Shown here one piece after another: positions 1 to 47,754 of a stretch of 47,754 nucleotides of DNA. How positions within the stretch are numbered: the stretch's first letter is position 1; the number at the start of each line of letters is the position of its first letter. The DNA lies in the NCBI RefSeq assembly GCF_030406325.1, contig NZ_JAUEQY010000052.1, forward strand, positions 1 through 47,754, in the 5' to 3' direction. Below the pieces are notes generated by a model. That model saw only the letters and a program-made list of their open reading frames with translations. It was not told the origin of the DNA and did not search any database. Source of the stretch: Actinomadura sp. DC4 (GTDB lineage: Bacteria; Actinomycetota; Actinomycetes; Streptosporangiales; Streptosporangiaceae). The position numbers were made by a program, and so were the translations under genes.

Positions 1-92
1 ACGTCGCCCAACAACTCAACGCCCGACCACGCAAAACGCTCGGCTGGCAAACCCCAGCCGAGCGCCTGCGTGATCTACTGACAGCCACATAG
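1..92 (+). CDS. IS30-family transposase, C-terminal end (partial)
   Basis: The first 92 bases read, from base 3, as 29 codons ending in TAG. They contain the stretch RPRKTLGWQTPAERL. This matches the end of the DDE integrase domain of IS30-family transposases, where a conserved RPRKTLGW..P motif lies just before the C-terminus. The rest of the gene is outside the window. The short peptide is distinctive enough for the family but not for naming the element. Confidence 0.85.
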   Translation, partial: VAQQLNARPRKTLGWQTPAERLRDLLTAT

Positions 93-127
93 GCCATCAG
101 GTGTTGCGAGGACCCCGAGAATTCGCC
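1..127 (+). mobile_element. Right end of an IS30-like insertion sequence
   Basis: The transposase tail is followed within about 10 bases by a stretch (about 99-127, starting AGGTGTTGCGAGGACC) that resembles the terminal inverted repeat placed directly after the transposase stop in actinomycete IS30 elements. The left repeat is outside the window, so the exact end and any target duplication cannot be verified. The 3' end of the minus-strand MFS gene lies about 70 bases beyond. Confidence 0.55.
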
Positions 128-169
128 GCGGTGACGGGCCCGTTCTCATCTCCGGAACGTACGGCGGCG

Positions 170-189
170 GCCACCGGGGAACCGGTGGC
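170..189 (-). terminator. Stem-loop after the MFS transporter gene
   Basis: A perfect inverted repeat, GCCACCGG / CCGGTGGC, encloses a 4-base loop and begins 10 bases past the stop codon of the minus-strand transporter gene. There is no T-tract, which is common for actinomycete terminators. It may equally protect the mRNA 3' end. Confidence 0.5.
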
Positions 190-198
190 TGCCGTTGC

Positions 199-1662
199 TC
201 ATCGTCCCGCTCCGACCGGTTCCTTCTCGGCCGACAGCGGGGCGGCGATGTCCTCCAGCGAACGCTGGGCCGCCTCCACGCCGAGGAAGATCTCCACGAC
301 GCCGGCGGCGATCATCAGTCCCGCCCCGAGCAGGTAGCCATCGCCGACCGCCGACGTGTGGCCGGTGTCCACGAGCCTGCCGAACAGCGCCGGGCCGATG
401 ATCCCGCCCAGCGCGGTGCCCACGGCGTAGAAGGCCGCGATGGCCATCGCGCGGGTCTCCATCGGGAAGATCTCCGAGACGGTCAGGTACGCCGAGCTCG
501 CGCCCGCCGAGGCGAAGAAGAAGACCACGACCCAGCAGGCGGTGAGGGTCCCCGCCGACAGGTGGCCGCCGCGGAACAGCAGCGCGGTGCCGATCAGCAG
601 CACCCCCGACACGATGTACGTCCCGGAGATCATCACCTTGCGGCCCAGCCGGTCGAACAGGCGGCTGAGCAGGAACGCGCCGAAGAAGTTGCCGAGCCCG
701 ATCGGGACGAGGTACCAGCCGGCGTGGTCGTCGGGCACCTTGTAGAACTTCGACAGGACCAGCGCGTACGTGAAGAACACCGCGTTGTACAGGAACGCCT
801 GGCCGACGAAGAGCGACAGGCCGAGGACCGTGCGCTTGGGGTAGCGGCGGACGGCCGTACGGGCGATCTCCCCGAAGCCGACGGTGTGCCGCCGGCGGAT
901 CGTGATCTTGTCCTCGACCGGTTCGAGCGCCTGCCCGGTCTCCTCGGCGACGTCACGCTCGATCCCGGCGACCACGTCGTTCGCCTCGCCGTCGCGGCCG
1001 TGGATGAACAGCCACCGCGGGCTCTCGGGGACCATCCGGCGTACGAACAGGATGCCGACGCCGAGCACCGCGCCGAGGCCGAACAGCAGCCGCCAGCCCA
1101 CGTCCTTGGGCAGCAGTGAGGCGTTCAGCACCGGCACCGACAGCAGCGCGGCGAACGTCGTGCCCAGCCAGAACGACCCGTTCACGACGACGTCGACGGT
1201 GCCGCGCAACCGGGCGGGGATCAGCTCGTCGATGGCGGAGTTGACCGCCGCGTACTCGCCGCCGATCCCGGCGCCGGTGACGATCCGGCAGGCGAAGAAC
1301 CAGATCGGGGAGAAGGAGAACGCGGTCGCCACGGTCGCGAGCAGGTAGACCGCGAGGGTGATCACGAAGAGCCTCTTGCGCCCGTACCGGTCGGTCAGAT
1401 GGCCGAAGACCAGGGCTCCCAGGCACGCGCCCGCGACGTACAGGGCCGCGCCCAGGCCGACCTGGGAGTCGGTGAGGCCGAGCCCGCCGGCCTTGTCGGT
1501 CAGCCGGGGGCCGATGACGCCGACGACGTTCACCTCGAGGCCGTCGAGGATCCAGACGGTGCCGAGACCGATCAGGATCATCCAGTGCCAGCGCGCCCAG
1601 GGAAGGCGGTCCAGGCGCGCCGGGACATCCGTCTCGATCGTGCCCATCGCATCCGTACTCAT
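199..1662 (-). CDS. MFS transporter (metabolite:H+ symporter / sugar-porter type)
   Basis: This is a 487-residue integral membrane protein of the major facilitator superfamily with about 12 predicted helices. The hallmark inter-helix 2/3 motif is visible as GHLTDRYGRKRLF, a related motif recurs in the second half (LFDRLGRKVM), and PESPRWLF follows helix 6, as in the sugar-porter and metabolite:H+ symporter subfamilies. The N-terminal 25 residues are hydrophilic and cytosolic. The ATG at 1662 has a GAGGGAGA ribosome site. The substrate is not deducible. No enzyme gene is coupled to it, so it is probably a single-gene unit ending at the stem-loop near 170-189. Confidence 0.9.
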   Translation of the reverse strand: MSTDAMGTIETDVPARLDRLPWARWHWMILIGLGTVWILDGLEVNVVGVIGPRLTDKAGGLGLTDSQVGLGAALYVAGACLGALVFGHLTDRYGRKRLFVITLAVYLLATVATAFSFSPIWFFACRIVTGAGIGGEYAAVNSAIDELIPARLRGTVDVVVNGSFWLGTTFAALLSVPVLNASLLPKDVGWRLLFGLGAVLGVGILFVRRMVPESPRWLFIHGRDGEANDVVAGIERDVAEETGQALEPVEDKITIRRRHTVGFGEIARTAVRRYPKRTVLGLSLFVGQAFLYNAVFFTYALVLSKFYKVPDDHAGWYLVPIGLGNFFGAFLLSRLFDRLGRKVMISGTYIVSGVLLIGTALLFRGGHLSAGTLTACWVVVFFFASAGASSAYLTVSEIFPMETRAMAIAAFYAVGTALGGIIGPALFGRLVDTGHTSAVGDGYLLGAGLMIAAGVVEIFLGVEAAQRSLEDIAAPLSAEKEPVGAGR

Positions 1663-1758
1663 CGCGTCTCCCTCGTCATCGATCGGAACGGCGACGATCT
1701 GCTGACGAGAAATACCCGCCCATCTGGGAACAAACGTTCAGCCGGCGGCAGGCGGCTC

Positions 1759-3654
1759 TCAGCCGGGGCGGTCCGGCTCCGCGTCATCCGGCTCGTCCGG
1801 CGCGCGGTCGCGGGCCGGTTCCTCGACGGTCGGCGACGGCCCGGCGAGAGGGGGCGCGCCGGCGGCGGGCGGCCCGTGGCCCGGCGGCGGCGGGCCGTAC
1901 GGGCCGGGCCCGGGCGGCGGCCCGTAGCCGTACGGGGCCGGATGTCCCGGCGGTCCGAACCCGGTCGGCCCCGGCCACTGCGGCCGGCCCGCGGGCACGA
2001 GCGCCTCGCCCGGCGCGTCGCCGGGCTCCCCCAGGGGACCGGTCGTGATCACCAGCCGGTCGAGGTAGAGGACCTGCAGCGCGGCCAGGGCGAGGAACAA
2101 CACGACGACCAGGACGAGCGGGGTCGCGATGCCGGTCGCCACGTTGCCGAAGTACTGGCCCAGCTGCTCGAAGAGCAGGACCGGCGCGGTCCTGGAACCG
2201 GGGCCGCCGCCCACCAGCAGCGGCCACAGGATCCCGTGCGCGCCGAACAGCACGGTCACCCCGCCCATGAGGGCGGCCAGGGGAAGGGCGGGCACCGCGA
2301 CCGACCGGACGAACGCCGGCGCGCCCCGTGCCTGCTCGGCCCGCCACCGCGCCGCCCGCGTACGGCAGAAGAGCGTGAGGACCAGCAGGGACGGCACGCT
2401 GAGCAGGATCGGCGGGACGAGCCCGATGAAATGGTTCACCAGCTTGAGACGCCGGGCGTTGTCCCAGTCGACGACGCTCAGCGGGCCGACGCCGACGAAG
2501 AGCCAGGGCGCGAAGAACAGCAGCAGCCACTCGCTGCTCCGGCCGAGCGGGCGCAGCCCGCCGATGCCGAGCGCGGCCAGGTAGGCCGTGCCGACGGAGA
2601 CGATCGCGCCCAGCAGCGGAGGTATCCAGGTGTTGGCGTAGAGCCGGCCCGCGGACGGCCGGAGCGGGGAACCGGACCGTCCGGAGAAGACCGCCGACAG
2701 CCACGGCCACGAGAGCACGACCGTGATACCGAGCACGACGGCGACGGCGAACACCGCGACCAGCAGCCGCGCCCCGGAGTCCGGCGGGCGCTCGGACGGC
2801 GATCGGGTCCCGGCGGTCTCCAGGTCGACGCGCAGTCCCGTCCGTACGGCGATGACCGTGGCCGCCACGCCGAGCACGGCGAGGATCAGGCCGATGACCG
2901 TGGCCACCGCCGCCCCGCTGCCGGAGTCGAAGTAGAAGTACGCCGACCGGTACTCCAGCATCGCGAGCGTGGGCTGCCTGCCGGCGACCAGCACCAGGTC
3001 GAAGGAGAGCGCCTGGACCGCCACCGCGAAGCCGGCCAGGACGGTGATCGCGCCGACCGTGATCATGGCCGGGGAGATCGGGCGGCCACGGCCACGGCCG
3101 CGCATGACGGGCAGGAAGACGAGGGTCGACAGCCCGCACAGGAACCCGAACATCCCCGCCGCGATGATGAGCGGGAGCGTGGGGGAGGCGGTCCCGGCGT
3201 CGCGGAGCGACCCGAACGCCGTCGCGAGCCCGCCGTCGGCCTGGGCCGAGAACCAGCCGGCGGCGACCGCGACGGGGGAGAACACGACGATGGGCAGCGA
3301 CAGGAGCACGCGTCCGACGCGGCGCGCCGGGGTGCCCGCCCGGTCGAGAGCGGCGGCGAGCGCCGGTCCGACCAGGAGCATGACCAGCAGCGGGACGATG
3401 GCGAACGACAGGGAGAAGAGCAGGGCCTTCCAGAAGGCGCCCTCGCCGAGCAGGTGGGTGAAGTTGTCCGCCCCGACGAAGCGATTCTGCCGGCGCAGCA
3501 CGCCGCCGCCGACCTGGACGCTTCGCAGCAGCGTCTGGCCCGTGGGTACCACCAGGGTGACCAGCGCGGTCAGGGCGGCCGGGACGATAAGGAGCAGGCC
3601 CGGCCCGCGCCGGGGGCGCACGGCTCCGGGGTACACCGGGGGATGAGGGGTCAT
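1759..3654 (-). CDS. Fused double MalF/MalG-like ABC permease with proline-rich tail
   Basis: This 631-residue polytopic membrane protein has a first half resembling sugar-ABC permeases of the UgpA/MalF type (an FVGADNFTHLL segment followed by helices). A second hydrophobic half, after a hydrophilic linker near residue 290, looks like a diverged MalG-type permease. The last 80 residues are a Pro/Gly/Tyr-rich cytosolic tail. The open frame continues upstream, but the ATG at 3654 (MTPHPPVYPG) is the sensible start because anything longer overlaps the divergent epimerase. No ATPase or binding-protein gene is nearby, so partners must be encoded elsewhere or the protein has another role. The family call is by resemblance. 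Confidence 0.65.
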   Translation of the reverse strand: MTPHPPVYPGAVRPRRGPGLLLIVPAALTALVTLVVPTGQTLLRSVQVGGGVLRRQNRFVGADNFTHLLGEGAFWKALLFSLSFAIVPLLVMLLVGPALAAALDRAGTPARRVGRVLLSLPIVVFSPVAVAAGWFSAQADGGLATAFGSLRDAGTASPTLPLIIAAGMFGFLCGLSTLVFLPVMRGRGRGRPISPAMITVGAITVLAGFAVAVQALSFDLVLVAGRQPTLAMLEYRSAYFYFDSGSGAAVATVIGLILAVLGVAATVIAVRTGLRVDLETAGTRSPSERPPDSGARLLVAVFAVAVVLGITVVLSWPWLSAVFSGRSGSPLRPSAGRLYANTWIPPLLGAIVSVGTAYLAALGIGGLRPLGRSSEWLLLFFAPWLFVGVGPLSVVDWDNARRLKLVNHFIGLVPPILLSVPSLLVLTLFCRTRAARWRAEQARGAPAFVRSVAVPALPLAALMGGVTVLFGAHGILWPLLVGGGPGSRTAPVLLFEQLGQYFGNVATGIATPLVLVVVLFLALAALQVLYLDRLVITTGPLGEPGDAPGEALVPAGRPQWPGPTGFGPPGHPAPYGYGPPPGPGPYGPPPPGHGPPAAGAPPLAGPSPTVEEPARDRAPDEPDDAEPDRPG

Positions 3655-3767
3655 GTCCGCTCCGCGGGTGCCGTTTCGAGGCCGATCCGATGATCGTCCA
3701 ACCCGACCGTAGCGCCCGCAATCCCCGCTGACCGGACTTATGGGGCGGTGGATATCAGATGATCGGC

Positions 3768-3773
3768 TAAGGT
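3768..3773 (+). promoter_or_regulatory. Leaderless -10 box of the epimerase gene
   Basis: TAAGGT lies 7 bases before the GTG at 3781, the spacing expected when transcription begins at the start codon. This favours 3781 over the in-frame GTG at 3772, which lies inside or next to the box. No clear -35 is seen. Confidence 0.5.
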
Positions 3774-3780
3774 GCGCTCC

Positions 3781-4758
3781 GTGCGGGTGGTGGTGACGGG
3801 GGCGGCCGGTTTCGTCGGCGGCCATGTGGCCGAGGCGGCGGCGAACGCCGGACACGAGGTCCTCGCGGTGGACGCGCTGGAGCGCTCCGCCTCTCCCGGC
3901 GCGGCACGGGACAACTGGGCCGCGCTCGCCGCGCGTCCCGGTATCGAGCGGGCGGAGGCCGACCTGGTCACCGCCGACCTCGCCATGGTCGCCGATGCCG
4001 ACGTGGTCCTGCACCTCGCCGGCCGCCCCGGCGTCCGCAGCTCCTGGGGCGCGGGCCGGGCCGAGGCCCGGCGCGACAACGTGACCGCGACGCGGCGGCT
4101 CCTGGCCGCCTGCGAGGACGCGCCCGGGGGACGGCCGCGGGTCGTCGTCGCGTCCAGTTCCTCCGTGTACGGCTCGGCCGGCGGGCGGCCGCACACCGAG
4201 CGCGACCCGCTCCGGCCCGCCAGCCCGTACGCGGTCAGCAAGGCCGAGATGGAGCGGGTGACGGCCGAGGCGGCCGGGCGCGGGCTGCCCGCCGTCGTGC
4301 TGCGCTTCTTCTCCGTGTACGGCCCCCGTCAGCGGCCCGACATGGCCTTCCACCGCTTCATCGAGGCCGGGCTGCGCGGGCTTCCGCTGCCGGTGCTCGG
4401 CGACGGCCGCCAGTCACGCGCCTTCACGCACGTCGAGGACATCGTGGCCGCCACCCTCGCCGCCGCGGCCACCGACCTGCCGCCCGGCACGGTGCTCAAC
4501 GTCGGCCACCCCGAGCACGTCCCGATCGGCGACGCGATCGGCGTGCTGGCCGGGCTGATCGGCGTACGGCCGCGGGTGCGCCACCACGACGCGGTGCCCG
4601 GCGACGCGGCGCGCACCTGGGCGGACAGCGGCGAGGCCGCCCGCCTGCTCGGCTGGTCGGCCCGGATCGGCCTGGCAGAGGGTCTCGCGAGCCAGGTCGC
4701 CTGGCACCGGACCCGGCAGCCGGCCGGGCCGCTGCCACGAGCGGAGCAGCCGGCATGA
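3781..4758 (+). CDS. NAD-dependent sugar epimerase/dehydratase
   Basis: A 325-residue extended SDR of the nucleotide-sugar epimerase type. The N-terminus carries the NAD-binding glycine motif TGAAGFVGG, and the active site is visible as SSSSVYG followed by YAVSK. It probably epimerises or dehydrates an NDP-sugar (UDP-glucose 4-epimerase-like, but C-terminal specificity cannot be read). The GTG start gives VRVVVTGAAGFVGG, matching the family N-terminus. An in-frame GTG at 3772 would add three residues. The stop overlaps the start of the GT4 gene by 4 bases, so the two are translationally coupled, consistent with supply of a donor sugar to the glycosyltransferase. Confidence 0.88.
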   Translation: MRVVVTGAAGFVGGHVAEAAANAGHEVLAVDALERSASPGAARDNWAALAARPGIERAEADLVTADLAMVADADVVLHLAGRPGVRSSWGAGRAEARRDNVTATRRLLAACEDAPGGRPRVVVASSSSVYGSAGGRPHTERDPLRPASPYAVSKAEMERVTAEAAGRGLPAVVLRFFSVYGPRQRPDMAFHRFIEAGLRGLPLPVLGDGRQSRAFTHVEDIVAATLAAAATDLPPGTVLNVGHPEHVPIGDAIGVLAGLIGVRPRVRHHDAVPGDAARTWADSGEAARLLGWSARIGLAEGLASQVAWHRTRQPAGPLPRAEQPA

Positions 4759-5957
4759 GCGAGGACGACGCGCGGCGGCGGCCGGTGCGGGCGGCGTACT
4801 TCGCCTTCGACCGCTTCCCCTCCACCAAGGGCTCGGCGGTGCACATCGGCCACATGGCGGCCGAGCTGTTCGCCTGCGCGGGCGGTGGGCTGCTCGGCGT
4901 GCTCGGCGGCGGTGACCTGCCGCGCTACCAGTGGGAGGCCGCCTCCGGCGTCGAGATCGCGCGGTTCGCCGAGGAGATCCCGAACCTCATCGACCGCGCC
5001 GAGGCCTACTCCGCCTGGGTCGCCGCGCACCTGGCCCCGCACCTCGCGACCCTGCGGATCTGCCACGTCCGCGACCCGTGGAGCGCGCTGCCCGTAGTGA
5101 CCGCCGAGGGCGGCGACTACGCCGTCGTGTACGAGGTCAACGGCCTTCCCTCCATCGAGATGGCGCACACCTGGCCGCTCGCGGCCCCGGCCACGCTCGC
5201 CAAGATCGCCGAGCTGGAGGACCTCTGCCTCGAACGGGCGGACGCCGTGGTCGTGCCCTCCGGCGTGATCGCCGAGGCCCTCGGCCGCCGGGGCGTGCCG
5301 GCCGCCAAGATCGAGATCGTGCCGAACGGCGCCGACGTGGCACCGGAACCCCCGCCCCGCCCGGCCGGCGCGCCCGGGCGCTACATCGCCTACGTCGGGG
5401 CGCTGCAGCCCTGGCAGGGCCTTGACGTGCTGCTCCGCGCGTTCGCGCGGCTGGCCGACCTGGACCTCGCACTCGTCATCTGCTCGTCGGTGCCGGAACG
5501 CCGTGCCCGGCCGTTGCGCCGTCTCGCCGAGCGCCTCGGCGTGGCCGACCGGCTCATGTGGAACTTCACGCTCCCGCACGCCGAGGTCGCCGCGTGGCTG
5601 GCCGGCGCGGAGGTCTCGGTGGCGCCGCTGACCGGCTGCGCGCGCAACGTCGACCAGGGCTGCGCGCCGCTGAAGATCCTGGAGTCGATGGCCGCGGGCA
5701 CGCCGGTCGTCGCCTCCGGGCTGCCCGCCGTACGGGAGCTGATGGCCGACGGCGTGCACGGCCGGCTCGTCGCCGCGGACCGCCCGGCCGAGCTCGCCCG
5801 CGCGATCCGCGTGTTGCTGGAGTACCCGGATTCCGCGCGGGAGATGGGGGAGCGCGGGCGCCGGCGCGTGGCGGAGGAGTTCTCCTGGGCCACGACTCGG
5901 GCGAAAATGGCCACAATTTATCGCTCTATAGACTCCGATTTTCGGATATCCCATTGA
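4755..5957 (+). CDS. GT4-family glycosyltransferase
   Basis: A 400-residue GT-B glycosyltransferase. The N-terminal acceptor-side domain begins near residue 12 (AAYFAFDRFPSTKGSAVHIGH), and the GT4 donor domain follows from about residue 210 (IAYVGALQPWQGLDVLLRAF). The donor-site motif is APLKILESMAAGTPVVAS. It is expected to transfer an NDP-sugar to a lipid or polysaccharide acceptor at the cytoplasmic membrane; the sugar is unknown. It overlaps the epimerase by 4 bases. The last 20 codons are unusually AT-rich (5905-5957) and run into a promoter for the next gene, unlike the rest of the reading frame. Confidence 0.9.
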   Translation: MSEDDARRRPVRAAYFAFDRFPSTKGSAVHIGHMAAELFACAGGGLLGVLGGGDLPRYQWEAASGVEIARFAEEIPNLIDRAEAYSAWVAAHLAPHLATLRICHVRDPWSALPVVTAEGGDYAVVYEVNGLPSIEMAHTWPLAAPATLAKIAELEDLCLERADAVVVPSGVIAEALGRRGVPAAKIEIVPNGADVAPEPPPRPAGAPGRYIAYVGALQPWQGLDVLLRAFARLADLDLALVICSSVPERRARPLRRLAERLGVADRLMWNFTLPHAEVAAWLAGAEVSVAPLTGCARNVDQGCAPLKILESMAAGTPVVASGLPAVRELMADGVHGRLVAADRPAELARAIRVLLEYPDSAREMGERGRRRVAEEFSWATTRAKMATIYRSIDSDFRISH

Positions 5958-5963
5958 TAGTGT
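5958..5963 (+). promoter_or_regulatory. Leaderless -10 box of the 242-aa protein gene
   Basis: TAGTGT starts directly after the GT4 stop codon and ends 7 bases before the ATG at 5971, inside the only AT-rich patch of this block. The downstream genes can therefore be transcribed independently of the epimerase and first GT4 genes, probably as a leaderless mRNA. No convincing -35. Confidence 0.45.
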
Positions 5964-5970
5964 CCGCCGT

Positions 5971-6699
5971 ATGTTCTGGCGGAAGACCCGTGCGGCGATC
6001 GGCCGGTTCCACCCTGCGCACCAGCAGCTCACGATGGAACGAACGGTCTCGATGTCGTCCCCGAAGAGTGAGTGGGGCGCCGTTCTGGCGAGCCTTTCTC
6101 AGCACGAGACAACGGTGCGGCGGCCTAAATGGCGGCTTCCCTCGCGGGCGAACACCGTCCTCGTGCCACTCATTCATGTGCTGTCGGAGGACACCAAGCG
6201 GAACGCCCCGATCGGCATCAGCGCCGACTTCCGCGGGGCGGACGCCCCCGGCAAGGAGGGGCCCAAGCGGGACCTCCCCATCAAGACCCGCTACATCCGG
6301 AAGGTCACCGAGTGGTTCACCTTCGACCCCTGGCTCCAGGTACGCGCGGAGCTGAGGGACGGCAGCGTGCTGGAGATCCGGGTCACCGACCGGACCCGCC
6401 ACCGGAAGATCCACAAGGTCAACGCCCGGAACAAGCACAAGTGGAAGACCAGGAAGAAGGCCGTACAGCGCATCGACGCCCGCCGTACGCTGCCCGGCGG
6501 CATGGTCCCGCAGCGGCCGGCCACCCCGCCGCCCGGCTGGATCCGCGTGCGCATCAAGGACGGTAAGCGGATCACGCTCAACGCGACCGCCAAACTCGGC
6601 CAGGTGCCCGAGGAGCAGGACCAGCTCCAGACGATCCTGTTCGTGCTCACCGAGTTGTTCCGCTGGACCCGGCCGGCGACCCCGAGGAGAACCGCGTGA
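5971..6699 (+). CDS. Unrecognised 242-aa basic protein
   Basis: I do not recognise a family. The protein has no membrane segment or signal peptide. It contains a central block with aromatic residues (RYIRKVTEWFTFDPWLQV) and a very basic stretch near residues 145-185 (RTRHRKIHKVNARNKHKWKTRKK), followed by a short beta-rich region (WIRVRIKDGKRITLNATAKLG). The basic stretch could contact nucleic acid or anionic phosphate groups, but that is inference. The ATG at 5971 fits a leaderless promoter; a shorter form from the ATG at 6052 is possible. It overlaps the next small gene by 4 bases, and the pair sits between glycosyltransferase genes. Confidence 0.7.
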   Translation: MFWRKTRAAIGRFHPAHQQLTMERTVSMSSPKSEWGAVLASLSQHETTVRRPKWRLPSRANTVLVPLIHVLSEDTKRNAPIGISADFRGADAPGKEGPKRDLPIKTRYIRKVTEWFTFDPWLQVRAELRDGSVLEIRVTDRTRHRKIHKVNARNKHKWKTRKKAVQRIDARRTLPGGMVPQRPATPPPGWIRVRIKDGKRITLNATAKLGQVPEEQDQLQTILFVLTELFRWTRPATPRRTA

Positions 6700-7040
6700 A
6701 CCCCTGCGGAGCGACCACGGGATTCTTCGTCCTCGGCCGCTGCGGCCGGCAGTCGGTGACGGTCTGCCGGTGCGGCCGGGCGCTGTGCGCCGAGCACGTC
6801 GACCCGCAGGGCCTGTGCCCGGAGTGCTCAGGCGCCCAGGGCTACGGAGATCCGTACCGGCCCGGCTGGGCGCGCGCCTTCCGGCGCTCCTACTGGCGGC
6901 GCAGCTCGGACTACTACCACGACTCCGACCAGTACTACTCATACGACACCTACGACCGTGGCGGGTTCGACCCGGGCGACGGCTTCGACATCGGCGGCGA
7001 CGTGGGTGACTCGGGCGACGGCGGCTGGACCGACAGTTGA
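6696..7040 (+). CDS. Cys-rich zinc-finger-like protein with Tyr/Asp-rich tail
   Basis: A 114-residue protein with two distinct parts. Residues 1-46 hold seven cysteines and a histidine (C4, C16, C24, C26, C31, H34, C41, C44), ending in CPEC, a spacing that suggests one or two structural zinc sites of cross-brace type. Residues 60-114 are low-complexity and rich in Tyr, Asp, Arg and Gly (SSDYYHDSDQYYSYD), probably disordered. The GTG start overlaps the upstream stop, and the stop overlaps the next GT4 start, so it is translated as part of the operon. The function is unknown; a partner or scaffold role for the neighbouring 242-aa protein is a guess. Confidence 0.7.
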   Translation: MNPCGATTGFFVLGRCGRQSVTVCRCGRALCAEHVDPQGLCPECSGAQGYGDPYRPGWARAFRRSYWRRSSDYYHDSDQYYSYDTYDRGGFDPGDGFDIGGDVGDSGDGGWTDS

Positions 7041-8137
7041 CGCGGGTCCTGTGGTTCACCGAGCACTACCCGCCCAGCCGGGGTGGCATGGCCGAGTCGT
7101 GTGACCGCATCGTCCGCGGCCTGCGCGCGGCGGGTGTGACCGTCGACGTCGCGCACCTGACGCGGCGGGACCGCCCGTGGCGTACGGAGGGGGAGTACGG
7201 CGGCCGGCTGCTGACCGCGCCGCTCGGCGACAACGCCGAGCACGCGCTGCGCCGCCTCTGGACCGTGCTCGCCGGGGAGACCTACACCCACGTCGTCGCG
7301 TTCGGCGGCACGTACGCGCTGCTCGGCGCGCCCGTGCTGGCCGCCTGGCTCGGCGCGCCGCTGGTCACGTGCCTGCGCGGCAACGACTTCGACACCGGGG
7401 TGTTCTCGCTGCGGCGGCGCGAGGCGCTGCTGTCGGCCCTGCGCGCCTCCGCGCGCGTGTGCGTCGTCGCCCGGTCCCACGGCCCTCTCGTGTCCGCGCT
7501 CGTGCCGGAGGCCGAGGTCCGCTGGGTGACGAACAGCATCGACGTGGCGAACTGGGAGATCCTGCCGTCCGAGCGGGCGAGCGGGCGAGCGTGGCGGGCC
7601 TCGGCCGTCGAGCCGGGGCGGCGCGTGATCGGCCTCGTCGGGCAGCTGAAGAACAAGAAGGGCGTCGGGTTCCTGCTGGACGGGCTGTTCGCCTCGGGCC
7701 GGCGCGACGCGTTCCACCTGCTGCTGGTCGGCGAGCTGGAGGACGGCGTCGGCGAACGGCTCGATGGGGTGGCGTGCTCGCGGATGCCGTTCCTCGAACG
7801 CTATGACCTGCCGCGCATCTACGCGTCCTGCGACCTCGTGGCCCTTCCGTCGTTCTACGACGGCCTGCCGAACGTCGCGCTGGAGGCCGCGGCCCTGGGC
7901 GTGCCCCTGCTCGCCTCGGACGCGGGCGGCCTCGCCGACCTGGCCGACGACGAGATCGGCTTCACCTTCCGCGCCGGCGACCCGCACGGCTGCCGGGAGG
8001 CGGTCGACCGCGCGGCGCGGGCGACGGACGAGCAGCTCGCCAAGCTCGGCGCCGCCGCCGGCGAGCGTGTGCGCCGCGATTTCACCCCCGCCGCCGAGAC
8101 CGCCGGCTACCTCGCCGTACTCCAGGAGACCGGATGA
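7037..8137 (+). CDS. GT4-family glycosyltransferase
   Basis: A 366-residue GT-B enzyme. It starts VLWFTEHYPPSRGGMAESCDRIV, the glycine-rich acceptor-domain loop of GT4 enzymes. The donor domain begins near residue 195 (RVIGLVGQLKNKKGVGFLLDGL) and the donor-binding segment is SFYDGLPNVALEAAALGVPLLAS. It is probably a cytosolic, membrane-associated sugar transferase; specificity is unreadable. The start is TTG at 7037, overlapping the upstream stop by 4 bases, and no better in-frame start exists nearby. Nineteen bases separate it from the next glycosyltransferase gene. Confidence 0.88.
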   Translation: MTRVLWFTEHYPPSRGGMAESCDRIVRGLRAAGVTVDVAHLTRRDRPWRTEGEYGGRLLTAPLGDNAEHALRRLWTVLAGETYTHVVAFGGTYALLGAPVLAAWLGAPLVTCLRGNDFDTGVFSLRRREALLSALRASARVCVVARSHGPLVSALVPEAEVRWVTNSIDVANWEILPSERASGRAWRASAVEPGRRVIGLVGQLKNKKGVGFLLDGLFASGRRDAFHLLLVGELEDGVGERLDGVACSRMPFLERYDLPRIYASCDLVALPSFYDGLPNVALEAAALGVPLLASDAGGLADLADDEIGFTFRAGDPHGCREAVDRAARATDEQLAKLGAAAGERVRRDFTPAAETAGYLAVLQETG

Positions 8138-8156
8138 GACGGCGGCCCGCCCGCCG

Positions 8157-9011
8157 ATGATCGTCTGCTACGCCAACGGCGGCGGCCTGGGCCACCTGAC
8201 CCGCATCCGCGCGTACCTGCACACCGTGGCGCCGGGCCGGCCGGCGACGATCCTGACCGGTTCCCCGTTCGCCGCCGACCCGCGCGTCACCGGCGGCCAC
8301 CCGGTCCGGTCGGCGCCGGGCGGGCTCGGCCGCGACGGCCTGACCCGATGGCTCGCCGCGGCCCTCGCCGAGCTGAACCCCGCCGAGCTGGTCGTGGACG
8401 CCTTCCCGGCCGGTCTGTCCGGCGAGCTGACCGCGCGCGTCATCCCGGCCGGCACGCGGATCGTGCACCTGGCCCGCCTGCTGCGCTGGGACGCCTACCG
8501 GCCGCTGCTGCCGCCCGAACCGCCCGTCTTCTCCGAGACCTGGCTGGTGGAACCCGTGACCGCCGGGCACTCGGCGTACCTCCGGGCGGTCTCGGGCACG
8601 GCCGGCCCGCTGGAGCTGGCCGAACCGCCCTCTGAGAGCCTGGCCGTGGACGGCTGGCTGATCGTGCACTCCGGCCCCGAGGCGGAGATCGCCGAACTGG
8701 TGGAGTACGCGCGGGAGACGGCCGCGCTGGAGGGCGTACGGCCCCGGCTCACGCTGGTGGCGCCGTCCCGTCCGGAGGGGCTGCCGCCGGGTGTCGAACA
8801 CCGCGACGTCTACCCCGCCTGGCCGCTGTTCGCCTCCGCCGAGCGGATCATCACCGCGGCCGGCTGCAATGTCGTCCGCCAGCTCGCCCGGTGGCCGGAC
8901 CGGCACCGCATGATGCCGTTCCCGCGTCGCTTCGACGATCAGTTCACCCGCGCCGCCCGCGTACGCGACCCCGCCTCGACGGGGAACGATGAGATGGAGG
9001 AGGTGCCGTGA
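8157..9011 (+). CDS. MurG-like GT-B glycosyltransferase
   Basis: A 284-residue protein beginning MIVCYANGGGLGHLTR, the GGxGH loop at the N-terminus of MurG/UDP-glycosyltransferase-like enzymes. It is shorter than MurG (about 360 residues) and the C-terminal donor domain is minimal, with the segment FASAERIITAAGCNVVRQLA near residue 225 standing for the donor site. A reduced acceptor loop or a substrate-binding relative is possible. The frame is open further upstream, but the ATG at 8157 is the first start past the preceding gene and gives the conserved N-terminus. It overlaps the CoA-transferase gene by 4 bases. Confidence 0.78.
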   Translation: MIVCYANGGGLGHLTRIRAYLHTVAPGRPATILTGSPFAADPRVTGGHPVRSAPGGLGRDGLTRWLAAALAELNPAELVVDAFPAGLSGELTARVIPAGTRIVHLARLLRWDAYRPLLPPEPPVFSETWLVEPVTAGHSAYLRAVSGTAGPLELAEPPSESLAVDGWLIVHSGPEAEIAELVEYARETAALEGVRPRLTLVAPSRPEGLPPGVEHRDVYPAWPLFASAERIITAAGCNVVRQLARWPDRHRMMPFPRRFDDQFTRAARVRDPASTGNDEMEEVP

Positions 9012-10291
9012 CCGGGATCGACCCCGACCGGCCGGGGCGGGCGGCCGACGTGCTGGATCTCGTCCCCGCCGGGGCGGACCTGATCGTCCCGGTGCACCAC
9101 GGCGAGCCGCACACCGTGATGGACGCCCTGGAGGCCGGCGCCGGCCGGCTCAGCGGCGTACGGGTGCACCAGATGGACCCCGTACGGGAGCGGGCCTACA
9201 TCCGGGGTGAGTTCCCCGGCCGGCTCGAACACGTCGGCTACTTCCTCGGCCCCGGCTCGCGCCGCGCGTACTGGAACGGGACCTGCGACCTCGTGCCCGC
9301 GCACTTCAGCGAGGTCCCGCGGCTGCTGCGCGAGACGACCGGCCTCGACCTGGTGCTCGCGTCGGCCAGTCCGCCCGACCGGCACGGCTACTTCAGCCTC
9401 GGCACCAACGCCGACTACGTGGCCTCGTTCATCGGAAACGTGCCGTTCTTCCTGGAGGCCAACGCCCAGATGCCGCGCACCTCGGGGCAGAACCGGCTGC
9501 ACGTCAGCCAGGTCACCGGGTGGTGCGAGGCCGACTACCCGCTGGACGAGACGGTCGCGCGCCCACCGGACGAACGGGACGAGCGGATAGCCGCGTTCGT
9601 CGCCGAACGCGTACCGGACGGAGCCTGCCTGCAGGTCGGCGTGGGCCGGATCCCGAACGCCCTGCTCGGCGCGCTGCGCGACCACCGCGACCTCGGCGTG
9701 CACACCGAGGCGATGTCGGACGGCCTCATGGACCTGGTCGTACGCGGCGCGCTCACCGGCGCGCGCAAGCACCAGCGGCCGAACGAGCACGTCGCGACGT
9801 TCTGCGTGGGCACCCGCCGGTTCTTCGACTGGCTCGATGACAACAGCGCGGTGTCGCTGCTGCCCGTCGAGTGGGTCAACAACCCCCGCGTCATCGCCCG
9901 CGAGCCGCGGATGGTCTCCATCAACGCGACCAGCGAGGTCGACCTCATGGGGCAGGCGGCGAGCGAGACCATCGCGGGCCGCTACTGGTCCGGCTCCGGA
10001 GGCCAGACCGACTTCGCCCGCGGCGCGATGTACTCACCCGGCGGCATGGCGTTCCTGGTGACCCACGCGACCACCCACGACGGGGTCAGCCGGATCACGC
10101 TCCAGCTGACCCCGGGCAGCCCGGTCACCACGCTCAAGAACACCGTCGACCACGTGGTGACCGAGTACGGCGTCGCCGAACTGCGGGGGCAGAGCCTGGC
10201 CCGCCGGGCCGAGGCGCTGATCGCGATCGCCCACCCGGACCACCGCGACCGCCTGCGGCACGACGCGCGCGAGGCCGGCCTGCTGCGCTGA
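9008..10291 (+). CDS. Acetyl-CoA hydrolase / 4-hydroxybutyrate CoA-transferase family protein
   Basis: A 427-residue class I CoA-transferase. Family features include the central HTEAMSDGLMDL segment, whose glutamate (E234) is positioned as the catalytic residue forming the acyl-CoA anhydride, and a downstream GSGGQTDFARGA loop expected to bind CoA. It would move CoA between a short acyl-CoA and a carboxylate, or hydrolyse the thioester. Acetate, succinate and 4-hydroxybutyrate are all possible acceptors. The GTG start overlaps the preceding glycosyltransferase stop by 4 bases, an unexpected partnership, because no acyl-CoA enzyme is otherwise present in the block. Confidence 0.88.
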   Translation: MTGIDPDRPGRAADVLDLVPAGADLIVPVHHGEPHTVMDALEAGAGRLSGVRVHQMDPVRERAYIRGEFPGRLEHVGYFLGPGSRRAYWNGTCDLVPAHFSEVPRLLRETTGLDLVLASASPPDRHGYFSLGTNADYVASFIGNVPFFLEANAQMPRTSGQNRLHVSQVTGWCEADYPLDETVARPPDERDERIAAFVAERVPDGACLQVGVGRIPNALLGALRDHRDLGVHTEAMSDGLMDLVVRGALTGARKHQRPNEHVATFCVGTRRFFDWLDDNSAVSLLPVEWVNNPRVIAREPRMVSINATSEVDLMGQAASETIAGRYWSGSGGQTDFARGAMYSPGGMAFLVTHATTHDGVSRITLQLTPGSPVTTLKNTVDHVVTEYGVAELRGQSLARRAEALIAIAHPDHRDRLRHDAREAGLLR

Positions 10292-10293
10292 GG

Positions 10294-10299
10294 CAGACT
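10294..10299 (+). promoter_or_regulatory. Possible leaderless -10 box (CAGACT)
   Basis: CAGACT lies 7 bases before the ATG at 10307 and differs from TANNNT only at its first base. There is no Shine-Dalgarno sequence before this ATG, supporting leaderless transcription of the downstream damaged gene. Confidence 0.4.
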
Positions 10300-10306
10300 G
10301 GGCGGC

Positions 10307-11300
10307 ATGGCGAACCTCGACGTTGCCGCACGCCTGGCCGCCCGCCCGCGCGTACGGCTGGCCACCCTGCCGACGCCCCTTCATCCGGCCCGCCGGTTCT
10401 CCGCCTCGATCGGCGCCGACGTGTGGCTCAAGCGCGACGACCTGACCGGGGTCGCGCTGGGCGGCAACAAGATCCGGAAACTGGAGTTCCTGCTGGGCGA
10501 GGCCCGGGATTTCGGTGCGGACTGCCTGGTGACGGTGGGTGCGGCCCAGTCGAACCACGCTCGTACGGTGGCGGCCGGTGCCGCGATGAGCGGCCTGGCG
10601 TGCCATCTGGTGCTCGGCGGCGCCCGCCCGCCCGCGCCGACCGGCAACGTCCTGCTGGACTCGCTGCTGGGCGCGGAGCTGCACTTCACGGGGGTGGACG
10701 CCTGGGAGGAGCTGGAGGCGGCGGCCGAGGAACTGCGCGCCACGCTGGTGAAGCGGGGCCACCGTCCGTACGTGATGCCGGTGGGCGGCTCGACCGCGAC
10801 GGGCGCCCTCGGTTTCGTCGCGGCGTACGTGGAACTGCTCGAACAGCTGTCGTCGGCGGGGGTGTCCCCGGGGGCCATCGTGCACGCGTCGGCGTCCGGG
10901 GGGAACCCAGGCGGGCCTGCACGCGGCCCAGCAGCTGCTGTTCCCGGACGGCGGCGGCCCCGCCGTGGCCGGCGTGGTGGTCTCGGACACCCCGCCGAGG
11001 GTCGCGGGACTCGCCGGCGAGGTGGCGGAGCTGCTCGGAGGGTCGGTGGCCGCACCGCCGCTGTTCGTGGAGGGCTTCCGCGGCGCGGCGTACGGCGTCT
11101 CCACGGAAGGCGGAGAGGCGGCCCTGAAGTCCCTGCTCCGCACCGAGGGCGTGCTGACCGACCCGGTCTACACCGCGAAGGCCCTGCACGCGGTGGTCGA
11201 ACGCGGCGCCGAACTCGCCGGCGGCGGCCCGCTGGTCTTCTGGCACACCGGCGGCGTCCCGTCGGTCTTCTCGGGCGAACACGAACTGGTGAGCTGGTAG
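10307..11300 (+). pseudogene. ACC deaminase / D-cysteine desulfhydrase homologue, frameshifted
   Basis: A PLP-dependent fold-type II enzyme in two frames. Frame one covers codons 1-199 with GGNKIRKLEFL (PLP lysine K55) and QSNHART. After SASGG the frame reads a different, Arg/Pro-rich sequence. The continuation (AGLHAAQQLLFPDGG through to GEHELVSW) is one frame over, ending at 11300. Removing one A from the AA at 10904-10905 restores SASGGTQAGLHAA, the expected glycine-rich phosphate loop, and a 330-residue protein of normal family length. Either a recent one-base insertion inactivates the gene or this is a sequencing error beside a run of six Gs. An intact product would deaminate 1-aminocyclopropane-1-carboxylate or release H2S from D-cysteine. 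Confidence 0.85.
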
Positions 11301-11309
11301 CCGTCACCC

Positions 11310-11893
11310 GTGAGCCCAGACCTGTGTCCGGAGGTGCACGCCTGGGCGAGTGAGCTGCCGACGCTGTTCGCCGCCACGGGCCTGTCGATCAACCGGTTCG
11401 TACACCTGTACCCGCACATCGACAAGGGCACGGTCTCCCGCTATCTGAACGGCCGGCGCGTGCCCCGCGACCGGTGGTTCCTGGACACGGCTCCTGAACG
11501 TCCAGGCCGACGTCGGGAGAGCGGCCGCACACCCGGCCGTACGCGAGCTCGAAGGACAACTCGCCGAGTGCGTCCGGCAGATCCACGAACGCACCGCCGG
11601 CCTCCGGCGCCTCCGCGGCGCCTGGCACGACGACCGCGCCGAACGCGACCGGCTCGCGGTGGAGACCGCCGACCTCGACGAGCACCTGCTCCGGGCTCGC
11701 GCCCGCGCCGCCGAGGCCGAGCGCCGCCGTGGCGGGGTGTCCTCTGGACAACGCCATCGGCGTCGGCAAGCTGCTGGATCGGCTGCGGCTTGTGGGAACC
11801 GCTTCTCAGGTGGAGAGGTTCCTGGCCCGCGATCCAGCCGCGTACATGAGGTCGCCGTGCTCACCGCACGCACCGGTTTCCAGGCCGCCGTGA
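11310..11893 (+). pseudogene. Decayed HTH regulator with LLARDPAA-type repeat
   Basis: Three successive frames carry pieces of one protein. Frame one from GTG 11310 has an HTH region (LFAATGLSINRFVHLYPHIDKGTVSRYLNGRRVPRD). An extra G near 11489-11490 shifts it to LLNVQADVGRAAAHPAVRELE and a coiled-coil-like stretch up to about 11735. A second shift leads to LDNAIGVGKLLDRLRLV with VERFLARDPAAYM, ending at 11891-11893. The last piece resembles the tandem LLxSLREAGA..VxxLLARDPAAHV repeats of large actinomycete regulators. Only one repeat copy remains, so a large deletion has also occurred. The target genes are unknown. Confidence 0.65.
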
Positions 11894-11950
11894 CCGTTTC
11901 CTGGGCCCGACGGTCGTTCTGTCCGTGGTGTCCAGATCGTGGACGGGGCG

Positions 11951-11979
11951 TTGACGGGCCGGGATTTTGGATCCAAAAT
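11951..11979 (+). promoter_or_regulatory. Promoter with GntR/VanR-type operator for the 12-23 kb operon
   Basis: TTGACG (11951-11956) and CAAAAT (11974-11979) are spaced by 17 bases, a good vegetative-type promoter. A perfect 16-bp palindrome, ATTTTGGATCCAAAAT (11964-11979), covers half the spacer and the whole -10 box, an ideal position for repression. The core TTGGATCCAA is also the centre of the ATTGGATCCAAT operator known for VanR, a GntR/FCD regulator. The gene at the far end of this operon encodes a GntR/FCD protein, the obvious candidate binder. The predicted transcript start near 11986 leaves a leader of about 31 bases containing GAGGAG. Confidence 0.65.
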
Positions 11980-12016
11980 TGCGGCTTCGATGTGGCAACC
12001 GTCGCGAGGAGAAGTT

Positions 12017-13249
12017 GTGGCACCCTCGTCCGCCTACTCGTTTCTCAGTCATCTGGAGTGCTCTCGCACCGGCGAGCGGTACGACGCCGACGTCCTCCAA
12101 GGGGTCTCCGCCGAAGGCGCGCCCCTGCTCGCCCGCTACGACCTCGACCGCGTACGCGAGACCGTCACCCGTGAGGACATCGCCGCTCGCGCGCCCACCC
12201 TCTGGCGTTACCACGAGGTCCTCCCCGTCCGGGGCGAGGACCACGTCGTCACCCTCGGCGAAGGCATGACGCCCCTCCTCCCGATGCCCGCCTACGGCCG
12301 CCGCGCCGGCATCGAGCGGCTCCTCATGAAGGACGAGGGCCTCGTCCCCACCGGCACCTTCAAGGCCCGCGGCGCCGCGGTCGGCGTCTCGCGCGCCGCC
12401 GAGCTAGGGGTCAAGGGCGTCGCCATGCCGACCAACGGCAACGCCGGGGCCGCCTGGGCGCTCTACGCCGCGCGCGCCGGGATGGAGTCGCTCATCGCGA
12501 TGCCCGAGGACGCTCCACGGATCACCATGGCCGAGTGCCAGGTCGCGGGCGCCGAGCTCTACCGGGTCGACGGGCTCATCGGCGACGCCGGCAAGCTCGT
12601 GAACGCCGCGACCAGGGAACGCGCCGGCTACCAGGAGGTCTCCACCCTCAAGGAGCCGTACCGGCTCGAGGGCAAGAAGACCATGGGTTATGAGATCGCC
12701 GAGCAGCTCGGCTGGCGCATGCCCGACGTCATCCTCTACCCGACCGGCGGCGGCGTCGGCATCATCGGCATTCACAAGGCCCTGCGGGAGATGCTCGAGC
12801 TCGGCTGGGTCGACGGCGAGCTGCCCCGCCTCGTCGCGGTGCAGGCGACCGGCTGCGCGCCGATCGTGGAGGCGTTCGAGAACGGGGCGCGGGAGAGCAC
12901 GCCGTTCCCCGGCGCGCGTACGGTCGCGTTCGGGATCACCGTGCCCAAGGCGCTCGGCGACTTCCTGGTCCTGGACGCGGTGTACGCGACCGGCGGCACC
13001 GCCATCGCCGTCACCGACGAGGACCTCCTGAAGGCCCAGGCCGAGCTCGCCGCGCTGGAGGGCGCCTTCATCTGCCCCGAGGGCGCCGCCTGCTTCGCCG
13101 CGCTCGGGCCGCTGCGCGAGTCCGGGCACATCACGGCGGGCGACGAGGTCGTCGTCCTCAACACCGGCACGGGCGTGAAGTACCCCGAGACCGTACGCGT
13201 CGACGCGCCGCTGCTCGCCAAGGACGGTCAGATTCCGGGACGGGGGTGA
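12017..13249 (+). CDS. thrC: Threonine synthase (or threonine-synthase-like PLP lyase)
   Basis: A 410-residue PLP enzyme of fold type II. The N-terminal SFLSHLECSRTGERY segment and the PLP-lysine motif PTGTFKARGAA (K116) are typical of threonine synthases, as is the phosphate-binding PTGGGVGIIGI region. ThrC converts O-phosphohomoserine to threonine. The GTG at 12017 is chosen because GAGGAGA precedes it; the frame is open further upstream. It heads a ten-gene run and overlaps the binding-protein gene by 4 bases. Its position with import and hydrolase genes, away from hom/thrB, suggests a second copy with a specialised or catabolic role (for example release of ammonia or phosphate from an imported amino compound), which is inference. 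Confidence 0.85.
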   Translation: MAPSSAYSFLSHLECSRTGERYDADVLQGVSAEGAPLLARYDLDRVRETVTREDIAARAPTLWRYHEVLPVRGEDHVVTLGEGMTPLLPMPAYGRRAGIERLLMKDEGLVPTGTFKARGAAVGVSRAAELGVKGVAMPTNGNAGAAWALYAARAGMESLIAMPEDAPRITMAECQVAGAELYRVDGLIGDAGKLVNAATRERAGYQEVSTLKEPYRLEGKKTMGYEIAEQLGWRMPDVILYPTGGGVGIIGIHKALREMLELGWVDGELPRLVAVQATGCAPIVEAFENGARESTPFPGARTVAFGITVPKALGDFLVLDAVYATGGTAIAVTDEDLLKAQAELAALEGAFICPEGAACFAALGPLRESGHITAGDEVVVLNTGTGVKYPETVRVDAPLLAKDGQIPGRG

Positions 13250-14778
13250 GAGAATTGGATCTGATCCGCCGTACCGTCTTCTCCGCCCTGACCGCGGCCG
13301 CCTGCCTGAGCGGCGCGGCGTGCGGCATCCGCCCGGCCACCGCCGACCGCGACGCCGGCACGCTCGTCATCGACACCGCGAACTACCCCTCCACGCTCGA
13401 CCCGGGCAAGCAGTACGACGCCGACACCTACGCGGTGTACCGCAACATCTTCGACCAGCTCCTGCGCCGGGACCCGCGTACGCAGGCGCTCAAGCCGTGG
13501 ATCGCCACCTCGTGGAGGCAGACGGACGCCACGACCTGGCGGTTCGCCATCCGCCCCGGCGTGAGGTTCAGCGACGGCAGCCCGCTCACCGCGAGCGACG
13601 CGGCCTTCAGCATCAACCGGATCCTGGACAAGAAGTTCGCCAGCCAGCAGTTCGCCAACTTCTCGATGATCAGCAAGGCCACCACGGACGGCGCCGACCT
13701 CGTCGTGCACACCGCGCAGCCGGCGCCGACGCTGCTGACCTACCTGACCACGCTGTCCGTGGTGCCGGAGCGCTACGTGCGCAAGGTCGGCGACGAGAAG
13801 TTCGCCGCCCACCCGATCGGCTCGGGCCCGTACGTGTTCGGCGAGGCCACCGCCGGCTCGCAGGTGGCGCTGAAGGCCAACCCGCTGTGGTGGGGTCCGC
13901 GGACGAGCATACGGGCCGCGGTGTTCCGCGCGGTGCCGAACGTGGCCGGCCGCGTGGTCGACCTGCAGTCCCGCAAGGCCGACCTGGCCACCACGCTCAC
14001 CCCGGACGCCGCCGACCAGATCGAACGCGACCCCCGGCTCGCCGTCCTGTCCACGCCCACCGAGCGGGTCGCCTACCTCGCCTTCAACACGATCAAGGGC
14101 GGACCGGCCACCGACCCCCGCGTACGCCGCGCCATCGCCGCCGCGATCGACTACGGTGCGCTGATCAAGAACCTCCAGCGCGGCTACGCCAGGCCGGTCA
14201 ACTCCCTGCTCACCCCGCTGGCCTTCGGCTACGACAAGGCGCTGCCGGACGACCGGTACGACCCCGCCACCGCCCGGCGGCTGATCGCCGAGGCGGGCGC
14301 CCGGGGCAGGACGGTCGTGATGGACACCTCCCCGTCCTTCAACCCGCAGATCGTCCAGGCGATCCAGGCCGACCTGGCCGCCGTCGGCCTCAAGGTGGAC
14401 ATCCGCAGCACCGACCAGCCGACGTACCTCAAGAAGGTGCAGGACCCCGGGCACAACTGGGGCTCGCTGCGGTTCGGCCGCTGGTCCTGCTCGTGCCTGG
14501 ACGCCGACGGGGTGATCTACCCGCTCTTCCACACCGGCGGGATCTGGAGCTCTTACAGCGACGCCGGCTTCGACCGGCTCGTCGAGCAGGCCCGGCGGGT
14601 GATCGACCCGAAGCGGCGGACCACTCTCTATGACCAGGCGTTCCAGACGCTGGCCCGCGACCTGCCCGGGCTCGGCCTGTTCCAGGACTACGCCATCTAC
14701 GGCGCGAACTCCCGGGTCCGCTGGACCCCGGACGCGCAGGAGAGCTTCTACCTCGACACGATGAAGGTGCGCCGATGA
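13246..14778 (+). CDS. Opp/Dpp-type ABC transporter substrate-binding lipoprotein
   Basis: A 510-residue SBP_bac_5 family protein. The N-terminus has a twin-arginine-like RR, a hydrophobic stretch and cysteine-containing LSGAAC (C26), consistent with export and possible lipidation, although the lipobox lacks the usual leucine at -3. The mature part begins with TLVIDTANYPSTLDPGKQYD and includes WRFAIRPGVRFSDGSPLTASD, a family signature. It binds peptides, opines or similar solutes outside the membrane and delivers them to the two permeases that follow. The GTG start overlaps thrC by 4 bases; TTG at 13255 is an alternative start. Confidence 0.92.
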   Translation: MRELDLIRRTVFSALTAAACLSGAACGIRPATADRDAGTLVIDTANYPSTLDPGKQYDADTYAVYRNIFDQLLRRDPRTQALKPWIATSWRQTDATTWRFAIRPGVRFSDGSPLTASDAAFSINRILDKKFASQQFANFSMISKATTDGADLVVHTAQPAPTLLTYLTTLSVVPERYVRKVGDEKFAAHPIGSGPYVFGEATAGSQVALKANPLWWGPRTSIRAAVFRAVPNVAGRVVDLQSRKADLATTLTPDAADQIERDPRLAVLSTPTERVAYLAFNTIKGGPATDPRVRRAIAAAIDYGALIKNLQRGYARPVNSLLTPLAFGYDKALPDDRYDPATARRLIAEAGARGRTVVMDTSPSFNPQIVQAIQADLAAVGLKVDIRSTDQPTYLKKVQDPGHNWGSLRFGRWSCSCLDADGVIYPLFHTGGIWSSYSDAGFDRLVEQARRVIDPKRRTTLYDQAFQTLARDLPGLGLFQDYAIYGANSRVRWTPDAQESFYLDTMKVRR

Positions 14779-15749
14779 CCGCCGTGCTCCCACGGAGGCG
14801 CCTCGCCGCCCTCCCCGCGACGCCGCGTTACCTCGCCGGACGGATCGGGCAGGCGCTGCTCGCGCTGTTCGGCGTGGTCACGATCGTGTTCTTCGCGCTG
14901 CGCCTGTCCGGCGACCCGGCGCGGCTGCTCGTGCCCGAGGGCGCGACCGCCGCCGACATCGCGCGGGTACGCGCCCGGCTCGGCCTGGACGACTCCCTCT
15001 GGCACCAGTACACGACCTTCCTCGGGCACGCCGTCCGTGGCGACCTGGGCTACTCCTACGTCCAGAACCGCCCGGCCACCGACCTGCTCGCCGAACGCCT
15101 CCCGTACACCGCGAACCTCGCGGTCGCCGCGCTGGTCCTGTCGCTGCTCTTCGGCGTCACGGTCGGCGCGATCACCGCGCTCCGGCGCGGCCGGTGGCAG
15201 GAACGCGTGCTGATGCCGATCGTGCTCGCCGGGCAGGCGATGCCGGCGTTCTGGACCGGCCTGCTGCTCGTCCTGCTGTTCTCGGTCGGCCTGCGCTGGC
15301 TGCCCTCCACCGGGTACGACGGCCCGCTGTCGCTGCTGCTGCCCAGCGTCACGCTCGCCTCGCTGTCGGCCGCCGCGATCGCCCGGGTGACCCGGGGCGC
15401 GATGCTGGAGCAGCTCGGCCAGGACTACGTGCGCACCGCGCGGGCCAAGGGCGCCGGGACCTGGCGGCTCGTCACCCGGCACCTCGCGCGCAACACCGCG
15501 ATCCCGGTGCTCACCGTCGCCGCGCTGGAGCTGGCCAACCTCCTCGGCGGCGCGGTGGTCACCGAGGTGATCTTCGCCTGGCCGGGGCTCGGCCAGCTCA
15601 CCGTGCAGTCGGTGGCCGCGCGCGACTTCCCCGTCGTACAGGCGATCGTCCTGCTCGCCTCGGCCGTGTACGTCGTGGTCAACCTCGCGACCGACCTGCT
15701 GTACGGCGTCATCGACCCGCGCGTGTCCAGCGGAGGAGACCCCGCATGA
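14775..15749 (+). CDS. Opp/Dpp-type ABC permease, DppB-like
   Basis: A 324-residue six-helix BPD_transp_1 permease. The first helix (LAGRIGQALLALFGVVTIVFFALRL) is followed by the long periplasmic-side loop GDPARLLVPEGATAADIARVRARLGLDD typical of DppB/OppB. The ATPase-contact EAA-like loop is DYVRTARAKGAGTWRLVTRHLARN. It pairs with the next permease to form the pore. ATG overlaps the binding-protein stop by 4 bases. Confidence 0.93.
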   Translation: MTAVLPRRRLAALPATPRYLAGRIGQALLALFGVVTIVFFALRLSGDPARLLVPEGATAADIARVRARLGLDDSLWHQYTTFLGHAVRGDLGYSYVQNRPATDLLAERLPYTANLAVAALVLSLLFGVTVGAITALRRGRWQERVLMPIVLAGQAMPAFWTGLLLVLLFSVGLRWLPSTGYDGPLSLLLPSVTLASLSAAAIARVTRGAMLEQLGQDYVRTARAKGAGTWRLVTRHLARNTAIPVLTVAALELANLLGGAVVTEVIFAWPGLGQLTVQSVAARDFPVVQAIVLLASAVYVVVNLATDLLYGVIDPRVSSGGDPA

Positions 15750-16591
15750 AACGCCTCACCGTTCCCCTCGTGGTGGTCGGCCTCTACCTCGCGGTGGCGC
15801 TCCTCGCGCCGCTGCTCGCGCCGCATGATCCGAACGCCGTCTCCCTCGCCCAGCGGCTGCTGCCGCCCCAGGCGCACCACCTCATGGGCACCGACGCGCT
15901 CGGCCGCGACGTGCTGTCCCGCACGATGTACGGCACCCGGGTGTCGCTGCTCGTCGCCGCGGCGGCGGTCGTGGCGGCCGGCGTCGCCGGCGTGGCCCTC
16001 GGGATGATCGCGGGCTGGCGTGGCGGCTGGCTCGGCGCGGTCATCATGCGGGTCGTCGACAGCGTGCTGTCGGTGCCGTTCTTCCTGCTGGCCATCCTGG
16101 CCGTCGCGGTGCTCGGGCCCAGCCTGGTCAACGTCGTGCTCTGCCTGGCGCTGGTGCGCTGGCCGAGGTACGCGCGGGTGGCCTACTCCACGACGCTGCA
16201 GACCCGCGGCCGCGGTTTCGTCCGCGCCGCGACGGCGACGGGCGCGCCGGGGCGGTGGATCGTGGTGCGCCACGTCCTTCCCGAGGTGCTGCCGGTGGCG
16301 ATCGTGGTGGGCACGCTGGAGTTCGGGTTGATGGTGGTCTACGAGGCGTCGCTGTCCTTCCTGGGGCTGGGAATTCAGCCGCCGACCGCGTCCTGGGGCT
16401 CGATCCTGTCCGACGGCCAGCAGTACATCGCCACCGCCTGGTGGCTGGCCACCTTCCCCGGCCTGGCCCTGTTCGTGCTGGTCCTGGCAGTGAACCTGCT
16501 CGGCGACGGTGCGCGCGACCGCCTCGACCCGGCCAAGCGCGCCGCCGTGACACGCCGCCGCCGGGTACGGACCGTGGAGGTGACGGCATGA
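15746..16591 (+). CDS. Opp/Dpp-type ABC permease, DppC-like
   Basis: A 281-residue permease of the DppC/OppC subgroup. It carries the diagnostic HLMGTDALGRDVLSRTMYGTRVSL segment after helix 1 and the EAA-like loop GRGFVRAATATGAPGRWIVVRHVLPE. The C-terminal ASLSFLGLGIQPPTASWGSIL is also highly typical. The reading frame is open far upstream, but the ATG at 15746 overlaps the previous stop by 4 bases and gives the family start. It completes the membrane domain of the importer. Confidence 0.93.
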   Translation: MKRLTVPLVVVGLYLAVALLAPLLAPHDPNAVSLAQRLLPPQAHHLMGTDALGRDVLSRTMYGTRVSLLVAAAAVVAAGVAGVALGMIAGWRGGWLGAVIMRVVDSVLSVPFFLLAILAVAVLGPSLVNVVLCLALVRWPRYARVAYSTTLQTRGRGFVRAATATGAPGRWIVVRHVLPEVLPVAIVVGTLEFGLMVVYEASLSFLGLGIQPPTASWGSILSDGQQYIATAWWLATFPGLALFVLVLAVNLLGDGARDRLDPAKRAAVTRRRRVRTVEVTA

Positions 16592-17367
16592 GCGTCGACT
16601 ACGGAGGGGAGTTCGCGGGCCGGCGGGTGCTCATCACCGGTGCGGCCGGGCTGATCGGGCGCTGGACCGCCGAGGCGTTCCACGCCCAAGGCGCCGAGCT
16701 GCTGCTGTCCGACGGCCGCGCCGAACCCCTCGCCGAGGTCGCGGCGAGCCTCGGCGCGCACGCCGCCGTCGCGGACCTGAGCACCGGGGACGGCGTGGCG
16801 GGCCTGCTCGCCGCCCTGGACGAGCGCTGGCCGACCGCCGACATCCTGGTCAACAACGCCGGGATCTACCCCCGTACGCCGCTGGCGGCCACGGACCGCG
16901 CCACCGTCGAGCGGATTCTCGACGTGAACGTGATCGCGCCGTACCAGCTCGCCCAGCACGTGATCGCCACGATGACCCGTACGGGCGTGCGCGGCTGCGT
17001 GGTCAACATCGGCTCCGGCGCGGCCAGGCGCACGACACGCACCGGCGGCGTCTACGCGGCGAGCAAGGCCGCCCTGGAGACGCTCACCCGGTCGCTCGCC
17101 CTGGAGGCGGGCGAGGCGGGCATCCGCGTCAACACCGTCGGGCCGGGTTTCGCTCCGGGCAGCGAGGTCAGCGAGCTGGACGCCGGGCACGTCGCCAAGA
17201 TGCGCGCGGCGATCCCGCTCGGCCGTACCTCCGGCCCGGGCGACGCGCCCGCCGCCATCCTGTGGCTGTGCTCCGGCGCGGCCTCCTTCGTCACCGGCAC
17301 CACGCTCGACGTCGACGGTGGCCGCACCGCCGGCGACTTCGCCTCGACCGACGGGAGCGCGAGATGA
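16588..17367 (+). CDS. Short-chain dehydrogenase/reductase
   Basis: A classical SDR of 259 residues. The cofactor motif TGAAGLIG is at residues 17-24, NNAG follows near residue 90, the catalytic serine is in NIGSGAARR, and YAASK supplies the active-site tyrosine and lysine. Near residue 40 there is an Asp (LLLSDGRAE), which favours NAD over NADP. It would oxidise or reduce an alcohol or ketone in the substrate handled by this operon. The ATG overlaps the permease stop and the stop overlaps the next ATG, so it is firmly within the translational chain. Confidence 0.9.
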
Positions 17368-18209
17368 CCTACCCCTGGCCGGGCGGCACGCGAGCCGCCG
17401 TGTGCCTCACGATCGACTTCGACGGTGAGTCGCCGTACCTCTGGCGCAGCAGGGAGACGCGCGGGCCGGCCGTCGGCGAGCTCGAACAGCGCAGGTACGG
17501 CCCACGGCGCGGCATCGAGAACCTCCTGGCCATGACGGACGGACTCGGCCTGCGGACCACGGTGTTCGTCCCGGGCTGGATCGCCGAGGAGTACCCCGCG
17601 CAGGTCGCCGCGGCCCACGAGCGCGGGCACGAGCTGGCGCTGCACGGCTGGTGCCACGAGCCGCCGACCGGCCTGACCGGCGACGAACTGCACGACACCC
17701 TCGACCGGGCGGCCCGTACGCTCGCCGGCGTCAGCGGCGCACGCCCGGTCGGCTACCGCTCGCCGAGCTGGGACATGACCGCGGGCGTCTTCCCGGTCCT
17801 GCGGTCGCTCGGCATCGGCTACGACAGCTCGCTGATGGGCGACGACCGGCCCTACGAGGTCGACGGCGTCGTGGAGATCCCGGTCGACTGGTCCACCGAC
17901 GACGCGCCGTACTACCGCTACGTCGGCGGCGACCCGCGCCCGCCGACGCCGACCGGCCCGATCCTCGACGCCTGGACGCGGGAGATCGCCGCCGCCAAGG
18001 CGCACGGCACGCTCTGCATGCTCACCGTCCACCCCTGGCTGTCCGGCCGCCCCGCCCGCGTCGCGGTCCTCGAGGAGCTCCTCGCGCCGGTCGTGGCCGA
18101 CCCCGAGCTGTGCACCCCGACCGTACGGGAGCTGGCCGAGCACCACCGGGCCCAGGCCGGCGGCCGCACGGTCTCCCTCGACGCGCTGGGCAGGCCGGCC
18201 CATGACTGA
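17364..18209 (+). CDS. Polysaccharide-deacetylase-fold hydrolase (cytosolic)
   Basis: A 281-residue NodB-fold carbohydrate esterase 4 relative with no signal peptide. The metal/catalytic motif is LTIDFDGES near residue 15, followed by [12 protein letters not shown] with the two metal-ligand histidines and [12 protein letters not shown]. This pattern resembles the cytosolic PuuE/HpPgdA-like branch, which includes allantoinases and cyclic imidases as well as deacetylases. Because it is intracellular and next to an importer and an acylase, hydrolysis of an imide or amide on a small molecule is more likely than deacetylation of cell-wall polymer (inference). ATG 17364 overlaps the SDR stop by 4 bases and its stop overlaps the ATPase start by 8. 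Confidence 0.85.
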
Positions 18210-19158
18210 GTTCCTGCGCATCAGCGACCTGTGGGTCGACTTCGGCGAGGGGCGCGAGGCCGTACGCGGCGTCGACCTGACCGCCGACCGCGGCGAGACG
18301 GTCGCGCTCGTGGGGGAGTCCGGCTGCGGCAAGAGCCTCACCGCGCTCGCGCTGCTCGGCCTGCTGCCCGGCGGCGCGAACGCCACCGGCACGGCGACGC
18401 TGGACGGCACCGAGCTGATCGGCCTGGACGAGCGCGCGCTGCGGCGCGTCCGCGGCTCCCGCGCCGCGATGATCTTCCAGGACCCGATGAGCTCGCTCAA
18501 CCCGACCACGCGGGTCGGCGCGCAGATCGCCGAGGTGCTCGCGATCCACACGCGGACGCGCCGCTCCGCGCGCCTCCGCCGGGCGGTCGAGCTGATGGAG
18601 TCGGTGGGCATCCCCGACGCGGAGGCACGTGCCGGGCAGATGCCGCACCAGCTGTCCGGCGGCATGCGGCAGCGGGTGATGATCTCGATGGCGCTGGCCG
18701 GGCGGCCGGACCTGCTGATCGCCGACGAGCCGACGACCGCGCTCGACGTGACGGTGCAGGCGCAGGTGCTCGCGCTGCTGCGCGAGCGCTCCCGCGACAC
18801 GGTGCTGCTGTTCATCACGCACGACATGGGCGTCGTGGCCGAGATCGCCGACCGCGTGGCGGTGATGTACGCGGGCAAGGTCGTCGAGACCGGTCCCGTC
18901 GCCGCCGTGCTCGACGCGCCACGGCATCCGTACACGGCCGCGCTGCTGCGGTCGGTGCCCGACCCCGACCGCCCGGCCGCCGGCGAGCTGCCGACCATCC
19001 CCGGCCAGGTGCCCGCGGTCGGCGAGCATGTCGAGGGCTGCCCGTTCCGGCCGCGGTGCGACCGCGCGACGGACGCGTGCCGGACCATGCCGGAGCTGAC
19101 CCCCGCCGGCGCCGGTTCCGTCGCCTGCCACCATCCCGTCACGGAGGGAGCCTCATGA
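18202..19158 (+). CDS. Opp/Dpp-type ABC transporter ATPase, DppD-like
   Basis: A 318-residue nucleotide-binding subunit. Walker A is GESGCGKS (residues 38-45), the Q-loop is [12 protein letters not shown], the signature is LSGGM, Walker B is [12 protein letters not shown], and the switch histidine is in FITHD. The C-terminal oligopeptide-transporter extension has [14 protein letters not shown], the Cys cluster typical of DppD/OppD proteins. It works as a heterodimer with the next ATPase on the cytosolic face of the importer. Confidence 0.94.
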
Positions 19159-20123
19159 CCGAAGACCTCGTCGTGGCCGAAGGGCTGGTCAAGCGCTATC
19201 CCGTACGCGGGCGGGGCCTGCTGCCCGCCGTGGACGGCGTCGGGCTGCGCATCGAGCGGGGCACGACGCTCGCCCTCGTGGGGGAGTCCGGCTGCGGCAA
19301 GTCCACCACCGGACGCCTGCTGCTCGCGCTCGAACGCCCCGACGAGGGCACCGTCAGCGTGGCGGGCCGGAAGGTGCACGAGCTGGGCCGGCGCGAGCTG
19401 CGGGCGCTGCGCCGCACGATGCAGCCGGTCTTCCAGGACCCGTACGACTCGCTCAACGGCCGGATGACCGTCGAGCGGATCGTCGCCGAGCCGCTGCGGG
19501 TGCACCACGCCGACGGCGACCGGGCCGCCCGCGTGCGCGAGCTGCTGGAGACGGTGACGCTCACCCCGGACCTGGCGGGCCGGTACCCGCACGAGCTGTC
19601 CGGCGGGCAGCGCCAGCGGGTGGCGATCGCGCGGGCCATCGCGCTGGACCCGGCCTTCGTGGTCTGCGACGAGCCGGTGTCCGCGCTGGACGTGTCGGTG
19701 CAGGCGCAGGTGGTCAACCTGCTGCGGCGGCTGCAGGACGAGCGCGGGATCACGTACCTGTTCATCAGCCACGACCTGGCCCTGGTCCGCCACCTGGCCC
19801 GGCGGGTCGCGGTCATGTACCTCGGCCGGATCGTCGAGGAGGGCGCGGCCGGCGAGCTCTTCGCCGACCCGCGTCACCCGTACACGCGGCTGCTGCTCGC
19901 CGCCGCCCCGCGCCCGCGCGTTCGCGAGCGGCCCGCGGCGGTCACCGCGGCCGGTGAACCGCCGAGCGTCCTGGGCGGGCGTACGGGCTGCGCGTTCGCC
20001 CCGCGCTGCCCGCTGGCCACCGACCGGTGCCGCGCGGAGGACCCGGTGCTGCGGACGCTGCCCGGCACGGACCGGAAGGCCGCCTGTCACTACGCCGAGG
20101 CGGCAGGGGCGGGCGCCGCGTGA
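19155..20123 (+). CDS. Opp/Dpp-type ABC transporter ATPase, DppF-like
   Basis: A 322-residue ATPase. Walker A GESGCGKS lies at residues 43-50, the signature is LSGGQ, Walker B is [11 protein letters not shown], and the switch region is LFISHD. The C-terminal Cys motif ([14 protein letters not shown]) is again present. The frame is open far upstream; the ATG at 19155 overlaps the partner gene stop by 4 bases and gives the normal length. With it the importer is complete: binding protein, two permeases and two ATPases. Confidence 0.94.
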
Positions 20124-22309
20124 GGCTGCCGCCGGGACTGTCGATCACGCGGGACGAGTACGGCGTCCCGTCCGTCGACGCGGACACCGAGACGCTCGCC
20201 TGGTTCGGGCTCGGCTGGGCGGCGGCCGAGGACCGGCTGTGGCAGCTGGAGTACGACCGGCGGCGCGCGGGGGGCCGGTGGGCCGAGGTGGCCGGGGCCG
20301 TGGCGCTGCCGGCCGACCGGCTGGCCCGGCGGCTCCGGCTGGCCGACGCCGCCGAGCGCGACCTGGCCGCGATGGACCCGGACACGGCCGGGACCTTCGA
20401 GAGCTACGCGGACGGGGTGAACGCCCAGGTCCGCTCGGCCGGGCCGCCGCCGGAGCACGAGGCGGCCGAAATCGGCTGGCAGGAGTGGACGCCGCTGGAC
20501 TCGGTGCTCGCGTTCAAGATCCGGCATGTCCTGATGGGGGTCTGGCAGTACAAGATCGCCCGCGCGGTGCTGCGGGCACGGTTCGGCGACGACGCGGCGG
20601 ACGCGCTCGACCCGCGCCCGCTGCCGGGGATGCGGGTGACGGTGCCGCCGCTGGGCCGGGTCCCGGACACGGCGCTGCTCGCACAGGCGCGCGCGGACGT
20701 CGCGGAGGCCGCCGGGCACCTCGGCTTCCTGGCCGAGGCCGAGGGCGGCTCCAACGCGTGGGTGCTCGGCCCGGGCCGTACGGCGACGGGGCGGCCGCTG
20801 CTGGTCAACGACTCCCACCGCGCGCTCGACGCGCCCAACACCTACTGGCAGGCGCACCTGCGCTGCCCGGAGTTCGCCGTCTCGGGGGCCACGTTCCCCG
20901 GCGTGCCCGGCTTCCCGCATTTCGGGCACAACGGGCGGGTGGGCTGGGCGATCACCAACGCGGCCGGCGACGCGCAGGATCTCTACGTCGAGCACTTCCG
21001 CGGCGGAGGCACGGAGGTGCGGACGGCCGGCGGCTGGTCGCCGGTCGCCCCGCGCGCCGAGCGTATCGCCGTACGAGACGGGCCGGAGCACGTCGAGCTC
21101 TGCTGGGCCACGCCGAACGGCCCGGTCGTGCACGGCGACCCGGCCGGCGGGGAGGCCCTCGCGCTGCGCTGGACCGCGACGGACCGCCCGTGCGCGCAGT
21201 TCGGCGTGCTCCGCCGCATGCTGGCCGCCCGCGACGTCCGGGCCCTGCTCGACGGCCAGGACGGCTGGGTCGACCCGCTGAACAACCTGGTCGCCGCCGA
21301 CGTCGAGGGGCACATCGGCTACGTGCTGCGCGGCGAGTTGCCCGCGCGCGAGAGCCTGGCGGCGGCCCAGGTGCCGGTGCCCGGCTGGGAGCGCCGCCAC
21401 GCCTGGCGCGGGCGGGTGCCGTTCACGGCGATGCCACGCGTGGAGGACCCGGCCGAGGGTGTCATCGTGACCGCGAACAACACGGTGACCGCGGCCGAGT
21501 ATCCGTTCGTCTCGTATTCGATGAACGACTGCTACCGGGCGGAGCGGATCCACGAGCTCGCGGCCTCCGCCGGCGCGGCCGGGTTCGCGGACATGGTCGC
21601 CTGGCAGGGCGACACGGTGTCGGTGGCGGCCCGCCGGTGGGGTTCGCTGCTCGCGGGCCGTGGCCCGTACACCGGTGCAGCCGAGCGGGCCCGTACGGCG
21701 CTCGCCGCGGGTGGCGGTGACCTGACGGCCGAGAGTACGGTCGGCCACGTGCATGCCTGCTTCCGCCGGGCGGTGGCGCGGCGTGTGCTCGACGCCTCGG
21801 TCGGCCCCGAGACACGATCGTGGCTGCTGGACTGCGGGCTGCCCGGCGTGCCGGTGCTGCTGCGGCGCTGGTTCGCGGCACTCACCTGGCCCCGCGACGA
21901 CGGCGCGTGGCCGGCCGCCGCGCTCGGCGACGACCTGCTGGCCTCGGCGCTGGAGGCGGCCTGGCACGAGGCCGGGTCCCGCCCGTGGGGCGAGGTGCAC
22001 CGTACGGCCGCGCGCCACCCGCTGCACCCGGTGGCCGGTCCGGTGTTCGACCCGCCGCCGGCCGGCATCGGCGGGGACAACGAGACGATCCAGAACGGGG
22101 CCTACGGCTGGCGCGAGGGCACGCCCTTCGCCATCACGAACCTGTCGGTGTACCGGCAGGTGCTGGACCTGTCCGACCTGAACGCGTCGGGCTGGGTGAT
22201 CCCGGGCGGCGCCTCCGGGCGGCCCGGCGACCCGCACGGCTCCGACCAGCTCGACGCCTGGCGGCGGCACCGGCTGGTCCCGATGCGGCCGGCGTGGGGG
22301 AGCCCGTGA
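20120..22309 (+). CDS. Penicillin acylase family Ntn hydrolase, apparently cytosolic
   Basis: A 729-residue member of the penicillin/cephalosporin/acyl-homoserine-lactone acylase family. The family start motif ([13 protein letters not shown]) lies at residues 9-21, with no signal peptide before it, although most family members are exported. The autocatalytic processing site is EGGSNAW, making S211 the new N-terminal nucleophile of the beta chain. Later motifs include [13 protein letters not shown], a TANNTVT oxyanion-type asparagine and GDNETIQNG. It hydrolyses an N-acyl amide bond, probably inside the cell on the compound brought in by the importer. GTG 20120 overlaps the ATPase stop by 4 bases. 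Confidence 0.88.
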
Positions 22310-23070
22310 CCGAGGAGCTGAACAGCCTCGTACGCTCCGCGTACTCGGCGGTCCGCGAGGCCGTTCTGGAGCGGCGGCTGCTGCCCGGCGAACGGGTGAC
22401 CGTACGGCCCTTCGCCGAGCGGCTCGGCATCTCGCCGACCCCGGTCAAGGCCGCGCTCGCCATCCTCGAACGCGAGGGCTTCCTCGTCGCGCGCAAGCAC
22501 GCGGGGTACTTCGTCGCCGCGTTAACGGCCGCAGACATGCGCGACATCTACGAGCTGCGCTCCGCGATCGACGCGCTCGCCGCCCGCGACGTCGCGCGGA
22601 CCCGGCACCCTGAGCTGCTGGCCCGGCTGGGCGAGCTGCTGGAGGGCCAGCGGGCGGCGCTGGCGGCCGGCGACGTGGAGACGTACGGGGACCTGGACCG
22701 GGAGTTCCACGCGCTCATCTGGCACGGCTCGGCCAACCGCCGCCTCACCGCGATCGCCGACCTGCTGAGCGCCCAGCTGCGCCTGGGCCACAACCTGACC
22801 ACGGCCGTACCCGGCCGCCCGCAGGCGGGCCTGGAGGAGCACGGCGAGATCATGGACGCGCTGCTGTCCGGCGACACGTCGGCCGCCGAACACGCGACCC
22901 GCCGCCACGTGGCCCAGGTCATCCGCGCCCTGGAGAAGGTCCTGCCCGAGCAGGGAGGCCGACCGTCAGCGGGTGGCGGCCTCGGTGGTGAGGTAGAGCG
23001 CGAAGCGCAGGTCCAGGTGGGTGACGGCCAGCAGCCGGGCCACGCGCATGCTCGGGGCGGCCAGCCGTAG
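22306..23070 (+). CDS. GntR-family regulator, FCD subfamily
   Basis: A 254-residue regulator. Residues 5-70 form a winged helix with the GntR pattern LLPGERVTVRPFAERLGISPTPVKAALAILEREGFL. Residues 75-215 match an FCD ligand domain, including RSAIDALAARDVA, FHALIWHGSANRR and the metal/ligand histidines EEHGEIMDAL and RRHVAQVI. It probably controls the operon it terminates via the palindrome at 11964-11979. Codon 73 is a rare TTA. The last 35-40 residues (after KVLPEQ) are Gly/Gln-rich and encoded antisense to the STAS gene, suggesting the ancestral stop was lost. GTG 22306 overlaps the acylase stop by 4 bases. Confidence 0.88.
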   Translation: MTEELNSLVRSAYSAVREAVLERRLLPGERVTVRPFAERLGISPTPVKAALAILEREGFLVARKHAGYFVAALTAADMRDIYELRSAIDALAARDVARTRHPELLARLGELLEGQRAALAAGDVETYGDLDREFHALIWHGSANRRLTAIADLLSAQLRLGHNLTTAVPGRPQAGLEEHGEIMDALLSGDTSAAEHATRRHVAQVIRALEKVLPEQGGRPSAGGGLGGEVEREAQVQVGDGQQPGHAHARGGQP

Positions 23071-23295
23071 CCGCCTGACGCGCTGGTCGGCCCACACCAG
23101 AGCGGACAGGCCGCAGATGTCGATGAACGTCACGGCGCTCAGGTCGACCACCAGGTCACCGGGGACGGAGCCCGCGGAGTCCACGAGGCGGACGCGCAGG
23201 GCCGGCGCCGTCGAGATGTCGAGCTCGCCGGCCACCACGACGATCCGGTAACCGTTCGATGACCGATCGGTCATCCGTAAGCCGGACGGATCCAT
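22966..23295 (-). CDS. STAS-domain anti-sigma factor antagonist, phospho-site Ser replaced by Cys
   Basis: A 109-residue single STAS domain. IVVVAGELDISTAPALRVRL matches the first strands and helix, and VVDLSAVTFIDICGLSALV is the switch region. In SpoIIAA-type antagonists the phosphorylated serine occupies the second position after the aspartate (DSSGL); here the same place is Cys (D59-I-C61-G). Kinase control of the usual kind is therefore unlikely, and the protein may bind its partner constitutively. ATG 23295 is used; ATG 23274 gives a more compact N-terminus. It overlaps the convergent GntR gene by 105 bases. Confidence 0.85.
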   Translation of the reverse strand: MDPSGLRMTDRSSNGYRIVVVAGELDISTAPALRVRLVDSAGSVPGDLVVDLSAVTFIDICGLSALVWADQRVRRLRLAAPSMRVARLLAVTHLDLRFALYLTTEAATR

Positions 23296-23416
23296 GGCGC
23301 CCCCGAATCGGCCGTGGTCTGCCAGGCAGGTGTGCAGGCTTCAGCCAACCGGGCCGGCGCCGCCGGGGAAACAGGCACATGAGGAAGAAGCCATCACCAG
23401 GAGAGAAAACCGGCGT

Positions 23417-24367
23417 TCAGTCCTCGGCGGCATGGACCTGTTCGGGTTCCTTGTCGGGACGCAGACCGCGCCAGCTGGGGTGGCGCAGGTGGCCGTCGCC
23501 GGTCCACTCGGCGAAGGCGACCTCACCGACCAGGTCCGGCTCGACCCAGTGCGCCGTACGGGCCACGGGCGCGGGCACCGTCGTGTCGAACGGATTGCCG
23601 TCTCGCCTCAGCGGGGCGAGGGTGGCCGCCAGGTCGCGCAGGATCGCGTCCGTGAAGCCCGTGCCGACGTTCCCGACATAACGCAGCCCATGGTCGTCGT
23701 ACACGCCCAGGACCAGGGAGCCGATCATGTCGGCGCGGCGGCCCTCGCCCGGTGTCCAGCCGGCCACGATCACCTCCTGGTGGCGGACGTTTTTGACCTT
23801 GATCCACGGTCCTCGGCGGCCGGGCAGGTAGCGCGAGGTCAGCGGCTTGCCGACGACCCCCTCGAGGCCCTGGTCGATGCTGGCCGCGAGGACCGCCGGC
23901 CCGCCGCCCCGCCACCACGGCGGCGTGTGCACCGGGTCGGAGGAGAGACCCAGCTCCTCCAGCGCCGCGCGCCGTTTCGGGTATGGCTCGCCCAGCAGCG
24001 ACTCCTCGCCCCGGCGGAGCAGGTCGAAGACGTAGTAGAGCACCGGCGCCGCCGTGACCAGCCGGTCGGACGGCCGCTGGACGTGCATCCGCGACTGCAG
24101 CAGCCCGAAGTCCGGCCGGCCGTCCCGCAGCGCGACGATCTCGCCGTCCAGGATCACCGGCTCGCCGAGCATGCCGCCGAGCGCGGCGAGCTCGGGGTAG
24201 GAGCGCGACATGTCCTTGTCGTTACGGGACATCAGCGTGACGCCGCCGTCCCGCACGTACGCGACGGCCCGTACGCCGTCCCACTTCAGCTCCCAGCCGT
24301 ACGCGTCGTCGTCGGCGGGCAGCCCGTGCCGCAGCACGGCCATCATGGGCCTGACCAGCTCACTCAT
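23417..24367 (-). CDS. ATP-dependent DNA ligase (LigC/LigD-ligase type)
   Basis: A 316-residue ATP-dependent ligase comprising the adenylation and OB domains. Motif I is ELKWDGVRA with the adenylated lysine K28. Also visible are LDGEIVAL (motif III), LEGVVGKPLTSRY (motif IV) and WIKVKN (motif V). Size and order match stand-alone LigC-like enzymes used in repair rather than replication. No Ku or polymerase/nuclease partner is nearby. It overlaps the MFS gene by 8 bases and is the last gene of an ArsR-MFS-ligase transcription unit, so its expression may follow that regulator. Confidence 0.92.
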   Translation of the reverse strand: MSELVRPMMAVLRHGLPADDDAYGWELKWDGVRAVAYVRDGGVTLMSRNDKDMSRSYPELAALGGMLGEPVILDGEIVALRDGRPDFGLLQSRMHVQRPSDRLVTAAPVLYYVFDLLRRGEESLLGEPYPKRRAALEELGLSSDPVHTPPWWRGGGPAVLAASIDQGLEGVVGKPLTSRYLPGRRGPWIKVKNVRHQEVIVAGWTPGEGRRADMIGSLVLGVYDDHGLRYVGNVGTGFTDAILRDLAATLAPLRRDGNPFDTTVPAPVARTAHWVEPDLVGEVAFAEWTGDGHLRHPSWRGLRPDKEPEQVHAAED

Positions 24368-25583
24368 CGGATGTCCCCCCGACGAGTGACCTACCCCGTC
24401 GGGTGGGCGTGGTCAGCGTGCGCCCCTTCCACAGGTACGACGCCGCGCCGGCCATGCCGGTCGCGACGGCCGTCAGCAGCAGCCGGTAGTCCACCGCCGA
24501 GACCAGCACGGCCCCGGCCGCGATCGACAGCGTCTGCGGCCCGGCCGTCAGCGTCTCGGCGGCCAGGGAGACCCGGCCGACCAGCGGCCCCGGCGTACGC
24601 CGCTGCAAGGACGTGGTGAGCCCGATGACCAGCAGGGCCAGTCCGGCACCGGCGACGGTCTTGCCGGCCAGGACGACCGGCAGCCGGGGCACGACGCACA
24701 GGCCGTCGCCCAGCCCGAAGGCGGCCAGCCCGGCCGCGGTCGCGGCGATCTCGCCGGCCCTGCCGATGATCTGAGCCGCCGCCAGCCCGCCCGCGACCGA
24801 GCCGGCGCCCTGTGCCGAGGCGAGCACGCCGATGAACGCCGGCGGCCGGTGCAGGCCGTGGTCGAGCACGGCGAAGAACACCGACTCGTTGAACCCGATG
24901 ACGAGGAACGCCACGGCGCAGGCGGTCGTGATACGGCGCAGCGCCGGCTCCCGCCGCAGATGGGCCAGGCCCGTGGTCAGGTCGCGCCGCCAGTGCACGC
25001 CGGCGGGCTCCGGCGGCTCCTCACGCAGCCGCATCCGGCCGATGGCGACCGCCGCGACGACGAACGTGGCCGCGTCCACCACCGCGACGGCCGCGCCGCC
25101 GGCCGCCGCGAACAGCGCCGCGCCGGCGAGCGGGCCGCCGAGCCGGAGCCCCTCCCGTACGGTCTGGAGCGCGCCGTTGGCCGTGGCCAGCAGGTCGTCG
25201 GCGAGCAGTTCCTTCAGCAGGCCGTTCAGTGCGGCGGAGATCGTCACCGACGAGAGGCCGTACAGCGCGGCGACCAGGTAGATGATCCAGACCTCGCCCG
25301 CCGTACGGACCGCCAGGAGCGGCAGGAGCATCAGCGCCGACGCGAGGTTGGCCGCCACGAGGAAGGGCCGGCGGCGGAACCGGTCGACCAGCCGGCCGCC
25401 GAGCGGCGCCGCGGCGAACGGCACCGCCATGAAGAGCGTGACCAGCCCGGCCGCGCCGCTGGAGCCGGTCAGGCTCTTGACCCAGATGGCGTACACCAGC
25501 AGCATCAGCGCGTCGCCGACCATGCTCGCGGACAGGCCGGCGAAGAGCAGGCGGAAGTCCGGCAGGCGCAGGACGCCGCGCAT
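24360..25583 (-). CDS. MFS transporter (MFS_3/enterobactin-exporter-like)
   Basis: A 407-residue, roughly 12-helix MFS protein that starts MRGVLRLPDFRLLFAGLSASMVGDAL, characteristic of the MFS_3-type exporter group often coupled to ArsR-like regulators. Motif A appears as GGRLVDRFRRRPFLVA. The frame extends 66 codons upstream into the regulator gene, but the ATG at 25583 forms a TGATG stop-start junction with it. It is probably a drug or metabolite exporter controlled by the upstream regulator. Confidence 0.88.
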   Translation of the reverse strand: MRGVLRLPDFRLLFAGLSASMVGDALMLLVYAIWVKSLTGSSGAAGLVTLFMAVPFAAAPLGGRLVDRFRRRPFLVAANLASALMLLPLLAVRTAGEVWIIYLVAALYGLSSVTISAALNGLLKELLADDLLATANGALQTVREGLRLGGPLAGAALFAAAGGAAVAVVDAATFVVAAVAIGRMRLREEPPEPAGVHWRRDLTTGLAHLRREPALRRITTACAVAFLVIGFNESVFFAVLDHGLHRPPAFIGVLASAQGAGSVAGGLAAAQIIGRAGEIAATAAGLAAFGLGDGLCVVPRLPVVLAGKTVAGAGLALLVIGLTTSLQRRTPGPLVGRVSLAAETLTAGPQTLSIAAGAVLVSAVDYRLLLTAVATGMAGAASYLWKGRTLTTPTRRGRSLVGGTSDE

Positions 25584-26161
25584 CAGGAGGATGGGAGCGG
25601 CGCGGCGGGTACGGCCGAGGCGAAGATCCGCACCCGGCGCGCGCCCGGAGGACGCTTCGAGGGGTCGCGCAGGCGTTCCTGGGCGCGTACGGCGATCGCC
25701 GTGAGCGCGTCGTTGAGCTCGGCCAGCTCCTCGGCGGTGAGCCACGTGACGCTCTGCGCGAAGTTCGCGGCGTCCTGCCACTCGGGCGGGTCGGTGCGCC
25801 GCCAGGCCTGCCAGTCGCGCAGCGCGGCGAACTCCTGCTCGTAGACCATCGCGCTCAGCTCGTCGCTCGCGGCGGCCACGTCGCCGGGCTCGTCACTGTC
25901 GCCCCAGCTCAACGTGTGCGCCACGGGCCGCCACGGACGGTTGCGGCCGCTCCCGCCGCCGGTCTCCTCGACGAAGCCGTACTTGGCGAGCTGCCGCAGG
26001 TGCCACGAGCAGTTCGCGGGGCTCTCGCCGATCATCTCGGCGAGCTCGGTCGCGGTCGCGGTCCCGCGTTCGTACAGGGCCTGCCGTAGCCGCATGCGTA
26101 CGGGATGCGCCAGCACACGAAGCTCGGCAACGTCGCGCAGCTTCCGCTCGGATCCGCTCAT
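25583..26161 (-). CDS. ArsR/HTH_20-type transcriptional regulator
   Basis: A 192-residue protein with a winged helix at about residues 12-70: LRVLAHPVRMRLRQALYERGTATATELAEMIGESPANCSWHLRQLAKYGFVEE. The remainder is helical with several tryptophans and may bind a ligand. No Cys-based metal site of classic ArsR type is seen apart from one cysteine in the HTH, so an organic effector is more likely. It has a leaderless promoter (TATCGT, then 7 bases, then ATG) overlapped by a large palindrome, so it probably autoregulates the exporter operon. Confidence 0.87.
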   Translation of the reverse strand: MSGSERKLRDVAELRVLAHPVRMRLRQALYERGTATATELAEMIGESPANCSWHLRQLAKYGFVEETGGGSGRNRPWRPVAHTLSWGDSDEPGDVAAASDELSAMVYEQEFAALRDWQAWRRTDPPEWQDAANFAQSVTWLTAEELAELNDALTAIAVRAQERLRDPSKRPPGARRVRIFASAVPAAPLPSS

Positions 26162-26168
26162 GGACGCG

Positions 26169-26206
26169 ACGATAGCCCTCGAAAGGCCCTTTCGAAAGGG
26201 CCTTTC
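26169..26206 (-). promoter_or_regulatory. ArsR-type operator palindrome and leaderless promoter
   Basis: A perfect 26-bp inverted repeat (26181-26206) is built from GAAAGGCCCTTTC and its complement. Each 13-base half is itself a GAAAGG-C-CCTTTC dyad, so two dimers could bind side by side. It covers the predicted -35 region and spacer of the regulator promoter, whose -10 box TATCGT (minus strand, 26174-26169) sits 7 bases before the ATG at 26161. The palindrome also begins exactly at the stop codon of the convergently read MarR gene, so a terminator role for that gene is possible. Confidence 0.65.
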
Positions 26207-26643
26207 TATACGTCGGTGATCACCACGTTGTCGTGCAGGCGGCCGAGCAGGCGTTCCAGCGCGGCGACGTCCTCCTGCTCCAGACCGGCCCGCAGGCGCT
26301 GGTCGTGGGCGCGTGCGGCGGCGGCCAGGCGGAAGAAGAGGGCCTCGCCCTGCTCGGTGAGACGCACCTGGTGCACCCGGCGGTTGGCGGGGTCGCGCCG
26401 GCGGGTGATCAGGCCGTCGGCCTCCATCGCGTTGAGGTGATGGGTCAGCGTCGCGCCCTGGATGCCGACCGCCTCGGCGAGTTCGCGCTGGTTGCAGGTG
26501 GGGTGCGTCTTCAGCGAGATCAGGATGAGCCAGATCGGGGTCGAGCCGCCGGCCGCGGCCAGGGCGTCGTCGAAGGCGCGCCCGACGATCTTCGCGGTAC
26601 GGGCGAGGGTCAGGCCGATCGGCCGGCCGGCGGGCTTGGTCAC
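26206..26643 (-). CDS. MarR-family transcriptional regulator
   Basis: A 145-residue MarR protein. The winged helix spans about residues 45-105: PTCNQRELAEAVGIQGATLTHHLNAMEADGLITRRRDPANRRVHQVRLTEQG, with the DPxNRR wing typical of the family. It is divergent from the DHA2 efflux gene, the usual arrangement for a repressor of drug export. The start is GTG at 26643. Its stop lies at the edge of the ArsR operator palindrome, so read-through could couple it with the downstream ArsR unit. Confidence 0.92.
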   Translation of the reverse strand: MTKPAGRPIGLTLARTAKIVGRAFDDALAAAGGSTPIWLILISLKTHPTCNQRELAEAVGIQGATLTHHLNAMEADGLITRRRDPANRRVHQVRLTEQGEALFFRLAAAARAHDQRLRAGLEQEDVAALERLLGRLHDNVVITDV

Positions 26644-26679
26644 CCGAGAAGCCTACCGCCTAGGTCGACATCAAAGCGT

Positions 26680-26708
26680 TTGACATCTAACCGATAGATA
26701 TCTAACGT
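26680..26708 (+). promoter_or_regulatory. Promoter and MarR-type operator of the DHA2 efflux gene
   Basis: TTGACA (26680-26685) and TAACGT (26703-26708) are separated by exactly 17 bases. A 10-bp perfect palindrome TAGATATCTA (26695-26704) overlaps the end of the spacer and the -10 box, and a second dyad, TCAAA-GCG-TTTGA (26671-26683), overlaps the -35. Both are suitable sites for the divergently encoded MarR protein. The 145-bp intergenic region is notably AT-rich for this genome. Confidence 0.6.
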
Positions 26709-26788
26709 TTGAGAGGGTTCGCGACGACGTTCGCGGCAGTGACCAGGCGACGTCCCGTACGGGGGCGTCATCGGCCGAGGAGGATCCG

Positions 26789-28228
26789 ATGGCAGCGAGC
26801 AGCACAGACCGGCGCAGTCCCGGCCGGACTGCGGGCGACCGGCGCTGGACCGCGCTGATCGTCATCGCCGTCGCCCAGCTCATGACGGCGCTGGACGCCA
26901 CCATCGTGAACATCGCGCTGCCGTCGGCGCAGCGGTCGCTGGGGTTCGGCGACGCCGACCGGCAGTGGGTGATCACCGCGTACACGCTCACGTTCGCCGG
27001 CCTGCTGCTGCTCGGCGGCCGGATCGCCGACCGGTTCGGGAGGCGGCGGTCGTTCCTGGCCGGGCTGGCCGGGTTCGCCGCCGCCTCGGCTCTGGCCGGC
27101 GCCGCGCCGGGGCTGCCGGTGCTGATGGCGGGCCGGGCGCTGCAGGGCGCGTTCGCCGCGCTGCTCGCCCCGACGGCCCTGTCCCTCATCGCGGTGACCT
27201 TCCGCGACGTCAAGGAGCGCGGCACGGCGTTCGCCGTGTACGGCGCGGTGGCCAGCAGCGGGGCCGCGATCGGGCTGATCCTCGGCGGTGTCCTCACCGA
27301 GTACCTGCAGTGGCGGTGGTGCCTCTACGTCAACATCGCCGTCGCGGCCGCCGCGTTCGTCGCGGGACGCGCGGTGCTGCCCGACCCGCCGGCCGGATCG
27401 GGCGCCCGGCCGCAGGTCGCCGACGCCGCCCTGATCACCGGCGGGATCGCCGCCGTGGTCCTCGGCTGCGCGCAGGCGGCGCCGCACGGCTGGGGCTCGG
27501 CCGAGGTCATCGCGCCTCTCGCGGTCGCCGCCGTCGCCATCGCGGCGTTCCTCCTCATCCAGGCCCGGCGCGCCGAGCCGCTGCTGCCGCCGTACCTGCT
27601 CACGCGGCCGGACCGGATCGGCGCGTACGTCGCGGTCGGCGCCGCCGTGGTCGGGTCGTTCGGGATGTTCCTCCTGCTCACCTACTACTTCCAGGCCGTC
27701 CTGGGCTACACGCCGCTCAAGGCCGGCCTGGCGTTCCTGCCGATGACCGCGGCCGTCTCCGGCAGCGGGTACCTCGTCGCCGGCCGGATCCTGCCCCACG
27801 TGCGCCCGCGGACCCTGATGACGCCCGGCCTGCTGCTGGCCGCCGCCGGGCTGGCGCTGCTGTCCACGCTGGATGTGGGCAGCGGCTACCTCGGTCTGGT
27901 CCTGCCCGCCGAGATCCTGGTCGGCGCGGGGATGGCCGGCGTCTTCACCCCCGCGATCAACGTCGTGACCGGCGGCGTCGACCCGCGCGACGCGGGCGTG
28001 GCGGCCGCGGTGGCCAACACCGCCATGCAGGTCGGCGGGTCCGTCGGCGTCGCGGTGCTCAACACGATCGCGGTCACCGCCACCCACCACCGGCTGGCCC
28101 GGCACACGCCGCCGGGCGAGGCGCTCGTCCGCGGCTTCGGCACCGCCGCGGGCTCGGCGTCGATCCTGCTGGCCTGCGTCGCCGTCGCCGTCCTTCTCGT
28201 CGTACGCACACCGCGCTCGACACACTGA
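26789..28228 (+). CDS. DHA2-type MFS multidrug efflux transporter
   Basis: A 479-residue membrane protein with about 14 helices. It begins ALIVIAVAQLMTALDATIVNIALPSAQ, the DHA2 hallmark (LDxTIVNVALP). Motif A is GGRIADRFGRRRSF and motif C-like sequence is YGAVASSGAAIGLILGG, marking a drug:H+ antiporter. ATG 26789 has a GAGGAGG ribosome site. The adjacent MarR gene and operator make inducible efflux of an amphiphilic or aromatic compound the likely role. A VOC protein gene lies 81 bases downstream, possibly co-transcribed. Confidence 0.92.
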   Translation: MAASSTDRRSPGRTAGDRRWTALIVIAVAQLMTALDATIVNIALPSAQRSLGFGDADRQWVITAYTLTFAGLLLLGGRIADRFGRRRSFLAGLAGFAAASALAGAAPGLPVLMAGRALQGAFAALLAPTALSLIAVTFRDVKERGTAFAVYGAVASSGAAIGLILGGVLTEYLQWRWCLYVNIAVAAAAFVAGRAVLPDPPAGSGARPQVADAALITGGIAAVVLGCAQAAPHGWGSAEVIAPLAVAAVAIAAFLLIQARRAEPLLPPYLLTRPDRIGAYVAVGAAVVGSFGMFLLLTYYFQAVLGYTPLKAGLAFLPMTAAVSGSGYLVAGRILPHVRPRTLMTPGLLLAAAGLALLSTLDVGSGYLGLVLPAEILVGAGMAGVFTPAINVVTGGVDPRDAGVAAAVANTAMQVGGSVGVAVLNTIAVTATHHRLARHTPPGEALVRGFGTAAGSASILLACVAVAVLLVVRTPRSTH

Positions 28229-28254
28229 CGCCGCGCAGAGAGAGGCCATCGATC

Positions 28255-28308
28255 ATGACCGTCAAGGACGCCATCGTCGGCCCGCTGGGCCTTCCGGGGG
28301 AGAAGTGA
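28255..28308 (+). CDS. Possible 17-aa ORF between efflux and VOC genes
   Basis: ATG 28255 to TGA 28308 encodes MTVKDAIVGPLGLPGEK, preceded by AGAGAGG at a plausible distance. The end of this ORF (GGGGGAGAAG) doubles as the ribosome site for the VOC gene that starts two bases later. It could couple translation of the VOC gene to upstream ribosomes, be a decayed gene start, or be chance. No homology is recognised. Confidence 0.3.
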   Translation: MTVKDAIVGPLGLPGEK

Positions 28309-28309
28309 G

Positions 28310-28687
28310 ATGCCGGTACAGCTGAACCACACGATCGTGCACATTACGGACAAGCGGGGGTCGGCGGAGCTCCTCGCGGAGATCCTCGGCCTGCCGGCCC
28401 CGACGGCGTACGGGCCCTTCGCGGTCGTCCAGGTCGCGAACGGGGTGTCCCTGGACTTCCTCGACGGCACCGGGCCGGTCCGGCAGCAGCACCTCGCGTT
28501 CCTGGTCACCGAGGAGGAGTTCGACCAGATCTTCGGCCGGATCAAGGCGCTCGGGCTGGAGTACTGGGCCGACCCGTTCCGCGCCGAGCCGGGCCGGATC
28601 AACGGCAACGACGGTGGCCGCGGCGTCTACTGGGCCGACCCGGACGACCACAATCTGGAGATCATCACCCGCCCGTACGGCGGCTAG
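28310..28687 (+). CDS. VOC-family (glyoxalase/bleomycin-resistance-fold) protein
   Basis: A 125-residue vicinal-oxygen-chelate protein. The pattern starts with LNHTIVHITDK (first metal-side histidine), continues through DFLDGTGPVRQQHLAFLV (second histidine) and ends GVYWADPDDHNLEIITRPYG, whose glutamate is the usual third ligand. Such proteins are small dioxygenases, glyoxalases or drug-sequestering proteins. The association with a DHA2 exporter suggests modification or binding of the same toxic compound, but this is inference. ATG 28310 has a strong ribosome site. Confidence 0.88.
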   Translation: MPVQLNHTIVHITDKRGSAELLAEILGLPAPTAYGPFAVVQVANGVSLDFLDGTGPVRQQHLAFLVTEEEFDQIFGRIKALGLEYWADPFRAEPGRINGNDGGRGVYWADPDDHNLEIITRPYGG

Positions 28688-28692
28688 CCGCC

Positions 28693-30108
28693 TCAGCGTG
28701 AGCGCATCTCACCGACGACGTCGGCCAGGAGGCCGATCCCCTCGGCGATGGTGCGCTCGCCGAGCGTGGCGTAGCCGAAGATCAGGCCGCCGGCGCCCTC
28801 GGCGGCGATACGGTACGGCCCGACGCCGTAGACGCCGAGCCCGCGCCGCGCGGCCGCCGTCACCACGGCGGCCTCGTCCAGGCCGGGCGGCAGCCAGGCG
28901 ACGAGGTGCAGGCCCGCCGCGACACCGGCCGGTTCGAGCTCGGGCAGCCGCTCCCGCAGGGCGGACAGCAGCGCGTCGCGGCGCCGCCGGTAGACCGGCC
29001 GCATCCGGCGCAGGTGCCGGTCGAACTCCCCGCGCGTGAGGAAGTCGGCGAACGCGAGCTGGTCGATCACGGGCGAGCCGCGGTCGGCGGCGACCTTGGC
29101 CGCGGCGACGTCGCCGACGAGGTGGCGGGGGACCACGAGCCAGCCGATCCGCAGACCGGGCGCCAGCGTCTTGCTGGCCGTGCCGGCGTAGACGACCCGG
29201 TCGGGCGCCAGGCCCTGGATGGCGCCGACGGGCGCGCGGTCGTAGCGGTACTCCGCGTCGTAGTCGTCCTCGACCACCAGCGCGTCCCGCCGTGCCGCCC
29301 ACCGGAGCACGGCCGCGCGCGACTCGGCCGACAGCACACCGCCGGTCGGCCACTGGTGCGACGGGGTCAGGACCAGGACGTCCGCGTCGAGCCGGTCCAG
29401 CGCGCCGACGCGCACGCCGTCCTGGTCGACCGGGACGCCGACCACGTCGAGCCCGGCGGCGCGGGCGGCCACCCGTGCGTCGTCGCCGGAGGAGGGGTCC
29501 TCGACCGCGATCCGCCGCGCCCCCGACGCGGCCAGCACCTGGACGATGAGCGTGATGCCCTGGCCGTACCCGTTGCAGATCACGATGTCGCGAGGGTCGG
29601 CCGCGGCGCCGCGCACGCGGTTGAGGTAGTCGGCGATCGCCTCGTGCAGCTCCGGCGCGCCCCGGCCGTCGAGGTAGCCGAACCGCTCGTTCGGCGCCTC
29701 GGTGAGCACCCGGCGGATCGAGCGCAGCCAGGCCGCGCGCGGGAAGCTGGACACGTCCGCACGGCCGTAGCCGAAGTCGATCCGCGGCCGTGGCGACGGC
29801 GCCGGGCGTACGGGCGCCGGCGCGGGCTCGGGGCCGATCGCGACCTGCGTGTAGCCGCCGGCCCGGCTGGTCACGTAGCCCTCCGCGGCGAGCTGCTGGT
29901 ACGCCTCGACGACCACGCCGCGCGAGACGCCGAGGTCGGCGGCGATGGTCCGGGTGGGCGGCAGCGCGCTGCCCAGGGGAAGGCGCCCGGAGCGGATGCC
30001 CGCCCGGATCGAGGCCTCGATCTGGCGGTGCAGCGGAACGGCGTCGTCCCGGCGGAGCTCGACGAGGAGCTCGCCGGTGAGCTGAGAATTGGTTCGTTTT
30101 CCGGCCAC
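28693..30108 (-). CDS. MocR/PdxR-type GntR-aminotransferase fusion regulator
   Basis: A 471-residue MocR regulator. Residues 20-90 are a GntR winged helix (LPPTRTIAADLGVSRGVVVEAYQQLAAEGYV). Residues 110-471 are a fold-type I aminotransferase-like domain with the PLP lysine in TASKTLAPGLR (K313) and DDYDAEYRYDRAPV upstream of it. These proteins sense PLP or an amino compound and usually control a divergent gene, here the FAD oxidoreductase 47 bases away. The start is GTG at 30108. The gene ends five bases from the VOC stop on the opposite strand. Confidence 0.92.
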   Translation of the reverse strand: MAGKRTNSQLTGELLVELRRDDAVPLHRQIEASIRAGIRSGRLPLGSALPPTRTIAADLGVSRGVVVEAYQQLAAEGYVTSRAGGYTQVAIGPEPAPAPVRPAPSPRPRIDFGYGRADVSSFPRAAWLRSIRRVLTEAPNERFGYLDGRGAPELHEAIADYLNRVRGAAADPRDIVICNGYGQGITLIVQVLAASGARRIAVEDPSSGDDARVAARAAGLDVVGVPVDQDGVRVGALDRLDADVLVLTPSHQWPTGGVLSAESRAAVLRWAARRDALVVEDDYDAEYRYDRAPVGAIQGLAPDRVVYAGTASKTLAPGLRIGWLVVPRHLVGDVAAAKVAADRGSPVIDQLAFADFLTRGEFDRHLRRMRPVYRRRRDALLSALRERLPELEPAGVAAGLHLVAWLPPGLDEAAVVTAAARRGLGVYGVGPYRIAAEGAGGLIFGYATLGERTIAEGIGLLADVVGEMRSR

Positions 30109-30122
30109 GATATCGGACCTTA

Positions 30123-30151
30123 ATCCCTGTACCGATTCCTGTCAGTGTCAA
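30123..30151 (-). promoter_or_regulatory. Promoter of the MocR gene
   Basis: On the minus strand TTGACA (30151-30146) is followed after 17 bases by AGGGAT (30128-30123), about 14 bases before the GTG at 30108. The -35 box ends only five bases from the divergent ATG at 30156, so MocR binding here would affect both genes. Confidence 0.45.
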
Positions 30152-30155
30152 AGAC

Positions 30156-31508
30156 ATGACGACAACGACGGAGTACCGCGCACTGGACCGGCTCGACGGG
30201 TCGCTGCTCCTGCCGGGCGACGCGGGATACGACGAGGCGCGCACCGTGTGGAACGCCATGGTGGACCGGCGGCCGCGGATGATCGTCCGCTGCGCGAGCA
30301 CCGGAGACGTGATCACGGCGGTGCGCGCCGCGCGCGCGATGGACCTGGAGATCGGCGTGCGCTGCGGCGGGCACAGCGCGCCCGGGCTCGCCGTCCCCGA
30401 GGGCGGGCTGATGATCGACCTGACCCCGATGGGCGGCGTACGGGTCGACCCCGTACGGCGCCGGGCGCGGGTCCAGGGCGGGGCGCTGCTCGGCGCGCTG
30501 GACCGCGCGGCGCAGCGGTACGGCCTGGCCACCACGGCCGGGAACGTCTCCCACACCGGGGTCGGCGGCCTCACCCTCGGCGGCGGCATGGGCTGGCTCG
30601 CCCGCCAGTACGGCCTGGCCTGCGACAACGTCGAGCGGTTCACGATGGTGACCGCCGACGGCGACGTCGTACGGGCGAGCCGGACCGAGAACCCCGACCT
30701 GTTCTGGGGCCTGCGCGGCGGTGGCGGCAACTTCGGCGTCGTCACCGAGTTCGTCTTCCGGCTGCACCCGGCGGGGACGCGCACGCTCGTGGCGGAGTAC
30801 GCCTTCCCGCTCGGCCGCGCGCTGCCCGCGCTGCGCCACTGGCGCGACCTGAACACCGAGGCGCCCCGCCCGGCCACCTTCACCGCCTCGATCGGCGGCG
30901 ACGGCCGGGCCGTTCTCGGGTTCGTCTGGGTCGGCGACCCCGGCCGCGCCCGCCCGCTGCTCCAGGCGATGCGCGGCCTCGGCCGCCCGGCCGGTGAGCG
31001 CGTGTACGAGCCGAGTTACCTCGAACTCCAGCGGCGGGAGGACACGGTGGGCCGGCACGCGCTGCGGAGATACTCCAAGGGCCACTACCTGCGCGGTCTT
31101 CCCGACGAGGCGATCGAGGCGTTCCTGTCCCGGGGGAGCGGGGACGACCCGCCGAACGCGGGGCTGCAGGCGTACGGCGGGGCGATTCGCGACGTGCCGG
31201 ACGACGACGCCGCCTTCGGCCACCGGGACGCGCTCTTCGAGTTCGGTACCGGGACGAGCTGGACCGACCCGGCCGAGGACGACGTGCGGGCCGCCGCCGT
31301 CCGGCGGTGCGCGCGGGCGCTCGGCCCCTTCGCCGCCGGCGTCTACGTCAACGCACTGAACGACGACGGCCCCGAAGGGGTCCGCCGCGCGTACCCGCCC
31401 GCCAAGCTCGCCCGGCTGACCGGGCTGAAGACCCGCTACGACGCAGGCAACGTGTTCCACCTGAACCACAACATCCGCCCGGCGGCCCTCACGCGGGCGC
31501 CCCGATGA
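30156..31508 (+). CDS. FAD-linked oxidase (berberine-bridge-enzyme-like)
   Basis: A 450-residue FAD_binding_4/BBE protein. The flavin-attachment histidine is in RCGGHS (H73). The second attachment cysteine of bicovalent members is absent: the site reads AGNVSHTGVGGLTLGGGMGWL, so a single 8-alpha-histidyl bond is expected. LFWGLRGGGGNFGVVTEF follows, and the C-terminus YDAGNVFHLNHNIRP is the BBE motif. It oxidises an alcohol, sugar or secondary-metabolite substrate using O2. No signal peptide. It is divergent from the MocR gene, so probably under its control, and overlaps the convergent methyltransferase gene by 20 bases. Confidence 0.92.
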   Translation: MTTTTEYRALDRLDGSLLLPGDAGYDEARTVWNAMVDRRPRMIVRCASTGDVITAVRAARAMDLEIGVRCGGHSAPGLAVPEGGLMIDLTPMGGVRVDPVRRRARVQGGALLGALDRAAQRYGLATTAGNVSHTGVGGLTLGGGMGWLARQYGLACDNVERFTMVTADGDVVRASRTENPDLFWGLRGGGGNFGVVTEFVFRLHPAGTRTLVAEYAFPLGRALPALRHWRDLNTEAPRPATFTASIGGDGRAVLGFVWVGDPGRARPLLQAMRGLGRPAGERVYEPSYLELQRREDTVGRHALRRYSKGHYLRGLPDEAIEAFLSRGSGDDPPNAGLQAYGGAIRDVPDDDAAFGHRDALFEFGTGTSWTDPAEDDVRAAAVRRCARALGPFAAGVYVNALNDDGPEGVRRAYPPAKLARLTGLKTRYDAGNVFHLNHNIRPAALTRAPR

Positions 31509-32268
31509 CGACGGTGGCGTACAGCTCCTCCGAGACGACGACGCGGGGGACCAGGCCGCCGTCGGCGAAGGCCGCGACGGCGTGCGGCGCCTGGCGTTCG
31601 CTGGTCTCGACCAGCAGGTGGCCGCCCGGCGCCAGCCATCGCCCGGCGCCGGCCGCCACCCGCCGCAGGACGTCGAGCCCGTCGCCGCCGCCGTCCAGCG
31701 CCACCCGGGCCTCGTGCACGCGGGCCTCCGCGGGCAGCAGCGCGACCTCATCGGTCGGCACGTACGGCACATTGGCCGCCAGCACGTCGACACGGCTCCA
31801 CAGCGCGGCGGGCAGCGGGTCGTACAGGTCGCCCTCGTACACCGTCCCGATGCCGGCGAGGTTGCGGCGCGCGCAGCGCACCGCGGCCGGGTCGATGTCG
31901 GCGGCGTGCAGTTCGGCCGGTTCGAGCGCGGCGGCCAGCGCGACGCCGAGCGCGCCCGAGCCGCAGCAGAGGTCGAGGACGACGGCGGGCCCCCGCCCGG
32001 CGAGGGCGACGGCCTGCCGCACGAGGAACTCCGTACGGCGGCGGGGCACGAAGACCCCGGGCTCCACCGCGATCCGCAGGCCGCAGAACTCCGCCCAGCC
32101 CAGGACGTGCTCGAGCGGCAGCCCGGCGGCCCGGCGGTCCACCATCGCGGCGAGGTCGGCCGGTGTACGCGCGGCGGAGAACAGGAGCCGCGCCTCGTCT
32201 TCGGCGAAGACGCATCCCGCGGCGCGAAGCCGGGTGACGACGGCGGATTCGGACAGAGAAACGGACAT
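31489..32268 (-). CDS. PrmC/HemK-related putative protein-glutamine N5-methyltransferase
   Basis: A 259-residue SAM methyltransferase of the PrmC-related group whose substrate is unknown. The N-terminal helical domain (residues 1-85) resembles PrmC (PLEHVLGWAEFCGLRIAVEPGVFVPRRRTE). SAM motif I is LDLCCGSG (98-105), and the catalytic motif that is NPPY in PrmC is NVPY here (166-169). The change is typical of the related family rather than true release-factor methylases. The gene is preceded by a leader region with its own promoter, a short ORF and a strong hairpin, suggesting attenuation control. The ATG at 32268 follows a GGAAGG ribosome site. Confidence 0.87.
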   Translation of the reverse strand: MSVSLSESAVVTRLRAAGCVFAEDEARLLFSAARTPADLAAMVDRRAAGLPLEHVLGWAEFCGLRIAVEPGVFVPRRRTEFLVRQAVALAGRGPAVVLDLCCGSGALGVALAAALEPAELHAADIDPAAVRCARRNLAGIGTVYEGDLYDPLPAALWSRVDVLAANVPYVPTDEVALLPAEARVHEARVALDGGGDGLDVLRRVAAGAGRWLAPGGHLLVETSERQAPHAVAAFADGGLVPRVVVSEELYATVVIGAPA

Positions 32269-32288
32269 GGAGGCGCCTTCCGGTTGAT

Positions 32289-32344
32289 GGGCGCTCTCGG
32301 CGGCCTACCTCAGACGGCCCGCACGCCGCGAGATGAGAGCACCC
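32289..32344 (-). promoter_or_regulatory. Leader hairpin upstream of the PrmC-like gene
   Basis: On the minus-strand RNA, GGGUGCUCUC (32344-32335) can pair along all ten bases (one G-U) with GAGAGCGCCC (32298-32289), which lies about 20 bases before the ATG. An inner CUCGCGGC/GCCGC(C)GAG pairing competes or extends the stem. The 5' arm is within a short ORF, so translation of that ORF would change the fold near the ribosome site. This is the layout of a leader-peptide attenuator. Confidence 0.45.
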
Positions 32345-32381
32345 GGTCTGATCTGCCGGTAATGGGTCTCACCTCCTCCAC
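32310..32381 (-). CDS. Possible leader peptide of the PrmC-like gene
   Basis: From GTG 32381 (or the in-frame GTG at 32372, embedded in GGAGGAGGTGAG) to the TGA at 32310 an ORF encodes up to 23 residues ending ITGRSDRVLSSRGVRAV. The start is ambiguous because the strong purine tract touches the second GTG. It lies about 10-20 bases after a predicted transcript start. Arg- and Ser-rich nascent peptides can stall ribosomes, but stalling here is only a hypothesis. Confidence 0.35.
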   Translation of the reverse strand: MEEVRPITGRSDRVLSSRGVRAV

Positions 32382-32397
32382 GTCTCTGACGCCGGCA

Positions 32398-32403
32398 ACT
32401 CTA
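32398..32403 (-). promoter_or_regulatory. -10 box of the leader/PrmC-like transcript
   Basis: TAGAGT on the minus strand is a very good actinomycete -10 box. It would start a transcript near 32391, giving a leader of about 120 bases ahead of the ATG at 32268. No recognisable -35 hexamer. Confidence 0.45.
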
Positions 32404-32446
32404 GCGGAGCCCCCGCAGCGCCACGCCGCGGCCACGTCGAACCCGG

Positions 32447-33271
32447 TCAGCCGCCGAGGTCGCCGATGAAGTCCGTCAGCAGCGCGGCGAAGCGTTCCGG
32501 TGTCTCCTGGTGCGGCGCGTGGCCGGCGCCGGGGATCAGTTGTACCTCTCCGCGCCACAGCGCGGGGATGGTGAGCCCGCGCAGATAGTCGAGGTTGACC
32601 AGCTGCTCGCCGGCGCCGTGCAGGATGGCCAGCGGCCGGCGGAGCTCTGCGACGATCGCGACCTCGTCCGCGAACCGGCCTTCGCCGACGCTGGAGCCCA
32701 GCCCCGCGCGCGCCGCGCCGTCGGTGGCCAGGATGTCGGACACGAAGTCGCCGGTCGCGAGCGTCGAGCCGGGCGCGGTGAAGCTCTCGGCGAACGACAG
32801 CGCCTCGGCGTCGCTGAGGCTCGGGCTGCCGACGGCGCTCATCGCCGGGTTCGGCAGGAACGCCTCCGGAAACTGCGCGGCCGAGGCGACCGGCGGTGCG
32901 CCGAAGATGACGAAGCCGGCCGCGTCCTGCAACGCCGGCGCGGCCTCCAGCGTGATCTGACCGCCCAGGCTCCACCCGACGACGACCGCGTCGGTGGCGC
33001 CGAGTGTCCGGGCGAAGCCGGCGAGCACGGCCGCGTATCCCGGCAGCGAGTAGTCGGACCGGTCCCTGGCCGGCTCGGACCGCCCATGGCCGGGCAGGTC
33101 GAACGCGAGGCAGCGGAACCGCCGGCCGAAAGCACCTGTCAGCAGGGGGAGCCAGGTTCTGGCCGAAGACGAGTTGCCGTGGATGAAGATGACCGTGCGG
33201 TCGCCTCCGCCGCCGGGGCTGTCCAGGTAAGCGATCCGCTGCCCAGCGATGTTCACGCTCAGTTGGTCCAC
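32447..33271 (-). CDS. Alpha/beta hydrolase
   Basis: A 274-residue alpha/beta hydrolase. The oxyanion-hole motif is FIHGNSSSARTW, the nucleophile elbow is GWSLGG, and the catalytic histidine is in GAGHAPHQE near the C-terminus; the acid is probably in the AILHGAGEQLVNLDYL region. It hydrolyses an ester, lactone or amide of unknown identity. The open frame extends to a TTG at 33343, but GTG 33271 has GAGGCGGAGA before it and yields the normal family start. It is divergent from the DUF574-type methyltransferase, with an 8-bp-arm inverted repeat in between. Confidence 0.85.
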   Translation of the reverse strand: MDQLSVNIAGQRIAYLDSPGGGGDRTVIFIHGNSSSARTWLPLLTGAFGRRFRCLAFDLPGHGRSEPARDRSDYSLPGYAAVLAGFARTLGATDAVVVGWSLGGQITLEAAPALQDAAGFVIFGAPPVASAAQFPEAFLPNPAMSAVGSPSLSDAEALSFAESFTAPGSTLATGDFVSDILATDGAARAGLGSSVGEGRFADEVAIVAELRRPLAILHGAGEQLVNLDYLRGLTIPALWRGEVQLIPGAGHAPHQETPERFAALLTDFIGDLGG

Positions 33272-33350
33272 TCTCCGCCTCTCGCTCCGCCGATCCGTCT
33301 TCCGCCAGGGCGATGGAGCATCTGGCGAAGCCGGTTGATTCAACTCGATA

Positions 33351-33374
33351 CCGTACCGATTCGGCGCGGTACGG
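33351..33374. repeat. Inverted repeat, possible operator
   Basis: CCGTACCG and CGGTACGG are perfect 8-base arms separated by 8 bases, placed 80 bases upstream of the hydrolase start and 122 upstream of the methyltransferase start. The size suits a TetR-like dimer. No TetR gene is in the window, so the binder would be encoded elsewhere. Confidence 0.4.
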
Positions 33375-33449
33375 GGGCGGTGTTGTCAGAGCCTCTGCGC
33401 GCACGGCCCTGACCGGCACAAAAGCGGGCACACGGGGATCTGAGCGACT

Positions 33450-33455
33450 AGGCTG
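33450..33455 (+). promoter_or_regulatory. -10 box of the DUF574-type methyltransferase gene
   Basis: TAGGCT with a likely transcript start near 33462 gives a leader of about 34 bases that contains GAGAGAGG just before GTG 33496. No convincing -35. Confidence 0.4.
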
Positions 33456-33495
33456 ACGTCACTTGATCTTGGGAAGGCCGGAGAGAGGGTGCGCG

Positions 33496-34320
33496 GTGGA
33501 GGACGATCGGGAACCCGCCGCGGAACGAGGGCTCAGCGGTGTCGACCTCAGCCGGCCGAGCATCGCCCGGGTCTATGACTACCTCCTGGGCGGCAAGGAC
33601 AACTTCACCGCCGACCGGGCGGTCGGCGACAAGATCAAGAGTGCCCTCCCCGAGGTCCACCTCGGCGTACGCGCGCAGCGTCAGGTGTTACGCCGGGCCA
33701 TCCGCCACCTCGTCGGCGAGGCCGGGATCCGCCAGCTCGTCGACATCGGGTCCGGGCTGCCGACCGCGGGCAACGTGCACGAGGTAGCCCGGGAGATCGC
33801 GCCCGAGACGCGCGTGGTCTACGTGGACAACGACCCGATCGTGCTCGCTCACGCCCGCGCCCTGCTGGCCGGCAGCGTCGGGGTGTCCGTCCTCGACAGC
33901 GACCTGCTCGACCCCGGCCGCCTTCTCGGCGACCCGGTGCTCCGCGCCGAGATCGACTTCGACCGGCCGATCGGGTTACTCCTCTGTGGCATCGTCCACT
34001 ACGTCAGCGACGAGGAGGACCCCGCCGGCATCATCGCCCGGCTGGTCGCCGCCCTCCCGTCCGGCAGCCACGTCTTCCTGCACCACCTCGTCGAGGCCGG
34101 CACACCCGGTGAGAAGGCCGCCGAGGCCGCGATGCGCCAGGGCATGGGCCGGGGTTTCTTCCGCACTCCCGAGCAGGTCGGCTCCTTCCTCGCCGGCCTC
34201 GACCTGATCGAACCCGGGCTCGTACGCGTCCCGGACTGGCGCCCCGACGGTTCCGAGGACTCCGCCGAGGAGCACCCGGTGCTCCGCCTCGCCGTCGCCG
34301 CGGTCGGCCGTAAGCCCTGA
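33496..34320 (+). CDS. S-adenosyl methyltransferase, DUF574/Methyltransf_19 type
   Basis: A 274-residue protein of the actinomycete-specific methyltransferase family whose members begin with SRPSIARVYDYLLGGKDNF. The SAM-binding region is VDIGSGLPTAGNVHEVA, and VVYVDNDPIVLAHARALL supplies the acidic ribose ligand. The biological substrate of this widespread family is unknown. GTG 33496 is preferred because GAGAGAGG lies before it; an upstream TTG at 33463 is weaker. Two rare TTA leucine codons (65 and 161) are present in a genome where TTA is scarce, so translation may depend on a bldA-like tRNA. Confidence 0.88.
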   Translation: MEDDREPAAERGLSGVDLSRPSIARVYDYLLGGKDNFTADRAVGDKIKSALPEVHLGVRAQRQVLRRAIRHLVGEAGIRQLVDIGSGLPTAGNVHEVAREIAPETRVVYVDNDPIVLAHARALLAGSVGVSVLDSDLLDPGRLLGDPVLRAEIDFDRPIGLLLCGIVHYVSDEEDPAGIIARLVAALPSGSHVFLHHLVEAGTPGEKAAEAAMRQGMGRGFFRTPEQVGSFLAGLDLIEPGLVRVPDWRPDGSEDSAEEHPVLRLAVAAVGRKP

Positions 34321-34348
34321 GAGTGCGTCTGTGCAGGTCAACGGCTGA

Positions 34349-34368
34349 TGGCCTCTAGGATGAGGCCA
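34349..34368 (+). promoter_or_regulatory. Leaderless promoter with hairpin at the phosphatase start
   Basis: TAGGAT (34356-34361) is 6 bases before the ATG at 34368, so transcription probably starts at the ATG. The same box is the loop of a perfect inverted repeat, TGGCCTC / GAGGCCA (34349-34355 and 34362-34368), whose second arm reaches the A of the start codon. This could be a regulator site. Confidence 0.5.
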
Positions 34369-35624
34369 TGGGGCCGTCCATGGCTGATCCGCCGGACATC
34401 GACTATGCCGCGCTGTTCGCGGTCACGCCGAGCCCCTGCCTGATCCTCACCGCGGACCTCGTCATCACCGACGTCAACCGCGCGTACCTCCGGGTCACCG
34501 GCCGCGAACGGGCCGAGCTGATCGGCCGGCCCCTCATCGAGGCCTTCCCGGCGAACCCGGCCGACCCCGCCGCCGACGGCATGCGCAACCTGCGCGCCTC
34601 CGTGGCACGCGCGCTCGCCACCGGCGAGCAGGACGTCATGGCGCCGCAGAAGTACGACATCCCGGTGCCGGACCGGCCGGGCGTCTTCGAGGAGCGTTAC
34701 TGGAGCCCGATCAACACGCCGATCCCCGGAACGGACGAGCGGCCGGCGCTGGTCATCCACCGGGTCGAGGACGTGACCGGTTTCATCCGGGGCGAGCGGC
34801 GGCACCGGCCGGGCGGCGACCACCCGTACGAGCGGCGGCAGGAGATGGAGGCCGAGCTGTACGCCCGCGCCAAGGAGCTCCAGGTGCTCAACGAGCGGCT
34901 GCGGCTGGCCCACGCCCGCGAGCGCGAGGTCGCCCTGACCCTCCAGCGGACCATGCTCCAGCCGGACTCCGCGACGCCGTACGCCGACGTGGCCGTCCGC
35001 TACCTGCCGGCGGGCTCGCTGAACATCTGCGGCGATTGGTTCGAGCTGGTGGACCTGGGCGGAGACCGGCTCGCCGCGGCGGTGGGCGACGTGGTCGGCC
35101 ACGGCCTGCGCGCCGCCGGGGTGATGGGCCAGCTGCGCAGCGCCCTGAGCGCCGCGATCCGCGCCGCCGACGGCCCGGCGGGCGCGCTGGAGGTGCTCGG
35201 CCGCTACGCGTGCTCGGTCGAGGGCGCCCTGGCCACCACGGTCGTCCAGACCGTGATCGACCGCCCGGGTCGCACCATCCTCTACAGCTGCGCGGGCCAC
35301 CCGCCGCCGGTGCTCGTGCACCCGGGCGGCCGGTGCGTCCTGCTGGACGGCGCCACCGACCCGCCCCTGGGAGTCCGATCGTGCCCCGACGGGCACCCCC
35401 AGGCTCGCGTGGAGTACGAGCCCGGGGCCACCCTCGCGCTGTACACGGACGGCCTCGTCGAACGCCGGGGCGAGGACATCGACGAGGGCCTGAACCGCCT
35501 CACCGGCGCCCTGTCCGGGCACGGCACGCTGCCCCCGGAAGCACTCGCCGACGTGGTCCTGGCCGAACTCGGCGTCTCCGGCGGCGGTGAGGACGACATC
35601 GCCCTCGTCGTCCTCAGGCTCTGA
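34368..35624 (+). CDS. PAS-domain SpoIIE-family protein phosphatase
   Basis: A 418-residue signalling protein. Residues 12-140 form a PAS domain (ALFAVTPSPCLILTADLVITDVNRAYLRVTG). A coiled coil covers about 155-195. Residues 200-418 are a PP2C/SpoIIE phosphatase domain with LQRTMLQP, GDWFELVDLGGDRLAAAVGDVVGHG (metal aspartates), SCAGHPPPVL and GGGEDDIALVVLRL. It probably dephosphorylates an anti-sigma factor antagonist in response to a small signal or redox state sensed by PAS. No anti-sigma kinase gene adjoins it. The STAS protein at 23 kb lacks the usual phosphoserine, so it is unlikely to be its substrate. Confidence 0.92.
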   Translation: MGPSMADPPDIDYAALFAVTPSPCLILTADLVITDVNRAYLRVTGRERAELIGRPLIEAFPANPADPAADGMRNLRASVARALATGEQDVMAPQKYDIPVPDRPGVFEERYWSPINTPIPGTDERPALVIHRVEDVTGFIRGERRHRPGGDHPYERRQEMEAELYARAKELQVLNERLRLAHAREREVALTLQRTMLQPDSATPYADVAVRYLPAGSLNICGDWFELVDLGGDRLAAAVGDVVGHGLRAAGVMGQLRSALSAAIRAADGPAGALEVLGRYACSVEGALATTVVQTVIDRPGRTILYSCAGHPPPVLVHPGGRCVLLDGATDPPLGVRSCPDGHPQARVEYEPGATLALYTDGLVERRGEDIDEGLNRLTGALSGHGTLPPEALADVVLAELGVSGGGEDDIALVVLRL

Positions 35625-35635
35625 CCGAAGACGCC

Positions 35636-37681
35636 TCAGCGGGCGCCGAGGGCCGGGTCGCTCGTGCTCGGGCGGCCCGTTTCCACATGGCCGGCCAGGC
35701 GGCGCGAGAAACCGTCGTCCTGGTCGGAGGAGACCGACACGTCGTACCAGCCGTGGCTGCGGCGCGTCGGCACGCTGTGCGTCACGCTCGCGCCCGGGCG
35801 GAGGCGGTACGACGCCGGCCGCCCGTGGTCGCATGCGTCCTCGACCGTCAGCCGCACCGCCTTCGCGCTCCCGTTCGACAGCACGAGCCGGACCTTCTCC
35901 GCCGAGCCGTCGTGGCGTGCCGTCACCTCGGGGCCCGTCCGCCCGCCCGCGCCCGCGAAACGCCGCAGGAAGCCGTTCGGGCCGTGCAGCGTGAACGCGT
36001 AGGCCCCCGGCGCGGTCAGCGTGTCCGACAGCCGCCGGCCCGCCGAGACCGTGTACGTCCACGGGCCGTCCGGGCGGCTCGACGACGTGACGTGGAACGC
36101 CGCCCCGGCCTGACCGTGGTTGGCCAGGTCGAGCCGCAGGCCGCTCGCGGTCAGCCGGACGTCCGCGGCCAGGTCGTACGGCAGCGGCCGGGCGGGCCGT
36201 ACGCCGGGCTCCTGCCGGGGGAGCGCCGGCCTGGCCGGAGGCTTGGGCACGTAGTCGTCGTGCCGGTCGTGGTCCGGCGGTGTGTAGCCGCCGGTGCCGG
36301 GCAGGGACGGCATCGCCGTGGCGGTGCGCCCGAAGTCGAACGCCGTCGTCAGGTCGCCGCACACCTCGCGCCGCCACGGCGAGATGTTCGGCTCGTGCAC
36401 GCCGAAACGCCGCTCCAGGAACCGGATGATCGAGGTGTGGTCCAGTACCCGGGAGTCGACCCAGCCGCCCTTGCTCCACGGCGAGACGACGAACATCGGC
36501 ACCCGCTGGCCCAGCCCGTACGGCCCGGCGGCGTTCCCGTCACCGGCCGGCGGGCTGAAGATCTCGCCGGTCACCTCCACGGTCGAGCGGCCCGGCGCGG
36601 ACGGAGCGTACGGCGGGACGACGTGGTCGAAGAAGCCGTCGTTCTCGTCGTAGCAGATGAACAGCGCCGTCTTGCTCCACAGGTCCGGGTCGGCGGTCAG
36701 CGTGTCGAGGATCTGGGAGATGTACCAGGCGCCGTAGTTGGCCGGCCAGTTCGGGTGCTCGGAGAACGCCTCGGGCGCCACGATCCAGGAGACCTGGGGC
36801 AGTCTCCCCGCGGCCACGTCGGCCTTGAGGATCGCGAAGTAGTCCTGCCCGCCCTTGGCGTCGGTGCCCGTACGGGCCCGGTCGTAGAGCGGGTCGCCCG
36901 GCTTCGCGTTCCGGTACTGGTCGAAGTACAGCAGCGAGTTGTCCCCGTAGTTGCCGATGTAGGCGTCGTTGGTCCAGCCCCAGGAGCCGGTGGAGTCCAG
37001 GCCCTCGCCGGCGTCCTGGTAGATCTTCCAGGAGACCCCGGCCTTCTGCAGGCGCTCGGGGTAGGTGGTCCAGGAGTAGCCGAGCTCGTCGTTGCCGAGG
37101 ACCGGCCCGCCGCCCCTGCCGTCGTTTCCGGTGTAGCCGCTCCACATGTAGTAGCGGTTCGGGTCGGTCGGCCCAAGGAGTGAGCAGTGGTAGGCGTCGC
37201 AGACGGTGAACGCGTCGGCGAGCGCGTAGTGGAACGGGATGTCCTTGCGGGTGAAGTAGGCCATCGTCGTGGCGGTCTTGGCCGGGATCCACTTGTCGTA
37301 CCGGCCCTGGTTCAGCGCGAGGTGCCCGCCGTTCCAGCTGTGGTCCAGGTCCTGCAGGAACACCAGGCCGAGGTCGTCCACCTCCGGCCGGAAGGGCAGC
37401 ACGTCCCTGGTCCCGTCGGACTGGTACCAGACCGGCCTGCCGCTGGGCAGCGTCACCGGGTGCGGGTCGCCGAAGCCGCGTACGCCCCGCAGCGTGCCGA
37501 AGTAGTGGTCGAAGGAACGGTTCTCCTGCATCAGGACGACGACGTGCTCGACGTCGCGCAGGGTGCCGGTACGCCGGTTCGCCGGGATCTCGGCGGCGCG
37601 GGCGATGCTGGTGGAGAGGGCGGACGCGGCGGCGGTACCGCCCGCGAGTTGCATGAATCTGCGCCGGTTGATGCCGGTCAT
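35636..37681 (-). CDS. Phosphocholine-type phospholipase C, Tat-exported
   Basis: A 681-residue enzyme of the acid-phosphatase-like phosphoesterase family of bacterial non-haemolytic phospholipases C. The N-terminus NRRRFMQLAGG is a twin-arginine signal with a cleavable hydrophobic segment to about residue 29. The catalytic region starts VEHVVVLMQENRSFDHYFGTLRGVRGF. Residues 500-681 form two beta domains (DUF756 type). It releases phosphorylated head groups from phosphatidylcholine or sphingomyelin outside the cell, commonly as phosphate scavenging. The gene ends 11 bases from the convergent phosphatase stop. Confidence 0.93.
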   Translation of the reverse strand: MTGINRRRFMQLAGGTAAASALSTSIARAAEIPANRRTGTLRDVEHVVVLMQENRSFDHYFGTLRGVRGFGDPHPVTLPSGRPVWYQSDGTRDVLPFRPEVDDLGLVFLQDLDHSWNGGHLALNQGRYDKWIPAKTATTMAYFTRKDIPFHYALADAFTVCDAYHCSLLGPTDPNRYYMWSGYTGNDGRGGGPVLGNDELGYSWTTYPERLQKAGVSWKIYQDAGEGLDSTGSWGWTNDAYIGNYGDNSLLYFDQYRNAKPGDPLYDRARTGTDAKGGQDYFAILKADVAAGRLPQVSWIVAPEAFSEHPNWPANYGAWYISQILDTLTADPDLWSKTALFICYDENDGFFDHVVPPYAPSAPGRSTVEVTGEIFSPPAGDGNAAGPYGLGQRVPMFVVSPWSKGGWVDSRVLDHTSIIRFLERRFGVHEPNISPWRREVCGDLTTAFDFGRTATAMPSLPGTGGYTPPDHDRHDDYVPKPPARPALPRQEPGVRPARPLPYDLAADVRLTASGLRLDLANHGQAGAAFHVTSSSRPDGPWTYTVSAGRRLSDTLTAPGAYAFTLHGPNGFLRRFAGAGGRTGPEVTARHDGSAEKVRLVLSNGSAKAVRLTVEDACDHGRPASYRLRPGASVTHSVPTRRSHGWYDVSVSSDQDDGFSRRLAGHVETGRPSTSDPALGAR

Positions 37682-37822
37682 GACAGCCTGCCTCAGGGGG
37701 TCGCTCGGTGGGCCACGACAGTGGTCTCAGCTGGCCGACAACGACTCGAGGCGCGGGAGGAAACGCGCGGGAAAGCCTGGGCCAACCTTGATCGCTTAAC
37801 GAGCGGGAGGAGGATGGGACGC

Positions 37823-38857
37823 GTGCGCCCCCTCATGCTCGCGGCCAACATGCCGCGCTCGTTCTACCGCGGTGCCGGCCGGATCGACCGGTTCCGCGGC
37901 ACCGCCCCCTCCGGCGACCCGTACCACCCGGAGGACTGGATCGGGTCGGTGACGGCGCGGAGCGGCGCCGCGCCCGGCGGGCTGACCACGCTGCCCGGCG
38001 GCGCGCTGCTCGCGGCGGCCATCGCCGAGGACCCCGAGCGCTGGCTCGGCCCCGAGCACGTCGCCCGGCACGGCGCGGACCCGGCGATCCTGGTCAAGCT
38101 CCTCGACGCCGGCGAGCGCCTGCCTCTGCACGTCCACCCGAACCGCGACTTCGCCCGTACGCACCTGGCCGCGCCGTACGGCAAGACCGAGGCGTGGATC
38201 GTCGTCGAGGCCGCGCCGGACGCCGCCGTCCACCTCGGGTTCGACCGGGACGTCGGCGCGGGCGAGCTCGCCGCGTGGGTGGACGGGCAGCGGGTGGCGG
38301 ACATGCTGGCCGCGACGAACCGCGTCCCCGTACGCGCCGGAGACGCCGTCCTGTGCCCGGCGGGCGTCCCGCACGCGATCGGCTCGGACATCCTCCTCGT
38401 GGAGGTCCAGGAGCCGACCGACTACTCCGTGCTGCTGGAGTGGGAGGGCTTCGCCGTCGACGGCGAAGCCGACGGCCACCTCGGCCTCGGCTTCGACCAG
38501 GCGCTCACCTGCGTCGACCGCACCTCCTGGGACACCGCGCGGATCGAGGACCTGCGCCGGGCACGGCGCGCGGGCCGGGGCGTACGGCCCGGCGTGGACC
38601 GGCTGTTCCCCGAGCTCGCCGACGCCTTCTTCGCCGCCGAGCGCCTGCGGCCGGATCCGGTCAGCGTCCTGGACCCGGCGTTCGCGGTCGTCGTGGTGCT
38701 CACCGGGGCCGGCACGCTGGAGGCGGAGCACGGCGACCCGGTCGAGGTGAGCGCCGGCGACACGCTGCTCGTCCCGTACGCCGCCGGGTCCTGCGCGCTG
38801 CGCGGCGACGTGACGGCGATCCGGTGCCGCCCGCCGTACGCGGAGATCAGCGGGTGA
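37823..38857 (+). CDS. manA: Class I mannose-6-phosphate isomerase-like protein
   Basis: A 344-residue cupin-type phosphomannose isomerase homologue. The zinc site is visible as LPLHVHPNRDF followed by GKTEAWIVVEA, and a second cupin strand carries CPAGVPHAIG. It interconverts mannose-6-phosphate and fructose-6-phosphate and could feed GDP-mannose for the glycosyltransferases of the region. GTG 37823 is chosen because AGGAGG lies 9 bases upstream; ATG 37814 directly abuts that tract, too close for initiation. The gene stands alone, divergent from phospholipase C. Confidence 0.85.
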   Translation: MRPLMLAANMPRSFYRGAGRIDRFRGTAPSGDPYHPEDWIGSVTARSGAAPGGLTTLPGGALLAAAIAEDPERWLGPEHVARHGADPAILVKLLDAGERLPLHVHPNRDFARTHLAAPYGKTEAWIVVEAAPDAAVHLGFDRDVGAGELAAWVDGQRVADMLAATNRVPVRAGDAVLCPAGVPHAIGSDILLVEVQEPTDYSVLLEWEGFAVDGEADGHLGLGFDQALTCVDRTSWDTARIEDLRRARRAGRGVRPGVDRLFPELADAFFAAERLRPDPVSVLDPAFAVVVVLTGAGTLEAEHGDPVEVSAGDTLLVPYAAGSCALRGDVTAIRCRPPYAEISG

Positions 38858-39302
38858 CGGCGAACATGTAACAGCCCCACTCGACGTTGCGGCTGTGGAT
38901 CACGGTGACCTCGGGGTCGGCCAGCATCGCGGCGACGACCCCTTCGGGGTCGGAGCCGTCGTGCGACCGCGTCGCGTCGTGGATCCAGCCGCGCCGGTCG
39001 TAGGCGCGCAGCACCTGCGGGCGTCCACGCCAGTCCGCGGGGTAGACGTCGTCCGCGTCCGGCCCCGCGCACGGACCGGCGTGCGCGTACACGGCGCCGG
39101 TCTCGCGGTAGGGGCTGTCGGGCAGCGGCGGCTCGTACCCGAACAGCAGCGCCTCCTCGCCGGGCCGGGCGTTCCGCAGGCAGCAGCGCAGGGGCTCGCC
39201 GCCGTCGGCGACCCTGTGCTCGACGGGCCTGTCGTACGCGCCGGCCCGTACGTCGGCGAGCAGTGCGGCGGGCAGGGCGTGGATCCGGAACGTGGAGGTC
39301 AT
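38847..39302 (-). CDS. DUF1203-domain protein
   Basis: A 151-residue cytosolic protein matching the uncharacterised DUF1203 family in length and pattern: CCLRNARPGEEALLFGYEPP near residue 40, AVYAHAGPCAG near residue 70, and HSRNVEWGCYMFAVTR at the end. The function is unknown; the conserved Cys and His residues could hold a metal. It overlaps the ManA-like gene by 11 bases tail-to-tail. It is a single-gene unit. Confidence 0.85.
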   Translation of the reverse strand: MTSTFRIHALPAALLADVRAGAYDRPVEHRVADGGEPLRCCLRNARPGEEALLFGYEPPLPDSPYRETGAVYAHAGPCAGPDADDVYPADWRGRPQVLRAYDRRGWIHDATRSHDGSDPEGVVAAMLADPEVTVIHSRNVEWGCYMFAVTR

Positions 39303-39360
39303 GGATCCAGGCTTCCGGTCCGGGACACGTCACGCTGGCGGGAATCCGACATGACGTTTC

Positions 39361-40926
39361 TCAGGCGACGCGCCAGACGCGCAGGAGGTGGTCGTGGCTG
39401 GTCATCACGGGCCGCCAGGCCGGCGGTACCGAGGGAAGGACGGCGCGCGCCGTGTCGCCGCAGCGCGGGCAGGCGTCGCTGCCGACGCTGTAGGCCACCA
39501 CGTAGTCGCCCGCCGGTGGCTGGCCCGAGGACAGCATCGGGCGCATGTGGCCGTGCCAGATCCGGTGGCCGGTCGAGGTGACGAAGTAGATGGGCAGGAT
39601 GCGGAACAGCTTCGTGTCCACCCACACCGTCCGCGCGTCCGACCGCGCCAGCCACGAGCGGAACTCCGGCAGCGCGTCCGACCGCACGCGGTCCGAGCCG
39701 GCCCAGCCCGGCATGCCGGGCCGGCCGGCGACGGCGAGCGACGCGGTGGCGACCGCGACGCAGGAGACGACCGCCGTGGCCGCGACGGCGCGCCGCCGGT
39801 CCGGCAGGCGCAGGGCGCGAGCCGCCAGCCACAGCGCGGCGACGCCGCCGAGCACGAGCGCCGGGAACAGCGGGTACCAGTAGCGCAACAGCTGGAGCCG
39901 CAGCTTCGGACGGCCGGGGTCGAGCACGCCGCCCGCCAGCGTGAGCGGCACCCACAGCAGCATGACCCACAGCGCGAACACGCCCGCGCGGCGTTCGGGG
40001 AGCGTCGCCGTGCCGCGCGCCCGGCGGAAAACCACGAACGCCCCGGTGGCGAGCGTCAGCGCGAGCAGCAGGAGCAGGCCCGGCCCCTCGGCGAGGCGGG
40101 CGAGCTGCTGCGGAAGCCGCCAGAGGTACACCCAGAGCGGCAGGTCGTGGAAGGTCGCCGCGACCTCCGGGCGCGAGGGCAGGTCACCGAGGCCGGACCC
40201 GGCGTGCAGCCGCTTCAGCGGATCGCCGTACAGGTGGGCGTTGAGCGCGGTCTCGCCGATCCCGGTGAGCGCCACCGGCACGAACCCCCAGAGCCACTCC
40301 CAGCGGCCGGCCCGCCGCCACAGCAGCACCGGGACCAGCGGCCAGACGAACACGATGAACTCGCGCGTCAGGTAGCTCCAGCCCATGAGCACGCCGATGA
40401 CGACGAGCCAGAGGCGCCGCCAGGGCAGCAGGTCCTCCCGTACCGCGATCGTCAGCGCGACGGCGGCGGTGAACAGCGCGGTGGCCGGCAGGTCGGGCAG
40501 CAGCTCGGTGCCGGCCACGACCACGATCCCGGCGCAGCCGAGCACCCCCGCCGACAGTGCGCCGACGAGACGGCCGAACCACAGGACGCCGATCGCGTAC
40601 ACCGAGGCGAACAGCAGCAGCGCCGCCGCCACCGGGAACGCGTGGTAGGTGACCTCGGAGTACCCGAAGACCTTCATCGCCACCGCCGTCGGCCCGGTCA
40701 GGCCGATGCGGAGGTACTGGTGGTCGAAGATCGGGTCCTTCGGCGGCGACGGGAACGACCGCGCGGCGTCCATGTAGCGGCTGTGGTCGACCGGCTGCGG
40801 TACCGACAGGTCACGCAGCAGCAGCACGCCGTACAGCAGCGTCAGGACGGCGCCCAGGATGACCGCGGGCCGCCACGCGGGGGCCTGCCTCGGTGAGGTG
40901 GCCGGCTCGGAGACGGTGTCCAGCAT
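39361..40926 (-). CDS. GT39/ArnT-like membrane glycosyltransferase
   Basis: A 521-residue protein with about 10-12 membrane helices, resembling the dolichyl/undecaprenyl-phosphate-sugar transferases (GT-C fold). A short N-terminal cytosolic part is followed by a first helix, then an outer loop with VDHSRYMDAARSF where the catalytic acid of GT-C enzymes normally sits. A C-terminal extracytoplasmic domain (residues 400-521) contains CPRCG. It would glycosylate a polymer, lipid or protein on the outer face. Its ATG forms a TGATG junction with the large methyltransferase-glycosyltransferase gene, so they act in one pathway. Confidence 0.82.
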   Translation of the reverse strand: MLDTVSEPATSPRQAPAWRPAVILGAVLTLLYGVLLLRDLSVPQPVDHSRYMDAARSFPSPPKDPIFDHQYLRIGLTGPTAVAMKVFGYSEVTYHAFPVAAALLLFASVYAIGVLWFGRLVGALSAGVLGCAGIVVVAGTELLPDLPATALFTAAVALTIAVREDLLPWRRLWLVVIGVLMGWSYLTREFIVFVWPLVPVLLWRRAGRWEWLWGFVPVALTGIGETALNAHLYGDPLKRLHAGSGLGDLPSRPEVAATFHDLPLWVYLWRLPQQLARLAEGPGLLLLLALTLATGAFVVFRRARGTATLPERRAGVFALWVMLLWVPLTLAGGVLDPGRPKLRLQLLRYWYPLFPALVLGGVAALWLAARALRLPDRRRAVAATAVVSCVAVATASLAVAGRPGMPGWAGSDRVRSDALPEFRSWLARSDARTVWVDTKLFRILPIYFVTSTGHRIWHGHMRPMLSSGQPPAGDYVVAYSVGSDACPRCGDTARAVLPSVPPAWRPVMTSHDHLLRVWRVA

Positions 40927-43586
40927 CAGAACAGCACGTGCTCCCCGGCCGGTCCGTGGAACGCCACGCGCCCGTGCCGCATCAGCTCCGCGTCGCTCAC
41001 CTTCCAGGTGTGCGCCTCACGGTCGCCGCGCACGGACACGAAGTTGAAGCGGTCGCCGGAGTGGATGCCGACGCCCTCGCCCTGCGCCCGCCGCAGCAGG
41101 TCGCTGTCGATCGCGCGCGGCAGGTCGGCGAAGCGCAGCTTCCGCAGCACGTCGCCGTCGGCCAGGATCGTGCCGCCCTGGATGAGCTCGGCCTCGGTGT
41201 GCTCCAGGTGCGGGAAGCGCAGCAGCGTGACGCCGTGCGTGCGCATCTCGCAGTAGTGCGCGCCCTTCCCGACCAGGCCCGCCGTCGTGTAGTCGAAGGC
41301 GTACGCCAGGTCGCTCAGGTAGTGAGTCCCGTAGAGGTTGTCGTCGTCCATCTTGGCGAGGTACGCGCCGTCGGCGGCGTCGATGCCGAGGTTGAGGATG
41401 GCGCCGAGGGTGAGGGAGGAGTCGGCGGACAGGACGACGACGTCCTCGATCCCGGCCGCGCGCGCCCGTGCCTCCACACCGTCCGCGGGGATGCCGTGCA
41501 GCACGAGCACGAGCTGCAGGGGACGGTGGTCCTGCGCGGCGACCTGGGCGATCGCGTGGTCGACCTGGTCGGGCCGATTGGTCGGCAGGATCACCGAGAT
41601 CGAGCGCTCGCGCCGGGGGGCGGACACGCCGGCGGCCGACAGCACGCTGTCGGCCCGGTGGCCGTACAGGTGCTTGGAGAAGACCTCCCGCATGGCCAGG
41701 TGCCCGACACGGTCGCGCAGGTCGGCGTCCTTCATCAGCTCCACGAGCGCCTCGGTGGTCTGCTCGGGCGCCGACGACAGGCGTACGAGATCGCCGAAGA
41801 CCCGCTCCAGCGCCCGCGAGTGCCCCGAGACGACCGGCGTGCCACAGGCGGACAGCTCGAAGACGCGGCGGGCGCACATCGTCGGCGACTCGGTCACCGA
41901 GTTGACGTTCAGGAAGATCTTGTACGCCTTGTACGCCGCGAGCATCCGCTCGTACGGCAGCGACCCGACGATGAAGTCGGTGTACTCCGCCGGGAACGCG
42001 AAGTCCGGGTCGTCGGAGATGCGGCTGTAGATGTGCAGGTCGAACTCGCGCGCCGGGCCGAGGATCGTCTGCATCTGCGCGGCGCGCTCGGGGTACTTCT
42101 TGGCGTGGTACGTCCCGGCGAACGCCACCTCGTGCTTGCGCCCGCCCGGCACCGCGACCGGGTTGTGGATGCGCGGCTGCGCGCCGAACGGCAGCAGCGC
42201 GACCCGGTCGTGGCCCACGGCCTCGACGTAGCGCGGGATGCAGTCGGCGTCCACGGTGAACACGTGGTCGAACAGCTTGGCCGTCTCGATGAAACGGTCG
42301 AAGTTCGGCGGGTCCTCCTTGTTCCAGAAGACCGTCGGGATGCCCTGCTCCTTGCACCAGGCGACCAGGTCGCGCACCGGCTGCTTGGGCGCGCCGGCCG
42401 CGCTCATCATGGTCGCCCAGCGGCCCTTGTTGCCGTGCCAGGCCGACTCGGCGAACAGCATCGCCGGCCGTTCACGTTCGAGCACCTCGCGCCAGTCCTC
42501 CGGCCCGAACGTGATCTGCTCCCATTCGTACCGGAAGGCGTCGGTGGAGAAGACGTCGAGGATCACCGCGACCTTGGTGTCGCGCGCCACCGGCCCGTCG
42601 GGGATGGCCACCTCGGGAATGGGGATGGCGGTGTAGTGGCCGGACAGGTCGGGCGAACCCGCCGTCGTCTCCGGCTTGGGCTCCTCCAGGCGCGGCGCGG
42701 GCTTGAGCGCGGTGGCGACGTTCTTGGGCAGCTTCAGCGCCTGAGCCGGGCGCTTGGCGCTCCACAGCGCCTCGCCGAGCCGCCACCACTTGCGGCTCTT
42801 GGCCGACTTGAGCTGCCAGGTGACGTAGTCGGTGCGGTAGGACTGGTGCGCGAGACGGGCCTCGAGGTTCTTCATCCGCGCGTTGACCTGCTCGTACCGC
42901 GCGATCGCGACGTCGTAGCGCCGCATCTTCTCCTTCTCGTCCTGCATGGAGTTCTGGATGGCGACCAGCGCGCGCTCCATGAGCGGCTGCGACTCGACGA
43001 CCAGCCGGTCCGGGTCGGCCATCGGGCCCGGCCGCGAGCACGCCCGCAGGTAGCGGTCGACGACGTCCAGGCTCTCCACCGTGAAGTACGGCGCGAGCAG
43101 GCGTACGAGCGAGTCCACGTAGAACGTCGCGTAGTGGTCGTGGTGACGGCTCAGCCCGAACGGCGTCGTCAGCACCAGCACGCCCTGGGGCCGCAACACG
43201 CGGGCGGCTTCGGCCAGCAGCGGCGAGGCGTCGGGGGAGTGCTCGACGATCTCCCCCATGATGACGGTGTCGAACGACGCGTCGGGGAAGTCCAGCGCGT
43301 TTCCGTCGGCGAGCCGGAAGTCGAGCCGTCGCCGCACGTCCTCCGGCTCGGCGTCGCGCTCGCCGAGCGCGTACTCGACACGATCGGCCTGAATGTCGAT
43401 GCCGACGACGTTCAGGCCGCGCCGCGCGCACAGAATCGAGGCGATGCCCTGGGAGCATCCGATGTCGAGAACGTCTCCAGTGGCCTGCCCTACCAGCCAG
43501 TGGATACGATCACGAGCGACCTGCTGAGTACTTTCAGCCCAGATCTCGCCCTTGTAGACCTCGGAGATGCGATCGGAATTAGCCAT
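40926..43586 (-). CDS. Three-domain methyltransferase / CgeB-like / GT2 protein
   Basis: An 886-residue cytosolic protein with three catalytic modules. Residues 25-190 are a SAM methyltransferase (VLDIGCSQG at 39-47, VVGIDIQADRV, MGEIVEHSPDA). A coiled-coil-like linker covers 205-265. Residues 337-655 resemble CgeB/spore-maturation GT4-like enzymes (VFWNKEDPPNFDRF, VAFAGTYHAKKYPERA, ARRVFELSACGTPVVSG). Residues 661-886 are a GT2 domain (ISVILPTNRPDQV) with the nucleotide-sugar acidic motif KMDDDN (D747-D749). This suggests building and methylating a glycan or teichoic-type chain. ATG 43586 has AGAGG before it; the longer frame is spurious. Confidence 0.85.
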   Translation of the reverse strand: MANSDRISEVYKGEIWAESTQQVARDRIHWLVGQATGDVLDIGCSQGIASILCARRGLNVVGIDIQADRVEYALGERDAEPEDVRRRLDFRLADGNALDFPDASFDTVIMGEIVEHSPDASPLLAEAARVLRPQGVLVLTTPFGLSRHHDHYATFYVDSLVRLLAPYFTVESLDVVDRYLRACSRPGPMADPDRLVVESQPLMERALVAIQNSMQDEKEKMRRYDVAIARYEQVNARMKNLEARLAHQSYRTDYVTWQLKSAKSRKWWRLGEALWSAKRPAQALKLPKNVATALKPAPRLEEPKPETTAGSPDLSGHYTAIPIPEVAIPDGPVARDTKVAVILDVFSTDAFRYEWEQITFGPEDWREVLERERPAMLFAESAWHGNKGRWATMMSAAGAPKQPVRDLVAWCKEQGIPTVFWNKEDPPNFDRFIETAKLFDHVFTVDADCIPRYVEAVGHDRVALLPFGAQPRIHNPVAVPGGRKHEVAFAGTYHAKKYPERAAQMQTILGPAREFDLHIYSRISDDPDFAFPAEYTDFIVGSLPYERMLAAYKAYKIFLNVNSVTESPTMCARRVFELSACGTPVVSGHSRALERVFGDLVRLSSAPEQTTEALVELMKDADLRDRVGHLAMREVFSKHLYGHRADSVLSAAGVSAPRRERSISVILPTNRPDQVDHAIAQVAAQDHRPLQLVLVLHGIPADGVEARARAAGIEDVVVLSADSSLTLGAILNLGIDAADGAYLAKMDDDNLYGTHYLSDLAYAFDYTTAGLVGKGAHYCEMRTHGVTLLRFPHLEHTEAELIQGGTILADGDVLRKLRFADLPRAIDSDLLRRAQGEGVGIHSGDRFNFVSVRGDREAHTWKVSDAELMRHGRVAFHGPAGEHVLF

Positions 43587-43692
43587 TGAGCCTCTTGTCG
43601 TCGGATGCGGCGCAGCGACGCTAGCCGTGCTCGGCGAACGGACGGTGTCCAGCAGGAGACGCCGGAGTATCGACGGAGAAGAAGGTGTTCGC

Positions 43693-43770
43693 ATGAACGT
43701 GCGCGGTTCGGGTGCGCCGATCGTGACCACCACGTCGGTGCGTTCCGCCGATCTCGCCTCCGCCCGGTAG
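43693..43770 (+). CDS. Possible 25-aa ORF preceding the APH-type gene
   Basis: ATG 43693 has a good ribosome site (GAGAAGAAGG, 7-base gap) and encodes 25 residues rich in Ser, Thr, Val and Arg, ending SVRSADLASAR. Its TAG stop is immediately followed, without a gap, by the ATG of the kinase gene, which has no ribosome site of its own. This suggests that the ORF delivers ribosomes to the kinase start (translational coupling) or is a regulatory leader. Confidence 0.45.
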   Translation: MNVRGSGAPIVTTTSVRSADLASAR

Positions 43771-44655
43771 ATGGCATCTCCGCATCCGCCCGAGACGGTG
43801 CTCGGCTGGGTACGCGACGTGGTCGCCGGCCGTATCTCCTCGATCCGTTCGATGGGGGTCGGCTCGACGACGCTGCACGCCATCGACGCGGGCGACCCGC
43901 CGCGCAGGCTCGTCGTACGCCGCTTCCACGACACCGGACGGCTGCGCACGGACCCTTGGTACGTTCCGGCCAACGAGGCCGCCGTGCTCGAGCTCCTCGA
44001 CGACACCGAGGTCCCCGCGCCGCGGCTGCTCGCCGCCGACCCGCACGGCCGGATCTGCGACGTGCCGGCCCTCCTGATCACCCGCCTGCCGGGCCGCCCC
44101 GCCGGACGCCCGTGGGACATGGACGGCTACCTGATCGCGCTGGCGCAGGCGCTCGCGCGCATCCACGAGGTGCCGCTGGACACCGCGCTGCCACCGTACG
44201 CGCCGTATTACGACAAGACGGTGAACGGGGAGCGCCGCCCGCCCTCGTGGTCGGGCAGCTCGGAGCTGTGGGAGCGCGTCTTCGAGGCGCTGTCGGGCCC
44301 GGCGCCGGAGACCCCGTCCGGCTTCATCCACCGCGACTTCCACCCGGGCCAGACGATCTGGACCGGCGACCGGCTGACCGGCATCGTCGACTGGAGCACC
44401 GGCAGCCGCGGGCCCTACGGCGTCGACCTGGCCCGGATGCGCCTCAACCTGGCGATCGAGTACGGCGTGGACGTGGCGGGCCGCTTCCAGTCCGTCTACC
44501 GCGAGGTGGTCGGCCGGGACATGCGCCATCCGTACTGGGACCTGACGGACGCGGCCGACGCCATCTTGGACCTGCCGCCCCCGCACACCCAGACGATCGC
44601 CGACCGGTACGGCCGCTTCGAGCACTGGACCGCCATCGCGCTGTCCGAACTCTAG
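43771..44655 (+). CDS. APH-family phosphotransferase
   Basis: A 294-residue aminoglycoside/choline-kinase-fold protein. VVRRFH is the ATP-binding lysine/arginine strand, GFIHRDFHPGQ is the catalytic loop and IVDWSTG is the DFG-like metal motif. The asparagine that normally follows HPG in this loop is Gln here (HPGQ), which would change metal coordination but may be tolerated. It phosphorylates a hydroxyl on a small molecule such as an aminoglycoside or sugar alcohol; the substrate cannot be read. It begins directly at the stop of a 25-aa ORF and overlaps the convergent hydrolase by 4 bases. Confidence 0.87.
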   Translation: MASPHPPETVLGWVRDVVAGRISSIRSMGVGSTTLHAIDAGDPPRRLVVRRFHDTGRLRTDPWYVPANEAAVLELLDDTEVPAPRLLAADPHGRICDVPALLITRLPGRPAGRPWDMDGYLIALAQALARIHEVPLDTALPPYAPYYDKTVNGERRPPSWSGSSELWERVFEALSGPAPETPSGFIHRDFHPGQTIWTGDRLTGIVDWSTGSRGPYGVDLARMRLNLAIEYGVDVAGRFQSVYREVVGRDMRHPYWDLTDAADAILDLPPPHTQTIADRYGRFEHWTAIALSEL

Positions 44656-45320
44656 GTGTACTGGCCGGCGGGGTGGGCGACCGGGCGCAGGTGGAGCAGG
44701 AACCAGTCTCTGGCCTGGTCGGCCACCCGCTCCATCGCGCCGGGCTCCTCGAACAGGTGCGTCGCGCCCGGCACGATCTCCAGCCGCGCCTCGGCAGGGA
44801 GCCGCCGCAGCGCCTCGCAGTTGAGGTCGACGACGCCCGCGTCGTCCCCGCCGACGATCAGCAGCGTGGGCTGGTAGACCCGCTGGAGGTGCTCCCCGGC
44901 GAGATCCGGCCGGCCGCCCCGCGACACGACCGCCTGCGCGGTGCCGGGGCGCTCGGCGGCGGCGACGAGCGAGGCCGCCGCGCCCGTACTGGCGCCGAAG
45001 TAGCCGATGCCGAGCCCCCGCGTACGGGAGTACATCGCCAGCCAGTCGGTCAGCGCCGTGACCCGCGCGGCCAGGAGCCCGACGGCGAACCGCATCTCGT
45101 CCCGGTGCTCCTCGGCCGGGGTGAGCAGGTCGGCCAGGACCGTGGCCAGCCCGGCGTCGCTCAGCTCGGCCGCGACGCGCCGGCCCCGCGGGCTGTGACG
45201 GCCGCTTCCGCTGCCGTGCGCGAACAGGACCACCCCGCGGGGCCGGTCGGGGATGACAACGTCGACCTCCAGGACGACGTCCGCGACCGGGATGTGCAGG
45301 CTCTCTTCGACGACCTTCAT
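44652..45320 (-). CDS. Dienelactone-hydrolase-like alpha/beta hydrolase
   Basis: A 222-residue alpha/beta hydrolase. LFAHGSGSGRHSPRGRRVAAEL is the oxyanion-side loop, GYFGASTGAAASL carries the nucleophile serine, VGGDDAGVVDLN the acid, and PGATHLFEEPGAM the histidine. It resembles the dienelactone-hydrolase/phosphoribosyl-transferase-linked hydrolases of actinomycetes, which act on small esters. The ATG at 45320 is preceded by GGAGGTGGGG; the longer frame has no ribosome site. It is divergent from the lipoprotein gene across a 234-base spacer. Confidence 0.87.
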   Translation of the reverse strand: MKVVEESLHIPVADVVLEVDVVIPDRPRGVVLFAHGSGSGRHSPRGRRVAAELSDAGLATVLADLLTPAEEHRDEMRFAVGLLAARVTALTDWLAMYSRTRGLGIGYFGASTGAAASLVAAAERPGTAQAVVSRGGRPDLAGEHLQRVYQPTLLIVGGDDAGVVDLNCEALRRLPAEARLEIVPGATHLFEEPGAMERVADQARDWFLLHLRPVAHPAGQYT

Positions 45321-45403
45321 GACCCCACCTCCGAACCAGGCCTCTACTGGTGACGCTACGCCCGCCTGAGGCCGCGGCCCCTCCCCGGAGGGCTGATCAC
45401 GAA

Positions 45404-45415
45404 ACGTGGCCACGT
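45404..45415. repeat. 12-bp palindrome in a divergent spacer
   Basis: ACGTGGCCACGT is a perfect palindrome 84 bases before the hydrolase ATG and 139 bases before the lipoprotein ATG. The spacer 45321-45554 holds no other gene. Nearby, CGATC...GATCG repeats occur at about 45521-45540, just before the lipoprotein gene. It is a possible regulator site, but the evidence is symmetry alone. Confidence 0.3.
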
Positions 45416-45554
45416 GGATACCCGGACGTATTCTTCGTGGTAGCGGAGTCGGACGTTTCTCTTTTGTCCGTCACCGGCCATTAACCTGGGCTTTCGCCAA
45501 CCCGCGCCGTCGTCCGTACGTCGATCAGTCAGTCGATCGAACGGGGTGAGGGTG

Positions 45555-45962
45555 ATGCGGGGAAAGACGTTAGCGACGGTTCTGGCCGCGTGCGTTCTGC
45601 TGACGGCGTGCGGACCGGTCCCGGAGGAGAACGCCGGCGGCGTGGCGACGCCGAGCGTCCTCGACAGCGGGTCGGCGGCGCCGCCGGACACGCCGACCGT
45701 CCTGCCGTCCGACACGCCGACCGAGACGGCGCCGGCGGTACGGCCGAGTGCTCCGGCACGGCACGCGGCACCGAAGAAGAAGCCGGTTCGCCGGGCGGCG
45801 CCACGCCGTACGGTGCCGCACCGGCCCGTCCACCGCGCGCCGAAGGCCCCGGCGCATCCGGCGGGCGCGACGGCGGAGTGCCGCGACGGCACGTACTCCT
45901 ACGCGGCCCACCACCAGGGCGCGTGCTCCCACCACGGCGGCGTGCTGGTCTTCTTCCACTGA
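45555..45962 (+). CDS. DUF3761-domain lipoprotein
   Basis: A 135-residue secreted protein. The signal peptide ends in the lipobox LLTAC (C19). Residues 25-105 are Pro/Thr/Ala-rich, then basic (PKKKPVRRAAPRRT), a likely cell-wall-spanning linker. The last 25 residues (CRDGTYSYAAHHQGACSHHGGV) are a DUF3761 motif with two cysteines and several histidines. Family function is unknown. ATG 45555 is preferred over GTG 45546 because GGGGTGAGGG precedes it. The sixth codon is TTA. Confidence 0.87.
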   Translation: MRGKTLATVLAACVLLTACGPVPEENAGGVATPSVLDSGSAAPPDTPTVLPSDTPTETAPAVRPSAPARHAAPKKKPVRRAAPRRTVPHRPVHRAPKAPAHPAGATAECRDGTYSYAAHHQGACSHHGGVLVFFH

Positions 45963-46505
45963 CGGTCGTCCACGGGGAGGCGACGGCAGGGGTCGTAACG
46001 GTTCTCACGGTGCGGGCGGGCCACGATGCGCTGTTCCACATGGTCCGCCCGCCCGGCACGCGGTGGCCGGCGGGGGTGATGCACTCCTCGCTCGATGACG
46101 CGTGGCCGGCGTTCGCGCTGGGAGCGGGAGCTCCGCCGATCGCCGCAGTCGCCGTCCAGGATCGAGGTCGCCGAGCGCCCGGTTCCGGGGCGCCGCGGGT
46201 CCCGATAGAGGCGATCATCCAGGAACGGGCACCGGGCGCCCCCGGTGGTGCGGAGCGTGGGCCATCGTGAAGGTGACCTCTGACGGAGGCTCGGCCGGCT
46301 CGTGACGAGGCGGACCTGGCGACGCGACCGTGGGGGGCGTGGATCTCACGGTGGTCCGCTGGTCGCCGAGCGCGCGCCGGCCGGAGGAACTGAGCACCGC
46401 GACGCGCACGCGGTCGGACGAGATCGAGCCGGGCGTCTGGGCGGTGGCCGCCGGCAGCGGCGGAGTGCCGGCCGCCTGACCTCCCCCGGCGCCGCGGGCA
46501 AGCGG
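45963..46505 (+). other. 543-base region without a clear gene; probable decayed coding DNA
   Basis: No ORF here can be confidently called. Two stretches look like remnants of plus-strand coding sequence: about 46000-46270 (a frame including HDALFHMVRPPGTRWPAGVM and SLDDAWPAFALGAG), and 46330-46479 (from a GTG, 49 residues including DLTVVRWSPSARRPEEL and EIEPGVWAV). They are in different frames, lack good ribosome sites and match no family I know. A single broken gene is possible. Confidence 0.3.
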
Positions 46506-46967
46506 TCAGCTGATCCAGGCCGCGCCGTGGCGGTGCCGGTACAGGCCCGCCGCGGCGAACTCGTCCACCGCGTCGCCCCGTTCGACTCCCAGGCGGCGCA
46601 GTGCCTGGGAGATCGGGCTCCCGGCCGGCGGGAACGGCTCGCCCTCCGCCACGCCGAGCGGGCCGAACGCCAGCTCCCCTCCGGCCCACACCGCCGGCCG
46701 CTGGGTGCCGGTCCCGCCGAAGTACTCGGCCTCCACATACGCGAGAGGGCCGTCGGCGGACCACCCCGCCAGCACCCGGTCGAAGCCGCCCGGCAGGCGC
46801 CAGAACCCGAGGCCGGCCGCCGACCCGTCGGTGAGCGCGTCGAACAGCGCGCTCGTCATCGGCATGACCGCCAGCCCGCCCTCCAGCGCGCCCAGCCTGG
46901 CCGGCTCCCCGGCGCGTACCCGCAGCAGGCCGGCGTCACCGATCACCGCGTTCAGCTCATAACTCAC
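46506..46967 (-). CDS. Hypothetical 153-aa protein
   Basis: I do not recognise the family. From GTG 46967 the protein begins SYELNAVIGDAGLLRVRAGEPARLGALEGGLAVMPMTSALFDAL and continues with an aromatic, acidic middle (FWRLPGGFDRVLAGWSADGPLAYVEAEYFGGTGTQ). It has no signal peptide or membrane segment and looks like a compact alpha/beta protein. An upstream in-frame ATG at 47075 would overlap the divergent aldo/keto reductase start, so the shorter form is preferred. It shares a 106-base divergent spacer with that gene. Confidence 0.72.
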   Translation of the reverse strand: MSYELNAVIGDAGLLRVRAGEPARLGALEGGLAVMPMTSALFDALTDGSAAGLGFWRLPGGFDRVLAGWSADGPLAYVEAEYFGGTGTQRPAVWAGGELAFGPLGVAEGEPFPPAGSPISQALRRLGVERGDAVDEFAAAGLYRHRHGAAWIS

Positions 46968-47073
46968 GCGGAACAGGAAACCATCGATCCGAAGGCGGGC
47001 GAGGGCGAGGGCCGTCGATCCGCCCTTATCCGCCGGCCCCGCCGGGGACCAGACTTCGCGGCGGGAGGACGTC

Positions 47074-47667
47074 ATGGACTACACGCGGCTCGGGTCATCG
47101 GGGTTGCAGGTGTCGCGGATCTGCCTGGGCATGATGAGCTTCGGCGACCCCGCGCACCGGGCGTGGCAGCTGGACGAGGCGGCGGCCGAGCCGATCGTCC
47201 GCCGCGCGGCGGAGGCCGGGGTGAACTTCTTCGACACCGCCGACATCTACTCCCGCGGAGCGGGGGAGCGGGTCACCGGACGGCTGCTGTCCCGGATCTT
47301 CGGCAGCCGCGAGGACTACGTGCTGGCGACCAAGGTCTACTACCCGACCGGCGAGGGGCCCAACGACCGCGGCCTGTCGCGCAAGCACATCCTGGCCGCC
47401 ATCGACGCCTCCCTGCGCCGCCTGGGCACCGACTACGTCGACCTCTACCAGGTCCACCGCTGGGACGGCGAGACGCCGGTCGAGGAGACCATGGCCGCCC
47501 TCCACGACGTCGTACGGGCCGGCAAGGCGCGCTACCTGGGCGCCTCCAGCATGTACGCCTGGCAGTTCGCCAAGGCGCAGTTCACCGCCCGGAGAGAGGG
47601 CTGGACGCCGTTCGTCTCGATGCAGAGCCACTACAACAAGTACTTCACTTCATGCAACTCCAACTGA
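47074..47667 (+). pseudogene. Aldo/keto reductase, 3' end replaced by another element
   Basis: The first 190 residues are a good aldo/keto reductase: YTRLGSSGLQVSRICLGMMSFGD, the catalytic tyrosine in FFDTADIYSRGAGERVTGRLL, KVYYPTG with the catalytic lysine, and VDLYQVHRWD with the histidine. At FVSMQSHYN, where normal members (about 320 residues) continue for another 130 residues, the sequence changes to KYFTSCNSN and stops. The break coincides with a sharp fall in GC, indicating insertion of foreign DNA. The product would lack the NADPH-binding C-terminal part and be inactive. GGGAGGA precedes the ATG. Confidence 0.82.
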
Positions 47668-47754
47668 GAGTCGCATAGATCACTGAGAGTGACACTCGCC
47701 CCGAAGATCGTTTTTATGGTTTGGGTTCCGATCTTGACTGGGTAATCATGGATG
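47645..47754 (+). mobile_element. Edge of an inserted element (AT-richer DNA), type unknown
   Basis: From about 47645 to the window end GC falls to roughly one half, with ATCGTTTTTATGG and GGGTAATCATGGATG. The 9-base repeat ACTGAGAGT occurs twice (47663-47671 and 47682-47690), and GAGTGACACTC (47687-47697) is a 5-bp-arm dyad, the kinds of sites found at transposon ends. An ATG at 47749 with a TAATCAT box just before it may begin a transposase. The exact boundary and family cannot be set. Confidence 0.45.

Follow-up and report, generated by a model that had tools for sequence, protein, structure and literature searches.

A ten-gene operon in Actinomadura sp. DC4 very probably encodes a single uptake and breakdown pathway for one small amide compound under its own GntR regulator. 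The operon occupies the + strand at positions 12017-23070 of the window, the whole 47,754-nucleotide stretch of DNA analysed here. All ten open reading frames were verified at these positions, and Pfam agrees with the names given earlier to all ten products:

12017..13249, + strand, gene 1: ThrC-like PLP enzyme, 410 aa; PALP (Pfam)
13246..14778, + strand, gene 2: family 5 solute-binding protein; SBP_bac_5 260.7 bits; export-signal-like N-terminus (by eye)
14775..15749, + strand, gene 3: Opp/Dpp-type permease; BPD_transp_1 and BPD_transp_1_N
15746..16591, + strand, gene 4: Opp/Dpp-type permease; BPD_transp_1 and OppC_N
16588..17367, + strand, gene 5: short-chain dehydrogenase/reductase (SDR); Pfam and alignment
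17364..18209, + strand, gene 6: CE4/NodB-fold hydrolase of the HpPgdA-like small-molecule group
18202..19158, + strand, gene 7: OppD-type ATPase; ABC_tran and oligo_HPY
19155..20123, + strand, gene 8: OppF-type ATPase; ABC_tran and oligo_HPY
20120..22309, + strand, gene 9: penicillin-amidase-family Ntn acylase; PF01804 542.6 bits
22306..23070, + strand, gene 10: GntR/FCD regulator; GntR and FCD domains (Pfam)

Neighboring genes overlap at all nine junctions, by 4 bases at eight of them (13246-13249, 14775-14778, 15746-15749, 16588-16591, 17364-17367, 19155-19158, 20120-20123 and 22306-22309) and by 8 bases at the remaining one (18202-18209). Frames, coordinates and overlaps thus bear out the ten-gene operon with overlapping junctions described by the sequence-only reading, and the overlaps support, short of proof, translational coupling. 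Six genes (1, 2, 3, 6, 7 and 9) pass a third-position GC filter; in that run the other four appeared solely as longer, upstream-extended frames.

The operon recurs in other actinobacteria. It had been considered that the set might be found in this genome only, but neighborhood comparison finds all ten genes in identical order in nine actinobacterial loci, three from Actinoallomurus, one from Actinomadura and five from the Amycolatopsis group. Since this gene order recurs in eight other genomes, it is not a product of chance. The remaining actinobacterial loci, out of 13, comprise two without an adjacent ThrC gene, one truncated locus and one probable Streptomyces contig (L124) that stops before any acylase. 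Distribution is sporadic, with CE4 matches at E<=1e-60 in 3 of 297 family genomes, the Actinomadura sp. DC4 genome included. Around looser acylase relatives, operon genes were found in four of 11 regions (L036, L037, L038 and L039) and were absent from seven (L006, L040-L045), of which L006 (4 kb) and L040 (8.4 kb) are too short to judge. A Chloroflexia acylase relative (L035, 37% identity) lies outside any such operon. Among the fetched regions the operon was found only beside acylases with at least about 58% identity, which may not be its lower limit. Acylases of 53% and 49% identity (P0054, P0066) and CE4 proteins of 51% and 50% (P0221, P0234) also occur, both pairs on genomes with longest contigs of 28560 and 329652. 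Eight regions with phylum-wide or genus-group CE4 matches yielded one operon (L124), the other seven (L125-L131) showing no importer-SDR-CE4 set, and no such operon surrounds the ThrC paralogue of the same genome (L074) or the ThrC genes of L072, L073 and L086-L088.

Few flanking genes recur across genera. In L036 and L037 the downstream flank carries, on the opposite strand, a gene resembling aldo/keto reductases (assigned by eye), which in L078 is more distant, and L032 and L036 have an SDR gene on the upstream flank; clustering of the flanks placed neither in other loci. Three Amycolatopsis-group loci (L075-L077) carry an acyl-CoA dehydrogenase-like gene after the GntR gene and share other flanks as well.

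Two predicted elements lie upstream of gene 1:

11951..11979, + strand: predicted sigma-70-type promoter, with TTGACG (11951-11956), a 17-base spacer and CAAAAT (11974-11979)
11965..11978, unstranded: palindrome TTTTGGATCCAAAA, predicted GntR operator, overlapping the -10 box

With up to 3 mismatches allowed, the palindrome matches once in the window against 0.02 matches expected. A 13-base version, searched with up to 1 mismatch across the 10.67-Mb assembly, finds the operon site on both strands and a single one-mismatch site, and no perfect second copy of the palindrome exists in that assembly. The palindrome is kept in 11 of the 13 operon loci, and TTGACG starts 14 or 15 bases 5' of it in the window, in eight stacked relatives and in the probable Streptomyces contig. 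Gene 10 belongs to the FCD/GntR regulators by its Pfam domains (GntR 42.9 bits against a cut-off of 27, FCD 94.7 against 24.3). The palindrome is likely the operator of the operon's own GntR protein, and gene 10 is probably the operon repressor.

Part of the operon is shared across phyla. In rhizobia and related bacteria, orthologs of the importer, SDR and CE4 genes occur together, and the place of the acylase is taken by a GGT-like protein or by a distantly related penicillin acylase. Gene by gene, three Pseudomonadota operons show identities of 40-41% for the binding protein, 52-58% for the permeases, 45-46% for the SDR and 42-43% for the CE4 enzyme. A GGT-family protein occupies the Ntn slot in eight inspected Pseudomonadota loci, and Pfam confirmed PF01019 in the slot proteins of two loci, L084 and L082. 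The N. galegae locus (L132) has the permeases and ATPases together with a CE4 enzyme (36%), a binding protein (46%), an SDR (45%) and a PF01804 acylase with 29% identity to gene 9. No ThrC annotation is present in the inspected Pseudomonadota operons and none was found in L132. By sequence comparison, the importer, SDR, CE4 enzyme and Ntn-slot hydrolase are the core and ThrC is an actinobacterial addition, because it is absent beside two of the 13 actinobacterial loci, unannotated in the Pseudomonadota operons and missing from L132. The full trio of SDR, CE4 and Ntn enzymes is lacking from nine of 20 inspected plasmid loci, and loci encoding isoaspartyl peptidases have an importer that is not clearly orthologous (L097: binding protein 26%, SDR 34%).

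The idea that the operon serves uptake and stepwise breakdown of an amide compound is well backed by its conservation, its probable operator and its cross-phylum core, while the ThrC-like enzyme falls outside that core. Gene 1 scores above the cut-off of the threonine synthase model NF006050 (PRK08197; 626.1 bits against 303) and below that of canonical ThrC, TIGR00260 (151.8 against 167.1). It carries the motifs TFKARG, TNGN and GGGVG where L051, L063 and L065 have SFKDRG, STGN and GNAGN, and its nearest paralogues in the same genome are 35% and 37% identical. On these sequence features gene 1 is distinct from the housekeeping-type threonine synthase of this genome. Gene 2 has no paralogue in its own genome at E<=1e-40 and falls below the cut-off of all 11 Dpp, Gsi, Opp and Nik binding-protein models, the best being Opp5A_nikA (159.1 against 600). 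The agrocinopine-binding protein AccA is among its matches, and family 5 binding proteins are not limited to peptides. Modified peptides, opines, N-acyl amino acids and antibiotics had all been suggested as substrates; the evidence singles out none of them.

For the chemistry we favor, as plausible though short of an even chance, an imide relay in which SDR oxidation, CE4 imide opening and acylase amide cleavage follow one another. Reaction order, imide chemistry, substrate class and the roles of ThrC and GntR would, as we infer them, be as follows. Import would run through the family 5 binding protein and a transporter of two permeases and two ATPases. The SDR would oxidize an alcohol, most likely a carbinolamine (hydroxylactam) carbon, to give an N-substituted cyclic imide, which the zinc-type CE4 enzyme would open to a half-amide. 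Hydrolysis of this secondary amide by the cytosolic Ntn acylase would then yield an acid together with an amine or an amino acid, and the ThrC-like PLP enzyme may strip a substituent or amino group from the freed amino acid. The compound or a product would release GntR from TTTTGGATCCAAAA in the promoter. The SDR residues N114, S143, Y156, K160 and D42 are invariant in 11 aligned sequences, and none of the best 25 of 231 NCBIfam models reaches its cut-off with gene 5, a member of a very large family. That breadth counts against the imide relay, as do the CE4 relatives that lack SDR and Ntn partners, the poor importer match of the isoaspartyl-peptidase loci, an acyl specificity of the acylase that sequence does not fix, and a ThrC-like enzyme that has no counterpart step in the fungal route described below.

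Gene 6 had been called imidase-like, and its group, metal triad and predicted fold argue for that name. The triad D20, H94 and H98 is present, and triad, D18, R132 and H223 are invariant in alignments of 14 and 38 sequences. The predicted fold groups with 3rxz, HpPgdA and PuuE, far above the polysaccharide deacetylases, and gene 6 belongs to the HpPgdA-like/NodB1.2 group by its Asp-His-His triad, catalytic Asp and His, and group fold. HpPgdA is nearer to gene 6 than PuuE is. Known cyclic imide hydrolases include P. putida AAY98498 and the fungal HxnM. A credible alternative, if not the one we expect, is that the CE4 protein works inside the cell as an N-deacetylase or deformylase, acting on a small N-acylated amine (e.g. 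an amino sugar or amino acid conjugate), with the SDR oxidizing its hydroxyl, the acylase removing a second, larger acyl group and no imide being formed. The metal triad matches that of true deacetylases, the CE4 superfamily takes its name from deacetylation and the AccA match allows for non-peptide ligands. According to PMC3084791, HpPgdA was inactive on allantoin and the other compounds tried by its crystallographers, and a previous test with crude material had shown peptidoglycan deacetylase activity, both of which favor the deacetylase alternative over the imide relay.

Gene 9 belongs to PF01804 (542.6 bits against a cut-off of 21.3), and its predicted nucleophile, S211 in the motif GGSN, aligns with residue 1 of the beta chain 4hsr_B. 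Its best solved relative is this GL-7-ACA acylase beta chain (306 bits). By eye, the N-termini of gene 9 and of the CE4 protein lack a signal peptide, in agreement with the cytosolic location proposed earlier for the acylase. Sequence alone leaves the acyl specificity of gene 9 unfixed. It is unlikely that the operon serves to scavenge or detoxify acylated signals or antibiotics such as N-acyl homoserine lactones, beta-lactams or lipopeptides: PF01804 does include such acylases, but gene 9 is far below the cut-off of the PvdQ-type AHL acylase model NF051460 (29.5 against 950 bits), Pfam finds neither lactonase nor beta-lactamase in the ten genes, and the acylase is seemingly cytosolic and replaced by a GGT-type enzyme in relatives. 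Family membership and the nearest solved relative are what speak for an AHL or antibiotic target, which we set aside. CE4 enzymes and Opp importers act in cell-wall metabolism in other bacteria, and recycling of muropeptides or other wall amides might be imagined here, but this is very unlikely: Pfam assigns none of the ten genes to a known amidase, glycosidase or ligase of wall recycling, and the sporadic distribution is ill-suited to a housekeeping role.

In the GGT-like slot proteins we compared the positions of Arg114, Asp433 and Ser462-Ser463, which we take to be the gamma-glutamyl-binding residues in E. coli GGT numbering. All eight aligned proteins have Trp at the Asp433 position (L084 aligned to solved GGTs), with Asn at the Arg114 position and Ala-Asn at Ser462-Ser463; Asp433 of E. 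coli GGT is also given in part of PMC8062742. The two proteins scanned fall below the GGT model TIGR00066 (248.9 and 240.6 bits against 357.85). A gamma-glutamyl or glutaryl reading of these relatives was favored at first and then disfavored by the loss of these residues, and it is highly improbable that the operon imports gamma-glutamyl peptides or glutathione-like conjugates for the acylase and its GGT-like counterparts to cleave as gamma-glutamyl hydrolases, despite the GGT-family slot proteins, since these positions are changed in all eight and gene 9 comes from a different family.

No description of the gene set was found in searches of the open-access PMC literature. We tentatively propose, as a doubtful extension of the imide relay, a widespread and undescribed imide-scavenging module of Actinomycetota and Pseudomonadota that combines the importer, the SDR, the CE4 imide hydrolase and an exchangeable Ntn half-amide hydrolase, supplemented in actinobacteria by a lyase of ThrC descent that would act on the amino product. 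If so, some enzymes of the penicillin/cephalosporin acylase type and some GGT-like ones would cleave N-substituted half-amides in nature, as might some that resemble isoaspartyl peptidases. A small-molecule role would also follow for the HpPgdA-like CE4 proteins of bacteria, which carry annotations as polysaccharide deacetylases. Penicillin- and cephalosporin-type acylases are industrial tools, and to our knowledge neither the cephalosporin acylases nor the 4hsr and 7eby enzymes have a settled natural substrate. An acylase type known chiefly for cutting antibiotics may have an everyday role in an import operon. The conserved operon, its own importer, its probable operator and the unrelated Ntn replacement make the natural-substrate question testable, and the ligand of the binding protein and the inducer of GntR should disclose the compound.

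Parts of the operon resemble known systems and depart from them. Like the Dpp/Opp/Nik importers of peptides and nickel, the importer combines a family 5 binding protein with two permeases and two ATPases, but its genes score beneath the cut-offs of all NCBIfam importer models listed (the best 25 for the ATPases), the nearest listed being Opp2C (285.6 against 300) and Opp2B (302.6 against 350). The promoter recalls that of the VanR-type FCD/GntR regulator Atu1419, which in the relevant part of PMC7797058 binds 10-bp palindromes overlapping the -10 box or lying between -10 and -35; the operon palindrome, predicted from sequence, also covers the -10 box but reads TTTTGGATCCAAAA rather than ATGTATACAT. 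The allantoinase PuuE has its fold group in common with gene 6 and acts on a small cyclic amide, but it binds no metal according to passages of PMC3084791 and PMC10967932, whereas gene 6 retains D20, H94 and H98 and lies well below the PuuE model (TIGR03212, 48.0 against 424.6 bits). The GL-7-ACA acylase (4hsr) and D-succinylase (7eby), the closest solved relatives of gene 9, share PF01804 and the Ntn serine with it; gene 9 differs in belonging to a dedicated import operon and in having Asn instead of His at beta-chain position 70 (counted by eye). In the fungal nicotinate route, HxnN is FAAH-like instead of Ntn, the ring comes from nicotinate, and neither such an importer nor a ThrC step is part of the accounts in the relevant sections of PMC9304392 and PMC8478523. 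As in the proposed relay, though, an SDR, a cyclic imide hydrolase and an amide hydrolase act in turn: in A. nidulans HxnW converts a hydroxylactam to a cyclic imide, HxnM opens the ring to a half-amide and HxnN, an amidase, cleaves this to the acid (PMC9304392, in part), the HxnM domain is listed as CE4_HpPgdA_like (PMC8478523, in part), and the hxn genes are clustered in many fungi (same sources). The operon matches this trio at the level of gene content (SDR, HpPgdA-like CE4 enzyme and amide hydrolase).

The operon is a single block of ten overlapping genes. The run proposed by the sequence-only reading is present, with an overlap at every junction (4 bases at eight, 8 bases at one), and Pfam assigns all ten genes to the families named there.

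12017-23070, +, in order: ThrC-like PLP enzyme (ThrC), family 5 solute-binding protein (SBP), permease, permease, SDR, CE4 (Polysacc_deac_1) hydrolase, OppD, OppF, penicillin-amidase-family acylase, GntR/FCD regulator (GntR)

The individual parts are all members of known families. The view that the combination is not a known pathway was upheld insofar as open PMC papers yielded no description of it. The proposed uptake and breakdown of an amide-containing compound received strong support at the operon level, and the ten genes very probably constitute one such pathway. No paralogue of the SBP was found at E<=1e-40 in the window's own genome; the assembly carrying the contig comprises 10.67 Mb and is 98.3% complete.

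The operon is conserved but sporadic among actinobacteria. The suggested neighbourhood comparison, carried out by tblastn with all ten window proteins, showed that the set is not confined to this genome. Nine loci preserve the full order: the window, L036, L037 (the same locus as L031 and counted once), L034 (Actinomadura darangshiensis), L033 (an Amycolatopsis MAG) and L075-L078 from that MAG's genus group. Genes 2-10 without adjacent ThrC are found in L039 and in L032 from Saccharopolyspora soli, which encodes a ThrC relative (54%) elsewhere. In L038 an SBP fragment runs into CE4 (4803-5600) and the permeases and SDR are missing, representing either a deletion or a misassembly. The thirteenth locus, L124 (probable Streptomyces genus group), reads GntR, ThrC, SBP, two permeases, SDR, CE4, OppD, OppF and then reaches the contig end. 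CE4 was detected in 3 of 297 family genomes at E<=1e-60, all three in the window's genus, and in 1 of 392 genomes of the probable Streptomyces group at 1e-70. At 1e-200 the acylase was found in 5 of 80 genomes around L033, 1 of 22 in the L032 group and 1 of 65 in the L034 group (own or starting genomes included for the family, L033, L032 and L034 counts). Such a scattered distribution suggests that the operon is an optional catabolic unit that has spread horizontally. Acylase and CE4 may also be linked in more distant bacteria since two pairs of protein matches come from contigs of matching size, P0054 (acylase, 53%) with P0221 (CE4, 51%) at 28560 and P0066 (49%) with P0234 (50%) at 329652.

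The surroundings of the operon differ between groups. Upstream in the window lie a small sugar cluster (3772-8137, +; NAD-dependent epimerase and two glycosyltransferases), an acetyl-CoA hydrolase/transferase family protein (9008-10291, +) and a second PALP-family gene (10307-11300, +), D-cysteine desulfhydrase/ACC deaminase-like by eye, whose frame changes midway, owing to either a broken gene or a sequencing error. The ATP-dependent DNA ligase downstream (23420-24367, -; LigD-type domains) probably reflects local synteny, as it also neighbours the other two Actinoallomurus loci. By eye, three loci from two groups are followed by an aldo/keto-reductase-like gene on the other strand (L036 15444-16451, L037 14933-15922 and L078 17263-18339, all -). 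An acyl-CoA dehydrogenase-like gene, likewise assigned by eye, directly follows GntR on the same strand in the Amycolatopsis-group loci L075 (15547-16722), L076 (2893-4068) and L077 (15861-17036), and could provide a further pathway step.

A conserved palindrome marks the operon promoter. TTTTGGATCCAAAA at 11965-11978 follows TTGACG and runs into the -10 box CAAAAT; it is the sole window match with <=3 mismatches (0.02 expected). A 13-base version with 1 mismatch allowed matched, across the whole assembly, the operon site plus a single imperfect copy elsewhere. Of the 13 operon loci, 11 have the palindrome upstream, with no mismatch in the window, L034, L036 and L037, one in L033 and L075-L078, and two in L124 (core TTGGATCCAA) and L032 (AATTTGGATCCAAATT, placed relative to the first gene, ca. 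300 bases 5' of it). L038 and L039 contain none within 3 mismatches. TTGACG starts 14 or 15 bases before the palindrome in the window, eight stacked relatives and L124. The Caulobacter VanR operator is ATTGGATCCAAT. None of the 12 papers listed for that operator was a GntR paper giving it. The VanR-type FCD regulator Atu1419 binds 10-bp palindromes placed likewise in promoters (PMC7797058). Judged from sequence, the gene 10 protein is predicted to bind the promoter palindrome.

Outside actinobacteria, importer, SDR and CE4 recur with exchangeable Ntn hydrolases. A plasmid search with CE4 returned 211 records, of which 20, chiefly high-ranking ones and not a random sample, were inspected. In eleven, CE4 and SDR share a stretch with an Ntn amide hydrolase, although the genes of L092 and L094 are not all in a single run. 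The Ntn partner is a GGT-family protein in eight (L082-L085, L090, L091, L094, L095), isoaspartyl-peptidase-like in two (L097, L102) and a penicillin acylase in one (L092). Pfam confirmed PF01019 (L082, L084), PF01112 (L102) and PF01804 (L092); the others were assigned by annotation, the GGT set also by alignment. L081 and L093 carry SDR and CE4 without an Ntn partner, in four annotated loci no SDR is adjacent (L096, L098, L100, L103), and three unannotated ones gave no SDR or Ntn matches (L099, L101, L104). Seven loci share the order GntR-SBP-permease-permease-SDR-CE4-GGT-OppD-OppF (L082, L083, L084, L085, L090, L091, L095; for L083 the reading passes over the start of the record and includes a second SBP). 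Compared gene by gene with the window, L082, L084 and L095 show 40-41% identity for SBP, 52-55% for PermB, 54-58% for PermC, 45-46% for SDR, 42-43% for CE4 and 47-56% for the ATPases, and GntR matches in L084 only (27%). The 14 top-ranked of 102 plasmid records from a GGT search (>=54% identity) all carry CE4, adjacent by coordinates. Neorhizobium galegae L132, reached through the 19 records of a search with the binding protein, encodes CE4, SBP, permeases, SDR, OppD and OppF; its PF01804-type acylase, 29% identical to gene 9, is last among the enzyme and importer genes, as in the window. Together with the GGT-family loci, this locus shows that proteins of at least two Ntn families occupy the acylase position where importer, SDR and CE4 are orthologous. 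The isoaspartyl-peptidase loci are looser kin, given the weak SDR (34%) and SBP (26%) matches of L097 (CE4 40%). The acylase, deacetylase and ThrC set highlighted by the sequence-only reading holds together in the nine full loci. Elsewhere ThrC and the Ntn hydrolase type are variable; because they and GntR differ between loci, all three fall outside the core.

CE4 and SBP relatives also occur in other settings. In three Pseudomonadota operons (L083, L090, L095) a RidA-family gene follows OppF, which suggests an imine or enamine intermediate. The marine plasmids L097 (5472-9746) and L102 (4457-8730) add creatininase-family and ketopantoate-reductase-like genes to SDR, CE4 and isoaspartyl peptidase. 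In Rhizobium lusitanum L133 (8045-11706), where no SDR was found, CE4 and SBP adjoin what by eye is an M20-like hydrolase, a further amide hydrolase accompanying a binding protein of this type. CE4 relatives beside MmgE/PrpD in L100 (2872-8902, also with agmatinase and an amino acid importer) and L103 belong to a different catabolic setting. CE4 relatives L116, L117 and L122 (one family, f57) contain one or two in-frame TGA codons each and L119 has TAG instead, which may reflect degraded genes, sequencing error or recoding.

The chemistry is best, if tentatively, read by analogy with the Aspergillus nidulans nicotinate route HxnW-HxnM-HxnN, in which an SDR, a CE4_HpPgdA_like imide hydrolase and an amidase act in that order. 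A plain deacetylase role for CE4 instead of imide opening is only somewhat less likely. We prefer an imide relay with the fungal reaction order because SDR and HpPgdA-like CE4 are constant with an exchangeable amide hydrolase alongside, as in the fungal route.
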